DNA from: Chloroflexota bacterium
Lineage (GTDB): Bacteria > Chloroflexota > Anaerolineae > Anaerolineales > Villigracilaceae
DNA: 64,000 nt
Assembly: GCA_016234495.1 (NCBI GenBank)
Contig: JACRBI010000026.1
Location: forward strand, 1-64,000
Direction: 5' to 3'
The notes below the pieces were generated by a model that saw only the letters and a program-made list of their open reading frames with translations, did no database searches and was not told the DNA's origin. A program made the translations under genes and the position numbers. Below, piece by piece: positions 1-64,000 of the stretch (within the stretch, counting starts at the first letter, position 1; the number at the start of each line of letters is the position of its first letter).

Positions 1-1
1 A

Positions 2-1789
2 AAGAAAAATGAATTGGCTGTTCCAGACGAATTCTTGACGAAGGAATATCTCGTTCAAGAACGTGATGGTGGTCGTTATGTCGTTCGCAAAAAAGAAGTT
101 GGTGGCTCGACAGTTGCCATACTTTTTCCACGAGTTCTCCCTGTTTTTCTTCGCGACATTAAGTTTGATAAAACCATGCGCTGGAATGACTCAGGCATTG
201 CCTTCTCGCGTCCCATCCGCTGGTACGTTGCCCTGCTCGGTGACATGGTCATCCCGTTTGAATATGCAGGCGTGACCTCTGGAAATATTTCCCGTGGCTT
301 ACGTCCCTACGGCTCACCCGACATCACCATCCCATCCGCTGACCGCGAAGCGTATTTCGATGTGATCCGCGAAGCAGGCATCCTCCTCGATAAAGAAGAA
401 CGCAAAGCCTCCATTGTCGAACAGGTCAACCAAGCCGCAGCCCTACTCGGCGGACAAGCCATCATCGAAGAAGGCTTGCTCAACGAAGTCACCAACCTCA
501 TCGAAATGCCCACCGCAGTCATGGGTGGTTTTAATGAAGAATTCCTCGCTTTGCCGCGTGATGTGCTCATCTCGGTGATGAAGAAACATCAGCGGTATTT
601 TCCCGTCCAGAAAGATGGAAAGTTGTTGGCGCATTTTGTCGCGATCAGAAACGGCGACGACATCCACATCGACACCGTCCGCGAAGGGAACGAACACGTC
701 CTCGGTGCGCGCTTTGCCGACGCTAATTTCTTCGTCCGCGAAGATGTCAAGCTCAAGCTCGAAGAATATCGTCCCAAGCTATCCACGCTGACTTTCCACA
801 CCAAGCTCGGCTCCATGCTCGATAAATCTGACCGCATCTTGAAACTTGGCGCGGAAGTGGGCGCGATGCTCGGCTTCAAAGGCGTGGACGAGATCAAACC
901 GCTCGGACGCGCGGTCTATCTTGCCAAAGCCGATCTTGTGACTCAGATGGTCACCGAAATGACTTCGCTGCAGGGCATCATCGGTGGCGAGTATGCGCTG
1001 CGCTCTGGTGAATCTGCTGAAGTGGCACAGGCTATTTCGGAGCAGTATCAAGCCGTCCCGAAGACAAAGATCGGGTTGGCGCTTGCGTTGGCAGACCGCA
1101 TTGACTCCCTCGTCGGTCTCTTCGGTGCGGGGCTTGCTCCCACTGGCGCGAAAGACCCCTTTGGTCTGCGCCGCGCCGCCATCGGCGTCGTCCAACCTCT
1201 CATCGAACACGGCATGGATTTTGACCTCGCTCTCGCCGTCCAAAAGTCTGCGAAGACCCAGCCGCTCGAAGTCACTGCTGATGCGCAGAAACAAATTCTC
1301 GAATTCATAGCAGGCCGCTTGAAAGTAGTTCTCGGTGACATGGGATTCAAGCACGACGTCGTCGAAGCCGTTCTTGCGGCGCAGTCAAACAACCCGGCGG
1401 GCACTGTCCGTGCGGTGAAGCAACTGTCCGCTTGGGTGGGGCGCGAAGATTGGTCATCCATTTTGGACGGTTTCGCCCGCTGTGTCCGCATCTTAAGAAG
1501 TCAAACAGTGGACAGTGGACAGTGGACAGTGGATGAAAGCAAGTTCGTGGATAAGGCAGAGAAAGACCTGTATCAGGCATTCCAAAAAACGGTCAACCGT
1601 CAACCGTCAACCGTCGATGAATTTCTAGAGATCGTCACCAAGCTCATCCCATCCATCACCGCCTTCTTTGACAAGGTGCTGGTCATGGCCGAAGATAAAG
1701 CTGTAAAAGAAAATCGTTTGGGCTTGCTGCAAAGAATCGCCGCTCTCGCGAATGGAGTTGTTGACCTGAGTAAACTCGAAGGTTTCTAA
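2..1789 (+). CDS. glyS: Glycine-tRNA ligase beta subunit (5' truncated by window edge)
   Basis: Beta subunit of the bacterial-type tetrameric glycyl-tRNA synthetase, which charges tRNA-Gly. The frame is open to the left edge (KKNE precedes the first TTG at 14), so the start, or an alpha-beta fused N-terminus, lies outside. Recognisable family blocks include WNDSGIAFSRPIRW, LPRDVLISVMKKHQRYFPV, and LADRIDSLVGLF followed by PTGAKDPFGLRRAAIGV. The C-terminal region carries the anticodon-binding helices. Odd: residues encoded by 1505-1616 contain two heptamer tandem arrays (reading roughly QTVDSGQWTVDE and TVNRQPSTVDE) in a variable loop, absent from the usual family sequence. The family assignment is certain. 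Whether the gene is glyS or a fused glyQS cannot be decided here. Confidence 0.96.
   Translation, partial: KKNELAVPDEFLTKEYLVQERDGGRYVVRKKEVGGSTVAILFPRVLPVFLRDIKFDKTMRWNDSGIAFSRPIRWYVALLGDMVIPFEYAGVTSGNISRGLRPYGSPDITIPSADREAYFDVIREAGILLDKEERKASIVEQVNQAAALLGGQAIIEEGLLNEVTNLIEMPTAVMGGFNEEFLALPRDVLISVMKKHQRYFPVQKDGKLLAHFVAIRNGDDIHIDTVREGNEHVLGARFADANFFVREDVKLKLEEYRPKLSTLTFHTKLGSMLDKSDRILKLGAEVGAMLGFKGVDEIKPLGRAVYLAKADLVTQMVTEMTSLQGIIGGEYALRSGESAEVAQAISEQYQAVPKTKIGLALALADRIDSLVGLFGAGLAPTGAKDPFGLRRAAIGVVQPLIEHGMDFDLALAVQKSAKTQPLEVTADAQKQILEFIAGRLKVVLGDMGFKHDVVEAVLAAQSNNPAGTVRAVKQLSAWVGREDWSSILDGFARCVRILRSQTVDSGQWTVDESKFVDKAEKDLYQAFQKTVNRQPSTVDEFLEIVTKLIPSITAFFDKVLVMAEDKAVKENRLGLLQRIAALANGVVDLSKLEGF
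1505..1616. repeat. Heptamer-array inverted repeat inside glyS
   Basis: Four exact copies of the 7-mer ACAGTGG (1505-1532) and, after a 56-bp spacer, four copies of an ACCGTCA-like 7-mer (1589-1616). The second array, reverse-complemented, reads as GACGGTT units resembling the GACAGTG phase of the first. It is therefore an imperfect inverted repeat built of tandem heptamers, carried in frame in coding sequence. Confidence 0.8.
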
Positions 1790-1806
1790 ATCCAAAACGG
1801 TTTGCG

Positions 1807-1846
1807 AACCGCAGAGACTTAAAAGGGTTTCTGCGGTTTTATTTTC
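1807..1846 (+). terminator. Rho-independent terminator after glyS
   Basis: Arms AACCGCAGAGAC and GGTTTCTGCGGTT with an AT-rich loop, then a T-rich tail. It lies 17 bp after the glyS stop and separates it from dnaG. Confidence 0.75.
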
Positions 1847-1864
1847 TTAAACCCTAATTCCGTC

Positions 1865-1870
1865 TATAAT
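1865..1870 (+). promoter_or_regulatory. Candidate -10 box for dnaG
   Basis: Perfect TATAAT, no convincing -35. Lies 45 bp upstream of the dnaG ATG, with a heptamer repeat filling most of that interval. Confidence 0.4.
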
Positions 1871-1874
1871 TCAA

Positions 1875-1910
1875 AACTGATAAACTGGTTACTGATAACT
1901 GGCAACTGAT
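1875..1910. repeat. ACTG-periodic heptamer repeat
   Basis: Units AACTGAT, AAACTGGT, TACTGAT, AACTGGC and AACTGAT, i.e. 7-bp periodicity with one 8-mer. It sits between the putative -10 box and the dnaG start. Confidence 0.75.
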
Positions 1911-1915
1911 TTTCC

Positions 1916-3844
1916 ATGTCCACCATTGATGAAGTCAAATCCAAAATAGATATCGTAGACCTCGTCTCAGAGGCTGGCGTCAAGTTGCGTCACGCGGGGA
2001 AGAACTACACCGGGTTCTGTCCCTTCCACGATAACAAGCACACGCCTGCTTTTGTGGTCTGGCCCGAGTCGGGGACGTGGCGTTGCTTCGGTCAATGCAA
2101 CGAGGGCGGCGATATCTTCAAGTTCGTGATGAAGCGCGAGGGATTGGATTTCAAGGATGCGCTGCAAAAACTGGCAGACCGCGCGGGCGTGAAGATCGAA
2201 TCATTTCAGCGCGAGGCTCCGCAAGTTAAGGAAGCGCATGAGCATCTCCGTCAATTGCTCGAAGATGCGATTGTTTTCTATCGAACCCATCTTTTTAATA
2301 ACAAAGAGATTCTTGTCTACCTGCGCGAGAAGCGCAAGCTGACCGATGCAACCATCGAAACCTTTGGGCTGGGCTATGCTCCCCACGGCTATGACAACCT
2401 GTTGAAACATTTTTTGCCCAAGGGATATTCCGAGCAGGAATTAATTGATGCCGGCATGTTATCTGTCCGCGATGCCGACACTTCGACCCCTCGACACTCT
2501 GACACTCGTTCCTTTGATCGTTTTAGAAACCGTATCATGATTCCCATCCGCGATGAGCAGGGACGCATGGCTGGCTTTGGCGCGCGCATCGTTGACCCGA
2601 ACGATATTCCCAAATTTTTGAATTCACCCGAGACGCCGATCTTTACAAAGGGACATCTGCTCTATGGCCTCGACAGAGCGCGCAAGCCGATTCGCATGGC
2701 AGACCAGGCAGTGATCGTCGAAGGCTATCTCGATGTCATCGCCCTGCATCAGGCGGGCTATGAGAATGTCGTCTCTCCAATGGGCACGGCGCTGACAGAA
2801 GACCAACTGCGCCTGCTGAAAAAATCAACGCGCAGAATCGTGCTCGCGCTCGACCCGGACACTGCCGGTCAAAAAGCCGTCCTGCGCGGACTCGACGCGG
2901 CGCGTTCCGCGATGGATCGCGCGGGCGAACTGGGCTTTGACGCGCGCGGACTGCTGCGCAATGAGGCGCGGTTACAGGCTGATCTGCGTGTCGCATCCAT
3001 GCCGGATGACCTCGACCCGGACGAGATCGTGGCGCGCGACAAGGATGAATGGAAGCGGCTGATCGAGAACGCCAAACCCATCGTCACGCACGTGATGGAT
3101 TCGCTGGCTGTTGGTCAAAACTTGAATGACGCCAAGGTCAAGAATCAAATTGCGGCGCAGGTGCTTCCATTAATTGAAGACCTGCCCAACGCCATGGAGC
3201 GCGACACGTACCGTCAGGCGCTGGCGCGAATGCTGCGGGTGGACGAACGCTCATTGATGGGCACGCAGGTTCAGGGTCCGCTGGTGAGGCGCAGCCCCCG
3301 CGGGGCTGATCAAACTCGGAAGAACGTCACCCCGGTTTTGGCGCTCAACCCCACATTAAAAATCGAATCCTACTGCATTGGCGTTTTGCTGAACAAACCG
3401 TCATTGTTATATCGCCTTGACAGGGGATTGCAGGAGTTTGGCTTGAGCCCGCTGGCTCTGGAGGACTTCGAGTATACTGACCATCAGTTGTTGTTCGGCG
3501 TCATCCGTTTGGCGGTGGAGCAGGATGAAAAGGAACATTACCAGTACGTGCTGAGTCATCTGCCCGAATCGATCAGCGATGTTTCGAAGGAACTGCTCGC
3601 GCAAAACGAACAGCTTGATCCGCTGGATGATAAAGTGCTGGAGGAATTGCTCGCGCGTTTTATTGACCTGCGGCGCGTGAACGCGATGTCGAATAATAAT
3701 CAATTACGCTTCCTGCAGGAGGAAGATCAACAGCAGGGCGGCGCAAATATAAAAATGTATCAGGAACAAAGCGTGCAGCTGACAAAGTTAATCCATAGTC
3801 TGGATCAGGCAAAACGAAAGTTAACTTCAAAACGACAAGCGTAA
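1916..3844 (+). CDS. dnaG: DNA primase
   Basis: Synthesises RNA primers for replication with DnaB helicase; 642 aa, normal family length. An N-terminal CHC2-type zinc finger uses C35, H38, C57 and C61; the last pair is spaced C-x3-C (CFGQC) rather than the textbook C-x2-C. The catalytic core and Toprim domain follow, with EGYLD (E269) and DPDTAG (D313, D315) supplying the metal-binding acidic residues. A C-terminal helicase-binding-like region completes it. Odd: an extended loop around residues 187-198 ([14 protein letters not shown]) is encoded by a tandem octamer. Followed 25-50 bp later by rpoD, the classical dnaG-rpoD macromolecular synthesis pairing. Confidence 0.97.
2475..2506. repeat. 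Octamer tandem repeat inside dnaG
   Basis: Four 8-bp units: CCGACACT, TCGACCCC, TCGACACT, CTGACACT. In frame and coding for a variable loop between the catalytic core and the FDRFRNRI block. Confidence 0.7.
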
Positions 3845-3896
3845 CATTCTCAAGACTCGTGAAATTTTCTTGATGCTCGTTGGGAAAGGGAAACCG

Positions 3897-5528
3897 ATGC
3901 CCGCAAAAGAGAAAGCAAAAACCAAGCCCGCAATTAAGAGAAAACAAAAACCAAAGGGGAAATCGCTGTCCGTTGTTGCGCGCAAGCCAAAGGCGAAGGA
4001 ACCCAAACTTTTCGCCGCCGCCATTCTCGATTCACTCGAAGAAGAAAACAACCTATCCATGGACATGATCACGGAAGACCTCATTGAGCCGGACGAAACC
4101 CTGCTAACCCAGGTGGATGATCTCGAAGAAATTCTTCCGCCGCGTTCACATGACCTTGCGGTCGAGCTTTCTGAAGACCCGGTGCGGTTGTATCTGCGCG
4201 AGATCGGGCTGGTGAAATTACTGGCATCCGACAGCGAGTTTCGGCTTGCCACGCGCAGCGAGGCCGACCGCCACATCACAGCCCTGCGAAAGTTAAATCC
4301 GCGCAAAGGCGTATCACTCGCGACCTCCATCTATCATTCCCTGCTTTTGGAAATGCTCACATCCTGGGACCGCCTGATCGAAGATGCCGAACAACTCGAT
4401 TACGAACTCCCCAGCCCGGCCCTGATGCTCGCTGAAGCGCAATCGCTTCACGCCGGCTGGCAGTTTGACTCTCCGTCCTACTTCCGCGCTTATCTGGATA
4501 ACGGCCATTGGGGAGTTGATCATCTTTGGGATAATCTTGCCCGCCATGCCTACTCGGTCTTTCTTAACCTTTACCTGCTCCCGTTTAATTATGCTGAGTG
4601 GCTGCTGACGTATGTCCGCGACCAAAACGCATTCCCCGCTCAAAGGACTCTCCGCCGCAACCTGCCGCCGGACGAAATCCTGTTCAGCGAAATGGACGCG
4701 GTACACGTCCGCGCAGTGGATGCGAACGAAGCTCTTATCCGCGCGAACTTGCGCTTGGTGGTGAGTGTTGCCAAACGTTATCTCGGTCGCGGCATGTCGC
4801 TGCTGGATCTGATTCAAGAAGGCAACATGGGTCTGCTGCGCGCCATCGGAAAATTCGACCCGCGCCGTGGTTTTAAATTCAGCACGTATGCAACGTGGTG
4901 GATTCGCCAGTCCATCAACCGCTCAATCGCAGAGCAGGCGCGCACCATTCGCATCCCCGTCCACTTGTTTGAATCCATCTCGCGCATTTTGCGCGCCCAG
5001 CGCCACCTCACTCAGGTGCATGGACGGAACCCAAGCAATGCCGAGCTTGCCCTTGAAGTGGGCTACCTTTCATCTTCAGACATGCAGGCGATAATGCGCG
5101 CCCAGGCTGAAAATAAGCCGCTCAAGCCCGAGATACAGATCCGCCTTGAAGAAGCTTCGCAAAAGGTAAAACGCATCTTGCGCTCGGCAGAAGAGCCGGT
5201 CTCGTTGGAAGGCCCGGTGGGGGATGAAGATTCCAGCTCGCTGGCCGATTTCATCGAAGATGAAGACGCGCCCTCGCCGATGGATTCTGCGGTGCGAGAG
5301 ATGCTGCGCGAACAGGTGCAGCACGCGCTGGAAGCTCTTTCAGAACGCGAGCGCGATGTATTGGAACTGCGCTTTGGTCTGCGCGACGGCAAGGAGCACA
5401 CGCTTGAGGAAGTCAGCCGCTACTTTAATGTGACCCGCGAGCGCATCCGTCAGATCGAAGCCAAGGCTCTGCGTAAACTGCGCCACCCTGCAAGAGGGCA
5501 CGAACTGAGGGATTATTTAGGGAATTGA
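3897..5528 (+). CDS. rpoD: Primary sigma factor RpoD (sigma-70 family)
   Basis: Housekeeping sigma factor. Start chosen at ATG 3897 because a purine-rich RBS (GGGAAAGGG) lies 6-7 nt upstream; in-frame TTG 3870 and ATG 3873 would add 8-9 residues. A lysine-rich N-terminus and an acidic stretch precede region 1.2 ([11 protein letters not shown]). A non-conserved helical insert follows, then region 2 ([38 protein letters not shown]), region 3, and region 4 with the -35 helix-turn-helix ([20 protein letters not shown], then [10 protein letters not shown]). Region 2.4 and 4.2 conservation fits the TTGACA/TATAAT promoters seen in this window. It is downstream of dnaG and closed by a strong terminator. 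Confidence 0.95.
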
Positions 5529-5532
5529 TCGT

Positions 5533-5564
5533 AAAGACACTGCCTGGCAGTGTCTTTATTTTTC
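5533..5564 (+). terminator. Terminator after rpoD
   Basis: Perfect 12-bp arms AAAGACACTGCC / GGCAGTGTCTTT around a single T, followed by ATTTTTC, directly after the rpoD stop. Confidence 0.9.
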
Positions 5565-5628
5565 AATATGACTATTATCATCATTTTTGTGAAAAGTGAC
5601 ACTTTAACTTTTCCCTAAAAGTTTCTTA

Positions 5629-5637
5629 TGATATACT
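5629..5637 (+). promoter_or_regulatory. Candidate extended -10 promoter for the nuo operon
   Basis: TGATATACT (extended -10 plus TATACT) with no clear -35. A second candidate, TATAAT, lies at 5672-5677. The 190-bp leader before nuoA also holds small hairpins (ATTGCAC...GTGCAAT; ACACC-ctga-GGTGT overlapping the nuoA RBS). Confidence 0.4.
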
Positions 5638-5757
5638 TCGCCGAACGTGCCAGATTTCACGCACTAATTTATATAATACCTTTGGTAATAAATTGCACTT
5701 TCCGCCTTGTAACTGGTGCAATCTATTCCCGTAAAAGGTACACACCCTGAGGTGTTT

Positions 5758-6114
5758 ATGCTATTGGAATATATTGCCATTGCAGTGATGATCGCGGTTG
5801 CCACGTTTATTGCGTTTGCCGCGATAGGTCTGGGGGAATTGTTCGGCCCACGTAAGAGCTCGGAAGCAAAATCAATGCCTTATGAATCGGGCATGAATCC
5901 ATATGGCGAAGGGACAAGGCGCATGCCTGTCCGCTTCTATTTGATCGCCGTGTTGTTCATCCTCTTCGACATAGAAGTGGTGTTCTTCCTGCCCTGGGCG
6001 ATCGCCTTTCGCAAGCTGGGAGTTTTCGGCTTGATTGAAATGATCGTCTTTATCGTTATTTTATTGATAGGGTACGTGTACGCCTGGAAAAAAGGAGCGC
6101 TGGAATGGGAGTAG
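5758..6114 (+). CDS. nuoA: NADH-quinone oxidoreductase subunit A
   Basis: Small membrane subunit of complex I, 118 aa with three transmembrane helices. Hallmarks are the [16 protein letters not shown] loop and [19 protein letters not shown]. Start at ATG 5758 after a GAGGTG RBS; upstream ATG 5716 would add 14 residues not typical of NuoA. First gene of the nuo operon; its last bases overlap nuoB. The short hairpin that includes the RBS could limit initiation, though this is an inference. Confidence 0.95.
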
Positions 6115-6599
6115 AGCAAAAACTTGGAAATATGGGCGTGGTCACCACCACGCTTGAAACGGTGGTCAATTGGGGACGCACCAACGCCATGTGGCCGATG
6201 TTGTTCGGTCTGGCGTGCTGCGCCATTGAGATGATGTCGGCGCAGGCCTCAAGTTATGACATGAGCCGCTTCGGCATGGAACTCATGCGCGCCAGTCCAC
6301 GCCAATCTGACTTGATGATCGTGGCTGGGCGGGTCTCGAAGAAGATGGGACCCGTTTTGCGCCGCCTGTACGACCAGATGCCCGAGCCGAAGTGGGTGCT
6401 TGCCATGGGCGATTGCGCCTCCTGCGGCGGTGTCTTCAATAATTACGCCATCTATCAGGGAGTGGATGAAGTGGTGCCGGTTGATGTCTTTGTGGCGGGC
6501 TGCCCGCCACGCCCCGAAGCTTTGATCCACGGTGTGATGACCATCCATGAAAAGGTTAAGGGTGAAACCTTTAAACAGTACGCCGAGAAATATAAATAA
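6105..6599 (+). CDS. nuoB: NADH-quinone oxidoreductase subunit B
   Basis: Connecting subunit that holds the terminal [4Fe-4S] cluster N2, 164 aa. Ligands visible as the adjacent pair C38-C39 (GLACCAIEM), C104 (MGDCASCGG) and C133 (VAGCPPRPE). Overlaps the nuoA stop by 10 bp, with GGAG upstream inside nuoA, implying translational coupling. The nuoB-nuoC gap holds a perfect inverted repeat. Confidence 0.97.
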
Positions 6600-6606
6600 G
6601 TACAGG

Positions 6607-6640
6607 AGACCTGACAGGTTTATTAAAACCTGTCAGGTCT
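6607..6640. repeat. Perfect inverted repeat between nuoB and nuoC
   Basis: 15-bp arms AGACCTGACAGGTTT and AAACCTGTCAGGTCT with a 4-nt loop. There is no T-run and it is inside an operon, so it is more likely an mRNA processing or stability element than a terminator. Confidence 0.85.
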
Positions 6641-6653
6641 TTAGGATATGTTT

Positions 6654-7166
6654 ATGGATAAAAAACTCGAACCCATTGTAAAAACAATACAGGATAAATT
6701 CGGCGCAGCTCTCGAGGAATTCCGAAATGAGGCGCATCTGTTTGTGAAGCCCGAGCAGATCGTGGATGCGCTGACTCAACTGCGCGATGAATTTAATTTT
6801 GAATTACTTTCCGCCTTGACTGCGGTGGATTATTTCCCGCAGGAGGCTCCGCGTTTTCATGTGGTTTATCAATTAACATCGCTTGTCAAAAATCTGTCGG
6901 TGCAGATTCGCGTTCCAGTAAACGGGAGCAGTCCCAAAGTCCCGACGGCGACGCGCGTGTATGATGTGGCAAACTGGCGCGAGCGTGAAATCCTCGATAT
7001 GTTTGGCATCGAGTTTGAGGGGCATCCCGACCCGCGCCGCATCCTCAGCCCGGAAGATATGGAGGGGCATCCGCTTCGAAAAGATTTCCCGCTGGGCTAT
7101 GAAGAACCGCAGTTCACATTTAACTTCGATGAGATCGATCTGCGCAAGCCGTACGCAAAGGAATAG
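6654..7166 (+). CDS. nuoC: NADH-quinone oxidoreductase subunit C
   Basis: Peripheral-arm subunit of complex I, 170 aa, separate rather than fused to NuoD. The family signature is REREILDMFGIEFEGHPDPR followed by RILSPEDMEGHPLRKDFPLGY. Two in-frame ATGs (6648, 6654) exist; 6654 is preferred because AGGA at 6643-6646 is 7 nt upstream of it but only 1 nt from the first. The stop is 2 bp before nuoD. Confidence 0.95.
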   Translation: MDKKLEPIVKTIQDKFGAALEEFRNEAHLFVKPEQIVDALTQLRDEFNFELLSALTAVDYFPQEAPRFHVVYQLTSLVKNLSVQIRVPVNGSSPKVPTATRVYDVANWREREILDMFGIEFEGHPDPRRILSPEDMEGHPLRKDFPLGYEEPQFTFNFDEIDLRKPYAKE

Positions 7167-7168
7167 TT

Positions 7169-8398
7169 ATGAGTCAGATTGAAGAAGTCAGTTTGGAAAA
7201 GTTTAAACACCTTGTTTCAGAGCGCGCGCTCACCGGCGAAACCATGCTGCTAAACATGGGACCGCAGCACCCGTCCACGCATGGTGTGCTGCGACTGCTG
7301 CTTGAGCTGGACGGTGAGATCGTGGTCAACTGTATTCCGGATGTGGGCTATTTGCACACCGGCATTGAAAAGAACATGGAAGCCAAGACCTATCAGAAGG
7401 CTGAAGTGATGACCGACCGCCTCGATTATATGAACACGGTCGGCAACAACCTCGCGTATGTGATGGCGGTCGAAAAACTGATCGATCTGGATGTGCCTGC
7501 GCGCGCGCAGGGCTTGCGCGTGATCCTGACCGAGCTGCAACGCATTGCCTCGCACCTGGTCTGGCTCGGCACGTCGGGACTTGACCTCGCGGCCATGTCT
7601 ATGTTTTTGTATTGTTTCCGCGAGCGCGAACAGATCCTCGATATTTTTGAACTTGTCTCCGGCCAGCGCATGATGACGACCTACTTTCGCCCGGGCGGCG
7701 TGTGGCGCGATGTGCCTGTGGAGTTTGAAAAAGCTGTGCGCGATTTCATCAAGATCTTCCCGAAGCGCGTGGATGAATATGAATCACTGCTGACGAAGAA
7801 TCCGCTCTTTATCGACCGTACGGTTGGTCTTGGAAAACTGGACGGAGCCGTCGCCCTGTCCTACGGCGTGACCGGCCCGCCGCTGCGCGCATCCGGCGTG
7901 AACTGGGACCTGCGCAAGGCGCGTCCGTATTGCGGTTACGAACAATATGATTTCAATGTGCCGGTGCTGAACGACGGCGATGTGTACGCCCGCTACCTTG
8001 TGCGTATTCAGGAACTGCGCGAGTCGTTGAAGATCGTCGAGCAGGCTTTGAACAAACTGCCGCTCGGGCCGGTGCGTTCCGACAACCGTAAATTTGTCCC
8101 GCCGCCGCGTTCCGAGATCGGCGTAAGCATGGAGTCTCTCATCCATCATTTTAAATTATGGACGGAAGGTTTCCCCGCGCCGAAGGCATCCATTTACAGC
8201 GCAATCGAATCCCCGCGCGGCGAAATGGGACTGCTGCTCGAAGGCGATGGCGGCCCGAAGCCGCTGCGCGTTCACCTGCGCACCCCCTCGTTTGATAATT
8301 TGGCTGTGCTATCACAGATCGTCAAGGGACATTTGGTGGCTGACCTGGTTGCCATCCTCTCTTCCATTGACATTGTCCTCGGAGATATTGACAGATGA
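7169..8398 (+). CDS. nuoD: NADH-quinone oxidoreductase subunit D
   Basis: 49-kDa subunit that forms the quinone pocket with NuoB, 409 aa. The hydrogenase-derived core is seen in MLLNMGPQHPSTHGVLRLLL, VGYLHTGIEKNME, MMTTYFRPGG and the C-terminal DLVAILSSIDIVLGDIDR ending. His and Tyr residues of the quinone site lie in the N-terminal GPQHPSTHG block and a later DYMNTVGNN region. RBS AAGGA; it overlaps nuoE by 4 bp (ATGA). Confidence 0.97.
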   Translation: MSQIEEVSLEKFKHLVSERALTGETMLLNMGPQHPSTHGVLRLLLELDGEIVVNCIPDVGYLHTGIEKNMEAKTYQKAEVMTDRLDYMNTVGNNLAYVMAVEKLIDLDVPARAQGLRVILTELQRIASHLVWLGTSGLDLAAMSMFLYCFREREQILDIFELVSGQRMMTTYFRPGGVWRDVPVEFEKAVRDFIKIFPKRVDEYESLLTKNPLFIDRTVGLGKLDGAVALSYGVTGPPLRASGVNWDLRKARPYCGYEQYDFNVPVLNDGDVYARYLVRIQELRESLKIVEQALNKLPLGPVRSDNRKFVPPPRSEIGVSMESLIHHFKLWTEGFPAPKASIYSAIESPRGEMGLLLEGDGGPKPLRVHLRTPSFDNLAVLSQIVKGHLVADLVAILSSIDIVLGDIDR

Positions 8399-8889
8399 GC
8401 CTTGAGAAAACCCATCCGAAGGAAGTAAAACGAATTTTGGCGAAATATCCGCCTGAACAAAAACGCTCGGCGGTGATGCCGCTCCTGTACCTTGCCCAGC
8501 GCGAGGAAGGATTCATCAACAAAGCCGCCATGCAGGATATTGCGAAAATGCTCGACATCACCGAGACCGAAGTCGCCTCGATCGTTGGCTTTTACACCCT
8601 GTATCACGATGAAAAAGCCGGCAAATACCGAATGCAGGTCTGCACCGACCTGCCCTGTGCATTGCGCGGCGCGGATGAATTCCTCAACAACCTGTGCGGC
8701 AACCTCGGCATCAAAGTTGGTGAGACTACTGCCGACGGCATGGTGACACTCGAAAGCGTCATGTGCCTCGCCGCCTGTGACAAAGCGCCCATGTTCCAGA
8801 CCCAGGGACCGGACGGAATCAAATATCACGAAAACATGACCATCGACCGCACGATGGAATTGATCGAAGCGCTCAAGGGGGCGAAATAA
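8395..8889 (+). CDS. nuoE: NADH-quinone oxidoreductase subunit E
   Basis: Thioredoxin-like subunit of the NADH-dehydrogenase module carrying [2Fe-2S] cluster N1a, 164 aa. Ligands C83 and C88 (C-x4-C, VCTDLPC) and C124 and C128 (CLAAC) are intact. An N-terminal helical bundle (LAQREEGFINKAAMQDIAKML) is typical. Overlaps nuoD by ATGA and nuoF by TAATG, so the three are translationally coupled. Confidence 0.96.
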   Translation: MSLEKTHPKEVKRILAKYPPEQKRSAVMPLLYLAQREEGFINKAAMQDIAKMLDITETEVASIVGFYTLYHDEKAGKYRMQVCTDLPCALRGADEFLNNLCGNLGIKVGETTADGMVTLESVMCLAACDKAPMFQTQGPDGIKYHENMTIDRTMELIEALKGAK

Positions 8890-10133
8890 TGGCGCACATC
8901 CTTTTACGTCATCGCGATATTCCTGACATCAACAAAATTGACGTCTATAAAAAGAACGGCGGTTTTGACGCGTTCAAAAAAGCCGTGACCAAAATGAAGC
9001 CAACCGAAGTGACCGATGTGGTCAAGAATTCCAATTTGCGCGGGCGCGGCGGTGCGGGATTCCCCACTGGGTTGAAGTGGTCCTTCATTGACAACAAGAA
9101 CTGGCCGCATTACGTGGTCGCCAATGCAGACGAATCCGAACCGGGCACTTTCAAAGACCGCGAACTCATGGAAAGCAACCCGTTCCAGTTTTTGGAAGGG
9201 CTGGCAATCGGTTCGTACGCGGTTGGCGCGACGGCGGCTTACGTTTATCTGCGCGGCGAGTTCTGGCAGGTGTCCGCCTTTCTCGATGAAAAGATCGCCG
9301 AGATGGAAAAAGCCGGGTATCTGGGTGACAACCTTTTTGGCACAGAGTATTCCCTGAAAATTTTCACGCACCTCGGTGCAGGCGCGTACATCTGCGGCGA
9401 AGAAACGGCCCTGCTCGAATCACTCGAAGGCAAACGCGGACAGCCGCGCGTGCGTCCACCCTTCCCGCCTTCGTTTGGCTTGTACGGCAAGCCGACCATT
9501 ATCAACAATGTCGAAACCTTTACCAACGTCCCGCCCATCATCGCCAACGGCGCAGACTGGTATAAGGCAATGGGTACAGCCGACAGCGCCGGCGTGAAGT
9601 TATTCTCGCTTTCCGGCCGCGTGCGCCGTCCTGGTAATTACGAATTGCCCTTCGGCAAGACCTTCCGCGAGTTGATCTATGAACACGGCGGCGGCGTGCA
9701 GGAAGGCCGCCCGGTCAAAGCCATCATGCCGGCCGGCGCGTCATCTTCCTTGATCGTTGTGGATGACAAAGTGCTCGACACGCCCATGGACTATGCCACC
9801 GTGCGCACGCTCGGCGCGGACCTCGGGTCTGCCTCCGTGATCGTGATCGACGACACTGTCAGCGTGGACTGGATCGTAGACAAGACCATCCATTTCTTCA
9901 AGCACGAATCGTGCGGCAAATGCACTCCCTGCCGTGAAGGCAATTACTGGATGCAAACCATCACGCACCGCATCCATTCCGGCGAAGGCAAACAGGAAGA
10001 TGTTGACCTGCTCTTGAATGTCGCCAAACAAATGCAGGGCAAATGCCTGTGCGCGCTGGGTGAGTTCGCCACGATGGCCGTGGTTACCGGCATCGAAAGA
10101 TTTCCGCAGGATTTCAAGAAGGCAGTAAAGTAA
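8889..10133 (+). CDS. nuoF: NADH-quinone oxidoreductase subunit F
   Basis: NADH- and FMN-binding subunit, 414 aa. The FMN/NADH glycine-rich motif RGRGGAGFPTGLKW is at residues 51-64; FMN-contacting NADESEPGTFKDRELM follows. The C-terminal [4Fe-4S] N3 motif is ESCGKCTPCREG (about C342, C345, C348), with the fourth Cys in KCLCALGEFA. Complete active-site set, so NADH rather than a ferredoxin-only input is predicted. Followed by a 69-bp spacer filled by a heptamer inverted repeat. Confidence 0.97.
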   Translation: MAHILLRHRDIPDINKIDVYKKNGGFDAFKKAVTKMKPTEVTDVVKNSNLRGRGGAGFPTGLKWSFIDNKNWPHYVVANADESEPGTFKDRELMESNPFQFLEGLAIGSYAVGATAAYVYLRGEFWQVSAFLDEKIAEMEKAGYLGDNLFGTEYSLKIFTHLGAGAYICGEETALLESLEGKRGQPRVRPPFPPSFGLYGKPTIINNVETFTNVPPIIANGADWYKAMGTADSAGVKLFSLSGRVRRPGNYELPFGKTFRELIYEHGGGVQEGRPVKAIMPAGASSSLIVVDDKVLDTPMDYATVRTLGADLGSASVIVIDDTVSVDWIVDKTIHFFKHESCGKCTPCREGNYWMQTITHRIHSGEGKQEDVDLLLNVAKQMQGKCLCALGEFATMAVVTGIERFPQDFKKAVK

Positions 10134-10137
10134 ATAG

Positions 10138-10193
10138 GTAATGAGTGATTAGGAATTAGTAACCTGATTACCTAATTGCCTGATTACTGTTAC
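10138..10193. repeat. Heptamer-arm inverted repeat between nuoF and nuoG
   Basis: Eight consecutive 7-bp units: GTAATGA, GTGATTA, GGAATTA, GTAACCT, then GATTACC, TAATTGC, CTGATTA, CTGTTAC. The right half is an imperfect reverse complement of the left. The element stops right at the nuoG RBS (ACGGAG). Confidence 0.85.
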
Positions 10194-10202
10194 GGAGCAT
10201 TC

Positions 10203-12650
10203 ATGACGAAACAAGTTAATTTAACAATCAATGGAAAACAAGTCACTGTACCCGACGGGACTCTGATCGCCGATGCAGCCAAGATGGCCGGCATTGACAT
10301 CCCCGTCTTCTGCCATCACCCCAAGCTTGAACCCGTCGGCATGTGTCGCATGTGCCTGGTCGAAGTTGGCCGCCCCATGCTGGACCGTGCCACCGGCCAA
10401 GTAGTAATGGAAAACGGCCAGCCCAAGATTCAGTTCATGCCCAAACTCGAAACCGCCTGCACCAATCGCGTTTCAGATGGCATGGTCGTGATGACCACAA
10501 CCGACAAGGCGCTGGATGGTCAGAAGGGCACGGTGGAATTCCTGCTCACTTCGCATCCGCTGGATTGTCCCGTTTGCGACAAGGGCGGCGAATGCCCATT
10601 GCAAAACCTGACCATGCAATTCGGTCCCGGCAAGGGACGCTTTAATTTCGATGAAAAACTGCACCTCGAAAAGCAGGTTCCTCTTGGTGAATTGATCTGG
10701 CTCGACCGCGAACGCTGCATTCAATGTGCGCGCTGTATTCGTTTTCAGGATGAAGTTGCCGGTGAGGCAGTACTCGGTTTCGATGAGCGCGGACGCAACA
10801 CCCAGATCGTATCTTTATCCGACCCCGGATTTGATTCTGTTTTCTCAGGCAATACCACCGACATTTGTCCCGTCGGAGCGCTGACCACTGCAGACTTCCG
10901 CTTTGGCGCGCGCCCCTGGGAACTGAAAGCGCAGGCATCCATCTGCACGCAATGTCCGGTCGGGTGCAATACCACGCTCAACACACGCCGCGAAGCCAAA
11001 GCCGGCGGTGACGTGGTTATCAAGCGTGTCATGCCGCGCCAGAATGAAGAAGTGAATGAAATCTGGCTGTGTGACAAGGGACGTTTTGCCTATCACTACA
11101 CCGAAAGCAAAAAGCGACTCGCCAGGCCGCTTGTCAGAAAAGAAGAAAAATTGGCGCGCGCTTCATGGGACGCCGCGACAAAATTTGCCGCTGAAAATCT
11201 TACAAAATACAAAAAGGATTTCGTCGTTCTGGCTTCCGGCCGACTGGCGAACGAAGATCTCTTCAATTTGAAGTCGCTGGCAGACCATGCCGGCGGAACA
11301 GCCATCCTATATTCCGACATGGGCGGCGGCGACATCACACAGATCGCAGGCATGGGGCAGGGCACGAACATCGGCAAGATGGGCGCGGGCGATGCGATCC
11401 TTGTCATTGCATCAGACTTATATGAAGAAGCCCCCATCTGGTGGCTGAGAGTCAAGCAGGCCGCCGACCGCGGCGCGACGCTCATCGTGGCGAATCCGCG
11501 CGAAACCAAACTGGATAAATTTGCCAAGTTCACCATCCGTTATTCATATGGCGATGAAGCAAAAGCTGTCAATGACCTGACCAAAAAGAACAAGATATCC
11601 GATGAATTCGCGAAGGCGAAGAATGTCGTCGTGTTCTACGGCAGTGAGGGGCTTGGCTTAAACGGTTCATCCGGCCTTGCTTCTGCATGTGCCACACTTT
11701 TGAAAGAGACCGAGCACCTCGGCAAGCCGAACAACGGTTTGGTTGGTGTCTGGCAGAAAGCCAACGATCAGGGCGCATGGGAAGTCGGTTTCCAACCTGA
11801 GCCTGATCTTGAAAAAGCGCTCAAAGGCAAGGCGGTTTACATCGTCGGGGCTGACCCGGTGGGTGATGACCCCGCTTTGGCGAAGGCGCTCAAAGGCGCG
11901 AAGTTCGTGGCGGTGCAGGATATTCTTGAAACCGCGACCACAGAAATAGCGGATGTGGTCTTCCCCGCGCAGGCATTTACTGAACGCGATGGGACGTTCA
12001 CTTCCGGCGAGCGCCGCGTGCAGCGTTTCTTTGCGGCTGTGCCCCCGAAGGGCGACTCGAAACCCGATTTTGCGATTACTTCGATGGTTGCCAAACAGAT
12101 GGGCGTCATCCTGGAAGGCTCGTCCGTTTCGGTGGTGTTCGATATTCTTGCGAATTCGCTCGATGCGTTTGCAGAATTGAGCTATGAAAAACTCGCCGTG
12201 GTGCATGGTCAATGGCCGATCGTCGGGCGCGGTGACCTGTATTACGGCGGCACGACTTATGAGAACACGCAGGGCTTGGGCGCGCAACTCGCCCCGACGT
12301 CCCAGTCTGGGAAAGCAGTATCCATCCCAAAGGTCAGAAAAGAAGCGGCTCTTCGTCCAAAAGAAAAGGAATTGCTGGCGGTGCCGGTCAATAAATTATA
12401 TGATCGCGGCGTGACGGTTAACCCGGCTCAATTACTGGACGGGCGGGTTGGTGAAGCGACCGTGACATTGCACCCCTCTGCGGCAAAGAATCTCGGCGTG
12501 GAAGCGGGCGCGAACGTGAAACTCAGTTTTGAAGGCGTGAAGGCTGATGTGGTTGTGAAGATAGACGATACGATCTCGGCGGGTGTGGCGCTGGTGCCGC
12601 GCAGTATGGGCATTGCGATCCGTGAACCTGTTGTTGCAAAGGTGAAATGA
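10203..12650 (+). CDS. nuoG: NADH-quinone oxidoreductase subunit G
   Basis: Large iron-sulfur subunit, 815 aa. Order: N-terminal [2Fe-2S] ferredoxin domain (CHHPKLEPVGMCRMC), the N5 His/Cys motif (HPLDCPVCDKGGECPLQ), the two-cluster-type motif RCIQCARCIRF, then a molybdopterin-oxidoreductase-like fold whose Fe-S motif CTQCPVGCNT is retained, and a C-terminal molydopterin-dinucleotide-binding-like domain. Start ATG 10203 has GGAG 5 nt upstream; a start at 10176 would begin inside the repeat. 1 bp before nuoH. Confidence 0.95.
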   Translation: MTKQVNLTINGKQVTVPDGTLIADAAKMAGIDIPVFCHHPKLEPVGMCRMCLVEVGRPMLDRATGQVVMENGQPKIQFMPKLETACTNRVSDGMVVMTTTDKALDGQKGTVEFLLTSHPLDCPVCDKGGECPLQNLTMQFGPGKGRFNFDEKLHLEKQVPLGELIWLDRERCIQCARCIRFQDEVAGEAVLGFDERGRNTQIVSLSDPGFDSVFSGNTTDICPVGALTTADFRFGARPWELKAQASICTQCPVGCNTTLNTRREAKAGGDVVIKRVMPRQNEEVNEIWLCDKGRFAYHYTESKKRLARPLVRKEEKLARASWDAATKFAAENLTKYKKDFVVLASGRLANEDLFNLKSLADHAGGTAILYSDMGGGDITQIAGMGQGTNIGKMGAGDAILVIASDLYEEAPIWWLRVKQAADRGATLIVANPRETKLDKFAKFTIRYSYGDEAKAVNDLTKKNKISDEFAKAKNVVVFYGSEGLGLNGSSGLASACATLLKETEHLGKPNNGLVGVWQKANDQGAWEVGFQPEPDLEKALKGKAVYIVGADPVGDDPALAKALKGAKFVAVQDILETATTEIADVVFPAQAFTERDGTFTSGERRVQRFFAAVPPKGDSKPDFAITSMVAKQMGVILEGSSVSVVFDILANSLDAFAELSYEKLAVVHGQWPIVGRGDLYYGGTTYENTQGLGAQLAPTSQSGKAVSIPKVRKEAALRPKEKELLAVPVNKLYDRGVTVNPAQLLDGRVGEATVTLHPSAAKNLGVEAGANVKLSFEGVKADVVVKIDDTISAGVALVPRSMGIAIREPVVAKVK

Positions 12651-12651
12651 T

Positions 12652-13791
12652 ATGGATTGGACTATCTGGGTTGAATGGATCGTAAAAGGGTTTGTGCTCT
12701 GCCTGATTCTGTTAACAGGCTTTGCCTACCTGACGTTGTACGAACGCCGCGCGCTGGCTCGAATGCAGGTGCGTGTCGGTCCGAACCGCGCGGGCTATCA
12801 GGGTTTGTTGCAGCCGATCGCGGATGCGGTCAAGCTGATCTTCAAGGAAGAGCTGACTCCCACGAAAGTTTACAAGGTTGTATTTTTACTCGCGCCGGTG
12901 TTGACGGTTGTGCCTTCGCTCATTCTTGCGGCAGTGATACCGCTTGGAACTTCGTTCAACTTCTTTGGCCGCGAGATCACTTTATATATTGCAAATTTGA
13001 ACGTCGGCGTTTTGTACCTGACATCCATTGCGTCGATTGCGGTGTATGGCATCACGCTGGCGGGCTGGTCGAGCAATAACAAGTATGCCATGCTTGGCGG
13101 CATCCGCGCTTCGGCTCAGATGATCTCGTATGAGCTTTCGCTTGGCTTGTGCTTTGCAATTGCGATCGTGATGGGCAACTCCATGAATCTGGTGGACATT
13201 GTCAACGCGCAAACTGGAATGTGGTTTGTGGTGATTCAACCCGTGGGCGCGTTGATCTTCCTGATCGTGACTCTGGCCGAGGTCAACCGCGCTCCGTTCG
13301 ACATGCCCGAAGCCGAGCAGGAGTTGACCGCAGGCTTCCATGCTGAGTATTCCGGCATGAAGTTCGCCCTGTTCTTCATGGCCGAATACCAGAAGATGAT
13401 CGTGATCTCCATGATTGCGGCGACCCTCTTCTTTGGCGGCTATCGCGAGTTCTGGTTCCTGAAAGACACGATCTTCAGCGTTGACCGCTATTGGTTCCTC
13501 GCTCCGATTTATCTTTTATTGAAAGTTGTCGTGCTGTTGTTCTTCATGATCTGGGTGCGCGCCACCTGGCCGCGCATCCGCTATGACCGTTTGATGGCGT
13601 TTGGCTGGAAGGTGCTTCTGCCCCTTTCACTGGCGACTGTGTTCATTACCGCGGCTGGTATTTTGCTGGCGCAGGAACTAAACAATCAATTGTACATATA
13701 CAGCATCCCCGTCCTTTCCATTGTGAGCGCCATGGTGGCGGTGGGGCTGATTTATCGCAGCTTGAGGAGAAAATCCGATGGGCGTATTTGA
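12652..13791 (+). CDS. nuoH: NADH-quinone oxidoreductase subunit H
   Basis: Membrane subunit lining the quinone channel, 379 aa with about eight transmembrane helices. Signatures: ALARMQVRVGPNRAGYQGLLQ, and the acidic loop EVNRAPFDMPEAEQELTAGF followed by HAEYSGMKFALFFMAEY, which couples quinone chemistry to proton pumping. It ends with the WPRIRYDRLM block and a last helix. Overlaps nuoI by 14 bp. Confidence 0.96.
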   Translation: MDWTIWVEWIVKGFVLCLILLTGFAYLTLYERRALARMQVRVGPNRAGYQGLLQPIADAVKLIFKEELTPTKVYKVVFLLAPVLTVVPSLILAAVIPLGTSFNFFGREITLYIANLNVGVLYLTSIASIAVYGITLAGWSSNNKYAMLGGIRASAQMISYELSLGLCFAIAIVMGNSMNLVDIVNAQTGMWFVVIQPVGALIFLIVTLAEVNRAPFDMPEAEQELTAGFHAEYSGMKFALFFMAEYQKMIVISMIAATLFFGGYREFWFLKDTIFSVDRYWFLAPIYLLLKVVVLLFFMIWVRATWPRIRYDRLMAFGWKVLLPLSLATVFITAAGILLAQELNNQLYIYSIPVLSIVSAMVAVGLIYRSLRRKSDGRI

Positions 13792-14299
13792 TCCCGTTCT
13801 TGAACTTGGGCGCGGCCTGCTGGAGACGCTCCGCTCCTTTTGGTTCGAGCCGACCGTAACTTATCAATATCCAGAACAGAAGCGCGAAGTCCGCCCGCGT
13901 TTTCGCGGCCGCCATGTCTTGAAGCGCTACGACAACGGCCTTGAGAAGTGCATCGGATGTTCGCTCTGTGCGGCGGCCTGCCCTGCGGATGCGATCTTCG
14001 TCGAGGCATCTGAAAACACTGACGAAAAGCGCTTCTCGCCCGGCGAGCGGTTTGCTTCCACCTACGAAATAAATATGCTGCGCTGCATCTATTGCGGCTT
14101 CTGCGAAGATGCCTGCCCGACCGAAGCGATCGTGCTGGGCGACAACTACGAACTCTCGTTCCTGAATCGCCGCGAGGCCATCTATACCAAGGATTTGCTG
14201 CTTGAACCTGTCCCGTCTGCTGAGATGCTCACCCCGCGCAAGATGGAAGCGGGTGCGTTTACGCGTTCAGTGCCGGAAATGCAAGACCCTTCAGATTAA
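13778..14299 (+). CDS. nuoI: NADH-quinone oxidoreductase subunit I
   Basis: Ferredoxin-like subunit with clusters N6a and N6b, 173 aa. Two 4Fe-4S motifs: C58-x2-C61-x2-C64-x3-C68 (CIGCSLCAAACP) and C103-x2-C106-x2-C109-x3-C113 (CIYCGFCEDACP). RBS GAGGAG inside the end of nuoH. Its stop codon abuts the next heptamer repeat. Confidence 0.96.
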   Translation: MGVFDPVLELGRGLLETLRSFWFEPTVTYQYPEQKREVRPRFRGRHVLKRYDNGLEKCIGCSLCAAACPADAIFVEASENTDEKRFSPGERFASTYEINMLRCIYCGFCEDACPTEAIVLGDNYELSFLNRREAIYTKDLLLEPVPSAEMLTPRKMEAGAFTRSVPEMQDPSD

Positions 14300-14368
14300 C
14301 GATTTTCGATTGGCGATTTACGATTGCTGAACCAATCAAAAATCGTAAATCCAAAATCCCAAATCGCA
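14299..14368. repeat. Heptamer-arm inverted repeat between nuoI and nuoJ
   Basis: Left arm ACGATTT, TCGATTG, GCGATTT, ACGATTG; 14-bp spacer; right arm AATCGTA, AATCCAA, AATCCCA, AATCGCA. The arms are near reverse complements, both with 7-bp periodicity. The RBS GGAG of nuoJ follows within 4 bp. Confidence 0.9.
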
Positions 14369-14379
14369 AATGGAGCAAT

Positions 14380-14904
14380 ATGACTTCTGAACTCATCGTC
14401 TTCCTCGTTCTATCCCTCGCTGCTGTTGCAGCCGCGTTTGGCATGGTCTCCAGCCGTAACGCAGTCTATTCGGCGCTGTTTCTTGTGCTGAACTTCGTCA
14501 CGGTGGCCATCTTCTACCTGCTGCTGGGCGCGCCGTTCATCGCCATGTCGCAGATCACGGTTTATGCCGGCGCGATCATGGTCCTGTTCCTGTTCGTGAT
14601 CATGCTGCTCGGCGCCGAAGCCCTCGCCCCGACGAATGTCCTCCCGTGGCAGAGACCGCTGGCATTTTCTTTGGCGGTCGTCCTGCTCATTGAATCAGCG
14701 TACCTCTTAATATCCCGCGCGCAGACGAATGCGCTCATATCCGCACCGGACATTACCGTGAACTCAATGGACAACCTGCGTGACATGGCAATGACGCTGT
14801 TCCACCAGTTTCTTTTGCCGTTCGAGGTTACATCCATATTGTTGCTGGTCGCAATGGTCGGCGCGATCGTGCTGACCAAACGTGAAAAGGCAGGGCAGAA
14901 ATAA
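14380..14904 (+). CDS. nuoJ: NADH-quinone oxidoreductase subunit J
   Basis: Membrane subunit, 174 aa, five predicted helices. Family signature: [20 protein letters not shown], then [35 protein letters not shown] at 14372 and ATG 14380. Overlaps nuoK by one base (TAATG). Confidence 0.95.
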
Positions 14905-15206
14905 TGGTTCCAGTTGATTATTACATCATCCTTTCGGCTGTTTTATTTACCATCGGCGCGCTGGGCGTGCTCATCCGCCGCAACCCGTTGATCATTTTCA
15001 TGTCCATCGAGTTGATGCTCAACGCGGCGAATCTGGCCTTTGTCGCATTTTCCAGAATGTACGATAGTTTCAACGGGCAGATATTTGTTTTCTTCGTCAT
15101 CGCAGTCGCCGCCGCCGAAGTTGCGGTGGGACTTGCTCTGATCGTTGAAATCTTCAAAACCAAGAAGAACATCAATATCGATGAGATGAACTCCTTGAAA
15201 GGATAA
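14904..15206 (+). CDS. nuoK: NADH-quinone oxidoreductase subunit K
   Basis: Antiporter-like (MrpC-type) membrane subunit, 100 aa, three helices. Conserved [20 protein letters not shown] and the second-helix glutamate in [15 protein letters not shown], both required for proton translocation in the family, are present. Coupled to nuoJ by TAATG. Confidence 0.96.
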
Positions 15207-15214
15207 AAGTAAAA

Positions 15215-15256
15215 GGTAATTGGTAATTAGTAATTACCAATCTCCAATTACCAATT
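15215..15256. repeat. Heptamer-arm inverted repeat between nuoK and nuoL
   Basis: Six perfect-phase 7-mers: GGTAATT, GGTAATT, AGTAATT, then ACCAATC, TCCAATT, ACCAATT. A nearly perfect hairpin ending 2 bp before the nuoL RBS ACGGAG. Confidence 0.9.
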
Positions 15257-15267
15257 ACGGAGAAACC

Positions 15268-17430
15268 ATGCACTTAAGTGAAGCAGTGAACTCAGGATTT
15301 TTCTACCTCGCCCCGTGGCTGGTCTTTGCGCCCATCACTGGATTGTTGATCAACCTCATCTTCGGAAAATATTTCTCCGAAAAGATGGTCGGCACAGTGG
15401 CAAGCCTTGCATCGGGAGCGGCCTTTGTCGTCTCGGTGCTGCTGGCTTATTCGGTCTCGATCAATCACGGCGAGATGATGAGCGTTCCTTTTGCACAGTG
15501 GATCCACATAGGCACGCTCCAACTCGATTGGACCTTCCGCGTGGATTCACTTTCAGCCACGATGATGCTCGTCGTCTCCGGCGTCGGCACGCTCATCCAC
15601 ATCTACGCCATCGGGTACATGCACGAAGATGTGCGCTTCAAGAAGGAGGAGGGACGCTTCACGCGCTTCTTCATTTTCTTGAACCTGTTCATCGCGGCGA
15701 TGATGATCCTCGTCAGCGGCGACTCGTACATGATGCTCTTTGTCGGCTGGGAAGGCGTGGGACTTTGCTCCTTCCTCCTCATCGGTTTCTGGTACGAGAT
15801 GGATACGCTTGCGCGTCCGTCCTGGGCGAACTCCAATGCCGCGAAGAAAGCCTTCATCACCAACCGCGTCGGCGACTTTGGTTTTCTGATCGCTGGCTTT
15901 TTGATGTTCTGGTATCTCGGTTCATTCCAATTTGACGAGGTCTTCAAAGCCGCGCCTGAGATCGCTCATTCTGCTCCGTGGGTGATCGTTGCGATCACCT
16001 TGTTCATGCTTGTTGGTGTGGCTGGTAAATCCGCGCAGATTCCGCTTTACATCTGGCTGCCGGATGCGATGGCAGGCCCGACTCCTGTTTCGGCGCTCAT
16101 CCATGCCGCGACGATGGTAACTGCGGGTGTCTATCTTGTGACTCGTTCCGCTCCCATATATTCGCTTGTGCCTGAAGCTCAATATATTGTGGCAATGGTC
16201 GGCGCAGGCACGGCGCTCTTCGCCGCGACGATTGCCGTCGGTCAGTACGATATTAAAAAAGTCCTGGCTTACTCCACTATTTCACAACTCGGCTTCATGG
16301 TCGCGGCAGTGGGTATGGGCGCGTATGTGGCGGGGATGTTCCATCTCATTACCCATGCCTTCTTCAAGGCTTTGCTATTCCTTTCCGCTGGTTCCGTCAT
16401 TCTTGGCATGGAGCGCGGACATCACCACCTGGCGCATCACGTCGCCCATGACGATCATGGAAAAGGAAAGAAGAAAGAAGGGAAAAAAGAAGAACATGGA
16501 CACGGTCACGATGAAGAACACAGTGAAGTCTTCGACCCCGGCGACATGCGCAACATGGGCGGACTTCGCAAGACCATGCCTGTCACCTTCTGGCTTTACA
16601 TGATCGGAACGCTGGCGCTCGCCGGCATCTTCCCGTTTGCGGGTTTCTGGTCGAAGGATGAAATTCTGCTTGACGCCAGCCTGCATTTCACAAGTGTTTA
16701 TGGACAGTTAACTCTCGCTGCATTCCTGACCGCCTTTTACATGGGGCGTCAGGTGTGGATGGTCTTCTTCGGCAAGCCGCGTCACGATGCCGCCGCCCAC
16801 GCTGAAGAAAGCCCAAAGGTGATGACCGTGCCGCTTATGGTGCTCGCAGCCTTGTCGGTGTTGGGCGGCGCGCTGAATCTTCCCTTTGAAGGTTTTCATA
16901 ATCTCGGTCATTGGCTCGGGCACACCCTCGGCGAAGCCGAAGGCCTTCCGCTTGATCTCAAAGTCGCGGGCATCTCCACTGTGCTGGCGCTTTCTGCCAT
17001 TACCCTGTCCTGGTTTATTTATGGCCGCAACCCTTTGAAAGCCAACCAGCCCGACCCGCTCAAGAAGCCGCTTGGTTTCATCTTCACGGGCATGGAAAAC
17101 AAATGGTTCGTGGACGAAGGCTACTTCGCCGTCATCATCAATCCGTTCAAGAAGGCATCTCAATTCCTTGCGGATGTGATCGATTGGCGCTTCTGGCACG
17201 ACTTTGTGCATGACACGGTCATTGCCGGGACTTATAACTGGCTCAGCGATACTGCATTAAATACCTACGCCGATCAAAAAGGCATCGATGCCTTGGCGAA
17301 CTGGCTCGGCGACGCAACTCAATCAGTATCGGCGACCCTGCGCAAAGTCCAGAATGGATTCGTGCGCTCGTACGCGCTATCCGTCATGCTGGGTGTCGTC
17401 TTGATTTTAGGATATCTCATCTTTAAATAG
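15268..17430 (+). CDS. nuoL: NADH-quinone oxidoreductase subunit L
   Basis: Distal antiporter-like proton-pumping subunit, 720 aa, with core helices and the long lateral amphipathic helix at the C-terminus. Hallmarks: LFVGWEGVGLCSFLLIGFWY, KKAFITNRVGDFGF, QIPLYIWLPDAMAGPTPVSA followed by LIHAATMVTAGVYLV, and GLRKTMPVTF. Start ATG 15268 (GGAG 6 nt upstream); the frame extends upstream through the repeat to 15220. Odd: residues about 384-421 form a His/Lys/Asp/Glu-rich loop (GHHHLAHHVAHDDH, then GKGKKKEGKKEEHGHGHDEE) inserted just before the usual MRNMGGLRK segment. Confidence 0.95.
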   Translation: MHLSEAVNSGFFYLAPWLVFAPITGLLINLIFGKYFSEKMVGTVASLASGAAFVVSVLLAYSVSINHGEMMSVPFAQWIHIGTLQLDWTFRVDSLSATMMLVVSGVGTLIHIYAIGYMHEDVRFKKEEGRFTRFFIFLNLFIAAMMILVSGDSYMMLFVGWEGVGLCSFLLIGFWYEMDTLARPSWANSNAAKKAFITNRVGDFGFLIAGFLMFWYLGSFQFDEVFKAAPEIAHSAPWVIVAITLFMLVGVAGKSAQIPLYIWLPDAMAGPTPVSALIHAATMVTAGVYLVTRSAPIYSLVPEAQYIVAMVGAGTALFAATIAVGQYDIKKVLAYSTISQLGFMVAAVGMGAYVAGMFHLITHAFFKALLFLSAGSVILGMERGHHHLAHHVAHDDHGKGKKKEGKKEEHGHGHDEEHSEVFDPGDMRNMGGLRKTMPVTFWLYMIGTLALAGIFPFAGFWSKDEILLDASLHFTSVYGQLTLAAFLTAFYMGRQVWMVFFGKPRHDAAAHAEESPKVMTVPLMVLAALSVLGGALNLPFEGFHNLGHWLGHTLGEAEGLPLDLKVAGISTVLALSAITLSWFIYGRNPLKANQPDPLKKPLGFIFTGMENKWFVDEGYFAVIINPFKKASQFLADVIDWRFWHDFVHDTVIAGTYNWLSDTALNTYADQKGIDALANWLGDATQSVSATLRKVQNGFVRSYALSVMLGVVLILGYLIFK

Positions 17431-17434
17431 TTTT

Positions 17435-17480
17435 CAGGTTGGCAAGTTAAAAGGTTTCAGCCTTCCAACTTTCAAACCTG
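17435..17480. repeat. Inverted repeat between nuoL and nuoM
   Basis: Outer arms CAGGTT and AACCTG, with loosely 7-bp-periodic AGGTT/AAGTT units matched by AACTT/AAACC units. Less regular than the other nuo-junction elements, but the same position and style. Confidence 0.7.
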
Positions 17481-17507
17481 CCACCATCTCGAACTCGAGG
17501 ATAGAAC

Positions 17508-19019
17508 ATGGAATTTCTTTTGCAACCTCTTACCCTTCTGACCTTCTTCCCGCTCCTGGGTGTGCTCGTGCTTCTGTTCATGAACTCCGAAGCCAAGACC
17601 GCCATCCGCTGGGTCGCGATGGTCACCTCCCTGCTGACGTTTGGCGTTTCGCTTTGGGTGCTTTCGCAGTTCAACGCATCCAACCCCGACTTGCAGCTCG
17701 AAGCCAAATATCCGTGGATCAACGTGGCGGGATGGAACATCTACTATTATCTCGCCGTGGACGGCTTGAGCATTCTGCTTGTTTTGCTCACCGCCTTCCT
17801 CACACCGATCTCCCTGCTCTCCACATGGACAGCCGTCGAAGACCGCGTGAAGGATTTCATGATCTTCTTCCTCCTGCTGGAAGTGGGCATGATGGGCGTC
17901 TTCCTCGCGCAGGACTTGTTCCTGTTCTACATCTTCTGGGAGTTCACCCTCGTGCCGATGTACTTCCTGATCGGCTTGTGGGGCGGACCGCGCCGCATCT
18001 ATGCCGCCGTTAAGTTTTTCCTCTATACAATGGCTGGTTCCATTTTGATGCTGGTTGCCATCCTTTTCCTCGGTATCAAAGCGGACACGTTCAACGTGCC
18101 GACCATGCTTGCGCGCCTGCCCGACCTGTACGCGACCAGCATTGATCCGAAGACGCAAATGCTTTTGTTCATTGCCTTTGCCGCTGCCTTCGCCATCAAA
18201 GTCCCGATGTGGCCGTTACATTCATGGCTGCCCGATGCCCACGTGGAAGCGCCGACTGCTGGTTCTGTCATCCTGGCCGGCGTTTTGCTGAAGATGGGAA
18301 CCTACGGTTTCCTGCGCTTCAACATTCCGCTCTTCCCGGATGCCACCGTTCAAGCCGCCCCGTGGATCGCGCTGCTTGCGACCATCGGCATCATTTACGG
18401 TGCGGCGGTTTCGTATGCCCAGCAGGATGTCAAAAAACTGGTTGCGTATTCCTCCGTCAGCCACCTTGGCTTCGTCATGCTCGGCATGTTCGCGCTTAAT
18501 CCTCAGGGCGTGGCTGGTGCCATTTTGCAAATGATCAATCACGGGTTAAGCACGGGCGCGCTGTTCCTCCTCATCGGCATGGTCTACGAACAGACACACA
18601 CCCGCGAGATCAAAGTCTACGGTGGCTTGTGGAAGGTCATGCCGGTCTTCGGCACGGTCATGTTGATTTCCTCGCTTTCTTCGATGGGCCTGCCCGGTCT
18701 TAATGGCTTTGTGGGTGAGTTCACCATTTTGCTCGGAGCATTCGGCTCGAAGGCGATTGGCAGTCCGTGGTACGCGGGCATCTCTGCTATCGGCGTCATC
18801 ATGGCCGCGGTCTACATCCTTTACATGTTCCAGAAAATGTTCCTCGGACCTGCGGGCGAGATCACCCATCATCACGAACTGAAAGACCTCAACTGGCGCG
18901 AGATACTCACTGTCGCCCCGTTGTTGATCTTCATGTTCTGGATCGGCCTGTACCCCGCCCCGTTCTTCAACTTGATAGCTCCTGCTGTTGAGAAACTTTT
19001 ATCTGCGTTGCCTTTATAA
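17508..19019 (+). CDS. nuoM: NADH-quinone oxidoreductase subunit M
   Basis: Antiporter-like proton-pumping subunit, 503 aa with about 14 helices. Conserved FYIFWEFTLVPMYFLIGLWG (key Glu), FAIKVPMWPLHSWLPDAHVE followed by APTAGSVILAGVLLKMG, and QQDVKKLVAYSSVSHLGFV are intact. ATG 17508 after GAGGAT. Followed by a heptamer repeat and nuoN. Confidence 0.96.
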   Translation: MEFLLQPLTLLTFFPLLGVLVLLFMNSEAKTAIRWVAMVTSLLTFGVSLWVLSQFNASNPDLQLEAKYPWINVAGWNIYYYLAVDGLSILLVLLTAFLTPISLLSTWTAVEDRVKDFMIFFLLLEVGMMGVFLAQDLFLFYIFWEFTLVPMYFLIGLWGGPRRIYAAVKFFLYTMAGSILMLVAILFLGIKADTFNVPTMLARLPDLYATSIDPKTQMLLFIAFAAAFAIKVPMWPLHSWLPDAHVEAPTAGSVILAGVLLKMGTYGFLRFNIPLFPDATVQAAPWIALLATIGIIYGAAVSYAQQDVKKLVAYSSVSHLGFVMLGMFALNPQGVAGAILQMINHGLSTGALFLLIGMVYEQTHTREIKVYGGLWKVMPVFGTVMLISSLSSMGLPGLNGFVGEFTILLGAFGSKAIGSPWYAGISAIGVIMAAVYILYMFQKMFLGPAGEITHHHELKDLNWREILTVAPLLIFMFWIGLYPAPFFNLIAPAVEKLLSALPL

Positions 19020-19023
19020 AACG

Positions 19024-19083
19024 ACCATTGACCGCAGACCATAGACCGTGGTTTCCACCGTCCATCGTCCACGGTCTATCGTC
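19024..19083. repeat. Heptamer-arm inverted repeat between nuoM and nuoN
   Basis: Left arm ACCATTG, ACCGCAG, ACCATAG, ACCGTGG; 8-bp spacer; right arm GTCCATC, GTCCACG, GTCTATC, GTC. Strict 7-bp phase on both sides; ends 11 bp before the nuoN RBS CCGGAG. Confidence 0.88.
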
Positions 19084-19100
19084 AGATTTCCGGAGCGTTC

Positions 19101-20543
19101 ATGACGCAAACTGATTTTTACACCATCCTCCCGCTGACCGTCCTCGCCGTATGGGCTTGTCTGCTTTTGCTGGCCGACCTCTTCATCCCGAAGGATCGCA
19201 AAGGCATCACGGCATTCCTGTCCGCGCTGGGGCTGGCCGTCACGCTGGGATTGACGATCACTCAAGTCGGCCGCGAGAATCTTGGTTTCAACAACATGGT
19301 GGTGGTCGACGGTTTCTCGACCTTCATCAATATCATTCTTCTTGCGAGCAGTCTGTTCGGCGTTGCCCTCGCGTACGGGTACATCAAACGCATGGGGCTT
19401 GAGCGCGGAGAGTACTACACCCTGATGCTGTTCAGCGTCACAGGCATGATGCTCATGGCGCAAGCCGCAGACCTCATCATCGTTTTCCTCGCGCTCGAAT
19501 TGCTATCCATTCCACTTTACGTGCTGGCCGCCTTCGCCCGCCCCAACCTCCAATCAGAAGAAGCAGGCGTCAAATACTTTTTGCTCGGCGCCTTCTCAAC
19601 TGGATTTGTCGTCTACGGGACCGCGTTGATCTACGGCGCGACCGGTACCACATCACTGGGCGGGATTTTCTTTGCCGCTTCAAACGGGACCCCGGGCCTG
19701 CTCCTGACCATTGGGGCTGCCCTGCTGCTGGTGGGATTCGGCTTCAAGGTCGCCGCCGTTCCCTTCCACATGTGGACTCCTGACGTATATCAAGGCTCGC
19801 CGACGGCTGTCACAGCCTTCATGTCCTCCGGCGCGAAGATCGCCGGCTTTGCCGCGTTACTGCGTGTCTTTGCCAGTGCATTCCCCTCCATTTCAGTGGA
19901 CATCACCGCCGTAATTTGGGTGCTCGCCGCGTTGACGATGATCGTCGGCAACATCACAGCCATTTCGCAGACCAACATCAAGCGGATGCTGGCATATTCC
20001 AGCATCGCGCACGCAGGCTACATCCTGATGGCCTTCGTCCCATACGGCAACAAGGAAGTTATGCCGGTCTCAGTCGCCGCTGGGTTGTTCTATCTTGTCT
20101 CCTACGCGGTGACCAACTTTGGCGCATGGGCGGTTGTCATCTCGCTTGAGAAAGCTGAAGGCAAAGGCTTGGAGATCAGCGACTTCGCCGGCCTCGCCAA
20201 AAAATATCCCGCTCTCGCCATTGCCATGACGGTCTTCATGCTCTCGTTCATTGGTTTCCCCCCCACGCTGGGATTGGTCGGCAAGTTCTACCTCTTCCGC
20301 GCAGTCATCGCCGGCGGATACACCGGCCTCGCCCTTATCGGCGTGGTGACCTCGCTCGTTTCCGCATATTATTATTTGCGCGTGGTCATCAACATGTACA
20401 TGCGTGAAGGTGACCCGACCATCGAGCGCGAACAGTGGCTGGATTTTACAACCGTCACCACGGCAGTCGCCACTGTTGCGCTGAGTTTTGTCCCGCAATG
20501 GTTGTTTTTCATGGCAAGCACCGCCGCCCTGCGATTGTTCTAA
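19101..20543 (+). CDS. nuoN: NADH-quinone oxidoreductase subunit N
   Basis: Third antiporter-like subunit, 480 aa, about 14 helices. Family blocks: FLALELLSIPLYVLAAF, EAGVKYFLLGAFSTGF, AAVPFHMWTPDVYQGSPTAV followed by TAFMSSGAKIAGF, and QTNIKRMLAYSSIAHAGYI. Last gene of the operon, followed by a strong hairpin. With all 14 subunits and both NADH- and quinone-site residues present, the operon should encode a complete complex I. Confidence 0.96.
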   Translation: MTQTDFYTILPLTVLAVWACLLLLADLFIPKDRKGITAFLSALGLAVTLGLTITQVGRENLGFNNMVVVDGFSTFINIILLASSLFGVALAYGYIKRMGLERGEYYTLMLFSVTGMMLMAQAADLIIVFLALELLSIPLYVLAAFARPNLQSEEAGVKYFLLGAFSTGFVVYGTALIYGATGTTSLGGIFFAASNGTPGLLLTIGAALLLVGFGFKVAAVPFHMWTPDVYQGSPTAVTAFMSSGAKIAGFAALLRVFASAFPSISVDITAVIWVLAALTMIVGNITAISQTNIKRMLAYSSIAHAGYILMAFVPYGNKEVMPVSVAAGLFYLVSYAVTNFGAWAVVISLEKAEGKGLEISDFAGLAKKYPALAIAMTVFMLSFIGFPPTLGLVGKFYLFRAVIAGGYTGLALIGVVTSLVSAYYYLRVVINMYMREGDPTIEREQWLDFTTVTTAVATVALSFVPQWLFFMASTAALRLF

Positions 20544-20568
20544 CGGTTGAAAAAATTACGAACGATTG

Positions 20569-20604
20569 ATTATGGGATGGTATTTTTCGCCATCCCATAA
20601 TTTA
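20569..20604 (+). terminator. Terminator of the nuo operon
   Basis: Perfect 12-bp arms ATTATGGGATGG / CCATCCCATAAT with a 9-nt loop, followed by TTATT, 25 bp after the nuoN stop. Confidence 0.8.
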
Positions 20605-20632
20605 TTGACAGTCATTTTCTTTGGGGTATAAT
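20605..20632 (+). promoter_or_regulatory. Sigma-70 promoter of tRNA-Lys
   Basis: Consensus TTGACA (20605-20610), 16-bp spacer, consensus TATAAT (20627-20632). It lies 34 bp before the tRNA. Confidence 0.88.
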
Positions 20633-20666
20633 ACCGTCCGCGAATAAATCCGTGCAGCATAAAAAT

Positions 20667-20738
20667 GGCCCCGTAGCTCAATGGCAGAGCAGTTGCCTCT
20701 TAAGCAATTGGTTTTGGGTTCAAATCCCAACGGGGTCA
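20667..20738 (+). tRNA. tRNA-Lys (anticodon CUU)
   Basis: 72-nt cloverleaf: acceptor GGCCCCG / CGGGGTC with one G-U pair, D arm GCTC/GAGC, anticodon stem GTTGC/GCAAT with loop CTCTTAA (anticodon CTT), and T arm TTGGG-TTCAAAT-CCCAA. The discriminator is A. CCA is not encoded. It has its own promoter and a perfect terminator, so it is transcribed as a single unit. Confidence 0.95.
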
Positions 20739-20754
20739 CAAAAATCTCGAACTG

Positions 20755-20793
20755 GATAAACAAAAATCCCCATTACGGGGATTTTTGTTTATC
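20755..20793 (+). terminator. Terminator after tRNA-Lys
   Basis: Perfect 17-bp arms GATAAACAAAAATCCCC / GGGGATTTTTGTTTATC with loop ATTAC. The A/T-rich outer part makes it functional in both directions, so it may also end the converging minus-strand DUF554 transcript. Confidence 0.88.
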
Positions 20794-20826
20794 AGCACAA
20801 GCATCAATAGTGTTATCGGAAATTAA

Positions 20827-20966
20827 AATTGGGACGCTGATTCACGCACACTTGCCCCTTCGGCATCGCTCCGCGAATGCGAAGCCGATGTGGCGGGCAG
20901 TGCCAGAGGAAAACGCAGATCTCTCTTTTTTATCAGCGAAATCAGCGCTCATCTGCGTCCAAAAAT
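20827..20966 (+). repeat. Dispersed repeat, copy 1 (GGGACGCTGATT type)
   Basis: Begins AATTGGGACGCTGATTCACG and ends with TCATCTGCGTCCAAAAA. The copy at 27502-27610 is its reverse complement in the same order (GGGACGCTGAT, CGCACA, GGCGGGC-GTGCCAG, GGAAAACGCAGAT, TTTTTATCAGCGAAA-ATCAGCG, GCGTCCAAAAA). This copy carries about 35 extra bp (CTTCGGCATCG...CGAAGCCGATG, itself an inverted repeat) near position 20860. No gene is seen in 20794-21038. Confidence 0.85.
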
Positions 20967-21038
20967 GTTCTTGGCTTATTACCGATATCTTCTAATGAAA
21001 ACAAAACCAAAGGCTTTTCCTTCGTGGTTAAAACATTT

Positions 21039-21743
21039 TCACATAAACAAACTCAATACCCACACGATCAGCGGAGCGACCGCCAGCGCCGGCAGAAAAT
21101 TCCCCACGCGGATCTTTTTCAATTCCAGCAGGTTATTGAATGCCACTCCCATCAAAATCACGCCGCCGGTGGCAGTCATTTCAGCCATCATCGGGTCGGT
21201 GACAATCGCGCTGAGTTGACCGGCGAGCAGACTGATTCCACCCTGATAGACAAGGATGATCAGCGACGAGAACATCACGCCGACTCCCAGTGTCGATGCG
21301 AACGCAATGGACGCGAAGCCGTCGAGTGTGGATTTTACAGCCAGTAGTTTGTAGTCGCCGGTCAAGCCGTCTTGGATCGAGCCGAGGATTGCCATCGGAC
21401 CGATGCAATAAAGCAGCGAAGCCACCATAAAGCCGCGCACAAACTTCGAACCGGAACCAGTCTCAACGTCACGCGAGAAGCGCTTTTCGAGAGACTGCCC
21501 CAGAGCTTGCAGCCAATCTTCGATCCCGATCCATTCACCCAGCATCGCGCCGATAATGATCGCGCCGAGCACGATCAATTGATTTTCGCTTTTGAAGAAC
21601 ATTTGCAAACCCATCGCCGCAGTGAAAAGTCCCATGCCTGCGATGACGGTGTTCTTGAATTTTTCAGGGATGCGCGCGCCGAAAATTAAACCGATGGTCC
21701 CGCCGATCAAAATGGCGGCGACATTAATGAAAGTACCTGTCAT
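21039..21743 (-). CDS. DUF554 family membrane protein
   Basis: 234-aa polytopic inner-membrane protein of the DUF554 (YdfK/YqgA) family. MTGTFINVAAILIGGTIGLI at the start, GLQMFFKSENQLIVLGAIIIG in the middle and GGVILMGVAFNNLLELKKIR near the end are typical. About six hydrophobic segments. Function is not established; a transporter role is often suggested. It stands alone, converging on tRNA-Lys. Its upstream side is occupied by a nested repeat, leaving no obvious promoter. Confidence 0.88.
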   Translation of the reverse strand: MTGTFINVAAILIGGTIGLIFGARIPEKFKNTVIAGMGLFTAAMGLQMFFKSENQLIVLGAIIIGAMLGEWIGIEDWLQALGQSLEKRFSRDVETGSGSKFVRGFMVASLLYCIGPMAILGSIQDGLTGDYKLLAVKSTLDGFASIAFASTLGVGVMFSSLIILVYQGGISLLAGQLSAIVTDPMMAEMTATGGVILMGVAFNNLLELKKIRVGNFLPALAVAPLIVWVLSLFM

Positions 21744-21750
21744 GTGTTTA

Positions 21751-21824
21751 TGTCATTGCGAGGACTGGTGGTCGAGTAGGCGGTGCTTTTCCGCCATATC
21801 GAGACCCAGCCCGAAGCAATCTCC
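21751..21824. repeat. Nested inverted repeats upstream of the DUF554 gene
   Basis: Outer arms TGTCATTGCGAGGAC (21751-21765) and CGAAGCAATCTCC (to 21824). Inside lies a second, unrelated hairpin GGTCGAGTAGGCGG...CCGCCATATCGAGACC (about 21769-21807). One element appears inserted into the loop of another. Confidence 0.75.
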
Positions 21825-21844
21825 GTTGAATTGAGGATGGGTAT

Positions 21845-22387
21845 TTATGATTTCGCCAGTGAAGTCTTCTTCCCCGCGAACTGATTCTCAAGAAGCTCAA
21901 GCACAAAGCATAATGATGAAAGTCGATTCAAATAGCGCTGCAAATCCGGGTTGACCACCACTTCGTCATCGAAGAGATTGACCACGCAGCGCTCCGCCCT
22001 GCGGACAATGGCGCGCGCCATCGAGAGCGCCGCGCCGCCGAGCGTATCGCCGGGCAAAATAAATTCCTTCGGCATTTCCACGCCGGCGCTCAACTCGTCC
22101 GTTTGCTTTTCAAGCCAGCTCACGCGCTCCTGATTGATGAAATGAAATCGCTGCGCGTTCTCCGGTGTGGCGGCGACCTCAGCCATTAACTTGTACAGGT
22201 CGCGCTGCGCTTCGAGCAAAACGGGAGCAGTCTGCGGCGCGGAGCATTGCGCGCGCGCCAGTCCCAATGCGGCGGATGCCTCGTCCAGCGCGCCGATGGC
22301 TTCCATGCGGGCGTGATATTTCGGCACGCGTCCCTCGCCGAGCAAGCCTGTCGTGCCGTCGTCACCGGTTGCGGTGTAAAAAGTCAT
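21845..22387 (-). CDS. pduO: Cob(I)alamin adenosyltransferase, PduO type
   Basis: ATP:cob(I)alamin adenosyltransferase that makes adenosylcobalamin, 180 aa, all-helical trimer family. Signature TATGDDGTTGLLGEGRVPK (ATP-binding N-terminus), then RMEAIGALDEASAALGLAR and AIVRRAERCVVNLFDDEVV near the C-terminus, all intact. The start at 22387 is 6 bp from a TATAAT box on this strand (22399-22394) and no RBS is seen, so the mRNA is probably leaderless. The same palindromic -10 serves the divergent gene. Confidence 0.93.
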   Translation of the reverse strand: MTFYTATGDDGTTGLLGEGRVPKYHARMEAIGALDEASAALGLARAQCSAPQTAPVLLEAQRDLYKLMAEVAATPENAQRFHFINQERVSWLEKQTDELSAGVEMPKEFILPGDTLGGAALSMARAIVRRAERCVVNLFDDEVVVNPDLQRYLNRLSSLCFVLELLENQFAGKKTSLAKS

Positions 22388-22393
22388 GCGGGC

Positions 22394-22401
22394 ATTATAA
22401 T
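22394..22401. promoter_or_regulatory. Shared palindromic -10 for two divergent leaderless genes
   Basis: ATTATAAT contains TATAAT on both strands (plus 22396-22401, minus 22399-22394). Each -10 is followed after exactly 6 bp by a start codon: ATG 22408 on plus, ATG 22387 on minus. Confidence 0.75.
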
Positions 22402-22407
22402 TCGGAA

Positions 22408-23037
22408 ATGCTTATTCCCATCCATGAAGAAATGACCCGCGAAGCCCTGAACGGTTGCTTCAGCCCGCGTGCGCTCGAGATCATCATCGCCGCCAACCGC
22501 AAGCAGGATGCACTCAGCGGGCAGATTGGCCACGACGAATTTCACTTCGACAACAACGCCATCGAGAAGGGCTTTCGCTACATCAACGAACAGCGCGGAT
22601 ATGTGCTCGCAACCCTGCTTTCACCGGGCATTCTTTCGGCGTGGATCGCCTTCGGGAGATTGATCCACACCGCGCAGGATTTCTATTCTCACACGAATTA
22701 CATCGCCCTCTGGCTTGACCAGTTCAACGGCACGCCTCGCGCTCCGCGTCCGCCCGAAGTTGATCCTGTTCAAAAGAGCTTGCTCCGCAGCCCGGACTTG
22801 CGCTCCGGCAAAATCTACTTCCCGCTGGATGCGCTGTATTTTGTCCCGTTCATGCGAGGCGTTGCGCTCAAGTTCCTGCCCGAAGACTCACACGGCAAGA
22901 TGAATTTAGACTCGCCCAAACAGGGTCCGCGTTTTGAGTATGCGCGCGCCGCCGCAGTGAAAAGAACGCAATATGAATTTGACTTGCTGAAAAAAATACT
23001 CACGCCGGAAATGTTCGCCAGATTTACGGATATATAA
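22408..23037 (+). CDS. HET-C/zinc phospholipase C-like protein
   Basis: 209 aa, no signal peptide. Metal-ligand-type residues are spaced as in the HET-C/zinc-dependent phospholipase C fold: H6 (IHEEMT), H42 and D48 (GHDEFHFDNN), and H87, D91, H95 (GRLIHTAQDFYSHTNY). The last block strongly matches the LHTxQDFxSHSN motif. Substrate unknown. The frame stays open upstream to 22165, but that part overlaps the adenosyltransferase antisense, and ATG 22408 sits 6 bp after TATAAT. It is divergent from, and shares a -10 with, the adenosyltransferase. Confidence 0.7.
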   Translation: MLIPIHEEMTREALNGCFSPRALEIIIAANRKQDALSGQIGHDEFHFDNNAIEKGFRYINEQRGYVLATLLSPGILSAWIAFGRLIHTAQDFYSHTNYIALWLDQFNGTPRAPRPPEVDPVQKSLLRSPDLRSGKIYFPLDALYFVPFMRGVALKFLPEDSHGKMNLDSPKQGPRFEYARAAAVKRTQYEFDLLKKILTPEMFARFTDI

Positions 23038-23040
23038 ATG

Positions 23041-23110
23041 TCATTCTGAGCACAGCGAAGAATCTGCCCGGATTGTTGAAGCAGGCTCAAAGTTAAGAAA
23101 GAAGCGGGCA
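23041..23110. repeat. TCATTCTGAGC-type dispersed repeat
   Basis: TCATTCTGAGCACAGCGAAG followed by AATCTGCCCGG and, after a spacer, AAGCGGGCACTTC. The motif pair TCATTCTGAG / CGAAGAATCT resembles a repeat class widespread in environmental bacterial genomes. It occupies the gap between the HET-C-like gene and the YqeY gene. Confidence 0.6.
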
Positions 23111-23132
23111 CTTCATCCAAAAAATGAAAGGG

Positions 23133-23138
23133 TATAAT
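23133..23138 (+). promoter_or_regulatory. -10 box of leaderless yqeY-type gene
   Basis: Perfect TATAAT ending exactly 6 bp before ATG 23145; no -35 consensus and no RBS. Confidence 0.65.
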
Positions 23139-23144
23139 CAAATT

Positions 23145-23591
23145 ATGGACATAAAAACTCAACTTAATGAATCAGTCAAAGATGCAATGAAAAGCGGCGA
23201 CAAGCTGCGGAAGAGTACGCTCAGCATGGCGCTGGCCGCCATCAAACAGGTGGAGGTGGACAAACGCGTTGCGCTCGACGACCTGGCCGTGACGGCCCTG
23301 CTCCAAAAGGAGATCAAGAACCGCCGCGAAGCGCTCGAAGAGGCGAAGAAAGCCAGCCGCCCCGATTTGATGGAAGCCAACGAAGCGGAAATAAAAATCT
23401 TGGAGGTCTTCCTGCCGAAAGCCATGCCCGCCGAGGATTTGCGCGCGCTGGTGGAGGCCGCCATCGCAGAGACGGGAGCATCTGCTCCGAGCGACATGGG
23501 CAAAGTAATGAAGATCGTCATGCCCAAGGTGGCTGGCCGCGCGCCAAACGATGCGATCAGCGCGGCGGTGAAAGAACTGCTCGCCAAGTAA
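23145..23591 (+). CDS. GatB/YqeY domain-containing protein
   Basis: 148 aa, the usual size of the stand-alone YqeY family, which is related to the tRNA-binding tail of GatB; exact role unclear. Typical blocks: LRKSTLSMALAAIKQVEVDK, LLQKEIKNRREALEEA, EIKILEVFLPKAMPAEDLR, MGKVMKIVMPKVAGRAPNDA. An upstream in-frame ATG (23124) would place the start before the TATAAT box, so 23145 is preferred and implies a leaderless mRNA. Confidence 0.88.
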   Translation: MDIKTQLNESVKDAMKSGDKLRKSTLSMALAAIKQVEVDKRVALDDLAVTALLQKEIKNRREALEEAKKASRPDLMEANEAEIKILEVFLPKAMPAEDLRALVEAAIAETGASAPSDMGKVMKIVMPKVAGRAPNDAISAAVKELLAK

Positions 23592-23595
23592 TTCA

Positions 23596-23628
23596 AAGTG
23601 ACAGGCATTTCAAAAATGCCTGTCACTT
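23596..23628 (+). terminator. Perfect hairpin after the YqeY gene
   Basis: 15-bp arms AAGTGACAGGCATTT / AAATGCCTGTCACTT with a 3-nt loop and CCCTCTTTT behind. It ends 9 bp before the pgpH start, so it may be a terminator or an mRNA-processing repeat like the one at 6607. Confidence 0.6.
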
Positions 23629-23637
23629 CCCTCTTTT

Positions 23638-25749
23638 ATGCCTGCGCGTACCCCTGTTTCCAAACGCATTCGAGTTTTACAGATCAGCCTGATCGTTGCG
23701 GTCAGCCTTGTTTCTTTTGCCGCGCTGACTTTGCCCATTGGGTTGCGGCGCGTCACGCAGGTGTTGAATGTCGGTGACGTTTCCCAGACCACGCAGAATG
23801 CTCCGCGTGATATTGAATATGTGAGCGATGTTCGCACGGAGGAGGCTCGCATAGCGGCGGAAAGCGCGGTGCAGCCTGTGTACAGCCTGCCAGATTCTGC
23901 GATTGCGCGCCAGCAGATCGAGCGGCTGGATACTGCGATGCAGTACATCACCTCGGTGCGGGATAACAGCGAAACAAGCCTTGAGCAAAAGAAAACAGAC
24001 CTGGTTGCGCTCAGCGATGTGCGTTTGAAACCGGAGACGATCGATTACCTGCTGGCGATCTCCGCCACGCGTTGGGAGAACTTGCAGGCGGAAGCCTTGC
24101 GCGTTTTGGAGCAGGTCATGCGCCGCGCGATCCATGAAGATAAAGTGGAATCAGCGCAGGCGGGAGTCTCCTCCTTTGTCAGCCTCACGCTCGATGAACA
24201 ACAATCCGCGCTTGTGACGGAACTGGTGGATGCCTTCGTTGTGCCGAATAGTTTTTACAGCGAAGAGCTGACCACTGCCGCGCGCGCCTCGGCGCGTGAA
24301 GCGGTGAAGCCGATCGTGCAAACTTATAAAACAGGTGAGACCGTCGTCCCAGCCGGGGAGGTCATCACACCCGCAGACTTCGAAGCCTTTCAACAACTTG
24401 GCATGATCAGCCCCGGTCAGCGCTGGGAGGATATGGTCGGCGCGATCGCGTTGATCCTCATATCTGCTGTTTTCGTCCCGCTGTATTTTTTCCGCCGCAA
24501 GCGTTCTTCGGTGGTGAACGATCCGCGCAGTATTCTGGTCATTGCCGTGATCTTCATTATCTTCTTGATCGGCGCGCGCCTGTTCACCAACCGCACGCTT
24601 GCGCCGTATGGCTACCCTTTACAGGCGGCGGGATTATTGATCACCACCCTGTTCGGCCTGGAGGCCGGCCTCGTCATCACCATTCCGCTGTGTTTGCTGG
24701 CGGCATACGGCGTGCCGAACGCGCTTGATCTCACTCCTTATTACCTGCTTTCGTCGCTGATCGGTCTGCTGGCGCTCGGACCCGCCCGCCGCTTTTTGGG
24801 TTTCCTGCGGGCAGGGCTGGCCATTTCGCTTTCAGGGCTTGTTGTCCTTGTTGCGTTTCGCCTGCCGTTCTTCCCGCCGGACTGGCTGGGAATTGTCCAA
24901 TTTGTTGGCGTCGTATTATTTTCCGGGTTCGCTGCGGCCAGCCTGACGCTTGCGCTTCAATATCTACTTGCTCAAACGCTTGGGCTGACCACCGCGCTGC
25001 AATTGCTCGATATATCGCGCCCGGATTTCCCGCTGCTAAAATTCTTTCTGCGCAATGCGCCCGGCACATATCAGCATAGTTTGCAGGTTGCCAACCTGGC
25101 CGAGCAGGCTGCTGAAAAGATCGGCGCCGATCCATTGCTGACGCGCGTCGGCGCGCAGTTCCATGATATCGGCAAAGCGCTCAACCCGACCTTCTTTATT
25201 GAGAACCAGATCCCCGGCAATGTGAACCCGCATCATGACCTTGTCCCTGAAGAGTCTGCGGCTACCATCATCCGTCATGTCACAGATGGCGTGCAGTTGG
25301 CGAAAAAATACCGCCTGCCGCGCCGCCTGCATGATTTCATCCTTGAGCACCACGGCACGCTGATCACGCGCTATCAATACAATCAGGCCATGGAAGCAGT
25401 CGATGGCGATGTGTCAAAAGTGGACATCGAAAAATTTCGTTACCCCGGACCCAGCCCCAAGTCACGCGAGACCGCCCTGCTGATGCTCGCAGACGCAACG
25501 GAAGCCCGCGCACGCGCCGAACGCCCCGATACCGATGAAGACCTGCGTGCGCTTGTCCGAAGCGTGATCGACTCTGTGCAAAAATTCAACCAGCTCGACG
25601 ACACGCTTCTTACCCTCCGCGACCTGACTTTGATCACTGAGTCATTCGCGGTCACCCTGCGCGGCACATATCATCCGCGCATTCAATATCCCAGCCCCAA
25701 TTTACCAGACAGGGATCTAACCATCCCCGCCGCGAGAAAAGAAGAATGA
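23638..25749 (+). CDS. pgpH: 7TM-HD domain cyclic di-AMP phosphodiesterase-like protein (PgpH)
   Basis: 703 aa. N-terminal helix, a 7TMR-HDED extracellular region (about residues 40-265), seven transmembrane helices (about 268-450) and a cytoplasmic HD domain. HD residues: H480 (YQHSLQVANLAEQ), H509-D510 (QFHDIGKALNP), further His in NPHHDLVPEESA and the LEHHGTLITRY block. Homologues such as Listeria PgpH hydrolyse c-di-AMP. Heads the pgpH-ybeY-dgkA operon, a conserved order in Gram-positive-like phyla. Overlaps ybeY by ATGA. Confidence 0.92.
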   Translation: MPARTPVSKRIRVLQISLIVAVSLVSFAALTLPIGLRRVTQVLNVGDVSQTTQNAPRDIEYVSDVRTEEARIAAESAVQPVYSLPDSAIARQQIERLDTAMQYITSVRDNSETSLEQKKTDLVALSDVRLKPETIDYLLAISATRWENLQAEALRVLEQVMRRAIHEDKVESAQAGVSSFVSLTLDEQQSALVTELVDAFVVPNSFYSEELTTAARASAREAVKPIVQTYKTGETVVPAGEVITPADFEAFQQLGMISPGQRWEDMVGAIALILISAVFVPLYFFRRKRSSVVNDPRSILVIAVIFIIFLIGARLFTNRTLAPYGYPLQAAGLLITTLFGLEAGLVITIPLCLLAAYGVPNALDLTPYYLLSSLIGLLALGPARRFLGFLRAGLAISLSGLVVLVAFRLPFFPPDWLGIVQFVGVVLFSGFAAASLTLALQYLLAQTLGLTTALQLLDISRPDFPLLKFFLRNAPGTYQHSLQVANLAEQAAEKIGADPLLTRVGAQFHDIGKALNPTFFIENQIPGNVNPHHDLVPEESAATIIRHVTDGVQLAKKYRLPRRLHDFILEHHGTLITRYQYNQAMEAVDGDVSKVDIEKFRYPGPSPKSRETALLMLADATEARARAERPDTDEDLRALVRSVIDSVQKFNQLDDTLLTLRDLTLITESFAVTLRGTYHPRIQYPSPNLPDRDLTIPAARKEE

Positions 25750-26195
25750 TCAACATAGATAACCAACAGGATTTTTTGGAATCAGCACTGCTCGAACGCG
25801 CTGCGCGCATCACACTTGAAATTGAGTCTGCTCCCGTTGACGCAGACATGACCATCGTCCTGACAGATGACAAACAACTTCACGAGTTGAATTTGGAATA
25901 TTTGGGCGTGGATTCACCGACAGATGTGCTCTCCTTCCCCGCATCAGAATCGGACCCGGAAACTGGTACGCCCTATCTGGGAGATATCCTCATCTCGATT
26001 CCGCGCGCGGCGCAGCAGGCGCAGGCGGCGGGTCATCCCCTCGAAGCGGAAGTGCAGCTGCTCGTTGTGCATGGTACTCTGCATTTGCTAGGGCACGATC
26101 ATGCCGAGGCGGAGGAAAAAGCCCGCATGTGGAATGCGCAGGCCGAGGTGATGTCCAGACTCGGTCTGTCTTATGTCAAGATTCAGGAAGCGTAA
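25746..26195 (+). CDS. ybeY: Endoribonuclease YbeY
   Basis: Zinc-dependent endoribonuclease for 16S rRNA 3'-end maturation and ribosome quality control, 149 aa. Zinc ligands H109, H113 and H119 in HGTLHLLGHDH; the family loop LGVDSPTDVLSFP is intact. Translationally coupled to pgpH (ATGA) and overlapping dgkA by 23 bp. Confidence 0.95.
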   Translation: MINIDNQQDFLESALLERAARITLEIESAPVDADMTIVLTDDKQLHELNLEYLGVDSPTDVLSFPASESDPETGTPYLGDILISIPRAAQQAQAAGHPLEAEVQLLVVHGTLHLLGHDHAEAEEKARMWNAQAEVMSRLGLSYVKIQEA

Positions 26196-26592
26196 GGTAG
26201 TGAAGAACTTTTTTGATTCGCGCATCGTTTCCATTGGCCATGCGTTTCGCGGCTGGCATTATGTGATCCGCACGCAGAAAAACGCATGGATTCACAGCGC
26301 CATTGCCACGGCCGTTTTTATTTTGGGGCTTTGGCTGCGATTGCCTGCGCGTGATTGGGCGGTGATCATTTTGACGACGGCGGTTGTGTTCGCGGCAGAG
26401 TTTATGAACACAGCCATAGAAACTGTCGTTGACCTTGCCAGCCCGGACCATCATCCGCTGGCGAAGGTCGGCAAGGATGTGGGCGCTGCCGCTGTGCTGG
26501 TGGCAGCGCTCGCCGCGATCCTGATCGGCTTGTTAATCCTTGGCCCGCCGCTGTGGAACAAACTGCTTTTGCTGTTTACTTTTTATTCGTAA
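26173..26592 (+). CDS. dgkA: Diacylglycerol/undecaprenol kinase family protein
   Basis: 139-aa integral-membrane lipid kinase of the DgkA family; in Gram-positive-type bacteria the substrate is usually undecaprenol. Three helices; catalytic block AAEFMNTAIETVVDL (E and N as in DgkA) and KVGKDVGAAAVLVAALAA. The start is within ybeY (ATG 26173); a GTG at 26200 is an alternative. Third gene of pgpH-ybeY-dgkA. Confidence 0.9.
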   Translation: MSRFRKRKVVKNFFDSRIVSIGHAFRGWHYVIRTQKNAWIHSAIATAVFILGLWLRLPARDWAVIILTTAVVFAAEFMNTAIETVVDLASPDHHPLAKVGKDVGAAAVLVAALAAILIGLLILGPPLWNKLLLLFTFYS

Positions 26593-26620
26593 CTTATTTC
26601 CACTCACCACAGGAGCATTC

Positions 26621-27478
26621 ATGGCTTTATCTTTTAAATTTGGAACCGTCGGCTCTCCCACCGGCACGCCCAAGAAACCGGGCGGCTCTGTCGGCGCGAT
26701 CGAGTTCAGCAAATCAATCGGGCTGGACACGCTGGAGCTTGGCTGGGTGCAGTCGGTGCGCGTGACCGAGGCCACCTGCGCGTTGATCAAATCCGCAGGT
26801 ATGGAACATGGCGTGGCGTTGAGCGTCCATGCGCCGTACTTCATCAACCTGAATGCGAACGATGAAGAATGGCCGAAGTCGCGCAAACGACTAATGGATG
26901 CCGCGCATTATGGCAATCTTGCCGGCGCAACGGATATCATTTTTCATCCCGGCTCGTATTTTACGAATGATCCGCTCGAAGTGTTGAAGATCGCCATTCC
27001 GCGTTTGCAGGGTTGTGTGGATGAACTAAAGAAGAAGGGCAACCCCGTCACCCTGCGTCCGGAGACGATGGGCAAGTCGGCCATGCTCGGCTCGTTTGAA
27101 GATGCGCTTGCGATGAGCAAAGCCATGGATGGGGTGCTGCCGTGTTTGGATTTTGCGCATCTGCACGCCCGCCCCGGCGACGGCTCGATGAACAGCTACG
27201 ATGAATGGTCACGCCTGCTAGAAGTCTATGGCAAAGCGCTCGGTCAGAAAGCTTTGAAGCATTTGCATATTCACCTTTCCGGCATTGAGTATGGACCGAA
27301 GGGCGAAAAGAATCACCTGCCCCTTGCAGAAGCCGACTTGAATATGAAGGCGCTTTTCAAGGCGTTGAACGAATTTGGCTGCGGCGGGCGCATCCTGTGC
27401 GAAAGCCCAATCATGGAAGAGGACGCCTTGAACATGAAGAAAGCCTGGATGAAAGCCAGCGGAGAGATGGAAAAGTAA
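26621..27478 (+). CDS. Endonuclease IV-like TIM-barrel protein
   Basis: 285 aa, xylose-isomerase-like TIM barrel of the AP endonuclease family 2 (Nfo). Zinc-ligand blocks in order: SVHAPYFINL, IIFHPGSYF, TLRPETMGK, CLDFAHLHARPGDG, LHIHLSGIEYG and ILCESPIMEEDA. Family members cleave DNA at abasic sites; the full metal set supports an active enzyme. ATG 26621 has AGGAG 6 nt upstream; the longer frame from 26540 begins inside dgkA. Confidence 0.87.
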   Translation: MALSFKFGTVGSPTGTPKKPGGSVGAIEFSKSIGLDTLELGWVQSVRVTEATCALIKSAGMEHGVALSVHAPYFINLNANDEEWPKSRKRLMDAAHYGNLAGATDIIFHPGSYFTNDPLEVLKIAIPRLQGCVDELKKKGNPVTLRPETMGKSAMLGSFEDALAMSKAMDGVLPCLDFAHLHARPGDGSMNSYDEWSRLLEVYGKALGQKALKHLHIHLSGIEYGPKGEKNHLPLAEADLNMKALFKALNEFGCGGRILCESPIMEEDALNMKKAWMKASGEMEK

Positions 27479-27501
27479 AAACTTCTTTACCATACAAAAA
27501 C

Positions 27502-27610
27502 TTTTTGGACGCTGAAAAACGCTGATTTTCGCTGATAAAAAGAAGAAAATCTGCGTTTTCCCCTGGCACCGCCCGCCAGGGCAGATGTGCGTTCATCAGC
27601 GTCCCAATTC
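27502..27610 (-). repeat. Dispersed repeat, copy 2 (GGGACGCTGATG type)
   Basis: Reverse-complement copy of 20827-20966, without the extra internal segment. It also pairs internally (GACGCTGA...TCAGCGTC). Confidence 0.85.
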
Positions 27611-27640
27611 TAAAAATGTACGGTAGCGAAAGTAAAAATA

Positions 27641-27674
27641 AAAAATCCCGTCCAATCATTGGACGGGATTTTTT
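27641..27674. terminator. Bidirectional terminator between converging genes
   Basis: Perfect arms AAAAATCCCGTCCAA / TTGGACGGGATTTTT with loop TCA. T-runs on both strands serve the plus endonuclease gene and the minus protease operon. Confidence 0.88.
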
Positions 27675-27693
27675 GTATATTGAAATTTGTTGA

Positions 27694-29349
27694 CTACTTG
27701 TTCATTGCCACGTTCAATTCAAGTTGATCGGGGTCGTTCGATGATGCTTCGAGGTTGTCACCGAACTTGTCGTTATACCCATCAGCGGCAAAGACGATGG
27801 TGAACTGCGTGTTGCGCGGAATGCCCGTAATTGAATAACCGCCATTGCTGTCTGTCTTGAGGCTGGCTTCGATGTATTTATCGGTGTAATTCTCCCTGCC
27901 CCACTGGTCGTAGGTAATGCCGGGCGAAAGGACGAATACGTACGCGCCGGAGATGGGTCTGCCCGTGTCCGCGTCGGTGATAACGCCGTAAACAGTGACT
28001 GTATCTCCCTGCGATGACGGGGGAGGAGTTGTCCCACCGCCGCCGCTGCCAACGGTCACCTTGCCGGAAGTGCCGATCACCTGGTCGCTGCTGCCGGCAT
28101 GCATCTCCAGATAGTATTCTCCATCCGGTAATGGGTCGCCGTTATTCGGCAGGTAGGTGCCGAACGAGCCGTTTGTTTCCCACTCCCAGGCATAGGAATA
28201 TTCGCTGACCGGCGAGCCGTTCAAATACCATTGCTCGCGGACAAGTTCGCCCGGCGTCATGCCGGAATAATCAAAACTCGCTCCGATGCAAAGCGTGTTG
28301 GATGGGAACGATGAAACAACATTGCCCAAGTCACAGCCCTCGGGACTGTAAGCCGCTTCGAGCCATGCGAAATTACTTGCCGCTTCATTTCCCGACCCCG
28401 CTTCTGTCACAACACCGGACTGAGTGTACTGGCTGACGTATTGTTTGCCAGACTGCGCAGCCTGAATCAATGGCTTCGCAAGTTCAATCGGTCGCAGCGC
28501 ATTGATAAATCCGCCGATGGGAATGCAGCTATCGTTTTGATCCACCTGACCGTCGTTGTTCGTGTCCTGAATCTGACGGCAGTCGGTCACATTGCCGCCC
28601 GCGCCGGAAGATGCCTGAGTGGGCACGCCGATTATGCGGGCATTGTCATCTGCGCCCAGCCCGCCGGAGTTGCCGCCCGCGATGGTCGCATCGGTTTTGA
28701 TCCAGGCGCGGTCGCCGATCGGGTTTTCAGAAGTAAAGCCGGAAACGCTGCCTTCTGTGAAGGTGATCGTATCACCGCCGATGCCGGGGAAGCCAAAGAT
28801 GCTGACGTGGTCGCCGACGTGAGTCAGATTTGAATCGCCGAGTTCAACATAAGGAAAATTCAAACTTGCGGGATCAACATTTGAACCGTCGACGGTTGAG
28901 GTGATCTGGATCACGGCGAGGTCGAGGAATCCATCCACTGCGCGGACTTCCGCAAGATAGGAAGGCACTGGCGGCTTGTCTTCCGATTCGACGATGGCGA
29001 TGCCAAGCGCGTCGGGTTCCATGTCCGGCTCGCCCTGCGATGCCGGGCTGGCTACATGCGCATTGGTCAGGATCATGCCATAGGGAGAAAGAATCGTTCC
29101 TGATCCAGTGTAGCGCGGAGTCAGTTGTCCATTCTCGTTGAATAATCCATAGATCTGCACGGTGGCGGATATCAAATGGGCGCGCTCTGTCTGTGAGAGA
29201 CCTGCGCCGGATTCGGTTGGCGGAGGATTATTGACAGGATTTTCTGGCGTGGTCGGCTCGACGGGTGTGTTGCCGCCTTTGCAGGCGATTGCCGCGAGCG
29301 CCAGTATGATGAGCATCAGCCAGAAACGATTAAAAATATTTGGTTTCAT
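27694..29349 (-). CDS. Trypsin-like serine protease lipoprotein
   Basis: 551 aa. Lipobox LAAIAC with C23, a Pro/Thr-rich tether, then a trypsin/HtrA-type domain with the full triad H98 (ILTNAHV), D143 (FLDLAVIQI) and S228 (GGNSGG). An EF-hand-like calcium loop (DTNNDGQVDQND) follows, then a region around 330-430, a Ser/Pro linker, and a C-terminal carboxypeptidase-regulatory-like beta domain (VYGVITDADTGRPISGAYVF). Predicted extracytoplasmic lipid-anchored protease. Third gene of the PrsW operon, 11 bp after its neighbour. Confidence 0.85.
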   Translation of the reverse strand: MKPNIFNRFWLMLIILALAAIACKGGNTPVEPTTPENPVNNPPPTESGAGLSQTERAHLISATVQIYGLFNENGQLTPRYTGSGTILSPYGMILTNAHVASPASQGEPDMEPDALGIAIVESEDKPPVPSYLAEVRAVDGFLDLAVIQITSTVDGSNVDPASLNFPYVELGDSNLTHVGDHVSIFGFPGIGGDTITFTEGSVSGFTSENPIGDRAWIKTDATIAGGNSGGLGADDNARIIGVPTQASSGAGGNVTDCRQIQDTNNDGQVDQNDSCIPIGGFINALRPIELAKPLIQAAQSGKQYVSQYTQSGVVTEAGSGNEAASNFAWLEAAYSPEGCDLGNVVSSFPSNTLCIGASFDYSGMTPGELVREQWYLNGSPVSEYSYAWEWETNGSFGTYLPNNGDPLPDGEYYLEMHAGSSDQVIGTSGKVTVGSGGGGTTPPPSSQGDTVTVYGVITDADTGRPISGAYVFVLSPGITYDQWGRENYTDKYIEASLKTDSNGGYSITGIPRNTQFTIVFAADGYNDKFGDNLEASSNDPDQLELNVAMNK

Positions 29350-29360
29350 GCAAGCCTCTT

Positions 29361-29933
29361 TTAGTAGCTGATCGATTCAAGGAAGAGATGGAAACGGCTG
29401 AGATCGAGGTCGTAATTTTTTTCATCGGCCCAGTAGCTGACCACGACTGCGTAATTGCCGTTCACGAAGATGTAATCTGCGCCGCGCACAATGCTCGGAA
29501 TATTTTTGTGAGTCAAGTCGGGGTTGGATTCAACATAGACGTAGCTTATCTCGTAGGCGGTTTTATCGAACACGTTGACTTCGCGCTGGTCAAGCACGCG
29601 GAACGCAAGCAGGTCCTGACCGTGACTCAGCGTCAACAGGCTGGCGACCTGCGCCGCGGGAGTGTCTGTCGCGAGGGGTACTTTGCGAAGGATATAAGTT
29701 GTGTTAAACCCGCTGGAAGAACGGTCGGTGGTGCGCAGTAGTTCATCGCCGGCGGGTTGTGATTGTAGCCAGCCTTTCGGCGCTTGTGCGGATATGCCTT
29801 CCACGTTGAAGGGGATGCTGCTGTTTTCCACGCTGGATTTGTAGAACCAACCGGCCAGCAGGGCAATGACCGTGACGATAAAGACTGTGGCTTCGGCATA
29901 GCGGTCGCCGAGGGAAACTTTTTTGTTTTCCAT
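29361..29933 (-). CDS. Unknown membrane-anchored protein
   Basis: 190 aa, family not recognised. A short cytoplasmic N-terminus (MENKKVSLGDRYAEA), one transmembrane helix (about residues 15-34) and an extracytoplasmic domain of about 150 residues, mixed alpha/beta, with no Cys. RBS GGAG. Sandwiched between prsW and the protease with 9-11 bp gaps, so it is probably part of the same process, as substrate, adaptor or regulator. No function is claimed. Confidence 0.7.
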   Translation of the reverse strand: MENKKVSLGDRYAEATVFIVTVIALLAGWFYKSSVENSSIPFNVEGISAQAPKGWLQSQPAGDELLRTTDRSSSGFNTTYILRKVPLATDTPAAQVASLLTLSHGQDLLAFRVLDQREVNVFDKTAYEISYVYVESNPDLTHKNIPSIVRGADYIFVNGNYAVVVSYWADEKNYDLDLSRFHLFLESISY

Positions 29934-29942
29934 TGTTATCTC

Positions 29943-30800
29943 CTATTTCCCCGCCTGCACGGATAAGTTACGGCGTACGAGCCAGAGCACAACGCCGGTG
30001 GTCGCAAATGCAACGATTGCCGCGAGGGCAAGACCGGGCCACGGGTTGGCTGCTGCGCCGCTCAGGCTGACGCTGGTCTGTGAGACGAGTCCGCGCAGCC
30101 AGTTGAATGTGCCGTTGAAGACCGCCGCGAGGGTGATGCCGAGCGGCATCCACCAGATCTGCTCGGATTCAAATTTGGCGCGGCCAAGGAAGTAGCCTGT
30201 AATGCCGGAGAAGGCCGCCTGCGCCAGCGCAACCACCGCCATGCGGATGACGCCCGTGCCGAGGTCTACGCCGCCGTTTGATACCACGAACTGAATGTTC
30301 AACACTGTGGCATATCCAAGCCCGGCTGCGGTGGCGTAGATGACTCCGTCGGTGGCTTCGTCAAATTCATTGGAGTGATAAATGCTGTAACGCACCGCGG
30401 CGTATTTCAGGAATTCCTGTGTAAAGCCCACCACGAGAATCCCGCCGAGGATGGTGGCGGTTGTATTTGCATAGATCCAGTGCGAAACACGGAAGACGTT
30501 CTCAACCAGCGGCACGCCAACGGCTGCGGCAAACAATGCGCCGAGCGCAAACACACCCAGCACATAGCCTTTCGGCTCAGGTTCAAGGCGGTCCTGCATA
30601 TAAAAGAAGACCAGCCAGATCGCGGCTGGGACGAGCGCCAGAAAGACGCCGGTCAATAATAATGTCGATGTGGTGAAAACGGGTTTGAGCGCGCCGTCCA
30701 AAGCGTAGACAACGCCGACGAAAACGATCAGGCTGATGATGAGCAGGAACTCATTGCGCCAGACGTGCTTTCGTTCATGTACTGCTTTTAATTCAGTCAT
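29943..30800 (-). CDS. PrsW family intramembrane metalloprotease
   Basis: 285 aa, about eight transmembrane helices. PrsW-type blocks: DRLEPEPKGYVLGVFALGAL, QEFLKYAAVRY (E-x-x-K) and NEFDEATDGVIYATAAGLG. In Bacillus PrsW performs site-1 cleavage of an anti-sigma factor; other members are uncharacterised. RBS AGGAGAG. First gene of a three-gene operon with a consensus-like promoter; no anti-sigma gene is adjacent. Confidence 0.88.
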   Translation of the reverse strand: MTELKAVHERKHVWRNEFLLIISLIVFVGVVYALDGALKPVFTTSTLLLTGVFLALVPAAIWLVFFYMQDRLEPEPKGYVLGVFALGALFAAAVGVPLVENVFRVSHWIYANTTATILGGILVVGFTQEFLKYAAVRYSIYHSNEFDEATDGVIYATAAGLGYATVLNIQFVVSNGGVDLGTGVIRMAVVALAQAAFSGITGYFLGRAKFESEQIWWMPLGITLAAVFNGTFNWLRGLVSQTSVSLSGAAANPWPGLALAAIVAFATTGVVLWLVRRNLSVQAGK

Positions 30801-30839
30801 AAACTTCTCTCCTCTTGGGTTGTGTCTAACTGCGGGACT

Positions 30840-30868
30840 ATATTACGAAATTACGAACCATAAGTCAA
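30840..30868 (-). promoter_or_regulatory. Promoter of the prsW operon
   Basis: On the minus strand: TTGACT (30868-30863), 17-bp spacer, TAATAT (30845-30840), about 40 bp before the prsW start. Confidence 0.72.
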
Positions 30869-30885
30869 TAGGAATTAAGATTCTG

Positions 30886-31452
30886 TCATAGTTGTGCAAC
30901 CAGCCCAAAGTCAGAAGGCAGAAGCGAGAACATGTGCGCATCGCAGACCCGGGTGCCGATCACCATCCGATTTAGCAGAAGCCCTTCATCGTGCGCGCGG
31001 ATCTTTTGGGCGACACGCCTGCTCGCAGTATTCCCCGCTGCGATGACGATCTCCGCGCGGATCAGACTCGCTTTTTCAAATGCGAAACGCGCAATTAATT
31101 TTGCGGCGCATCCTGCAATTCCCTTTCCGCGCTGCGAACTGCGCACCCAATAGCCGAGGTTGCAAAAACGATATAAGGGATGGATGTGACTTAAACTGCA
31201 ACTGCCAAGGAGTTCGCCGTTATTTGCATCGGTAATTGCAAAGGCGTACATCGAGCCGCTTGACCAGTACGAGCGCGTCAGGGTTATAAAGGTGCGCGCT
31301 GTTTCCACTGAATAATTGTCATTTGCCCAGGACATCCACGGGTTGAGGTCGGGCAATGATTCGCGCACAGCCTTGAATAGCTCATCCTCGTCCCCAAATT
31401 CATACGGGCGCAAGCTGATAATGTGATCTGTTAATTTTAGAAATGGAAACAT
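30886..31452 (-). CDS. GNAT acetyltransferase (RimJ/RimL type)
   Basis: 188 aa. Start chosen at 31452 (MFPFLKLTDHIISLRPYEF); an upstream in-frame ATG at 31488 would use residues encoded by a repeat arm. Fold blocks: LRPYEFGDEDELF, YAFAITDANNGELLGSCSLS, NLGYWVRSSQRGKGIAGCAA (acetyl-CoA pyrophosphate loop RGKGIA) and AGNTASRRVAQKIRAHDEG. Closest to N-terminal/ribosomal-protein acetyltransferases; the substrate cannot be deduced. Confidence 0.85.
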   Translation of the reverse strand: MFPFLKLTDHIISLRPYEFGDEDELFKAVRESLPDLNPWMSWANDNYSVETARTFITLTRSYWSSGSMYAFAITDANNGELLGSCSLSHIHPLYRFCNLGYWVRSSQRGKGIAGCAAKLIARFAFEKASLIRAEIVIAAGNTASRRVAQKIRAHDEGLLLNRMVIGTRVCDAHMFSLLPSDFGLVAQL

Positions 31453-31470
31453 GCTTTCTGTAAAATAAAA

Positions 31471-31526
31471 ACGGAGACACGCTTTCACCGAGTGTCAATC
31501 TCTGTGCGCTTGTGTCTCCGTTGTGT
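31471..31526. repeat. Octamer-arm inverted repeat
   Basis: ACGGAGAC, ACGCTTTC, ACCGAGTG; short spacer; TCTGTGCG, CTTGTGTC, TCCGT. 8-bp units in both arms. It lies between the acetyltransferase and the response regulator. Confidence 0.75.
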
Positions 31527-31538
31527 CGGCCCAAAAAC

Positions 31539-32198
31539 TTATGTCGTGATGTATTCCCTCAAGCTGTGTTCCACCGCGTAGGCGGCGGCTTCTGCGCGAT
31601 TGTTCACGCTCAACTTGGAGAGGATGCTTGAAACGTAATTCCGCACCGTTCCTTCGCCGAGGAATAAATTCTTTGCGATCTCGCGGTTGGTCTTGCCTTC
31701 AGAGACCAGCAAAAGCACATGCTTTTCCTGCTGACTCAAATGCGCGAAAGCCGAAGCCTCCTCCTCTTTAACTGCGCGGCGCACCTCCTGGAAGACGCGC
31801 TGAGTCACAGCCGGGTCAAGCAATGCCTCGCCGCGTCCGACAGATTCTATCGCCTTGACCAGGTCATCGCTGCCGATCTGTTTGAGGATATACCCCGATG
31901 CGCCGGCGCGAATGGCTGAGAAAAGCATTTCATCCTCGGCGTATGAAGTCAGCATGATCACCTTTGTGTTGGGATGATCATTGACGATCTGCTCGCAGGC
32001 TTCAATGCCCGAAGTGCCCGGCAGGCGAATGTCCATCACAACCACATCCGGCTTAAGTGAAGCGACTTGTTCCAGCGCTTCACGTGCCGAGCTTGCTTCC
32101 CCAACCACATCGAACTGCGGGTGTCTCTCCAGCAAGGATTTTAAGCCGAGGCGCACCACTTCGTGATCGTCCACAAGGATAATTCTTTGCTTTTTCAT
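31539..32198 (-). CDS. NarL/LuxR-family response regulator
   Basis: 219 aa. Receiver domain with D10-D11, phospho-acceptor D56 ([10 protein letters not shown]), T84 and K106, then a LuxR helix-turn-helix ([51 protein letters not shown]). DNA-binding transcriptional regulator in the DevR/LiaR style. No partner kinase is adjacent. TAAAAT ends 6 bp before ATG, so the mRNA is possibly leaderless. Confidence 0.93.
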
Positions 32199-32204
32199 TC
32201 GCTT

Positions 32205-32210
32205 ATTTTA
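32205..32210 (-). promoter_or_regulatory. -10 box of leaderless response-regulator gene
   Basis: TAAAAT on the minus strand, 6 bp before the start at 32198. Confidence 0.5.
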
Positions 32211-32248
32211 CCTCAGGAATATGCAGAAAACGGGCAAAATTCACGCAT

Positions 32249-32710
32249 TTATGCTTTTTTCAGCGCTCGCAAATGTTCCTCAATGTGCGCCAGACTGCGC
32301 TCCACCCATAACTGCAAAGACAGGTCGCCGCCAATCGTCTCATGCCGGCTCACGCGCGACCATGACTCGCGCGGCAGGTCACGCAAAATTTTGCACAGGT
32401 CATTAACATTCGCGGAGAACTCATCCAAAATTCCAGCAAGTGATTCGTCCCTGTTGTAATGCTCTGCCATCCAGGCATCCGCGTCAAAACTTTTGAACTC
32501 GGGATTATCATCATTCAGCGTTTGACGGATGCGCGCGCCGTAAATGAGTTTATCCACATCGCGAGTGTGAGACGCGATCTGATGCACCGCCCAATCCCCG
32601 TCCACTTTTGTGTGCGCATCATTGGCCGCCAGACATGCGGCGCAAAATTCGCGTGCGGCTTCGGCCAGCCTTTCGACAATCTTGATTCGATATTCCGTCA
32701 GTTCTTTCAT
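32249..32710 (-). CDS. DinB-like four-helix protein
   Basis: 153 aa, predicted four-helix bundle of the DinB/DUF664 superfamily. Likely metal-ligand histidines in GDWAVHQIASHTRDVDK and near the C-terminus (LAHIEEHLRAL). Superfamily members include thiol-dependent transferases; the actual reaction is unknown. Overlaps the SDR gene by 4 bp, placing it third in an M23-SDR-DinB transcript. Confidence 0.75.
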   Translation of the reverse strand: MKELTEYRIKIVERLAEAAREFCAACLAANDAHTKVDGDWAVHQIASHTRDVDKLIYGARIRQTLNDDNPEFKSFDADAWMAEHYNRDESLAGILDEFSANVNDLCKILRDLPRESWSRVSRHETIGGDLSLQLWVERSLAHIEEHLRALKKA

Positions 32711-33309
32711 TTCGCCTCCAGCAGGGATAATACTTCATTCACCACATTCTCTGAATTAATAATTTCATAAACCCGAATTCCGTACGGACTTAATTCCAAC
32801 CCTGCCTGATGCGACAACTCCACCAGCCCGGCTTTGCTGGATAGATAAGCCCCCGCATCATTTTCTTCCCCTTTGCCTGCTCCTGCGACGAGATTCAGAA
32901 TCTCCCCGTGACCTTGTTCGCGCATCACGCGCCCCGCTGATTGAATCATCAGGAACGCACCCGTCAGGTTCACATCCAACGTGCGGTGCCAGTCCCACTC
33001 ATCCATATCCAACAGCGGCGAGGACGGTTTTACAGCCGCATGATTGATCAGAATGTCAAAATTGCCAAAGTCATCTTCCACGGCTTTAACCAGCGCCTGA
33101 ACTCCGACCTTTTTGGCAATATCTTCAATATAAGCCTTGGCTTTCCCGCCGCGCGAATTTATGCCCGAAACGACATCCTCCACATTGACGGGGGAAATGT
33201 CATTCGCGGCAATTAACGCGCCTTTTTCTGCAAGGGACTCTGCCAACGCGCGCCCCGCGCCTTTGCCTGCTCCGGTGATCAAAACCACTTTATCTTTTAA
33301 GTCGTTCAT
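32707..33309 (-). CDS. Short-chain dehydrogenase/reductase-like protein, catalytic Ser absent
   Basis: 200 aa, shorter than the usual 240-260. The cofactor motif TGAGKGAGRA (residues 12-21), NHAAV (about 89-93), the Asn of LDVNLTG and the YLSSK pair (Y155, K159) are present. The Ser normally about 13 residues before the Tyr falls in NLVAGAG and is Ala (about 142), and the C-terminal substrate lobe is short. It may bind NAD(P) without normal oxidoreductase activity, or use another residue. Confidence 0.85.
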   Translation of the reverse strand: MNDLKDKVVLITGAGKGAGRALAESLAEKGALIAANDISPVNVEDVVSGINSRGGKAKAYIEDIAKKVGVQALVKAVEDDFGNFDILINHAAVKPSSPLLDMDEWDWHRTLDVNLTGAFLMIQSAGRVMREQGHGEILNLVAGAGKGEENDAGAYLSSKAGLVELSHQAGLELSPYGIRVYEIINSENVVNEVLSLLEAK

Positions 33310-33315
33310 CTTTTT

Positions 33316-34011
33316 CTACTCACACATTGGGATCGTATCCGTATTTTCGTAGGCGTTCAACGGCAGACCGAAATACGGCGAAGGGTCATACGTGTTTTCA
33401 ATTTCAAGCTCGTTGGTGAACCTGCCGAAGCCATCGTCTTTCACAACTGAAACATGCAAGTGGACTCCGACGGGGTTGTTCGGGTCACCGGAATAATTTC
33501 CCTGATAGCCGAGCAGCGTACCGGCCTCCACATAAACTTCCGAGGTTCCGGCTGGGAAATCAGGCGAGATGAAGGAGTTTCCCTGCGGGTTAGCCATGTG
33601 GGTATAGTACACCCATATTTGCCGACCTGCTTGAAGCGGATCATTCGGCACGCGGATGATGACGGATGATTTCCAGCCCAGTTCGCGGGAGAGGTAGCCG
33701 GGGTAGGCCGCAACCACAGGGGTGACGCCGACATCTGTCCCTGCGAAAATATCTATTCCCTGGTGGCGGTGACCGGGTCGGAAAGAATCGTCCCAAATGA
33801 AGCCGACCAAACCGTCGGTGGGGAAGATGAATGGGGCAGAGTCGCATTGCGTCCCGTTTATCATCCGCAAATCAGGACGGGAGGCGGGGTCGCGCAGAAA
33901 GGCAAATGTTTGCAGGGTGCGGGCGGAGCCGCGCCGGTAGTTGATGAAGAGATACAGTGCGGCCGTCACGATGGCGGCGAAGGCGATGAGGAGTGCGAGG
34001 CGTTTTGGCAT
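33316..34011 (-). CDS. M23-type (LytM-like) peptidase, membrane anchored
   Basis: 231 aa. One N-terminal helix (LALLIAFAAIVTAALYLFI), then an M23 peptidase domain with H83-x3-D87 (HQGIDIF) and the HLH motif (GVHLHVSVV). It probably acts on cell-wall or secreted peptides outside the membrane; whether murein is the substrate is unclear for Anaerolineae. The start at 34011 is 6 bp after a minus-strand TATAAT; an upstream ATG at 34083 would place it before the promoter. Confidence 0.85.
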   Translation of the reverse strand: MPKRLALLIAFAAIVTAALYLFINYRRGSARTLQTFAFLRDPASRPDLRMINGTQCDSAPFIFPTDGLVGFIWDDSFRPGHRHQGIDIFAGTDVGVTPVVAAYPGYLSRELGWKSSVIIRVPNDPLQAGRQIWVYYTHMANPQGNSFISPDFPAGTSEVYVEAGTLLGYQGNYSGDPNNPVGVHLHVSVVKDDGFGRFTNELEIENTYDPSPYFGLPLNAYENTDTIPMCE

Positions 34012-34017
34012 TTCTGC

Positions 34018-34023
34018 ATTATA
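34018..34023 (-). promoter_or_regulatory. -10 box of leaderless M23 peptidase gene
   Basis: TATAAT on the minus strand with exactly 6 bp to the ATG at 34011. Confidence 0.6.
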
Positions 34024-34077
34024 CACAGCTTGAAAGGGTATGGTTTGTGAAAGTTTTGACAAATAAGACCAATTTAC

Positions 34078-34106
34078 TTGCATAAATTTTGGATTAAGGG
34101 GATAAT
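34078..34106 (+). promoter_or_regulatory. Promoter of the first subtilase gene
   Basis: TTGCAT (34078-34083), 17-bp spacer, GATAAT (34101-34106). It gives an mRNA leader of about 145 nt. Confidence 0.6.
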
Positions 34107-34135
34107 CTCGGAAATTTCATTTTTGTAAGGTTGAA

Positions 34136-34170
34136 AAAACATAGCCGGAAGCCCCTTTCGGCTATGTTTT
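34136..34170 (+). terminator. Leader hairpin before the first subtilase
   Basis: Perfect 12-bp arms AAAACATAGCCG / CGGCTATGTTTT in the 5' leader, followed only by GATGATT. An attenuator or stabilising stem rather than a final terminator. No riboswitch consensus is recognised around it. Confidence 0.5.
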
Positions 34171-34258
34171 GATGATTGAGGAGGCGCACTCGCAAATATC
34201 GTTCCCGGCTTGCTGACTGCTTGTACATTTCATAAACCACCTTCTTAGGAGAGACAAA

Positions 34259-37204
34259 ATGTATCGAAAAGTTTTTAACATGCTTTCGCTTTTGCTCGTT
34301 GTGGCAGTGGCTTTTTCAGCCGTAGCCCCTGCCGCCGCTCAGCCCAGGTTTGACGCTTCAGAAGAAAACCAGGTTGAGGAGAGCGCCAATGGAATTTATA
34401 TCGTTCAAATGATTCATGCGCCCGCGATTTCATACGAAGGCGATATTCAGGGGTTGGCTTCGACAAAACCGAACTCCGGTGAAAAGATTGATCGCAATAA
34501 TCCGACTGTTCAGGAATATGTTGGACATCTTGAAGACGAGCACGATGAAGCGCTGAGAGAATCTGGCGGCGATAAACTTTATGACTATGGCTATACATTC
34601 AACGGCTTTGCGGCTCAGTTGACTGTTCAGCAGGCCAATAAGCTCCTAAAAGTTGACGGCGTTATGCAGGTCAGCCCGGATACGCTCCAGAGCATTGACA
34701 CTTCTTCCACTCCGAGTTTCCTTGGTTTGGATGCTAAGAAGGGTCTTTGGCAGAAGCTTGGCGGACAAAAAAATGCCGGCAAGGGAGTTGTGATCGGTAT
34801 CATTGATTCAGGCATCTGGCCGGAAAGCTTGAGCTTTGCCGACAGCTACGATGAGAACACCAATCAATGGACATTTGCCAGCGGCGAAGATATTGAGGTG
34901 AAATACAATGCTCCGAAGAATTGGGCTGCGGCTTGTGTTTTGGATAACGCAACCTGTAACAACAAATTAATCGGTGCTCAATATTTCAACGCAGCTTTCG
35001 GCGGTGACGCTGGAATCGCGGCCACACGCCCGTGGGAATACCTCTCAGCCCGCGACTACAATGCGCATGGAACACACACTGCCTCCACAGCCGGCGGCAA
35101 CTATGGCGTTCAGGCGACCGGCCCGGCGGCTGTATTCGGCTCCATCAGCGGCATGGCTCCTCACGCTTACATTTCAGTCTACAAGGCTTTGTGGTCAACT
35201 CAGGATGGTTCAACTGCCAGCGGCTTTACCTCCGATCTGGTAGCGGCCATTGATCAGGCTGTTGCTGACGGTGTGGACGTGATCAACTACTCGATCAGCG
35301 GTTCAACCTCCAACTTCCTTGACCCCGTTGAAATTGCCTTCCTCAATGCGGCTGATGCCGGCGTGTTCGTTGCGGCTTCTGCTGGCAACAGCGGACCCAC
35401 CTCGGGCACAGTCGCTCACCCCAGCCCGTGGATTACCACTGTTGCGGCTGGCACACATAACCGCAACAGTGCTGGTTCTGCCACGATAAATGCAATTACT
35501 TATAGCGGCGCTTCCCTTGCAGCTACTGCGTTCACTGCTCCTTTGGTTGACTCAATTGCAGCTGGTTTGGCTGGCGCAGTTCCCAGTGAAGTTGCCTTGT
35601 GCTATCCCGGCACGCTTGATTCAGCAGTTGTGGCTGGCAAGATCGTTGTCTGTGACCGCGGCGTCATTGCGCGCGTGGACAAGAGCCGTGCAGTCCAGAT
35701 GGCTGGCGGCGTGGGAATGATCCTCGTCAATGTTTCTGCCAGTTCATTGAACGCAGATTTCCATTACGTTCCGACCGTCCATTTGCAGAACACCGCCCGC
35801 GCGGCAGTCAAGGCTTATGCCGCTACCGCTGGCGCTACAGCCACCATTAATGCGGCTGTTCTAACTTTTACTGATCCCGCTCCGTTCACAGCCTCCTTCT
35901 CGTCTCGCGGACCACTCACTGCCGGCGGCGGTGACCTGCTCAAACCGGACGTGATCGCCCCCGGACAGGATATTTTGGCCGCTGTTTCACCCGCCATTGC
36001 AGGCCGTGATTTTGACCTGCTCAGCGGCACCTCGATGTCTTCGCCGCATGTTGCTGGTCTTGCCGCTCTGCTCAAAGACCTGCACCCGGATTGGTCGCCG
36101 ATGATGATCAAGTCGGCTTTGATGACCTCCGGCTATGACGTTTTGGATGGCCCGAACACCAATCCTCTGGTGATCTTCCGCCAGGGCGCTGGTCACGTTC
36201 GCCCCAATAACGCGGCGGATCCCGGCCTTGTCTATGATTCAGGTTTCAATGAATGGCTTGCCTTCCTGTGCGGCGCCACAACCGGCGTCAATCCGGCTTA
36301 CTGCTCGGCGCTCTCCGGTGCCGGCTACTCGCTTGACCCAAGCGACTTAAACGTTCCATCCATCTCTATTGGTCAGATGGCCGGCGTACAGACAGTCACT
36401 CGTACAGTAACCAACGTGGGCGAAAAAGAGAAATACACCTTCTCCTATAGCGGTCTGGCTGGCATCACGGTAACGCCGAGCGCCAACTCATTCAACATTG
36501 AAAAGAATGGTGTCAAGAGCTACTCCGTCACCTTCACCACCAATGGCGCCGCGCTTGGTTCCTACACCGGCGGTTACGTCACATGGACTGGCAATAAGGG
36601 ACATGTTGTCCGCATCCCGGTTGTCATCCGCCCGGTAGCCATGGCCGCCCCCAGCGAAGTCTCTGGCAGCTACAACGTAACCTTCGGTTACACAGGTCCG
36701 TTCGCAGCCACAGGCAGCGGATTGGTTGCCCCCACAGCTTACAGCGACAGCATCAATACCGGCGAATTCTTCGGTTACCCTGTGACCGTTCCTGCTGGCG
36801 CAACCTATGCCCGCTTCCAAATCTTCGACTCTGAGACTACCCCGGGCAGCGACCTTGACCTGTATGTTTACAATGGCTTGGGCCAATTGGTCGGCTTCAG
36901 CGCCGGCGGCACCTCTGACGAAATTGTCAATCTGGTGAATCCGGCGGCAGGCGAATACACGGTCGCCATTGATGGTTACGGAACCGCGAATCCTTCCACC
37001 TTTACGGTATACGCGTGGGTGTTGGATGGCACGTCCGCTGGCAACATGACCGTCACCGCTCCCGCCTCCGCGACAGTTGGTGCAGTGGGCGCGATCGACC
37101 TCGCCTTTAGCGGTTTAACTGCCGGTACCAAATACCTTGGCATGATCACCTACAGTGGTATCGCAGGTCTTCCTGCCCGCACCATTGTGTCTGTCAATCC
37201 ATAA
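34259..37204 (+). CDS. Secreted S8 subtilase with PA domain, plant (cucumisin)-like architecture
   Basis: 981 aa. Signal peptide (about 1-28, cleavage near AAAQP), I9-type propeptide (about 45-145), S8 domain with D183 (IIDSGIWPES), H270 (YNAHGTHTAS) and S592 (SGTSMSSPHVAGLAALL), and a protease-associated insert between H and S (VVCDRGVIARVDKSRAVQMA). Then an Fn3-like domain (RTVTNVGEKEKYTFSYSG) and a C-terminal pre-peptidase-like beta domain (about 840-930, DLDLYVYNGLGQ). DSGIWPES, HPDWSPMMIKSALMTSG and TRTVTNVG are the plant-subtilase style. AGGAGAG RBS. Extracellular protein degradation is inferred. Confidence 0.93.
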   Translation: MYRKVFNMLSLLLVVAVAFSAVAPAAAQPRFDASEENQVEESANGIYIVQMIHAPAISYEGDIQGLASTKPNSGEKIDRNNPTVQEYVGHLEDEHDEALRESGGDKLYDYGYTFNGFAAQLTVQQANKLLKVDGVMQVSPDTLQSIDTSSTPSFLGLDAKKGLWQKLGGQKNAGKGVVIGIIDSGIWPESLSFADSYDENTNQWTFASGEDIEVKYNAPKNWAAACVLDNATCNNKLIGAQYFNAAFGGDAGIAATRPWEYLSARDYNAHGTHTASTAGGNYGVQATGPAAVFGSISGMAPHAYISVYKALWSTQDGSTASGFTSDLVAAIDQAVADGVDVINYSISGSTSNFLDPVEIAFLNAADAGVFVAASAGNSGPTSGTVAHPSPWITTVAAGTHNRNSAGSATINAITYSGASLAATAFTAPLVDSIAAGLAGAVPSEVALCYPGTLDSAVVAGKIVVCDRGVIARVDKSRAVQMAGGVGMILVNVSASSLNADFHYVPTVHLQNTARAAVKAYAATAGATATINAAVLTFTDPAPFTASFSSRGPLTAGGGDLLKPDVIAPGQDILAAVSPAIAGRDFDLLSGTSMSSPHVAGLAALLKDLHPDWSPMMIKSALMTSGYDVLDGPNTNPLVIFRQGAGHVRPNNAADPGLVYDSGFNEWLAFLCGATTGVNPAYCSALSGAGYSLDPSDLNVPSISIGQMAGVQTVTRTVTNVGEKEKYTFSYSGLAGITVTPSANSFNIEKNGVKSYSVTFTTNGAALGSYTGGYVTWTGNKGHVVRIPVVIRPVAMAAPSEVSGSYNVTFGYTGPFAATGSGLVAPTAYSDSINTGEFFGYPVTVPAGATYARFQIFDSETTPGSDLDLYVYNGLGQLVGFSAGGTSDEIVNLVNPAAGEYTVAIDGYGTANPSTFTVYAWVLDGTSAGNMTVTAPASATVGAVGAIDLAFSGLTAGTKYLGMITYSGIAGLPARTIVSVNP

Positions 37205-37225
37205 GAATTCTCGTTTGATGTAAGT

Positions 37226-37263
37226 AAAACAGGCTGGCGGAACTTCCGCCAGCCTGTTTTTTT
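37226..37263 (+). terminator. Terminator after the first subtilase
   Basis: Perfect 15-bp arms AAAACAGGCTGGCGG / CCGCCAGCCTGTTTT with a 5-nt loop and a T-run; usable in both directions for the converging lipoprotein gene. Confidence 0.9.
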
Positions 37264-37282
37264 ATTAATTGCTCGAAATTAT

Positions 37283-37771
37283 TTAGGTATCAACAGGCGC
37301 GCCTTCAACAGGCGGGATCGGATTTTTACAATAGGATAATGCCTTGTCTTTCCCGGCATGATATTCAAATTCACGGCCATCATATACCAATTTGATCAGA
37401 TACCCCGGCGTCAATACTTGCGCGTACATCATGCCGGACTGCGGACAGCCAAGGCTTCCATCCGACCATGTAACTTCCCTTGCATCGACGACGCTAATAT
37501 CACCGGCTGGGATCGACAATCTTTGGGCCAGGTCTTGTTTGGCAAGATCGACCAGGCTTTCCTGCCCCGCTGCAGAAGGGGTCGATAAAATTGGATTCAT
37601 TTGTGGTTTATCTCCTTGGGTTGGCTGCGCGGGTATAAGAGTTGAAATCGGCTGCCTGGTTGGGTCTATGGAAGGCGGTTCGGCTGGTTCTGTCGCGATC
37701 GGTTGGGGGGACCCGCAGCTTGTCAGTACAACTGCCGCTATAACGAAAATCGAGATCCAATAAGGTTTCAT
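37283..37771 (-). CDS. Lipoprotein with a C-terminal GCPQxGMxYxQV domain
   Basis: 162 aa. Signal peptide with lipobox LTSC, a low-complexity Pro/Thr linker, then a domain carrying VTWSDGSLGCPQSGMMYAQV and YLIKLVYDGREFEYHAGKD. This domain recurs in Chloroflexota and some actinobacterial lipoproteins; its function is unknown. Start at 37771 preferred, because AGGAG directly abuts the upstream ATG (37780) but lies 9 nt before this one. Converges on the first subtilase. Confidence 0.75.
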   Translation of the reverse strand: MKPYWISIFVIAAVVLTSCGSPQPIATEPAEPPSIDPTRQPISTLIPAQPTQGDKPQMNPILSTPSAAGQESLVDLAKQDLAQRLSIPAGDISVVDAREVTWSDGSLGCPQSGMMYAQVLTPGYLIKLVYDGREFEYHAGKDKALSYCKNPIPPVEGAPVDT

Positions 37772-37908
37772 GGTTGTCATCTCCTGTCTGATTTTAATTC
37801 AATAGACGCCTTCCGGCCCGGAATGGTTCCTCCAAAATTCGTCAATGGAGGGGGGATAAGACGATTGGCTGCCGCACAAACTCAGGTATTAATTTGGAGT
37901 GGGTTTGC

Positions 37909-37937
37909 TTGAATTTTAAAATGAAACGTTGTAATAT
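37909..37937 (+). promoter_or_regulatory. Promoter upstream of the c-di-GMP riboswitch
   Basis: TTGAAT (37909-37914), 17-bp spacer, TAATAT (37932-37937), about 50 bp before the aptamer. The rest of 37772-37990 shows no gene. Confidence 0.55.
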
Positions 37938-37990
37938 AAATATAAGTTTTAGCGTTATTGAGCCTTTGCTTGAGAGGTAGGAAACCAATT

Positions 37991-38079
37991 ACACCTCGAA
38001 ACGGCAAACCCACCGTGAGGCGGGGGCGCAATGTCATGGATCTGCGAGTCGAATCAACGCAGATCGCCAGACTGCCGAA
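37991..38079 (+). promoter_or_regulatory. Cyclic di-GMP-I (GEMM) riboswitch aptamer
   Basis: Matches the GEMM-I layout. P1 5' strand CGGCA (38002-38006) runs into the conserved GGCAAACC; the P1b hairpin CCCACC-GTGA-GGCGGG has a GNRA loop; conserved GGGCGCAA follows; the P2 hairpin GATCTGCG...CGCAGATC (38039-38065); then GCCAGACTGCCGA, where TGCCG (38073-38077) closes P1. No database search was possible; the call rests on recognised consensus blocks in the right order and pairing. Confidence 0.85.
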
Positions 38080-38107
38080 AGTGATCTTGCTTCGGCAGTC
38101 TTTAATT
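38069..38107 (+). terminator. Riboswitch expression platform (terminator overlapping P1)
   Basis: Arms AGACTGCCGAA (38069-38079) and TTCGGCAGTCT (38091-38101), then TTTAATTT. The left arm reuses the 3' strand of aptamer P1, so the two folds exclude each other. Ligand-stabilised P1 should prevent termination, predicting an ON switch. Confidence 0.8.
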
Positions 38108-38215
38108 TAAACTGCCAGGTTAGGAGGTGATCCGCAAAAATCAAAAATGATCATTGAACATACCCGTTGTAAACCGTAATACCTATTTTTAGGAGATTGA
38201 AAAGGAGAACAGAAT

Positions 38216-40777
38216 ATGAAAACGAAGTTGTTGAGGGCATTTTTGATCATTACCATGCTGGCTATTGGTGTTGTGCCGGCGGTATCTGCGGGCGAAGGCG
38301 GGCCAATTGTGCCGCTGGAGGGAATTCCTTCGGCTGAAACCGGGGTGATAACAGATGAAACCCCGCATCAGTGGTTCGTTGAAATGTCAGGGGCGCCTGT
38401 TGCTGATGGGAACAACCAGCTCTCTGTTAAGTCTGAACAGCAAAAATTCCGAAATGATGCGAAGAAAGAAAAAATTGAATATCAGGAACACTATAGCTAT
38501 GACAGTTTGTGGAATGGCTTCTCGGTTTCTGTGACAACCTCGGAACTTGGCAAATTGAGCCGCATTCCCGGCGTCAAGGCCATCTATCCCGTCATGGTTG
38601 TTTCCGTCCCGCAGACTGCGCCCTCCGCTGTTGACCCGGAACTCTATACAGCTCTCGCCATGACCGGCGCAGATGTTGCCCAGTCTGAATTGGGTTACAC
38701 CGGCACAGGCATCAAAGTGGCGGTAATGGATACTGGCATTGACTATAACCACCCTGACCTGGGCGGCTGTTTCGGCGCTGGCTGTCGTGTGGCCAAGGGC
38801 TGGGACTTCGTCGGTGATGCCTACAATGCCGACGATACTTCACCCAGCTATAACCCAGTCCCAACTCCAGACCCCGATCCGGATGACTGCGGCGGGCATG
38901 GGACGCACGTGGCCGGCATCATTGGCGCGAACGGCGCTGTTAAAGGCGTTGCTCCCGAGGTGACTTTTGGCGCGTACCGTGTCTTTGGCTGCGCAGGCTC
39001 CACCACTGATGACATCATGCTGGCCGCCATGGAGCGGGCTTACAAAGACAAGATGCAAGTCTTGAATATGAGTATCGGCTCGCCGTACGAGTGGCCTCAA
39101 TCCCCGACTGCTGTGGCTTCATCGCGCCTTGTTAAGAAGGGCGTTGTCGTGGTCGCTTCGATCGGCAACAATGGCACAAACGGCCTGTATGCGGCCGGCG
39201 CTCCGGGCTTGGGAGATCAAGTCATCGGTGTCGCTTCATTTGATAATACGAACGTCTTCCTGCCTTACTTTGAAGTTAATGGAGCGAAGATCGGTTATGT
39301 GACCATGACCTTCTCGCCTGCTCCGCCGACTTCTGGAACGGGCGAAATCGTGGACGTGGGGCTGGCCTGCTCACCCCTCGCTGTTGATCTGACTGGCAAG
39401 GTTGCTCTTGCAGCACGAGGTACATGTTCGTTTGCGCTTAAGGCAACAAACGCCATAGCTGCCGGCGCAGATGCGGTACTGGTTTCCAACAATGCTCCGG
39501 GCGTCTTTAACGGCACACTTGGCGCGCCGCTGGCCAACCCCAAGCCAGTGGTCGGCATTTCGCTGGCTGACGGCAACTTCATCCGCGCACAAACAGCCCC
39601 CATTATGATGACTTGGACTGACCAGATGTTCTCTGCCCCCAGCCCAACCGGCGGATTGATCTCATCGTTCAGTTCCTATGGTCTTTCACCTGATCTTGCC
39701 CTCAAGCCTGATATCGGCGCTCCGGGCGGGAATATCTACTCTACTTATCCTCTGGAATTGGGAGGTTACGCCACTTTGAGCGGCACCTCCATGTCGTCAC
39801 CGCATGTGGCTGGAGCCGCCGCCTTGTTATTGCAGGCGCTTAACCAGCCCAGCCAGCATTGGTTCCGCCACGTGGATGCGGACGAAGTGCGCGATGTGCT
39901 GCAGAATAACGCTGACCCTGCCATGTGGTGGGGTGCTCCTAGCCTTGGTTATCTGGATAATGTCCACCGCCAGGGAGCGGGCATGCTCCGCATTGACAAA
40001 GCCATTTTGGCTACTACTCGCGTCCAACCCGGGAAACTGTCTTTGGGCGATAGCATGAAAGGACCCATAACCCGTGAATTGGAGATCGAGAATAGCGGAG
40101 AGGCAGACGTCACATACGATCTGTCATTCGAAAACGCTCTCTCCACCGGCGGCGTGATCACACCGGACTTCTGGGATTCTGATGCCGTTGTAACTTTCGA
40201 CGTGCCCAGCATCACAGTCCCGCGCCATGGCGAGAAAGAGATCGAAGTCACCATCACACCACCTACTTACCCTGTAAAAGGACAATACGGCGGCTACATC
40301 ATTCTGACCCCGCGCGATGGCAGCCCTGCTTCCCGCGTGCCGTTTGCCGGATTTGTGGGCGATTACCAGTCCATTGAAGTGCTTGCAAACCCGTACGGCC
40401 TCCCGTGGCTGGTCGACTTCAACTGGAATGATCCTGTCGCGCCTTTCACACTTGTAGATGCCCTCAACATGCCCTATGTTGTAGTCCACCTGGATCATCA
40501 GTCGCGCATCTTCAAACTGGAAGCTTTCAATGCTGTCACGGGTAAATCCGTGGGCAAGATCCTCCAACTGGATTACATGATCCGCAACAGCACCTCATCG
40601 GGTGTCTTCGAATTCGCCTGGGACGGCACTACAACGATCAAGAAGAACAAGGTCTACACTGTGCCGAACGGACAATACTACATTAAGCTTTCCGTTCTCA
40701 AGGCGTTGGGCAATTCCAAGAATCCCGCAGATTGGGAAACCTGGACATCGCCAGTCTTTGACATTGCCCGTCCGTAA
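38216..40777 (+). CDS. Secreted S8 subtilase under predicted c-di-GMP control
   Basis: 853 aa. Signal peptide (about 1-25, ...VVPAVSAGEGG), I9-like propeptide to about 135, S8 catalytic domain with D172 (AVMDTGIDYNHPDLGG), H228 (CGGHGTHVAG) and S525 (SGTSMSSPHVAGAAALL). A PA-type insert lies between H and S (DLTGKVALAARGTCSFALKA). C-terminal beta domains include an Fn3-like segment (TRELEIENSGEADVTYDLSF) and a FlgD-like fold near the end. Vpr/lactocepin-like organisation. Strong AAGGAG RBS. An extracellular protease whose expression should rise with intracellular c-di-GMP (inference). Confidence 0.92.
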   Translation: MKTKLLRAFLIITMLAIGVVPAVSAGEGGPIVPLEGIPSAETGVITDETPHQWFVEMSGAPVADGNNQLSVKSEQQKFRNDAKKEKIEYQEHYSYDSLWNGFSVSVTTSELGKLSRIPGVKAIYPVMVVSVPQTAPSAVDPELYTALAMTGADVAQSELGYTGTGIKVAVMDTGIDYNHPDLGGCFGAGCRVAKGWDFVGDAYNADDTSPSYNPVPTPDPDPDDCGGHGTHVAGIIGANGAVKGVAPEVTFGAYRVFGCAGSTTDDIMLAAMERAYKDKMQVLNMSIGSPYEWPQSPTAVASSRLVKKGVVVVASIGNNGTNGLYAAGAPGLGDQVIGVASFDNTNVFLPYFEVNGAKIGYVTMTFSPAPPTSGTGEIVDVGLACSPLAVDLTGKVALAARGTCSFALKATNAIAAGADAVLVSNNAPGVFNGTLGAPLANPKPVVGISLADGNFIRAQTAPIMMTWTDQMFSAPSPTGGLISSFSSYGLSPDLALKPDIGAPGGNIYSTYPLELGGYATLSGTSMSSPHVAGAAALLLQALNQPSQHWFRHVDADEVRDVLQNNADPAMWWGAPSLGYLDNVHRQGAGMLRIDKAILATTRVQPGKLSLGDSMKGPITRELEIENSGEADVTYDLSFENALSTGGVITPDFWDSDAVVTFDVPSITVPRHGEKEIEVTITPPTYPVKGQYGGYIILTPRDGSPASRVPFAGFVGDYQSIEVLANPYGLPWLVDFNWNDPVAPFTLVDALNMPYVVVHLDHQSRIFKLEAFNAVTGKSVGKILQLDYMIRNSTSSGVFEFAWDGTTTIKKNKVYTVPNGQYYIKLSVLKALGNSKNPADWETWTSPVFDIARP

Positions 40778-40797
40778 CATTTTGTAACTGGTTAACG

Positions 40798-40840
40798 ATT
40801 GCGGCTGACAGGAACTCTCCTGCCAGCCGCAATTTTTTTT
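40798..40840 (+). terminator. Terminator after the second subtilase
   Basis: ATTGCGGCTG...CAGCCGCAAT with additional inner CAGGA/TCCTG pairing, followed by eight T. Confidence 0.9.
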
Positions 40841-40940
40841 ACCTGCCCGGTTTCTTACAAAAATTCTATCTTTTGCATTTACTTTTTTTATATCACGCCG
40901 GTAACATAAGCCTACATTATTTGTATAAGGAGCAACCAAA

Positions 40941-41336
40941 ATGACTTTCTATATTCAAACCAACCCGGTTCACCACATGGCCCGCCGCAGAATGGCAATG
41001 GCCGCAGCGCAGTCCCGCCAGAATTTCCTCAATGTCAACATTCGCGAGGAGGACGAAGCCTATATCCTCTCGGCTCTTGTGCCGGGCATCAAAGCTGAGG
41101 ACTTGAACATTCAAACGCTGGATGACGTCGTCCGCATCGAAGGCGAGTACAAGACGGAGGATGCCGCGTACCTGCTGAATGAACTTCCCAGCGGTTCGTT
41201 CACACGCACCCTGCGCCTGCCTTCTGCCATCGAAGCGGATCGCGTCGAAGCAAGGATCGCGGACGGCGTGCTAACGCTGAGTCTGCCAAAGGCCGAATCA
41301 GCCCGACCGAAGAAGATCAAGATCTCGGTCAATTAA
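40941..41336 (+). CDS. Hsp20/alpha-crystallin small heat-shock protein
   Basis: 131 aa ATP-independent holdase. The alpha-crystallin domain (about 28-125) has EEDEAYILSALVPGIKAEDL, FTRTLRLPSAIEADRVEARI and the ADGVLTLSLPK strand. Very short C-terminal extension; the IXI-type motif is approximated by KIKISVN. RBS AAGGAG. Monocistronic, bounded by terminators. No CIRCE or other heat-shock operator is seen. Confidence 0.92.
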   Translation: MTFYIQTNPVHHMARRRMAMAAAQSRQNFLNVNIREEDEAYILSALVPGIKAEDLNIQTLDDVVRIEGEYKTEDAAYLLNELPSGSFTRTLRLPSAIEADRVEARIADGVLTLSLPKAESARPKKIKISVN

Positions 41337-41344
41337 AGAAGCGA

Positions 41345-41383
41345 AATCAAAAAGAGCCGCATCAATTGCGGTTCTTTTTGATT
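41345..41383 (+). terminator. Terminator after hsp20
   Basis: Long arms AATCAAAAAGAGCCGCA / TGCGGTTCTTTTTGATT with loop TCAAT and a T-run. Confidence 0.88.
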
Positions 41384-41438
41384 CTCAGCTCATCATCTTT
41401 ATCGATAAAATCAGGCAGTATATAATGCCCGCAATGGG

Positions 41439-41444
41439 TATAAT
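41439..41444 (+). promoter_or_regulatory. Candidate -10 box for the BMP-like gene
   Basis: TATAAT, with another TATAAT at 41421-41426; neither has a convincing -35. Confidence 0.35.
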
Positions 41445-41474
41445 TCTGTCATTCTTACCCTTTGGAGAAACCCT

Positions 41475-42491
41475 GTGCGTGTTAAATTTTTCTTCTTTGC
41501 GATCTGTATCGCTGCGATCCTGAGCGCGTGCGGAGGCACACCGACCGAGGTTGCAGGCCCCACGGTTGTGCCCACGCATACCCCGGTACCGCCTGCCACA
41601 ATGATCCCGACTCTCTCCACGCCGCTGGCTTTGCTCGTTCTGCCGGCGGATATGGATCAGGCCGCATCCGACTTGTATCAAAAGACCGTGTACGACCTTG
41701 CCCAACAAGCTGGCTTTCGGTTTCAGGTTCGCAACACACTTGCGCCCACCGACCTTGCCGACCCAACATTGAAAGTAGCCATTGTTCTTCCGCCCGACCC
41801 CGGCATTGCCGCGCTTGCGCCAACTGCGCCCGGCGTGCAATTCCTTGCGGTGAACATCCCCAACCTTACGGCAGGCGGCAACCTGAGCGTGCTCGCCGGT
41901 GATTCGCAACTGGACATCTCCGCCTTCCTCGCGGGGTACATTGCCGCCATGCTCTCCGATGAATACCATATCGGCATGATCATTCCCCAAGGCGACCCGA
42001 CCGCTCAGCGCGCTTTCAATTCCTTCAACAACGGCAAAATCTATTACTGCGGTTTGTGCCGCACTTTTTACCTTGCTCAATTTGCGTATCCGACGTTTAT
42101 TGAAATCCCTGCGGATGAAGACCCCGCCCGTTACGGCGGCTATGCCAACATATTGATCAATGACCGAAAAGTGTACGCGCTTTTTGTATATCCCTCGCTG
42201 GCCAGCGCCGATTTTCTTTCCTATCTTGGCACACAAGGCGTCATGCTGATCGGCACCTCCATGCCCGAGACCCGCCCCGGGGGTTGGGTGGCAACCATCA
42301 GCCCGGACACGGTCAAGGCGATCCAGTCTGCGTGGCCCAATTTGATCGCCGGTCAGGGCGGAATCAACGTTCAATCTCCGCTCGGGCTTGGGGATGTGGA
42401 CCCGGAACTGCTCACCCCCGGAAAACTCCGCCTCGCACAGGAAACGCTGGACGCCCTGCTGGCTGGCAGAATTTCAACCTCCAACCCATAA
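41475..42491 (+). CDS. BMP/PnrA-like substrate-binding lipoprotein
   Basis: 338 aa, GTG start with GGAG 7 nt upstream. Signal peptide with lipobox LSAC, a Pro/Thr-rich linker (about 22-45), then a periplasmic-binding fold resembling basic-membrane-protein/PnrA nucleoside-binding proteins (GYIAAMLSDEYHIGMIIPQ and GTQGVMLIGTSMPET). No permease or ATPase gene is adjacent, so it may act as a sensor or pair with a distant transporter. Ligand not predictable. Confidence 0.7.
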   Translation: MRVKFFFFAICIAAILSACGGTPTEVAGPTVVPTHTPVPPATMIPTLSTPLALLVLPADMDQAASDLYQKTVYDLAQQAGFRFQVRNTLAPTDLADPTLKVAIVLPPDPGIAALAPTAPGVQFLAVNIPNLTAGGNLSVLAGDSQLDISAFLAGYIAAMLSDEYHIGMIIPQGDPTAQRAFNSFNNGKIYYCGLCRTFYLAQFAYPTFIEIPADEDPARYGGYANILINDRKVYALFVYPSLASADFLSYLGTQGVMLIGTSMPETRPGGWVATISPDTVKAIQSAWPNLIAGQGGINVQSPLGLGDVDPELLTPGKLRLAQETLDALLAGRISTSNP

Positions 42492-42506
42492 GTTTTGAAA
42501 TTAAAC

Positions 42507-43517
42507 ATGATGACGAAAATAGAGCCGCTTCCAGACTCAAGCCTCAGCCTGCGTGCCACCCAATGGGCAGACGTGAACGCTGTTGCACAACTCATCTACG
42601 ATGTCTGCGAAGCAGATGGCGATGTGACCGTTTCCGTCACCCCCGAAGAATTGGATAACCAATGGCACAGTGAAGGATTCAACCCTGAGACAGATACGTT
42701 TGTCGTTGAAGCCAAAGATGGGCAGGTGGCCGGTTACGGCGAAATTTATAATGAAAAAGACCATGCTCATTTGGGCGCGGATGTTTCTGTACATCCCCGC
42801 TTCAAAGGGCTTGGTCTGATTGATGTTTTGCTCAAAAGCATGGAGGAACGTGCGCGTGAAGAAATTAAACTTGCCGCGCCAGACCTGCGCGTCTTCATCC
42901 GCAGTACAATGAATGGCAAGGATGCGGAAGCCAGAAAAGCGCACGAAGCCGGCGGCTACCTGCCCGTCCGCTTCCACTGGCGGATGGAGATCAAATTGAG
43001 CGAAACGTCGCCCGCGCCTGTCTGGCCCGCGGGAATTGAACTTCGTCCTTTTATCCGCGAGGAACATTCCCACCTTGTGTTGGATGCGGTCAATGAGGCG
43101 TTTCGCGATCATTGGGGCAGCCATGACTCCTCGTTTGAAGAATGGGAACATCACAGATTTGCGAGTCCTGATTTTGACCCCTCCTTGTGGGTGATCGCGT
43201 GGGATGGGGTGCAAATCGCCGGGGTTTCTCTCAACCGCTTCCGCATGGGCATCGGCTGGGTCGGCACCCTCGGCGTCCGCCGCCCCTGGCGCAAAAAGGG
43301 ACTTGGCCTTGCCTTGCTCAGACATTCCTTTGGCGAATTCCACAAGCGCGGCATGAAGACCATCGGCCTCGGAGTGGATGCCTCCAGCCCGACAGGCGCG
43401 ACCCGCTTGTATCAGGGCGCGGGCATGTACGTGGCGAGCGAATTCATCACCTACGATAAAGAACTGCGCCCCGGGCGGGATTTGGAAGAATCAAAAGCCG
43501 ACCCGCAGGGTGAGTAA
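42507..43517 (+). CDS. Tandem GNAT-domain acetyltransferase
   Basis: 336 aa with two GNAT folds (about 10-160 and 170-325), an MshD-like arrangement. The second carries the better acetyl-CoA motif (VRRPWRKKGLGLALLRHS, then FGEFHKRGMKTIGLGVDAS); the first has VHPRFKGLGLIDVLLKSM. Start at ATG 42507 (MMTKIEPLP); a TTG at 42495 is also in frame. No strong RBS. Substrate unknown. Confidence 0.82.
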   Translation: MMTKIEPLPDSSLSLRATQWADVNAVAQLIYDVCEADGDVTVSVTPEELDNQWHSEGFNPETDTFVVEAKDGQVAGYGEIYNEKDHAHLGADVSVHPRFKGLGLIDVLLKSMEERAREEIKLAAPDLRVFIRSTMNGKDAEARKAHEAGGYLPVRFHWRMEIKLSETSPAPVWPAGIELRPFIREEHSHLVLDAVNEAFRDHWGSHDSSFEEWEHHRFASPDFDPSLWVIAWDGVQIAGVSLNRFRMGIGWVGTLGVRRPWRKKGLGLALLRHSFGEFHKRGMKTIGLGVDASSPTGATRLYQGAGMYVASEFITYDKELRPGRDLEESKADPQGE

Positions 43518-43566
43518 AATCAGAGTAGAATCAAGATATACTCGCCATCCAGGAAAGGATACTCAG

Positions 43567-43971
43567 ATGAACCTGCGTTGCATCTATTGTCAGACCCCTT
43601 TTACACTTGCCCGCTCTGAAATGCTGGGCGCAATTATTACCATGAACGAGAAAAACCAAAGCCATTACGACGCGCATTGCCCGCGCTGCCGCCGTGCCAA
43701 TTCCATCTCACGTCAGCGGATGGAATTGTTCTTCCCCAACTGGCAGGAGGCCGCCAAACAGCAAGCCGCCGCGCCTGCGGCAACATCCGCGCCGACGCCT
43801 TTGCCCGCGTCTGCTTTAGCGAAGACAGAGCCTTTGCCCAAAGAGGCAAAAGCCAAAGCCGTGAAGAAAGCTCCGGCCAAAAAGGCGCCGGCCAAAGCTC
43901 CTGCTGCCAAAAAGACAACTGCCAGCAAACCAGCGGCGAAGAAAGCCCCGGCAAAAGGCAAGAAGAAGTAA
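43567..43971 (+). CDS. Zinc-ribbon protein with lysine/alanine-rich histone-H1-like tail
   Basis: 134 aa. Residues 1-45 form a probable zinc ribbon (C4-x2-C7 in RCIYCQTPF; second pair CPRCRR). A Pro/Ala linker leads to a tail of KKAPAKKAPAKAPAAKK-type repeats from about residue 90, resembling bacterial histone-H1-like nucleic-acid-binding tails. Start ATG 43567 with AAGGA upstream; the longer frame from 43378 overlaps the GNAT gene. Likely nucleic-acid binding (inference). Confidence 0.75.
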   Translation: MNLRCIYCQTPFTLARSEMLGAIITMNEKNQSHYDAHCPRCRRANSISRQRMELFFPNWQEAAKQQAAAPAATSAPTPLPASALAKTEPLPKEAKAKAVKKAPAKKAPAKAPAAKKTTASKPAAKKAPAKGKKK

Positions 43972-43995
43972 AAACATTTTTCAAATCAAAAACTG

Positions 43996-44038
43996 ATGTC
44001 GTTGCGAGGCGGTGTACTTCAGCCGAAGCAGCGACATT
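43996..44038. repeat. GTCGTTGCGAGG-type inverted repeat
   Basis: ATGTCGTTGCGAGGC...GCCGAAGCAGCGACAT, a hairpin related to the outer element at 21751 (TCATTGCGAGG/CGAAGCAATC). Confidence 0.7.
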
Positions 44039-44087
44039 CTTTATTTCTCAAGCATTGATGTTCGTGTACCGATGGGATAAAACAAGA

Positions 44088-44696
44088 ATGACCATTCGCG
44101 CAGTATTCTTTGATTTTGGCGGCGTGATCATGCGCACCGAATTTCAGGCTCCGCGCCAGCATCTGGCTGAGCGTTTTCGCATGGACTACGACGATATTGA
44201 TAAAGCCGTTTTTGGGAGCGAGTCTGCGCGGCGCGCCTCGCTGGGCGAAATCAGCGAAGAGGCTCACTGGCTTGAGATTCTCAAAAGGCTCAGGCAGCCC
44301 GCCGCTGAATTGGAATCTTTTAAAGCAGAATTTTTCGGCGGCGATATCATTGACCGTCAATTGGTCGATGCGATCCATTCGCTGCGCGGAAAGGTTCATA
44401 CAGGGCTGATCTCCAACGCGTGGAGCGGTTTGCGCGAATTCATCACCAAAGAAAAAGTCATTGATGCCTTCGATACGGTGGTCATTTCGGCGGAGGTGGG
44501 CGAGGTCAAACCGTCAGCGAAGATATATGAAGTTGCGCTGAAGCAGGCCAAAGTCCGCGCGAGCGAAGCGGTCTTCGTCGATGACATGGCTGTCAATATC
44601 GAAGGCTGTGAAAAAGCCGGGATGAAAGGCATCCTGTTCAAAGATCCGAAAGAAGCGCTCGCTCAGTTAAACCGCCTGATGAAAATCAATAAATGA
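44088..44696 (+). CDS. HAD superfamily hydrolase (subfamily IA)
   Basis: 202 aa. Motif I DFGGV (the nucleophile Asp in FFDFGGVIM), motif II around GLISNAW, motif III Lys in GEVKPSAKIYEVAL and motif IV VDDMAVNIEGCEKAG. Phosphatase-type; the substrate could be a small sugar phosphate or nucleotide. Start ATG 44088; GATAAA ends 6 bp upstream with TTGATG at 44055, so it is possibly leaderless. Confidence 0.85.
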   Translation: MTIRAVFFDFGGVIMRTEFQAPRQHLAERFRMDYDDIDKAVFGSESARRASLGEISEEAHWLEILKRLRQPAAELESFKAEFFGGDIIDRQLVDAIHSLRGKVHTGLISNAWSGLREFITKEKVIDAFDTVVISAEVGEVKPSAKIYEVALKQAKVRASEAVFVDDMAVNIEGCEKAGMKGILFKDPKEALAQLNRLMKINK

Positions 44697-44747
44697 CCTT
44701 CAAAATATAGATCATAGGCTGGTTCACAAGAGTGCAAAGAAGATTAA

Positions 44748-44776
44748 TTGACGCATTATCTCCTTGCATGTATAAT
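44748..44776 (+). promoter_or_regulatory. Promoter of the DUF4388-GTPase cluster
   Basis: TTGACG (44748-44753), 17-bp spacer, TATAAT (44771-44776); RBS AGAGGA follows before ATG 44818. Confidence 0.78.
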
Positions 44777-44817
44777 TTTCAAACCTATCCTTTAATGAGG
44801 GTAAGTAGAGGAAATAT

Positions 44818-45624
44818 ATGGCCCTGCGTGGAAATTTACGCGATATTACAATGACTCAACTGCTTAATCTCGTTCACCTTGCCAGTAAGACGGGCACTCT
44901 GGTTGTGGATGGGGTTTCGGAACAGGCTTATGTTTCATTTCGCGATGGAAAACTCGCCTACGCCCGCGTTGGCAAGGACGATGGAAGTCTGGCGTCGGTT
45001 TTGCACAAGGCGAACAAGATCAATGCCAATCAGTACCGTGCCATTGTTGAACGCGCAGGCCAGATGACCGACAAGGAGCTTGGCCTGCTTCTTATTAATG
45101 CGGGGTATGTGTCGCAGGAGGATATTCTCCTGAATTTACAGGGATATTTCACTGATGTGGTGCGCCGCCTGTTTTCATGGGTCGAGGGCATCTTCCGCTT
45201 TGAGAATGAGATGCTGCCCCCGGATGGCCGCATCAATGTGCGGCTTGATCTTGAGAACATCATCATGGAAGGCTCGCGGCAGCTGCGCGAACTGGAACAA
45301 TTGCAGGATGAAATTCCCAGCCTTGACATGGCGCTGGTCTTCACCAACCGTCCGCGCACCAACGTGAACCTGAGCGTGGATGAATGGAAGGTTGTGAAGT
45401 TTGTCGACCCGAAGAATACGATCCGCCAGATCGCGGGCGCCAATAAATTGAACGAGATCGAAATCCGCAGGATCGTATACGGTCTGTTGCAGGCCGGGCT
45501 GGTTGAGTTGGCGCGCCCCGCCGGTTCGATCGTTCAACCCAACCCGAAACAATTTCCCACCAAGAATAAAGAAGAACAAAAATCATTAATTAATAAATTG
45601 ATCGGCCGCATTCGTTCAATGTAA
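44818..45624 (+). CDS. DUF4388 (PatA-like) protein
   Basis: 268 aa. N-terminal DUF4388 domain (MALRGNLRDITMTQLLNLVH, LASKTGTLVVDG, then AYVSFRDGKLAYAR), a middle helical part (GLLLINAGYVSQEDILLNLQ) and a winged-helix-like C-terminus (TIRQIAGANKLNEIEIRRIV). Such proteins act in two-component and gliding/GTPase pathways, often next to MglA-like GTPases, as here (32-bp gap). First gene of the 15-kb signalling cluster. Confidence 0.82.
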   Translation: MALRGNLRDITMTQLLNLVHLASKTGTLVVDGVSEQAYVSFRDGKLAYARVGKDDGSLASVLHKANKINANQYRAIVERAGQMTDKELGLLLINAGYVSQEDILLNLQGYFTDVVRRLFSWVEGIFRFENEMLPPDGRINVRLDLENIIMEGSRQLRELEQLQDEIPSLDMALVFTNRPRTNVNLSVDEWKVVKFVDPKNTIRQIAGANKLNEIEIRRIVYGLLQAGLVELARPAGSIVQPNPKQFPTKNKEEQKSLINKLIGRIRSM

Positions 45625-45656
45625 TTTATTTATTTGGAAGCAGAAGGATAGGAATT

Positions 45657-46196
45657 ATGCAAACGGTCAAGATGGTAGTCACAGGTCCATTCAGCGCTGG
45701 CAAGACGCAGTTCATTCAGTCTGTCAGCGAGATCGATGTTGTCGCAACCGAGCGCAAGATCACATCTGAGGAGGAACGCTCTGTAAAATCCTCGACAACT
45801 GTGGCGATGGATTTTGGCCGCATCACTGTGGACGAAGACCTGGTCCTGTATCTGTTTGGGACTCCGGGCCAGAAGCGTTTTGACTTCATGTGGGAGATTC
45901 TCTCAGAGGGCATGTTGGGCTTTATCGTGATGGTGGACAGCACCCGCCCGGAAACTTTCCGCGAGGCGCGCTCAATTCTGGAAACGTTCCGCGCGTATGC
46001 CCCGACTCCCTTTGTGGTGGCTGCGAACAAACAGGACGCTGAGGATGCCTGGGAGCTTGAAGACATGCGCCATGCCCTGCGGCTGGATAAGAACACAAAG
46101 ATCCTGCCGTGCATCGCCATTGACCGCAATATGGTGAAGACGGTTTTACTTGAGCTGTTGTACAGCATTCTAAAAGAAATGGATGCCGGGAAATAA
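45657..46196 (+). CDS. MglA/Rup-like small Ras-superfamily GTPase
   Basis: 179 aa. P-loop GPFSAGKT (residues 10-17), switch-II-type FGTPGQKRFDFMW in place of DxxG as in bacterial Rup/MglA GTPases, and G4 NKQD. No membrane anchor. MglA homologues set polarity and motility; others regulate lipid or membrane processes. No Roadblock/MglB gene is adjacent; the DUF4388 protein upstream may be the partner (inference). Confidence 0.88.
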   Translation: MQTVKMVVTGPFSAGKTQFIQSVSEIDVVATERKITSEEERSVKSSTTVAMDFGRITVDEDLVLYLFGTPGQKRFDFMWEILSEGMLGFIVMVDSTRPETFREARSILETFRAYAPTPFVVAANKQDAEDAWELEDMRHALRLDKNTKILPCIAIDRNMVKTVLLELLYSILKEMDAGK

Positions 46197-46217
46197 GGGG
46201 CGGGATAACGATTTGCT

Positions 46218-47015
46218 GTGTCATCCATCACCACTGATCAGGGAATAGTTCATTACGAAGTATACGGGCGCGGGCGTCCGGTCATCCTTTTGCATGGATG
46301 GCTCGGCTCGTGGGGTTTGTGGCAGGAGACGATGGCGTATCTTGGCGCGTTTTACCGCACCTACGCTTTGGATTTTTGGGGATTTGGCGAATCAGGCAAG
46401 AAGCGCGAGACATACGCGGTTTCGGATTTCGTCAGGCTGGTAGATCAATTCATGGAGCAGTTGGGGATTCGCAACGCGCCGTTGGTGGGGCACAGCATGG
46501 GCGGCACGGTCAGCCTTTCGGTGGCGATTCAATATCCGCAGCGGGTCAGCAAGGTGGTGGTGGTTGGTTCGCCGATGGTCGGTTCTTCGCTTGCGCCGCT
46601 GCTTAAACTTGCCGGCAAGCGGCCGATCGCGTTCATGCTTTTTAACATGATGCCGGTTTTCCGCGCGGGGATGCGCCTGTATTCGCCGTTTATTTGCAAG
46701 GACCCGCGCTTTCCGGCCATGATGGACCGCGACCTTTCGCGCACGACCGTTGAGTCATTCCTGCGCTCCATCGCCTCGCTGCGCCGCACCGACCTGACCC
46801 CGGTGCTGGCGCAGGTCAAAGTCCCGGCGATGGGAATCTATGGCGACAGGGATGTGATCGTTCACCCGATGCAGTGGCACCCGATGCAGCAGGGCATCCC
46901 GCAGGCAGTCATTGAGCGCTTTCCAGCCGCCGGGCATTTCCCGATGCTGGAAGAGCCGACCGCCTTTACCCAAAAGTTAAAATCATTTCTCGATCAGGAA
47001 ACCCCAAACCCATGA
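46218..47015 (+). CDS. Alpha/beta hydrolase, active triad
   Basis: 265 aa, GTG start. Oxyanion block LLHGWLGSW, nucleophile S93 in GHSMGG, acid D in YGDRDVIVHP, His in AAGHFPML. Substrate unknown (esterase/lipase-like). It is co-transcribed, overlaps the next gene by 4 bp, and has a paralogue at the other end of the cluster (58966-59754) lacking the Ser. Confidence 0.9.
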   Translation: MSSITTDQGIVHYEVYGRGRPVILLHGWLGSWGLWQETMAYLGAFYRTYALDFWGFGESGKKRETYAVSDFVRLVDQFMEQLGIRNAPLVGHSMGGTVSLSVAIQYPQRVSKVVVVGSPMVGSSLAPLLKLAGKRPIAFMLFNMMPVFRAGMRLYSPFICKDPRFPAMMDRDLSRTTVESFLRSIASLRRTDLTPVLAQVKVPAMGIYGDRDVIVHPMQWHPMQQGIPQAVIERFPAAGHFPMLEEPTAFTQKLKSFLDQETPNP

Positions 47016-47635
47016 ACGAAGAATCTTTTTTCTATCCACAAAAAATGGGGCGGATCATTTTCCTTGGCATGGAGGAGGTGATGGGTTCGCATGGGGTGGA
47101 TGCTGTCCTTCATCTGGCTGCGCTGGAAAAATATATTCAAAATTATCCGCCGGATGGGAAGGAACGTGACTTTCCATTTGAAACGGTCAGTCTTTTACAA
47201 AGCATACTGGAGCAGGCGTACGGTCCACGCGGCGGGCGCGGACTGGCTTTGCGGGTCGGGCGCGCCTGTTTCAAGTATGGGCTCAGGGAATACGGCTCGA
47301 TGCTTGGGTTGACAGAAATGGCCTTCCGCTTGCTTTCGATGCCGACGAAATTAAGCGCCGGCGCCAAGTCGTTTGCGAATCTTTTTAACAAGCATACTGA
47401 TCAAAAAGTAAGGGTGGAGGAAAAAGACAACAAGATCTTCTGGCACATCGAGCGTTGTCCGCTGTGCTGGGGGCGGACAACTGAAGAGCCGGTCTGTCAC
47501 CTGGCTGTGGGCTTGATCCAGGAATCCATGTACTGGTTGAGCGGGGGCAAAGTGTTCGACGTCAAAGAGACTGCCTGCATTGCCAAAGGCGACGCGGCCT
47601 GCACGATCGAGATCGATACGCTTCCGTTTTCGTGA
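47012..47635 (+). CDS. V4R (4-vinyl reductase-like) domain protein
   Basis: 207 aa. C-terminal V4R domain with its cysteines: C149 and C152 (IERCPLCWG), C162 (VCHLAVGL), C189 (ETACIAKGD) and C197 (AACTIEI). V4R domains bind small hydrophobic molecules or metal and are found in BchJ and in sensors. The N-terminal 110 residues are helical. ATGA coupling with the hydrolase suggests the two act on the same compound. Confidence 0.82.
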   Translation: MNEESFFYPQKMGRIIFLGMEEVMGSHGVDAVLHLAALEKYIQNYPPDGKERDFPFETVSLLQSILEQAYGPRGGRGLALRVGRACFKYGLREYGSMLGLTEMAFRLLSMPTKLSAGAKSFANLFNKHTDQKVRVEEKDNKIFWHIERCPLCWGRTTEEPVCHLAVGLIQESMYWLSGGKVFDVKETACIAKGDAACTIEIDTLPFS

Positions 47636-47725
47636 TTTGAGCGGGACTTTTGCGCTCGGCATAAGTGAAAGCCCTGTTGAATTAACAGCTTTGTTGGACG
47701 GACGGCTTTATCGCATACTTTGATT

Positions 47726-47731
47726 TATAAT
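47726..47731 (+). promoter_or_regulatory. -10 box of leaderless beta-helix gene
   Basis: TATAAT with 7 bp to ATG 47739; no RBS, no -35 consensus. Suggests a second transcription start within the cluster. Confidence 0.55.
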
Positions 47732-47738
47732 TCCGCCC

Positions 47739-49016
47739 ATGCTTAAGATCATCCTGCATGCGCAGAACCAGATCATGCCGTTTTGCGAAGCGGCGCGCGA
47801 ACTGCGGATCCAAAACTCGCCGCTCTGGCTGCATCAGCGCAATTTGCTTGCGCCGTACGTCACCCGCGAGATGGAATTGAAACAGGGCGAGCGAATGCAG
47901 CCAGTGCGGGAGCCCAGCATCGTCTATCGCGACAATCTTTTTTTCGACGAATTTTATATCAAGGCTTTCATGGAAAAAGCCATGAAAGGCAATAAGCCTG
48001 TGCGCGCCGCGTTCAGTTCCAGCGATTCTGCATTCCGCGAACATGCCCTTCCGCTCTCAACATCCTACACCCCGGCCGGCAGTTTATATCTGGCGGACCT
48101 GTGGTATTACCCCAATGGTCCGACCACGGGCGTTGATCCGCTGGTGATTGACATGCAGTCGCGCGAGATCGGTTACTATCATGTGCCGACCTACATGGGC
48201 GACCAGAGCGGCGACCTTGTTTTTCAAGTGCCATTACGCGCCATGCTGGCCATCGATTCATGGGTGCATGTCTTTATCGCGGACATGGTCTTCGGTCAAT
48301 TTGCGCGCGGGGCGCGTTTTGAAAAAAGAGCAAACGAGGAGCTATCCTTTAAACTCAAAATACTCGGCAAGGCTATTTATGAGGGACGACAGGTATTGGA
48401 ATGTTCCGAAGCGGTGAAGGTCGGCAAAAATTGCGTGATTGACCCAAGCGCTGTCATCAAAGGCCCGGCGATCATCGGCGATAACGTCACGATCAATGCC
48501 GGCGCAGTAATAGACAACAGCATCATCGGCAACAATGTCAATATCTCACAGGATGCGCAGGTGATGCTTTCAGTGGTGGGCGACGGCGCCTTCCTGCCTT
48601 TCCGCTCATCGCTGTTCATGACCACGCTCATGGAAAACAGCATGTTGGCGCAAAACACCTGCCTGCAAATGTGCGTCATCGGAAGGAACACTTTTATTGG
48701 CGCAGGCTCCACATTTACAGATTACAACCTGATCCCCGCGCCGCTCCGCGCCCGAGATGGGAACGGCAAGTTGAGTTTATCCAACCGCCCGGTGCTGGGT
48801 GGCTGCGTGGGACATAACTGCCGCATCGGTTCGGGCATGATCGTCTACCCGGCGCGCACGATTGAATCGGACGTGGTGCTGGCGGCATCCAACACGCGGC
48901 GCGTGATTGACCGCGACGTCACATTTGATGATAGTGACCACCATCACCTAAAATTCTCCCATTTGCATCAGACACCCTATCACAAGGATTTGAAAGACAG
49001 GGCTGAGTCGTGGTAA
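47739..49016 (+). CDS. Left-handed beta-helix (hexapeptide) protein
   Basis: 425 aa. An N-terminal alpha/beta part (about 1-225) of unknown fold precedes hexapeptide repeats (about 235-390: CVIDPSAVIKGPAIIGDNVT, then INAGAVIDNSIIGNNVNISQ), as in GlmU-type acyl/nucleotidyl transferases. A canonical N-terminal pyrophosphorylase loop is not seen, so it is not simply GlmU. An acyl-transfer role would fit the adjacent acyl-reductase-like gene, whose ATG directly abuts this stop (TAAATG). Confidence 0.65.
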   Translation: MLKIILHAQNQIMPFCEAARELRIQNSPLWLHQRNLLAPYVTREMELKQGERMQPVREPSIVYRDNLFFDEFYIKAFMEKAMKGNKPVRAAFSSSDSAFREHALPLSTSYTPAGSLYLADLWYYPNGPTTGVDPLVIDMQSREIGYYHVPTYMGDQSGDLVFQVPLRAMLAIDSWVHVFIADMVFGQFARGARFEKRANEELSFKLKILGKAIYEGRQVLECSEAVKVGKNCVIDPSAVIKGPAIIGDNVTINAGAVIDNSIIGNNVNISQDAQVMLSVVGDGAFLPFRSSLFMTTLMENSMLAQNTCLQMCVIGRNTFIGAGSTFTDYNLIPAPLRARDGNGKLSLSNRPVLGGCVGHNCRIGSGMIVYPARTIESDVVLAASNTRRVIDRDVTFDDSDHHHLKFSHLHQTPYHKDLKDRAESW

Positions 49017-50129
49017 ATGGTTGTCGAGCCTGGTCGAGACATGGACAGCTTCGCCTTCATCATTCATCCGATTGATCCCAAGCGGGATGTCAGCCGCAAG
49101 TTTCCACTTTTAGGAAAAGTACTGAGCGAAAGACAAATAGATTTTTTCTCCACCTTCTTTCCGCCGGTTTATATTTCAGAGATCGAAGGCATTACGTCGC
49201 AAGCCACAGGCAAGGTCATCAAAGGCTGGTTCATCGCCTGCCCGTATACGCCGCGCCGCATGATGCAGTTGCCCGAGCGCACGGTCTATCGTAAAATAAT
49301 TCAAACCGGCCGCATGGCTGAAAAACTCGGCGCGAATATTCTCGGTCTCGGCGCATTCACATCTGTGATCGGTGACGCGGGCGTGACCATTGCGAACGCG
49401 CTGGATGTGCCGGTCACCACCGGCGACTCGTTCACGGTCGCCATGGCAGTGCAAGCCATCCGCGAAGCCGCGCATGTGATGGATATAAAATTGGAAGACG
49501 CGACGGTTGCCATCGTGGGCGCGACGGGTGCGATTGGGCGCGTCTGCTCTGAACTGTTGGCTGGTGAAGCGGCACAGACATTGCTCCTCGCCCGGGATGA
49601 GAAAAAACTCGCAGACCTGCGTGACAGGCTCCAGCTTAAGTCCCGAGGCGGGGTTTTCATCAGCACGAAGATGGATATTTTAAAGGATGCGCAATTGATA
49701 TTGACGGTCACAAGCTCGCTGCATGATGTCATCCACCCGGAAGTTTTGCAGGCCGGCAGTGTAATTTGCGATGTAGCCCGCCCCCGTGACGTTTCTGCAA
49801 TGGTGACGGCGATGAGAGATGATATATTAGTGATCGACGGCGGCATGGTGGACGTGCCAGGCTCTGTGAATTTCCACTTTAATTTTGGTTTTCCGGAAGG
49901 CAAGGCTTACGCCTGCATGGCTGAGACGATTGCGCTGGCGCTGGAAGGCCGCTTTGAAGATTACACCGTCGGCAGGGAAATCACGCTTGAACGTGTGAAT
50001 GAAATTAGCGCGATCGCCGCGAAGCATGGCTTTCGCATGAGCGGTTTCCGCTCTTTTGAACGTGAAGTAACAAACGCACAGATCGAAGCCGTTAAACATA
50101 ATGCCCGCAAAAAAGGGCAGCGCGGCTAG
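49017..50129 (+). CDS. Acyl-ACP/acyl-CoA reductase-like protein (cyanobacterial AAR type)
   Basis: 370 aa. Block by block it resembles cyanobacterial long-chain acyl-ACP reductase: SATGKVI-type (SQATGKVIKGWFIACPYTPR), LGAFTSVIGDAGVTIANAL, VTTGDSFTVAMAV, Rossmann motif VAIVGATGAIGRVCSELL, VIDGGMVDVPG, and YACMAETIALALEG holding C300 at the thioester-cysteine position. In cyanobacteria the enzyme makes fatty aldehyde from acyl-ACP with NADPH. No aldehyde-deformylating oxygenase is nearby, so alcohol or wax rather than alkane is more plausible (inference). ATG 49041 is an alternative start. Confidence 0.72.
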   Translation: MVVEPGRDMDSFAFIIHPIDPKRDVSRKFPLLGKVLSERQIDFFSTFFPPVYISEIEGITSQATGKVIKGWFIACPYTPRRMMQLPERTVYRKIIQTGRMAEKLGANILGLGAFTSVIGDAGVTIANALDVPVTTGDSFTVAMAVQAIREAAHVMDIKLEDATVAIVGATGAIGRVCSELLAGEAAQTLLLARDEKKLADLRDRLQLKSRGGVFISTKMDILKDAQLILTVTSSLHDVIHPEVLQAGSVICDVARPRDVSAMVTAMRDDILVIDGGMVDVPGSVNFHFNFGFPEGKAYACMAETIALALEGRFEDYTVGREITLERVNEISAIAAKHGFRMSGFRSFEREVTNAQIEAVKHNARKKGQRG

Positions 50130-50140
50130 AGGAGGCTCAC

Positions 50141-51040
50141 ATGGGAAATGCTCGCCTTTTAGTAGTGGAAGACGATATGGATATTGCCAACATGCTCAAG
50201 ATATATTTCACGGGCATGAAGTACGAAGTGGATGTGGCGCATCGCGGACGTGACGCTTTGGATAAGGTCAAGCACGCCCTGCCGCATTTGATCGTGCTCG
50301 ATATCATGCTGCCGGATATTGACGGCTACGAAGTCTGCCGTAATTTGCGGGTGAGCACGCGCACCAGCCATATCCCGGTCATATTCCTCACTCAAAAAGA
50401 TGAACGCAGCGACAAATTGCAGGGGCTGGAACTGGGCGCGGATGATTACATCACCAAGCCCTTTGACATCGAAGAATTGAAACTGCGGGTGCAGGGCGCC
50501 ATCCGCCGCTCGGAGCGCGAGAGTCTCACCGATCCGCGGTCCGGCCTGCCCGCCGGACGCTTGATCGAGGAGCAGCTGCGCCGCATCATCCGCGAAAAAG
50601 ACTGGGCGCTGCTCGACGTGCGCATGAATCATTTTGAGCCGTTCAAGGATGTGTATGGATTTGTGGCCGGCGACGATGCGGTGCGTTTCGCTTCGATGGT
50701 GATCGGCGAAGTGGTGGATGAACTTGGGACGACGGGCGATTTTATTGGTCACGCCGGCGGCGATAACTTCATCATCATCACCACCAATGAAGCCGCGCCG
50801 AATATTCGCCGCAGATTAAAGGAACGTTTTGCGGAGGAAATCCAGGCTCACTATAATTTTATAGACCGCCAGCAGGGATTCATTCAAGCGCCCACGGCTG
50901 ACGGCGGGTTTGAAAAAGTCCCGTTCATGACGTTTTCAGCGGGCCTGATCTCGCCGACCTCACATTCCTTCGCAGACATCCGCGAGATCACGGAACTTGC
51001 GGCGGATGCGCGGCGTCAGGATGCGGCGGCTGTTTCATAA
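50141..51040 (+). CDS. Response regulator with degenerate GGDEF domain
   Basis: 299 aa. OmpR-like receiver (D11, D12, phospho-acceptor D54 in IVLDIMLPD, K in ITKPFD) followed by a GGDEF-like domain whose signature reads GGDNF, with other parts poorly conserved. It is probably not an efficient diguanylate cyclase and may instead bind nucleotide or signal by protein contact. RBS GAGGAGG-like (TAGAGGAGGCTC). Sits 14 bp before the giant kinase gene, so it is a likely partner. Confidence 0.85.
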   Translation: MGNARLLVVEDDMDIANMLKIYFTGMKYEVDVAHRGRDALDKVKHALPHLIVLDIMLPDIDGYEVCRNLRVSTRTSHIPVIFLTQKDERSDKLQGLELGADDYITKPFDIEELKLRVQGAIRRSERESLTDPRSGLPAGRLIEEQLRRIIREKDWALLDVRMNHFEPFKDVYGFVAGDDAVRFASMVIGEVVDELGTTGDFIGHAGGDNFIIITTNEAAPNIRRRLKERFAEEIQAHYNFIDRQQGFIQAPTADGGFEKVPFMTFSAGLISPTSHSFADIREITELAADARRQDAAAVS

Positions 51041-51054
51041 GGTAATTCTTCCTC

Positions 51055-54000
51055 ATGTTCCCCGGGTTCGGCATTAGCCTGTTCATTGCTGGGCTGGTAT
51101 TTGTTGTACTGGTCTGGGTCGTCTTGCGCGTTTCCACGCGTTCACAGGCGGCGGCTCAGGCTGAGTCAACCCCGTTTGCTTTCCCCGAAACCGCACAATC
51201 CAATCAGGCAGTGATGATCCTCCAGCCCGGTGGGCGGGTGGAATATATCAGCACGGGCGCGCGTTCTTATTTCAACCTGCGCGAGAATGAACCCTATGAT
51301 CTGGAACGCCTTGCGCGGCGCGTGCGCCCAACCAGCGATTTCCTTGACCTGTGCGCAGCGCCCGGCATGAACCGTGTTTCCATTGACGGCAAACTGGTGG
51401 ATGTCGCCTCCTATGAAGTGCCCGGGGTTTACCCGATGATGCTGATCTCCTTCCACGGGAAGGAACTGCTCCCCGCACTGGAGCAAGGCAGCGGCGCTTC
51501 GGCTGAAATCCTGCGCGTGGTGACAGAGTTCAGTCAGGGCATTGCCGCGAGTCTCGATCTTGAAACCACCATCCGCGCAGTGTTGGATAATGTCAGCCGC
51601 CTGATGCCATCAGACATGCTTGAGTTGAAACTATGGAATAACGAACCCAGGCTTCTCGTCCAGTACCGCTACGAACAACCCGAGCAGGGACCCAGCCAGG
51701 TGACAGCCGCTTCACTTTCGCAATTTGGCAGCCTGACAAATCAATTGATTGCCGGGCGTGAGCCGTTGCTGCTTTCAAATGCGCGCGCCCAGCCTGAACT
51801 CGCAATGAATGGAGAACTTCTTCCCGTCCAATCGTATTTGGGGATTCCGCTCATTGCAGGCGGCGAATTAGTCGGAACACTGGAAGCAGGCCAGATCGGC
51901 GGCGGGGCTTTCGGTCAGCACGACCTTGAGCTGTTGTCTTTAGTCTCTGCCCAGGCGGCGGTTGCGATCCGCAATGCGAAGCTGTATGAAGAGGAACAAA
52001 AACGCGGCGCGGAACTTGCTGGCCTGGCAAACTTGAATCAGTCGCTTGGCTCTGTGCATGGCGCGCAGGATATTTTCTCACGGCTGGTGGAGAGCGTGTC
52101 GCCTTTGTTCTCTGCCGAACTGATCGGCTTCCTGCTGTACGATGAAGAAAAATATACGCTCGAAGCCAAAGTCCCATTCCGCGGGTTGCCGGCCCACATT
52201 GTCGAGATCTACCGCGCCAACGTCCCGGCCTACAGCCTCGCTGAACAGGTCATCTCCAGCCAGCAGTCCATCGTCACACTGAACGCTGCCGGAGATGCGA
52301 ACTGGCGGACGCTTGGCTTGTCTGATATTGCAACTGCCGCCAGCCTGCGCGATGTTGCGCTCATCCCGTTGAGTTCATCGGGGCGTATGCTTGGCTACCT
52401 TCAAGTGGGGCATCACACCAGCGGCACAGCCTCTTTCAGCGTTGAAGAAATTCGTTTAATGAACATCGTGGCGAATCAAGCCGCGGCGATCATTGAAAAT
52501 GTTTTGCTCGTACAACAGGCGCGCACGCGCGCCCAGCGCTCAGATGCCCTGCGGCGGATTGCCGGCCTTTCAGGCTCTTCGGCTTCGCTGGAAGATATCC
52601 TTAAATACTCGGTGCAGGAATTGGCGAATCTTTTCCTCGCTGATGCAGGCGCGATCTTTCTGATGGATGAATCGCGCGGAGAGCTGCGCCTGCGCCGCGA
52701 ATCCACATTTGGGATTTCAGAAGAGATCAGCAGCGCGTTCATTCAGATATTTGTGGATGACCCGAATTATATGTTTACAGTTTCGGGCAGCCAGAAGCCG
52801 TTCCTTTCCGGAAACCTCAGCGCCGACAGAAGAATCCTGCCCGCCTATCGCCCACTGGCTGAAACACTTCGAGTTGAATCTGCGATGGTGGTGCCATTGG
52901 TGGTGCGCGAGCACAGCATCGGCGAGTTGATGCTGGGAAGTTTCAAGCCCGACCATTTCAATTCCTTTGACGTTCAAATCGCGTTCACCGCGGCGGGCTA
53001 TCTGGCAACAGCCGTGGAATCTACCAGCCTGCTCGCCCAGACCGATGACTCTCTGCGGCGGCGGGTGGAGCAACTCTCAGCCATCACGCGCGTCAGCCGC
53101 GAGTTGGGCGCGTCGCTGGACCTGGAGCGTTTGCTCCAGATCATCCACGATGAAGGCTTGCTTGCCATCCAGGCTGACTGTTCATCCATTATTTTGTTCC
53201 AGCAGAATAGCGATCCGACTGATCCGCTCAGCGAGTTGTTTTTTGGCTGCGAAGACGGGCGTGATATATCCGCCCTGGAGAAGACCGTACTCAAAAATGG
53301 CGAGCCGCGCATCATCAACGATTTTTCAGCGGAGGATGCCCTGCCGCCGCATGATGGCGTGCGCTCGGCGGTGATCGCGCCGATCACGCATCAGGCGCGG
53401 ACGATCGGCCTGCTCAACCTGCATTCCAACCAGCCCTCTTTCTTCACTGACGACCTGGTCGAGTTGATCCAAACTTTGGCAGTACAGGCCGGTATCGCCC
53501 TCAGCAACGCCCAGCGTTATCAAACTGAAAAACAGCGCGGCGAAATTTTGCGCCGCCGTTCAGATACGCTCGTGCGCCTTACGGATGTCAGTTACAGCGT
53601 GGGCAGCGACCAGCCGTTGGATCAGGCTTTGCATGTCATTGCGCGCGGCATTCATGATTCGACTCCCTTCAACGTGGTGTTAATCAGCATCACAGAAACA
53701 GACCTCGGTCTGCTGCGCCGCATTACCGCGGTCGGCATTCCGCAGGAAACGCTGAATGAATTATTCTCCCGCAAACAACCGCTTGCCAGCGTTTTGCAAA
53801 TCTTGAAGCCGGAGTTTAAGATCAGCCGCTCCTACTTCATCCCAGCCGATAAATCTCCCGTCGTCCCTGCGGATGTCCACATGGTTACCCTCGATGTTTC
53901 CATGTCCCCGGTGAAAATTCCCGACTCATGGGACCCGGATGATATCCTGCTTGTCCCCCTGGAAGATGAAGACGGACAGATCATTGGTCTGATCAGTCTG

Positions 54001-57000
54001 GATAACCCTGAAAATGGCCTGCGCCCCGACAAGGCGGCCATCGAATCGGTGGAAGTGTTTGCTGCTCAAGCCGCATTGTTGATCCGCAACACGTTCCGTC
54101 AAAATGAATTGCACGGGCGCATTGATTCACTGTCTGCCGGTTTGCAGCGCCAGCAGAAGCTGCTTGATATTACCCAAAACGACCTCCCGGTGCTCCTGCA
54201 CAAAGACCTGGAGCAGACCATTTCTCTGCACAACCTTGACCGGCGCGCCCAGCGTGTGCGAGCCGGCCTCGCCATTACAGAATCCGTCAGCCGCCAGTTG
54301 GATGCTTCCTCCGCGTTGTCGGCGCTTGGCCGCGAAACACTGACTCAATTGGGCATGTCGGTTGCGCTTGTGGCAGAGAACACTGCCGACGGTCCGCGCC
54401 TGATGCACATTCTCGGCAGCCTGCCGCGCTCAACCAATGTCGAAGCCTTGTTCGGTCAGCGCAACCCATTGCGCGCCTGCCTGCAAAATGGCGCTCCAAT
54501 TCTAATCGCCAGCCTCGAAGAGGACGATGAATGGCGCGACGCCTCCCTGCTGACAATCCTGCGCGCCAAAGGCGCGATCTGCCTGCCCGTATCCATTGAC
54601 AACAAACCGGTGGCCGCCATGCTCGCGGTCAGCCCGGAGCCGATGACTGCCTTCACCGAAGAAGACTATAAAGTCTATCTGCAAATCTCACAGCAGACAT
54701 CTCTGATTCTGCAAAATATTTCCCTGCTAAATCAGACCCGCCGCCGTCTCGACGAGGTGAATCTGCTGCTCGACTTTAGCCGCCAGCTTTCGGGTATGGA
54801 TCCGGATGCGGTCATCAAGTCGCTGCTGCACAGTTCCCGGCGCGTCCTCCCGCACGCCCACGCCGGAACCGTGCTGATCTGGAATCAGAAAACTGAAACA
54901 CTCAATCCGCGCGTGGTTTCAGGTTATGCCGACAACGACAGCATGATGCACATTAAATACCGCTGGGGCGAGGCTCTGCCCGGCACCACCTTCGTGAACA
55001 AATCCGCCCGCCGGGTGGATGAGATCAACTTTGCGCGTGACTACACCTTGAGCGCGGAAAACCTCGCGCTGTATCGGCAGGCTACCGGCGGACGCTTGCC
55101 GGTTTCAAGTTTGCTTGTGCCCATCGTAGCCAATGAGCAGGCTCTCGGCTTGCTTGTTTTGGATAACTTCAACACCACCTCCGCCTTCCGCCTTGAAGAT
55201 GAAGCGCTCCTGCTTTCCCTTTCACAGCAGATCGCGCTCTCGCTGGATAACCTGCGGCTCATGCAAGCCACGCAGGAACGCGCCGGACAATTGCAAGCCT
55301 TGAATGACGCCGCCGCCTCGCTCACAGCCAGTTTGCGCAGCGACCAATTGGTCAGCACGCTGCTCGACCAGTTGCAGCCGGTTGTGCCGTACGATACAGC
55401 CACGCTCTGGCTGCGTGAAAGAGACCGCCTGACGGTTGCCTCTGCACGCGGCTTCTCCGATTCTGAAGAGCGGCTTGGCTTGTCGGTCTCGGTTTCAGAT
55501 AGCGCGCTCTTCAAAGAAATGGCAAGGACCGGTCAGCCGATCTTTGTCAAAGATGTGCGCGAAGATTCACGCTTCATGCCGGTCGAAGCCCCGCGCCTTT
55601 CATGGCTCGGAATTCCATTGATCTCCAAAGGCGAATTGATCGGCGCGCTGGCGGTTGAAAAATGGCAGGCTCACTATTATTCGCACGAACAAATTCAAGT
55701 TGCGCTGACCTTCGCCAGCCAGTCTGCTGTATCGCTGGACAATGCCCGCCTGTACGAAGACAGCGTCAGCCGCGCCACTGAACTCGACCAACGCTCGCAG
55801 CGTCTCACCACCATCAACCGCTTCACATCCGCTTTGACTGGCTTGCTGGATGCAGACCGGATCTTGAGTTTGACTGCCGATGAATTGCTGAACGGGCTGG
55901 ATGTAAAACGCGTCTCCATCGTAACCTTTGAGCGGGGTCAGGCGTTCTGGAAGATCACCGCCCCTCGAATGAAGAGCAAATTCCCGCGCCCATTGCCCGA
56001 TGCGCCCATCTTCAGCCGCCTGCGCGAATCGCTTGGCGTTTTCAATACCGAAGACGTCCACAACGAACCAGACCTTGCTCCGCTTTCGGAATTGCTTGGC
56101 GAGAACACTTCAGCCCTGTTGATTCTGCCGCTCACCAGCGGACAAGTTCTGACCGGCCTTGTCTTTGCCCAATCGATGGGCGGAGCGCGGTTCGGTTCGA
56201 ACGAACTTGAAATTGCGCGCACCATTATTAATCAGGCCACCATCACGCTTGAAAACGCACGCCTGTATCAATCCACCGTGCGCACAGCGGAGCGATTCTC
56301 CATCCTCAACGAGACCAGTTCACAGGTCAGCGCCAGCCTCGCCCCGGAAGAGATCTATGCCGCAGTCCACAAAGCGGCCGGTCGTCTCATGCCGATGGAG
56401 TCTTTTGTCATCACACTCTTCGATCAGGAGAAAAACGAGATCGAGCCGGTGTATTTATTTGACCTCGGTCAGCGCATTCAAAGTCCGCGTGTTCCATTTG
56501 GAAAAGGCATCAGCAGCCAGGTCATTGCGAACGGCAAGCCCATCCTGATTACATCCCTTGAACAGGCCAATAATTTGGATTCAGTGCAGACCGGCGAAGG
56601 CGAAGATACCCAGTCCATCGTGGCTGTGCCGATGATCCTTGGCGGCAAGGCGCTGGGCATGCTCTCTGTCCAAAGTTATCAGCCGGATGTGTACACCGAA
56701 GAGGATATGCAGATTCTTGGCACGCTCGCCAATCAGGCCATCGTCGCCATTCAAAATGGACGGCTCTTTGCCGAGACGCAGAACCTCGCCGCCAACCTTG
56801 AAAAACGCGTCATCGAGCGTACTTCGCAATTACAGCGCGAACAACAAAATACCGAAACCCTGCTGCACATTCTGACGGAGGTTTCCTCCAGCCTCGACCT
56901 CGACCGCGCGCTTAATCGTACATTGTCATTGCTGAATGATGCCATCGGCGCGGAACAGGGTACCATCCTGCTCTTGAACGTGGATGACGGTCTTTTGCAT

Positions 57001-58464
57001 TACCGCGCCGGGTATGGATATCTTTCAGAAAAGTCCAGCATCAATAGCCGCGAGACCAGCTTGAAGGTTGGAGAAGGACTCGCGGGTTGGGTTGTCCAGC
57101 GCCGCGAAGCTGTTCTAATCCCCGACCTGCATCAGGACCCGCGCTGGATTCAGAACGCCGCAAATCAAGATCAGCGCAGCGCGATCGCGGTGCCCATGCT
57201 GGTCGGTGAGGATGCGATCGGGGCGCTCATGGTCTTCCAACGTGCCGAGAGCTTCTTTAGTTCTGAAATGCTGGTGCTTGTCAAAGCCATTGCGGCGCAG
57301 GTGGCGGTGGCGATCAACAACGCGCACCTGTATGAACTGATTCGCGATCAGGCTGAACGCCTGGGCGTGATGCTGCGCAAAGAGCAGGAGGATGCCAGCC
57401 GCTCACAGGCCATCCTCGAAGCGGTGGCAGACGGCGTGCTGGTCACCGGAGCCGATAACCGCATCACCTTTGTCAATTCCTCGGTGCAGCGCATCATCGC
57501 TGTTAACGAAACCCGCCTGCTCGGTACTCCGCTGGATGCGCTTGGCGGCATGTTCGGTAAAGCTGCAAGCACATGGATGCAAACCATCCGCCACTGGTCG
57601 AAGCACCCGTCTTCCTACCGCAGCGGCGACACGTATGCCGAACAACTTGAATTGGAAAATGGCCATGTCGCGCTCGTCCACCTTGCGCCGGTGATCTTTC
57701 AAAATGATTTTCTCGGAACCGTATCCATCTTCCGCGACATCACGCATGAAGTGGAGGTTGACCGCTTGAAATCGGAATTCGTTGCAACCGTCAGCCACGA
57801 ATTGCGCACGCCCATGACGGCCATCAAAGGGTATGTGGATATTCTGACGATGGGCGCGGCCGGCGCGTTGAACGAAAACCAGATGCACTTCCTTGATGTT
57901 GTCCGCAACAATATTGACCGCCTCAACACCCTCGTCAGCGACCTGCTCGACACCTCCCGCATGGAAGCCGGTCGCATCACACTCAACCTGCAAACTATCG
58001 ACTTGCGCGAGATCGCAGAAGATGTTGTTGCCGATGTGCTGCGCCGTTCGCAAAATGAACACAAGCCAATGGCGCTCTCGCTGGATGTGCCGTCCCGGAA
58101 ATTACCGCCCGTCCTTGGCGACAGCGAGCGCGTGCGGCAGATCGTGGGCAACCTTGTCGATAACGCCTTTAATTACACGCCGAACAATGGAACCATCCGC
58201 GTCAACATTCATCAGGAGAATGGCGACTTGCAGGTGGATGTTCAGGACAACGGCGTCGGTATTGCGCCGGAAGATCAGTCGCGCATCTTTGAACGTTTTT
58301 TCCGCGGCGAACATTCGCTCGTTTTGGCAACGCCCGGCACCGGCCTTGGACTTTCGATCGTTCGCCAGCTGGTCGAAATGCATAACGGCCGAATCTGGAT
58401 GACAAGCACCGGCGTGGCGGGCGAAGGCAGCACCTTCTCCTTCACCCTGCCCATCTCAAAATAA
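51055..58464 (+). CDS. Giant multi-GAF sensor histidine kinase (2469 aa)
   Basis: One N-terminal transmembrane helix (about 5-24), a PAS-like stretch to about 145, then about eleven GAF-type modules (starting near 150, 319, 495, 671, 836, 1070, 1230, 1410, 1582, 1746, 1929), each ending in an IxNAxLY-type helix and joined by coiled coils. A PAS domain (about 2117-2230), HisKA with H2248 (SHELRTPMTAIKGY) and a complete HATPase (NLVDNAFNYTPNNG, DNGVGIAPED, GTGLGLSIVRQL) follow. The catalytic core looks active. No GAF carries an obvious bilin Cys or NIT motif. It probably phosphorylates the flanking REC proteins. Confidence 0.93.
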   Translation: MFPGFGISLFIAGLVFVVLVWVVLRVSTRSQAAAQAESTPFAFPETAQSNQAVMILQPGGRVEYISTGARSYFNLRENEPYDLERLARRVRPTSDFLDLCAAPGMNRVSIDGKLVDVASYEVPGVYPMMLISFHGKELLPALEQGSGASAEILRVVTEFSQGIAASLDLETTIRAVLDNVSRLMPSDMLELKLWNNEPRLLVQYRYEQPEQGPSQVTAASLSQFGSLTNQLIAGREPLLLSNARAQPELAMNGELLPVQSYLGIPLIAGGELVGTLEAGQIGGGAFGQHDLELLSLVSAQAAVAIRNAKLYEEEQKRGAELAGLANLNQSLGSVHGAQDIFSRLVESVSPLFSAELIGFLLYDEEKYTLEAKVPFRGLPAHIVEIYRANVPAYSLAEQVISSQQSIVTLNAAGDANWRTLGLSDIATAASLRDVALIPLSSSGRMLGYLQVGHHTSGTASFSVEEIRLMNIVANQAAAIIENVLLVQQARTRAQRSDALRRIAGLSGSSASLEDILKYSVQELANLFLADAGAIFLMDESRGELRLRRESTFGISEEISSAFIQIFVDDPNYMFTVSGSQKPFLSGNLSADRRILPAYRPLAETLRVESAMVVPLVVREHSIGELMLGSFKPDHFNSFDVQIAFTAAGYLATAVESTSLLAQTDDSLRRRVEQLSAITRVSRELGASLDLERLLQIIHDEGLLAIQADCSSIILFQQNSDPTDPLSELFFGCEDGRDISALEKTVLKNGEPRIINDFSAEDALPPHDGVRSAVIAPITHQARTIGLLNLHSNQPSFFTDDLVELIQTLAVQAGIALSNAQRYQTEKQRGEILRRRSDTLVRLTDVSYSVGSDQPLDQALHVIARGIHDSTPFNVVLISITETDLGLLRRITAVGIPQETLNELFSRKQPLASVLQILKPEFKISRSYFIPADKSPVVPADVHMVTLDVSMSPVKIPDSWDPDDILLVPLEDEDGQIIGLISLDNPENGLRPDKAAIESVEVFAAQAALLIRNTFRQNELHGRIDSLSAGLQRQQKLLDITQNDLPVLLHKDLEQTISLHNLDRRAQRVRAGLAITESVSRQLDASSALSALGRETLTQLGMSVALVAENTADGPRLMHILGSLPRSTNVEALFGQRNPLRACLQNGAPILIASLEEDDEWRDASLLTILRAKGAICLPVSIDNKPVAAMLAVSPEPMTAFTEEDYKVYLQISQQTSLILQNISLLNQTRRRLDEVNLLLDFSRQLSGMDPDAVIKSLLHSSRRVLPHAHAGTVLIWNQKTETLNPRVVSGYADNDSMMHIKYRWGEALPGTTFVNKSARRVDEINFARDYTLSAENLALYRQATGGRLPVSSLLVPIVANEQALGLLVLDNFNTTSAFRLEDEALLLSLSQQIALSLDNLRLMQATQERAGQLQALNDAAASLTASLRSDQLVSTLLDQLQPVVPYDTATLWLRERDRLTVASARGFSDSEERLGLSVSVSDSALFKEMARTGQPIFVKDVREDSRFMPVEAPRLSWLGIPLISKGELIGALAVEKWQAHYYSHEQIQVALTFASQSAVSLDNARLYEDSVSRATELDQRSQRLTTINRFTSALTGLLDADRILSLTADELLNGLDVKRVSIVTFERGQAFWKITAPRMKSKFPRPLPDAPIFSRLRESLGVFNTEDVHNEPDLAPLSELLGENTSALLILPLTSGQVLTGLVFAQSMGGARFGSNELEIARTIINQATITLENARLYQSTVRTAERFSILNETSSQVSASLAPEEIYAAVHKAAGRLMPMESFVITLFDQEKNEIEPVYLFDLGQRIQSPRVPFGKGISSQVIANGKPILITSLEQANNLDSVQTGEGEDTQSIVAVPMILGGKALGMLSVQSYQPDVYTEEDMQILGTLANQAIVAIQNGRLFAETQNLAANLEKRVIERTSQLQREQQNTETLLHILTEVSSSLDLDRALNRTLSLLNDAIGAEQGTILLLNVDDGLLHYRAGYGYLSEKSSINSRETSLKVGEGLAGWVVQRREAVLIPDLHQDPRWIQNAANQDQRSAIAVPMLVGEDAIGALMVFQRAESFFSSEMLVLVKAIAAQVAVAINNAHLYELIRDQAERLGVMLRKEQEDASRSQAILEAVADGVLVTGADNRITFVNSSVQRIIAVNETRLLGTPLDALGGMFGKAASTWMQTIRHWSKHPSSYRSGDTYAEQLELENGHVALVHLAPVIFQNDFLGTVSIFRDITHEVEVDRLKSEFVATVSHELRTPMTAIKGYVDILTMGAAGALNENQMHFLDVVRNNIDRLNTLVSDLLDTSRMEAGRITLNLQTIDLREIAEDVVADVLRRSQNEHKPMALSLDVPSRKLPPVLGDSERVRQIVGNLVDNAFNYTPNNGTIRVNIHQENGDLQVDVQDNGVGIAPEDQSRIFERFFRGEHSLVLATPGTGLGLSIVRQLVEMHNGRIWMTSTGVAGEGSTFSFTLPISK

Positions 58465-58584
58465 CACACCTTATCCAGTAAGGGCGACCCTTCATGGTCA
58501 ATTGGATATCTTCTTCCCGCTGGGCGGGCCGCCTCTACGGTATGTGTAAATAAAAAAATATCATCAGTAAACAATGGAGTTTGC

Positions 58585-58959
58585 ATGGCAAGAATTTTGA
58601 TCGCAGAAGACGAACCGGACATTCGCGAACTTGTGGCTTTCACCCTGCGCTTTGCAGGGCATGAAGTCACCGCCACCCCCAATGGAGAAGAGGCGGTCAA
58701 GCAGGCAACGCAGATCATTCCAGACATCATCCTCATGGATGTGCGCATGCCGCGCATGACCGGCTATGAAGCCTGCCGCCTGATGAAAGCCGACCCGGCC
58801 TTGAAGGACATTCCCGTGGTCTTCCTCTCTGCCAAAGGCCAGGATTCTGAAATTCAAACAGGGCTTGACGCCGGCGCGGAAGAATACCTGCTCAAACCCT
58901 TTGCCCCCGACCAACTCACCGAACGAGTAAAAGCCATCCTCGCAAAATACGGAAAATAA
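58585..58959 (+). CDS. Single-domain response regulator (CheY-like)
   Basis: 124 aa, receiver only: E8-D9-E10, phospho-acceptor D52 (IILMDVRMP), S82, K104 (LLKPF). Likely relays phosphate from the upstream kinase by protein interaction. The 120-bp gap before it contains no clear promoter. 6 bp before the pseudo-hydrolase gene. Confidence 0.93.
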   Translation: MARILIAEDEPDIRELVAFTLRFAGHEVTATPNGEEAVKQATQIIPDIILMDVRMPRMTGYEACRLMKADPALKDIPVVFLSAKGQDSEIQTGLDAGAEEYLLKPFAPDQLTERVKAILAKYGK

Positions 58960-58965
58960 CGGTTC

Positions 58966-59754
58966 ATGAGCGCCATCATTCTTGACGGTTCGATCGTGCA
59001 TTACGAAGCCCTGGGACGCGGCCGCCCCATTGTCTTTTTGCACGGCTGGGTCGGCTCGTGGCGTTACTGGATCAACGCCATGCAGATCGCCTCCACATCC
59101 TACCGCGCCTACGCCATAGACCTCTTCGGCTTTGGCGATACCACGCGCGACCCCAGTCACTATCCCATTGAACGCCAGGCAGAATTGATTGACCGCTTTC
59201 TCGAAGAAATGGGCATCGGCAAGGTCGCGCTGGTCGGGCACGGCCTCGGCGCATTGGTTGGATTTTCATTCATCAAGCAATGGCCGAAAAGCGTTGACCG
59301 AATCATGGCGATCAACTGTCCGCTGGATTCCGACTCGGTCAACTCGCGCATGAGGACTGCCGCCATAACTGAACTGGTCGAATGGCTGGCTGTTCGCACT
59401 CCAGAGGCAGCATCCGCCCTTTCAGACGCATCCAAAACCGACCCGCAAGCTGTCTCTGCTTCGTTGACAGGATTCCTGTCGAATGGCTATTTCGCCGACA
59501 TCCGCAACCTCGGCATTCCCGGGTTATTCGTCTCCGGGCCGAATGATCCGGCCATCGCCATGCCAACCCAGGAAAAAATCGACGCCCTGCCAAACCACAT
59601 GCACCACATCAGCCTCGAAAGCACCGGGCACTTCCCGATGATCGAAACCCCAAACCAGTTCAACCGCCTGATGACCGACTTCCTAGCGCTGGACTCGGGC
59701 GTGAGTCCGCGGGAATTGCAGATGAAAGAGGAATGGAAACGCAGAGTCCGCTGA
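58966..59754 (+). CDS. Alpha/beta hydrolase paralogue lacking the nucleophile Ser
   Basis: 262 aa, clearly paralogous to 46218-47015 (same VHYExxGRGRP and LHGWxGSW blocks and near-equal length). The nucleophile elbow is GHGLGA: residue 93, Ser in the paralogue, is Gly (codon GGC). Other triad positions persist (NDP acid region, TGHFPM His). Probably non-hydrolytic: a ligand-binding or regulatory pseudoenzyme, possibly sensing the substrate of its active sister. Closes the cluster before a terminator. Confidence 0.88.
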   Translation: MSAIILDGSIVHYEALGRGRPIVFLHGWVGSWRYWINAMQIASTSYRAYAIDLFGFGDTTRDPSHYPIERQAELIDRFLEEMGIGKVALVGHGLGALVGFSFIKQWPKSVDRIMAINCPLDSDSVNSRMRTAAITELVEWLAVRTPEAASALSDASKTDPQAVSASLTGFLSNGYFADIRNLGIPGLFVSGPNDPAIAMPTQEKIDALPNHMHHISLESTGHFPMIETPNQFNRLMTDFLALDSGVSPRELQMKEEWKRRVR

Positions 59755-59756
59755 CC

Positions 59757-59788
59757 ATACCGTGAGACCTTCTCGCGGTATTTTTTTA
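59757..59788 (+). terminator. Terminator of the signalling cluster
   Basis: ATACCGTGAG / CTCGCGGTAT (one G-T pair), loop ACCTT, then a seven-T run, right after the hydrolase stop. Confidence 0.88.
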
Positions 59789-59789
59789 C

Positions 59790-59818
59790 TTGACATCCCC
59801 AACCCAGGGTCATATACT
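59790..59818 (+). promoter_or_regulatory. Promoter of the thiamine operon
   Basis: TTGACA (59790-59795), 17-bp spacer, TATACT (59813-59818), immediately upstream of the TPP aptamer. Confidence 0.85.
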
Positions 59819-59833
59819 CGCAGCACACAATTG

Positions 59834-59918
59834 AACGGGGAGCCTGCATTGACAGGCTGAGAGGAGCATCCTTGCTCGACCCGCATTACCTGATCTGGTT
59901 AATACCAGCGGAGGGACT
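59834..59918 (+). promoter_or_regulatory. TPP riboswitch (THI element)
   Basis: Consensus blocks in order: CGGGGAGCC, GGCTGAGAGGA, GACCCGCATTACCTGATCTG and GGTTAATACCAGCGGAGGGA. The pyrimidine- and pyrophosphate-sensing arms are both present. Expected to repress the downstream thiamine genes when TPP is abundant. Confidence 0.95.
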
Positions 59919-59932
59919 CTTGATTCAAGTAC

Positions 59933-59966
59933 AGCCATCCTCCGCCCGAGGATGGCTTTCGTTTAA
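59933..59966 (+). terminator. Expression-platform terminator of the TPP riboswitch
   Basis: Perfect arms AGCCATCCTC / GAGGATGGCT with loop CGCCC, then TTCGTTT. It lies between the aptamer and thiN, so control is by transcription termination. Confidence 0.85.
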
Positions 59967-60096
59967 GAGCCTGTTTCTTAAATGCTTTTTACCACAGAGG
60001 CCACAGAGATCACGGAGAAAAACCTCTTAAAACCTCTGTGCGTTCCGTGTTCTCTGTGGTGAAATCTTTTGTTTTTTGACTTAAGAAACGCTCTAC
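59963..60096. repeat. Nested inverted repeats in the thiamine leader
   Basis: Outer arms AAGAGCCTGTTTCTTAA (about 59965-59981) and TTAAGAAACGCTCT (60081-60094). Inside sits a 9-mer-arm hairpin, 59991-60060: ACCACAGAG, GCCACAGAG, ATCACGGAG; spacer; CTCTGTGCG, TTCCGTGTT, CTCTGTGGT. It fills the interval between the riboswitch terminator and thiN. Confidence 0.85.
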
Positions 60097-60111
60097 AAGG
60101 AGAATATTGAT

Positions 60112-60753
60112 ATGCCGCGTATCGTTATCTTTGCCAATGGATTGATGCCCGAACCTGAACGTGTCCGTGCTTTGCTGCGTCCCGATGATTTTCTGATCGG
60201 CGCCGATGGAGGCGCGCGTCACATCATGTCGCTTGGGCTGCTGCCAAACTTTGTGATCGGCGACCTTGATTCACTGACAGAAGATGACATGTACGAACTC
60301 GGCAGCGCAGATGTGAGGGTTGACCAATATCCGGCGGACAAGGACGAGACCGATCTCGAACTCGCCATTAAATACGCGCTTCAATTGGATTTCACATCCA
60401 TCGTCATCATTGCCGCATTGGGCGGACGGACAGATCAAGCACTTGGCAATATCTCCCTGCTGACCGACCTCGCCGCGTCCAATGCCGACATCCGCTTTGA
60501 TGACGGGGTGGAGGAAATGTTCTTTTGCCGGAATCAGGCACAGGTCAAAGGAAGAAGCGCTGACCTCGTTTCGCTCATCCCATGGGGGGGTGATGTCAGC
60601 GGCGTTGTCACCACTGGTTTGAAATGGACATTGCGCGGCGAAACTCTTTTCTCGTATAAAACGCGCGGCATCAGTAATGAAATGATTGATGGCACTGCAA
60701 CGGTTCAGGTCCAGTCCGGCCTCCTCCTCATCGTCCACCGCCGTGCTGACTGA
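60112..60753 (+). CDS. thiN: Thiamine diphosphokinase
   Basis: 213 aa. Transfers pyrophosphate from ATP to thiamine, giving TPP. Catalytic motifs: IGADGGARHIM, VIGDLDSL, PADKDETDLELAI and ALGGRTDQALGNISLL; C-terminal thiamine-binding beta region. RBS AAGGAG. First gene after the TPP riboswitch, so its product would feed back on its own expression. Confidence 0.94.
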   Translation: MPRIVIFANGLMPEPERVRALLRPDDFLIGADGGARHIMSLGLLPNFVIGDLDSLTEDDMYELGSADVRVDQYPADKDETDLELAIKYALQLDFTSIVIIAALGGRTDQALGNISLLTDLAASNADIRFDDGVEEMFFCRNQAQVKGRSADLVSLIPWGGDVSGVVTTGLKWTLRGETLFSYKTRGISNEMIDGTATVQVQSGLLLIVHRRAD

Positions 60754-60792
60754 TCACTATTTACTGGTTACTAAAAAACTGGAGTCTAATTA

Positions 60793-61848
60793 ATGAAACG
60801 CTTCAAAATTCTTTCTTCTTTCTTCTTTCTTCTTGCCGCCTTCTGCCTTCTGCTTTCTGCTTGTGCGCCAACACCGATAGAGCCCCAAACCATCACAGTG
60901 ATGACCCACGACTCGTTTGCCATCAGCGAGGATGTGGTCAAAGCCTTTGAAGCGGAGAACAATGCCAAGGTCTCTTTCATTCAAAGCGGTGACGCGGGAT
61001 CCATGCTCAATCAAGCCGTCCTCACCAAAGACGCTCCCATCGCGGATGTCATCTTCGGAGTGGACAATACCTTCCTCTCGCGCGCCCTCGAAGCGGACAT
61101 TTTCGAAGCCTACGCCTCGCCTGCGTTGACGGATATTGCCGACGAATTCAAATTGGATTCGTCCAACCGCGCCCTGCCCGTGGACTATGGCGATGTGTGC
61201 ATCAATTACGATAAAGCTTATTTCGCCGAAAACAATCTCGCTGTTCCGCAATCTTTTGAAGACCTCGCAAAACCTGAATACAAGGGATTGCTGGTTGTCG
61301 AGAATCCTGCCACCTCGTCACCTGGGCTTGCCTTTTTGCTTGCCACCCGCGCTCACTTCGGTGACGGGTATCTTGATTACTGGAAGAGCCTGAAAGAAAA
61401 CGGCGCTGTCGTTGTGGACGGATGGGAAACCGCCTACTACACCAACTTCTCCGCATCCTCTGGCAAGGGACCTCAGCCGATGGTTGTCTCGTACGCCTCC
61501 AGCCCCGCCGCGGAAGTGTTCTTGGCTTCGCCCCAGCCAAGCGAATCCCCGACCGCATCCATCGTCGCTTCGGGCATGTGCTTCCGTCAAATTGAATTTG
61601 TCGGCATCTTGAAGAACACACCCAATCAACCCCTTGCCCAAAAATTTGTAGACTTTATGCTGAGCAAGAAATTTCAGGACGATATGCCGTTGAATATGTT
61701 CGTTTATCCAGTCAATAAGAACGCTCAATTGCCTGAAGTCTTCACAAGCTTTGCGCAGGTTGCCAAAGAACCTGCCATAATTTCCGCCGCAGAGATCGCA
61801 TCCAACCGCGACGCATGGATCGAGGCCTGGGCAGCGGCAATGAAGTAA
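60793..61848 (+). CDS. thiB: Thiamine-type ABC transporter substrate-binding lipoprotein (ThiB-like)
   Basis: 351 aa, solute-binding protein of the ThiB/iron-binding cluster (TITVMTHDSFAISEDVVKAF, ADVIFGVDNTFLSRAL, VDYGDVCINYDKAYF). Lipobox LLSAC with C24. The riboswitch and thiN context support thiamine or a precursor. Odd: the signal-peptide core (FFFLLAAFCLLL) is encoded by seven consecutive 7-bp units (60812-60860), the same repeat style found between genes. Confidence 0.88.
   Translation: MKRFKILSSFFFLLAAFCLLLSACAPTPIEPQTITVMTHDSFAISEDVVKAFEAENNAKVSFIQSGDAGSMLNQAVLTKDAPIADVIFGVDNTFLSRALEADIFEAYASPALTDIADEFKLDSSNRALPVDYGDVCINYDKAYFAENNLAVPQSFEDLAKPEYKGLLVVENPATSSPGLAFLLATRAHFGDGYLDYWKSLKENGAVVVDGWETAYYTNFSASSGKGPQPMVVSYASSPAAEVFLASPQPSESPTASIVASGMCFRQIEFVGILKNTPNQPLAQKFVDFMLSKKFQDDMPLNMFVYPVNKNAQLPEVFTSFAQVAKEPAIISAAEIASNRDAWIEAWAAAMK
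60812..60860. repeat. Heptamer array encoding the ThiB signal peptide
   Basis: Units TTTCTTC three times, TTGCCGC, CTTCTGC twice, TTTCTGC: 49 bp in strict 7-bp phase, read through in frame. Confidence 0.88.
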
Positions 61849-61855
61849 AAGGCAC

Positions 61856-63547
61856 ATGCAAAATAATACCTTGCCTCACGGAGACGCGAAGTCGCGGGGA
61901 AGTTTTTTTCTCCGTGCCCTCGTGTCTCCGTGGTTTTCCCGCCTTTCACTTTGGCTCGCGCCGATCCTCTTCCTGCTCATTTTTTTCTTCCAACCCCTCG
62001 CGCGGATCATGGTGCTGGCATTTAATTCTTCGGCGTTCACGCAGAAGAATTTTGAAGTCATCCTCTCCGTTACTGGCTTCACTTTTTATCAGGCGATTCT
62101 TTCCACGATTTTAACTTTCGTCCTCGGACTGCCATCTGCCGTCCTCTTCTCACGCTTCAACTTTCATGGCAAATCACTCCTCCGCGCGCTCACGGCTGTC
62201 CCTTTCATGCTCCCAACCGTTGTCGTCGCCTCAAGTTTCAACGCACTTGTCGGCAATCACGGCTTATTTTCTTTCTTCACGCAAAGCGTTCACCCTTCAT
62301 CCTTCATCCTTATATTATCCGCCCACGTTTTCTACAACACCACCATCGTCATCCGCATCGTCGGCAACGCCCTCTCACGCCTTGACCCGAAACTCGAAGC
62401 CGCCGCCCGTTCCCTCGGCGCGGACTCGTTCCACGTGTGGAAAAATATCACTTTTCCATTACTTCGCCCATCATTGCTTGCCGCAGCCTTGCTCGTCTTC
62501 ATGTTTGATTTCACCAGTTTCGGCGTGATCCTCCTGCTCGGCGGCTCGAACCTTGCCACCCTCGAAGTTGAAATTTATCTGCGCGTGCTCAAACTTCCCA
62601 ACCTGCCGCTCGCTGCCCTGCTTTCTGTCATTCAACTTATTTTCACGCTCATCTTTTCCGTTCTTTACACCCGCACCATCAGCCAAGTCACCACCCAAAC
62701 CGCGCCAAGATTTTCACTTGCAAACAAACCCAAAACCATCCGTGAACGCGCTTTTGTAATTACCAATTACCTATTACTAATTACCTTCTTCCTTCTGCCT
62801 TTAATTTCCCTCCCCATCCGTTCCCTCACCCGCCTCGAAGCGGACCGTGGTCAACGCGGCGAAGTCCAATATGGATTCACCACCGACTATTACAAGGAAC
62901 TTTTCATCAACCGCCGCGGATCTTTGTTCTACGTCCCGCCGATTCAAGCCGCCGCCAATTCGCTTGGATATGCCAGCGTCACCGTTTTTCTTTCGCTCGC
63001 GCTCGGCTATCCCGCTGCGTACGCGCTTGCCAAACCCACCCGCCTCGAAAAATTTCTCGACCCGCTCATCATGCTCCCGCTTGGTTCGTCGGCGGTGATG
63101 CTTGGGCTGGGCTTCATCATTTCTTTTGGGCGTTCTCTCGCTTCGCCGTGGTTTGTTCCCATCGCGCATACGCTGGTTGCACTTCCGTTTGTGATTCGCA
63201 CATTACAACCCGCGCTCGCTTCAATCCCCGAAAGGTTACGTCAAGCCGCATCCACTTTGGGTGCGTCGCCATTTCGCGTTTGGCAGACGGTTGATCTTCC
63301 AATTCTCTCGCGCGCCACACTGAGCGCCGCAACTTTTGCTTTTACTGTATCGCTCGGCGAGTTTGGCGCGACCCTGCTGCTCACACGCCCCGAGTACCCG
63401 ACCATCCCGATTGCCATTCAACGGTTTCTGTCCCAACCTGGCGGACTTAATTTTGGTCAGGCGATGGCGATGGCGACTCTGCTCATGCTGCTCACCACGC
63501 TTGCGATTCTTGTCATCGAAAAACTGCGCCTGTCCGACACCATCTAA
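61856..63547 (+). CDS. thiP: Thiamine-type ABC transporter permease (ThiP-like)
   Basis: 563 aa, fused double MetI-type permease of about 12 helices. Both EAA loops are visible (EAAARSLGADSFHVWKNITF, and LRQAASTLGASPFRVWQTVD). Start ATG 61856 is 7 bp after thiB; no strong RBS. Odd: the first ~27 residues are encoded by an octamer inverted repeat (61876-61933), and the helix opening the second half (VITNYLLLITFFLLP) by heptamers at 62757-62798. Neither is part of the conserved fold. Confidence 0.9.
   Translation: MQNNTLPHGDAKSRGSFFLRALVSPWFSRLSLWLAPILFLLIFFFQPLARIMVLAFNSSAFTQKNFEVILSVTGFTFYQAILSTILTFVLGLPSAVLFSRFNFHGKSLLRALTAVPFMLPTVVVASSFNALVGNHGLFSFFTQSVHPSSFILILSAHVFYNTTIVIRIVGNALSRLDPKLEAAARSLGADSFHVWKNITFPLLRPSLLAAALLVFMFDFTSFGVILLLGGSNLATLEVEIYLRVLKLPNLPLAALLSVIQLIFTLIFSVLYTRTISQVTTQTAPRFSLANKPKTIRERAFVITNYLLLITFFLLPLISLPIRSLTRLEADRGQRGEVQYGFTTDYYKELFINRRGSLFYVPPIQAAANSLGYASVTVFLSLALGYPAAYALAKPTRLEKFLDPLIMLPLGSSAVMLGLGFIISFGRSLASPWFVPIAHTLVALPFVIRTLQPALASIPERLRQAASTLGASPFRVWQTVDLPILSRATLSAATFAFTVSLGEFGATLLLTRPEYPTIPIAIQRFLSQPGGLNFGQAMAMATLLMLLTTLAILVIEKLRLSDTI
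61876..61933. repeat. Octamer-arm inverted repeat in the thiP N-terminal codons
   Basis: TCACGGAG, ACGCGAAG, TCGCGGGG; spacer AAGTTTTTTTC; TCCGTGCC, CTCGTGTC, TCCGTGG. Translated in frame as the thiP N-terminus. Confidence 0.82.
62757..62798. repeat. Heptamer array in a ThiP transmembrane helix
   Basis: TAATTAC, CAATTAC, CTATTAC, TAATTAC, CTTCTTC, CTTCTGC, translated in frame. The first four match the AATTAC-type arms seen between nuoK and nuoL. Confidence 0.85.
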
Positions 63548-63555
63548 TAGACTTT

Positions 63556-63625
63556 ACCACGGAGGTCACAGAGAACACCGAGAAGAGCAATTGAAAATCT
63601 CTGTGCCCTCTGTGCTCTCTGTGGT
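63556..63625. repeat. 9-mer-arm inverted repeat between thiP and thiQ
   Basis: ACCACGGAG, GTCACAGAG, AACACCGAG; 16-bp spacer; CTCTGTGCC, CTCTGTGCT, CTCTGTGGT. Same family as the inner element at 59991-60060. Confidence 0.9.
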
Positions 63626-63639
63626 AAAAAAGGATTCTC

Positions 63640-64000
63640 ATGCTCGAAGTCCGCGATATTTTCAAAGCCTACGAAAACAAACCGCTGCTGCGCGGCATTT
63701 CATTTTCCGTTGCACAGGGCGAGACCATTTGTTTGCTCGGTGCGTCAGGCAGTGGCAAGTCCACCCTCTTGCGGATGATCGCTGGTCTGGAGTCTCCTGA
63801 AAGCGGACAGTTCCTGTTTAATCAAATTGACCTCGCCCAAACACCGCCTCACCTCCGCGACTTTGGCTTGGTCTTTCAAGACTATGGGCTTTTTCCTCAC
63901 CTGGACATTTTCGACAACGTGGCGTTCGGGTTGAAGATGAGGAACGTCCCTGCCGAAATCATAAAACCAAAAGTCTCTGAAATGTTGGAGTTGGTCAATT
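63640..64000 (+). CDS. thiQ: ABC transporter ATP-binding protein (ThiQ-like), 3' truncated by window edge
   Basis: First 120 codons only. Walker A GASGSGKST and Q-loop VFQDYGLFPHLDIFDNVAFG are visible; the signature motif and Walker B lie outside. AGGA RBS before ATG 63640. Position after thiB-thiP identifies it as the transporter ATPase. Not a pseudogene as far as seen; the frame is open to the edge. Confidence 0.9.
   Translation, partial: MLEVRDIFKAYENKPLLRGISFSVAQGETICLLGASGSGKSTLLRMIAGLESPESGQFLFNQIDLAQTPPHLRDFGLVFQDYGLFPHLDIFDNVAFGLKMRNVPAEIIKPKVSEMLELVN

Follow-up and report, generated by a model that had tools for sequence, protein, structure and literature searches.

What do ten closely spaced genes do together when they combine a small GTPase, a hydrophobic-ligand domain, an acyl reductase and a giant kinase? 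These genes lie in a 64,000-nt stretch of JACRBI010000026.1 (the window), and the initial annotation had proposed that they make up a signalling-lipid system under phosphorelay control. Ten consecutive plus-strand ORFs do occupy positions 44818–59754, and their spacing is mostly as tight as had been described (7 of 9 gaps at 32 bp or less, overlaps included), although two gaps are larger; from gene 1 to gene 10 the gaps are 32, 21, -4, 103, 0, 11, 14, 120 and 6 bp. A putative sigma-70-like promoter, the near-consensus match TTGACG-17-TATAAT (44748–44776, plus strand, 11 of 12 consensus positions), lies 41 bp 5' of gene 1, and a terminator-like hairpin of 11 pairs with a T-run after it (59757–59781, plus strand) lies 3' of gene 10. 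Since the set has promoter and terminator borders and the block between them is conserved, we read it as one transcription unit; judged from sequence, all ten are genuine genes that belong to a single conserved unit. Rfam found no RNA element within the operon, its sole match being a TPP riboswitch past the operon end. Fusions of operon members were of the kinase–receiver type only, and none between other members was found.

The block is present in 21 families of the class Anaerolineae, so that conservation reaches far beyond the genus and the scattered, unconserved neighbourhood that would have told against the proposal is not what we saw. From 67 genomes encoding p5, the product of the fifth gene, we took in 60 neighbourhoods (G007, G028, G076, G078, G083 and G129 were left out), and all ten genes stood in strict order at 20 of these 60 loci. 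Wide flanks were available for 33 of the 60, the other 27 being too short or, for L095, a 26–27% paralogue that was left out. At the 25 wide-flank loci outside the window's family p5 is present in 25/25, as it is the anchor of the set; genes 1, 2 and 3 were each found in 23, the REC/GGDEF gene in 20, the acyl reductase (AAR) gene in 19, the kinase gene in 18, the V4R gene in 16, and the last two genes in 12 each. The window's flanking genes were not co-conserved: the HAD gene was found at 0/25 loci outside the family and 3/8 within it, the thiamin pyrophosphokinase gene at 1/25 and 5/8, and the GNAT, 338-aa, SBP and permease genes at 0/25 outside the family, the last four being a weak control because they lie at or past the edge of the fetched stretches. 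Several families (f11, f41, f45 and f20) have the operon without its V4R gene. Outside the class the second half of the operon recurs without the acyl reductase, and the loci taken in from a scan of genome contigs (80 of 473 confirmed) were all Chloroflexi/Chloroflexota or of Anaerolineae type; the system spans more than one class of Chloroflexota. Genes 1–4 and genes 5–10 are separated at L042, L090, L092 and most loci outside the class, as would suit two independent modules lying side by side with no common function. We consider that reading quite improbable: when apart the halves still co-occur (all 24 p5 genomes outside the class have the GTPase), V4R adjoins p5 at 6 of 17 loci there, and one genome (G412) joins PATAN–GTPase–V4R to REC/GGDEF–kinase in a set that has no p5.

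Genes 1, 2 and 4 encode the part of the system that also occurs by itself. The product of gene 1 (p1; 44818–45624, plus strand) is a 268-residue DUF4388/PATAN protein (PF14332, E 3.6e-25) with a C-terminal winged helix, and in its structure model (pLDDT 83.9) this helix resembles chain C of GATOR1 entries (model comparison, Z 10.3 over 70 residues, rmsd 2.4); Foldseek gave no match for p1 at E ≤0.001, and the VIA list matches concerned the winged helix only. Gene 2 (45657–46196, plus strand) encodes a 179-residue small GTPase of Ras/Arf type by Pfam, p2, in which GxxxxGKT, GTPGQ and NKQD are invariant in every aligned row having letters there: G68-T69-P70-G71-Q72 and T47/T48 are found in 54/55 rows (one gap each), and the G4 motif NKQD, which fits the [NT]KxD of MglA groups 1, 4 and 5, in 55/55. 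MglA groups 2–5 carry GTPGQ in G3 and a Thr replacing the G2 arginine (PMC4316618), and by these motif rules p2 is a predicted member of groups 2–5. Gene 4 (47012–47635, plus strand) encodes p4, a V4R-domain protein of the TRAPP Bet3 superfamily (PF02830, 43.3 bits against a cut-off of 31) with five Cys conserved in 39–41 of 41 rows; of the matches of the V4R profile to PDB sequences, the repeat protein THR5 (E 0.0039) and MJ1460 (2osd, E 0.019), only MJ1460 looks real.

PATAN precedes the GTPase at 49 of 54 loci, and in the five exceptions only 1–123 bp separate the GTPase start from the edge of the stretch. When we took 20 of the 28 genomes that have the GTPase and lack p5, PATAN was present in 20/20 and the full PATAN–GTPase–V4R trio in 16/20; the trio persists alone, without the acyl reductase. 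Among 199 genomes of the class, the GTPase was found in 93, a Roadblock gene in 91 and both in 88, and V4R in 98, of which 89 also have the GTPase (raw counts that ignore kinship, with GTPase matches at E ≤1e-30 that include paralogues, e.g. in G045); V4R was not found in 4 of the 93 GTPase genomes. The gene 3' of the GTPase proved to be Roadblock (PF03259) in 3/3 cases tested, and the two are adjacent in at least 10 genomes from families f6, f14, f40 and f44, a lower bound from ten GTPase rows of which all ten were adjacent; in one of these four families the Roadblock/LC7 gene (MglB type) lies within the large operon. A Roadblock gene also stands directly upstream of V4R in at least 42 genomes (from about 100 Roadblock rows and 46 V4R rows). 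The window's own genome has two Roadblock genes, neither in the ten-gene operon, and a second locus (C26) with the order Roadblock–V4R–REC/GGDEF, where identity is 47% to p4 and 43% to p7. The Roadblock gene of G013 has an in-frame stop.

The MglA-family motifs and the candidate Roadblock partner would also fit an MglA–MglB-type polarity or motility module for the placing of type IV pili, in which PATAN would touch the pilus motor as in Synechocystis, where PATAN regulators are described in PMC10519157 as interacting with the PilB motor and where PMC7690835 puts the PATAN–PilB interaction forward as a hypothesis. We find this quite unlikely. PilT (TIGR01420, E ≤1e-80) was detected in 14 of the 199 class genomes, 13 of them above the family cut-off; of the 93 genomes with the GTPase, 5 have it (Fisher p 0.42, kinship ignored), and the window's genome has none. 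On these counts we rejected type IV pilus control as a general output; the rarity of PilT argues against twitching and leaves other polarity functions untouched.

The remaining genes bear on whether the operon is a metabolic pathway. Gene 6 (49017–50129, plus strand) encodes p6, which has a Pfam Rossmann domain and falls with the cyanobacterial AAR/PigE N-terminal type by NCBIfam, well under the cut-offs of both families: it scored 133.4 bits against TIGR04058, the cyanobacterial acyl-ACP reductase (equivalog cut-off 449.7), and 224.8 bits against PigE (cut-off 850), matching only positions 2–359 of 837. Its Cys300 is invariant (51/51) and aligns with residue 294 of 6jzq, the Cys that we take to be catalytic there, and the Rossmann Gly motif is kept. 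The acyl-ACP-reductase-like enzyme of the initial annotation is thus borne out as a predicted acyl-thioester reductase-like protein that keeps its catalytic Cys. The "beta-helix" protein of the same annotation turned out differently: p5 (47739–49016, plus strand) has a nucleotidyltransferase-fold domain followed by a left-handed hexapeptide helix, as judged from Pfam and a structure model (pLDDT 79.6) whose comparison with ST0452 gave Z 17.1 (rmsd 7.9, 308 aligned) and whose N-terminal domain compared with CobY (3rsb) gave Z 12.5 (rmsd 3.0, 146 aligned). GxGTR is the nucleotide loop of sugar-1-phosphate nucleotidyltransferases; GxG[TS]R was found in 0 of 81 p5 orthologues, and a looser glycine-rich pattern in 1 of 81 (L056, with the frame extended at the N-terminus), so p5 is probably catalytically dead. 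The α/β hydrolase pair was half right. Both members have the fold, and p3 (46218–47015, plus strand) keeps a Ser-Asp-His triad (S93 in 54/55 rows with one gap, D212 and H240 in 55/55); p10 (58966–59754, plus strand), however, has Gly for the nucleophile Ser in its LVGHGLG motif and is an apparent pseudo-hydrolase. At this position 32 rows hold 19 Gly, 7 Ser, 3 Asp and 3 Ala, and the downstream hydrolases outside the class have Gly in 14/14 cases readable by pattern.

A regulated acyl or fatty-aldehyde pathway, in which AAR, the hydrolases and the hexapeptide protein would make an aldehyde, alcohol or wax-type product with the GTPase and kinase only as regulators, would account for the conserved Cys and Rossmann motif of p6, for the restriction of the AAR short form to p5 genomes (59/59, none outside) and for an AAR homologue beside a PlsC-type acyltransferase (G208) and an AAR-containing protein beside an α/β hydrolase (G305). 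Against it, the signalling trio persists where the reductase is absent, AAR is missing from the block at 17/17 loci outside the class and at several inside it, and p10, like p5 in all probability, is catalytically inactive; we regard this pathway as unlikely. The short form is lacking in 8 of the 67 p5 genomes (including G058, which has only a 27% p5 paralogue), AAR and p5 lie on different contigs in some genomes (e.g. G075, G055, G146 and G028), and the N-terminal halves of five AAR fusion proteins gave nothing above chance against the window proteins. Lipid as the constant theme of the system did not hold up, since PATAN–GTPase–V4R(–Roadblock) sets also occur where the reductase is missing; a role in sensing or remodelling acyl compounds is something we infer.

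The phosphorelay parts that had been named are intact. Gene 8 (51055–58464, plus strand) encodes p8, a giant histidine kinase of 2469 residues with one N-terminal hydrophobic helix, about ten GAF domains, PAS, HisKA and HATPase by Pfam; p9 (58585–58959, plus strand) is a stand-alone receiver (PF00072, E 1.1e-29) with Asp52 in 32/32 rows; and p7 (50141–51040, plus strand) joins a REC domain, with Asp54 and Lys106 in 53/53, to a degenerate GGDEF domain that reads GGDNF here, has Glu at the fourth position in 1/53 and lacks the motif of an active diguanylate cyclase. By sequence the kinase domains of p8 and both receivers retain their key residues, and p5, p10 and the p7 GGDEF domain look like retired enzymes. 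As for anti-phage defence, a PADLOC scan of eight of the ten proteins (p8 and p9 left out) gave only weak matches, to p7 (25 and 23 bits), and we set this function aside.

The reading we favour, at a probability of roughly 0.57, is that the transcription unit encodes a small-GTPase switch controlled by a membrane histidine kinase, in which V4R is the hydrophobic-ligand subunit and the acyl-thioester reductase the metabolic arm. The membrane-anchored multi-GAF kinase p8 would integrate small-molecule signals and phosphorylate p9 and p7, which in their phosphorylated state would influence the cycle of the GTPase, with PATAN as the adaptor. Roadblock, supplied in trans from the C26 locus of the genome, would be the GAP or GEF for p2. 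V4R, like Bet3, may bind a hydrophobic acyl-type ligand and set membrane location or exchange; p6 would reduce an acyl thioester and so make or drain this ligand, p3 may hydrolyse an ester related to it, and p5, p10 and the GGDEF relic would be non-catalytic sensors or scaffolds. All of these steps are inferred, including the acyl nature of the ligand, the targets of phosphorylation and the binding of Roadblock to the GTPase. By analogy with MglA, our best guess is that the GTPase governs some spatial process within cells.

Bacterial small-GTPase systems have been studied mainly in Myxococcus, Thermus and Streptomyces. The cases in PMC4316618 are likewise mainly these, and its MglA/MglB groups 2–5 share GTPGQ, NKxD and a candidate Roadblock partner with the system described here, in which, by contrast, the recurrent neighbours are V4R, a giant GAF kinase, an acyl reductase and pseudoenzymes and Roadblock is usually encoded elsewhere; PATAN neighbours are occasional for MglA groups 1 and 5 (PMC4316618). 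No description of the ten-gene system was found among the papers, largely from outside subscription journals, that our literature searches listed; the appendix of PMC8756737 lists a DUF4388/GTPase/hydrolase/"glmU" run in Anaerolinea thermolimosa. Among characterized enzymes, p6 shares sequence similarity, the Cys position and the Rossmann motif with the cyanobacterial acyl-ACP reductase (6jzq) and the PigE N-terminal domain (4ppm), but lacks the PigE aminotransferase domain. Like ST0452, GMPPA–GMPPB and the eIF2B subunits, p5 has a nucleotidyltransferase domain and then a hexapeptide helix; unlike them, all its orthologues examined lack the GxGTR loop, and its N-terminal domain is only ~200 residues. 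The actinobacterial conservon (CvnA–D) likewise unites a histidine kinase, a Roadblock protein and an MglA-type GTPase, but as a four-gene set (HK–Roadblock–CvnC–GTPase), whereas the ten-gene block has neither a Roadblock nor a CvnC-type gene (Pfam found no DUF742, the CvnC family, in the block) and has a multi-GAF kinase plus receivers, V4R, PATAN, p5 and AAR.

Eukaryotic TRAPP and Asgard TRAPPC3 also bring together a small GTPase, Roadblock/longin-fold proteins and Bet3/V4R-fold proteins, a likeness at the level of gene association; here the system is bacterial, the V4R protein is not Bet3 proper, and no longin protein was identified in the Chloroflexota system. The passages of PMC10933270 on the Asgard strain MK-D1 describe small-GTPase genes as generally not in operons with Roadblock, longin and TRAPPC3 genes. 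A bolder and doubtful version of our reading is a TRAPP-like regulator, a complex of V4R and Roadblock, controlled by the histidine kinase, that once bound to an acyl ligand from a dedicated reductase would exchange nucleotide on a membrane Ras-like GTPase; if true, a pairing central to eukaryotic vesicle tethering would already exist as a bacterial operon. V4R has been suggested, in PMC2253512, as the likely ancestor of Bet3, and because the operons described here name its partners, this idea can now be put to the test with defined proteins. In a large and poorly understood phylum, the same gene sets hold a member of the Bet3 superfamily, a Roadblock protein and a GTPase of Ras-like type.

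Profile matches from Pfam and NCBIfam agreed with the initial annotation, which had described ten genes on the plus strand at 44818-59754: all ten ORFs lie where it had placed them and carry the domains it had named. A promoter-like sequence, matching the consensus at 11 of 12 positions, ends 41 bp 5' of gene 1, a terminator-like hairpin of 11 pairs starts at 59757, past the end of gene 10 at 59754, and the downstream unit opens with its own promoter-like site (59790-59818, + strand) ahead of a TPP riboswitch (RF00059, 59826-59933, + strand, 70 bits), which precedes genes for thiamin pyrophosphokinase and for a solute-binding/permease pair. Since these signals bracket the ten genes and the next unit is separate, the genes are predicted to form one transcription unit whose ends match those of the block. 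Its upstream flank consists of HAD-hydrolase and GNAT genes; a tandem of two large subtilisin-type proteases (34259-40777, + strand) also lies upstream.

Across 199 genomes of the class Anaerolineae we found the GTPase (p2) in 93, a Roadblock protein in 91, the V4R protein (p4) in 98 and the nucleotidyltransferase-fold protein p5 in 67, the window's own genome counted. The GTPase occurred together with Roadblock in 88, with V4R in 89 and with p5 in 65, co-occurrences for which Fisher values ignore phylogeny. Roadblock was present in 28 families, every one (counted by eye) among the 30 GTPase families, and the short form of the acyl reductase (p6; E ≤ 1e-93) in 59 genomes, all 59 with p5. We fetched 60 p5 neighbourhoods from 22 families (21 without the p5 paralogue locus L095) and compared all their ORFs with the window proteins. 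The full ten genes were found in strict order on a single strand at 20 of the 60, one of which (L093) has p5 broken into two frames; the other loci were truncated by contig ends or lacked some members. Among 33 wide-flank loci, 25 were outside the window's family, and genes 1-3 were present in 23 of these, the HAD gene in none and the thiamin pyrophosphokinase in one. At least genes 1-9 were present in 43 of 80 loci listed from a named collection, where gene 10 mostly lay beyond the fetched flank. For the order to which the window belongs, three loci were fetched, and two of them (L201 and L202) had no acyl reductase in the block.

In a phylum sample p5 was found in 44 of 251 genomes, 24 of them outside the class, and 17 of these 24 loci were fetched. 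The order p5, REC/GGDEF protein, giant kinase was present in 16 of the 17, with a hydrolase next in 15 of the 16; at L188 the stretch stops short of where this hydrolase would appear. The remaining locus, L184, has DUF4388, GTPase and V4R genes ahead of p5. V4R was upstream of p5 in 6 of the 17, and none had an acyl reductase in the block. All 24 outside-class p5 genomes had a GTPase match at E ≤ 1e-30, as did two further genomes of the sample without p5, and in the four outside-class genomes examined (G305, G297, G349 and G334) the GTPase was at a separate site, preceded by a DUF4388 gene. That the block joins two unrelated modules is a weakened explanation, as both still co-occur when unlinked. 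A UvrA-like ABC ATPase lies directly 5' of the V4R/p5 block in three outside-class loci (L191 3037-5880, +; L197 14635-17493, -; L193 2243-5188, +), and a DUF1385 gene (PF07136) precedes the DUF4388–GTPase pair in two outside-class genomes (L224 8411-9400, -; L226 4600-5535, +).

Twenty-eight class genomes had the GTPase without p5, and in the 20 fetched the DUF4388 (PATAN) gene stood before the GTPase in all 20 and V4R after it in 16 (exceptions L242, L246, L251 and L247; at L247 the gene 3' of the GTPase is a V4R interrupted by an in-frame stop). A separately fetched genome (G033) had the bare PATAN–GTPase–V4R trio, and in G412 REC/GGDEF and kinase genes come after the trio. A gene of 123–126 aa lay directly 3' of the GTPase in five of the 20; all three tested were Roadblock/LC7 (E < 1e-19), and the other two were also Roadblock matches in a separate search. 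At least 10 genomes, from four families, have the GTPase and Roadblock genes side by side; in two of them, G013 and G049, the Roadblock gene is part of the large operon, and in G013 it carries an in-frame stop. A locus paralogous to parts of the block lies on contig C26 of the window's genome (L267 4416-7086, -): a Roadblock gene is followed by one for a V4R protein sharing 47% identity with p4, one for a REC/GGDEF protein sharing 43% identity with p7 (241 residues aligned), and a family 2 glycosyltransferase gene; the contig ends upstream of this locus. A second Roadblock copy in this genome adjoins CTP synthase, and two genomes from the order to which the window belongs (L271 5676-8184, +; L273 5637-7781, +) have a second Roadblock gene immediately 5' of CTP synthase. 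The constant elements are the GTPase, its PATAN neighbour, Roadblock and the V4R protein. A pure lipid pathway is weakened as an account of the block because this signalling core is kept in whole groups without the reductase, and pilus control is weakened in turn by the rarity of PilT.

The predicted C-terminal winged helix of p1, the PATAN protein, was closest to chain C of GATOR1 entries, which we take to be NPRL3 (Z 10.3, 70 residues, rmsd 2.4), with MarR-type proteins at Z about 6; winged helices are a common fold. By alignment p7 has an intact receiver and a broken GGDEF motif. The kinase p8 has a single N-terminal hydrophobic helix and HisKA/HATPase domains. The aligned p2 shows P-loop, GTPGQ and NKQD motifs, which fit MglA groups 2–5, and its G4 motif groups 1, 4 and 5, as these are defined in PMC4316618. 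p4 is a V4R protein; V4R is argued to be homologous to TRAPP Bet3 by Podar et al. (PMC2253512), and for Asgard archaea PMC10933270 describes V4R/TRAPPC3 proteins with ligand cavities and with zinc sites.

Several of the enzymes appear to be retired. In its predicted structure p5 combines a nucleotidyltransferase domain with a hexapeptide helix, and because the GxG[TS]R loop was missing in all 81 orthologues (KPL was present in 58) we read it from sequence as a pseudo-nucleotidyltransferase, in which substrate binding may remain. At the nucleophile position the hydrolase p10 has Gly in the window, and 19 of 32 aligned rows have Gly and seven Ser; downstream hydrolases outside the class had Gly in all 14 that were pattern-readable, two being unreadable. 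The catalytic triad of the other hydrolase, p3, is intact. p6 resembles the N-terminal part of PigE and cyanobacterial AAR, under the cut-offs of both families, and its Cys and three Rossmann glycines are invariant in the alignment. Proteins of 680–760 aa with an AAR-like C-terminal half occur outside the class and also in some class genomes (L225 6033-8087, +, with an α/β hydrolase next; L227 5794-7869, +; L229 6636-8693, -; L230 5005-7290, +); their N-terminal ~300 aa had no Pfam match in the two tested.

We favor, at somewhat better than even odds (roughly 0.57), a frame in which a PATAN–GTPase–Roadblock–V4R core would be regulated by the kinase and two receivers, with V4R as hydrophobic-ligand input. 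The acyl reductase, tied to p5, would be the natural candidate for the source or sink of that ligand, and the retired p5, p10 and GGDEF part would fit ligand sensing or scaffolding. The acyl loop on its own is much less probable than this frame. The individual parts of the system are already known, and in the literature searched we found none that describes them combined in this way; it is a new form of bacterial small-GTPase signalling, and the TRAPP-like reading, if true, would make it much more than another such form. Its kinase/receiver regulation would be like that of conservons and of Frz–RomR–MglA systems.
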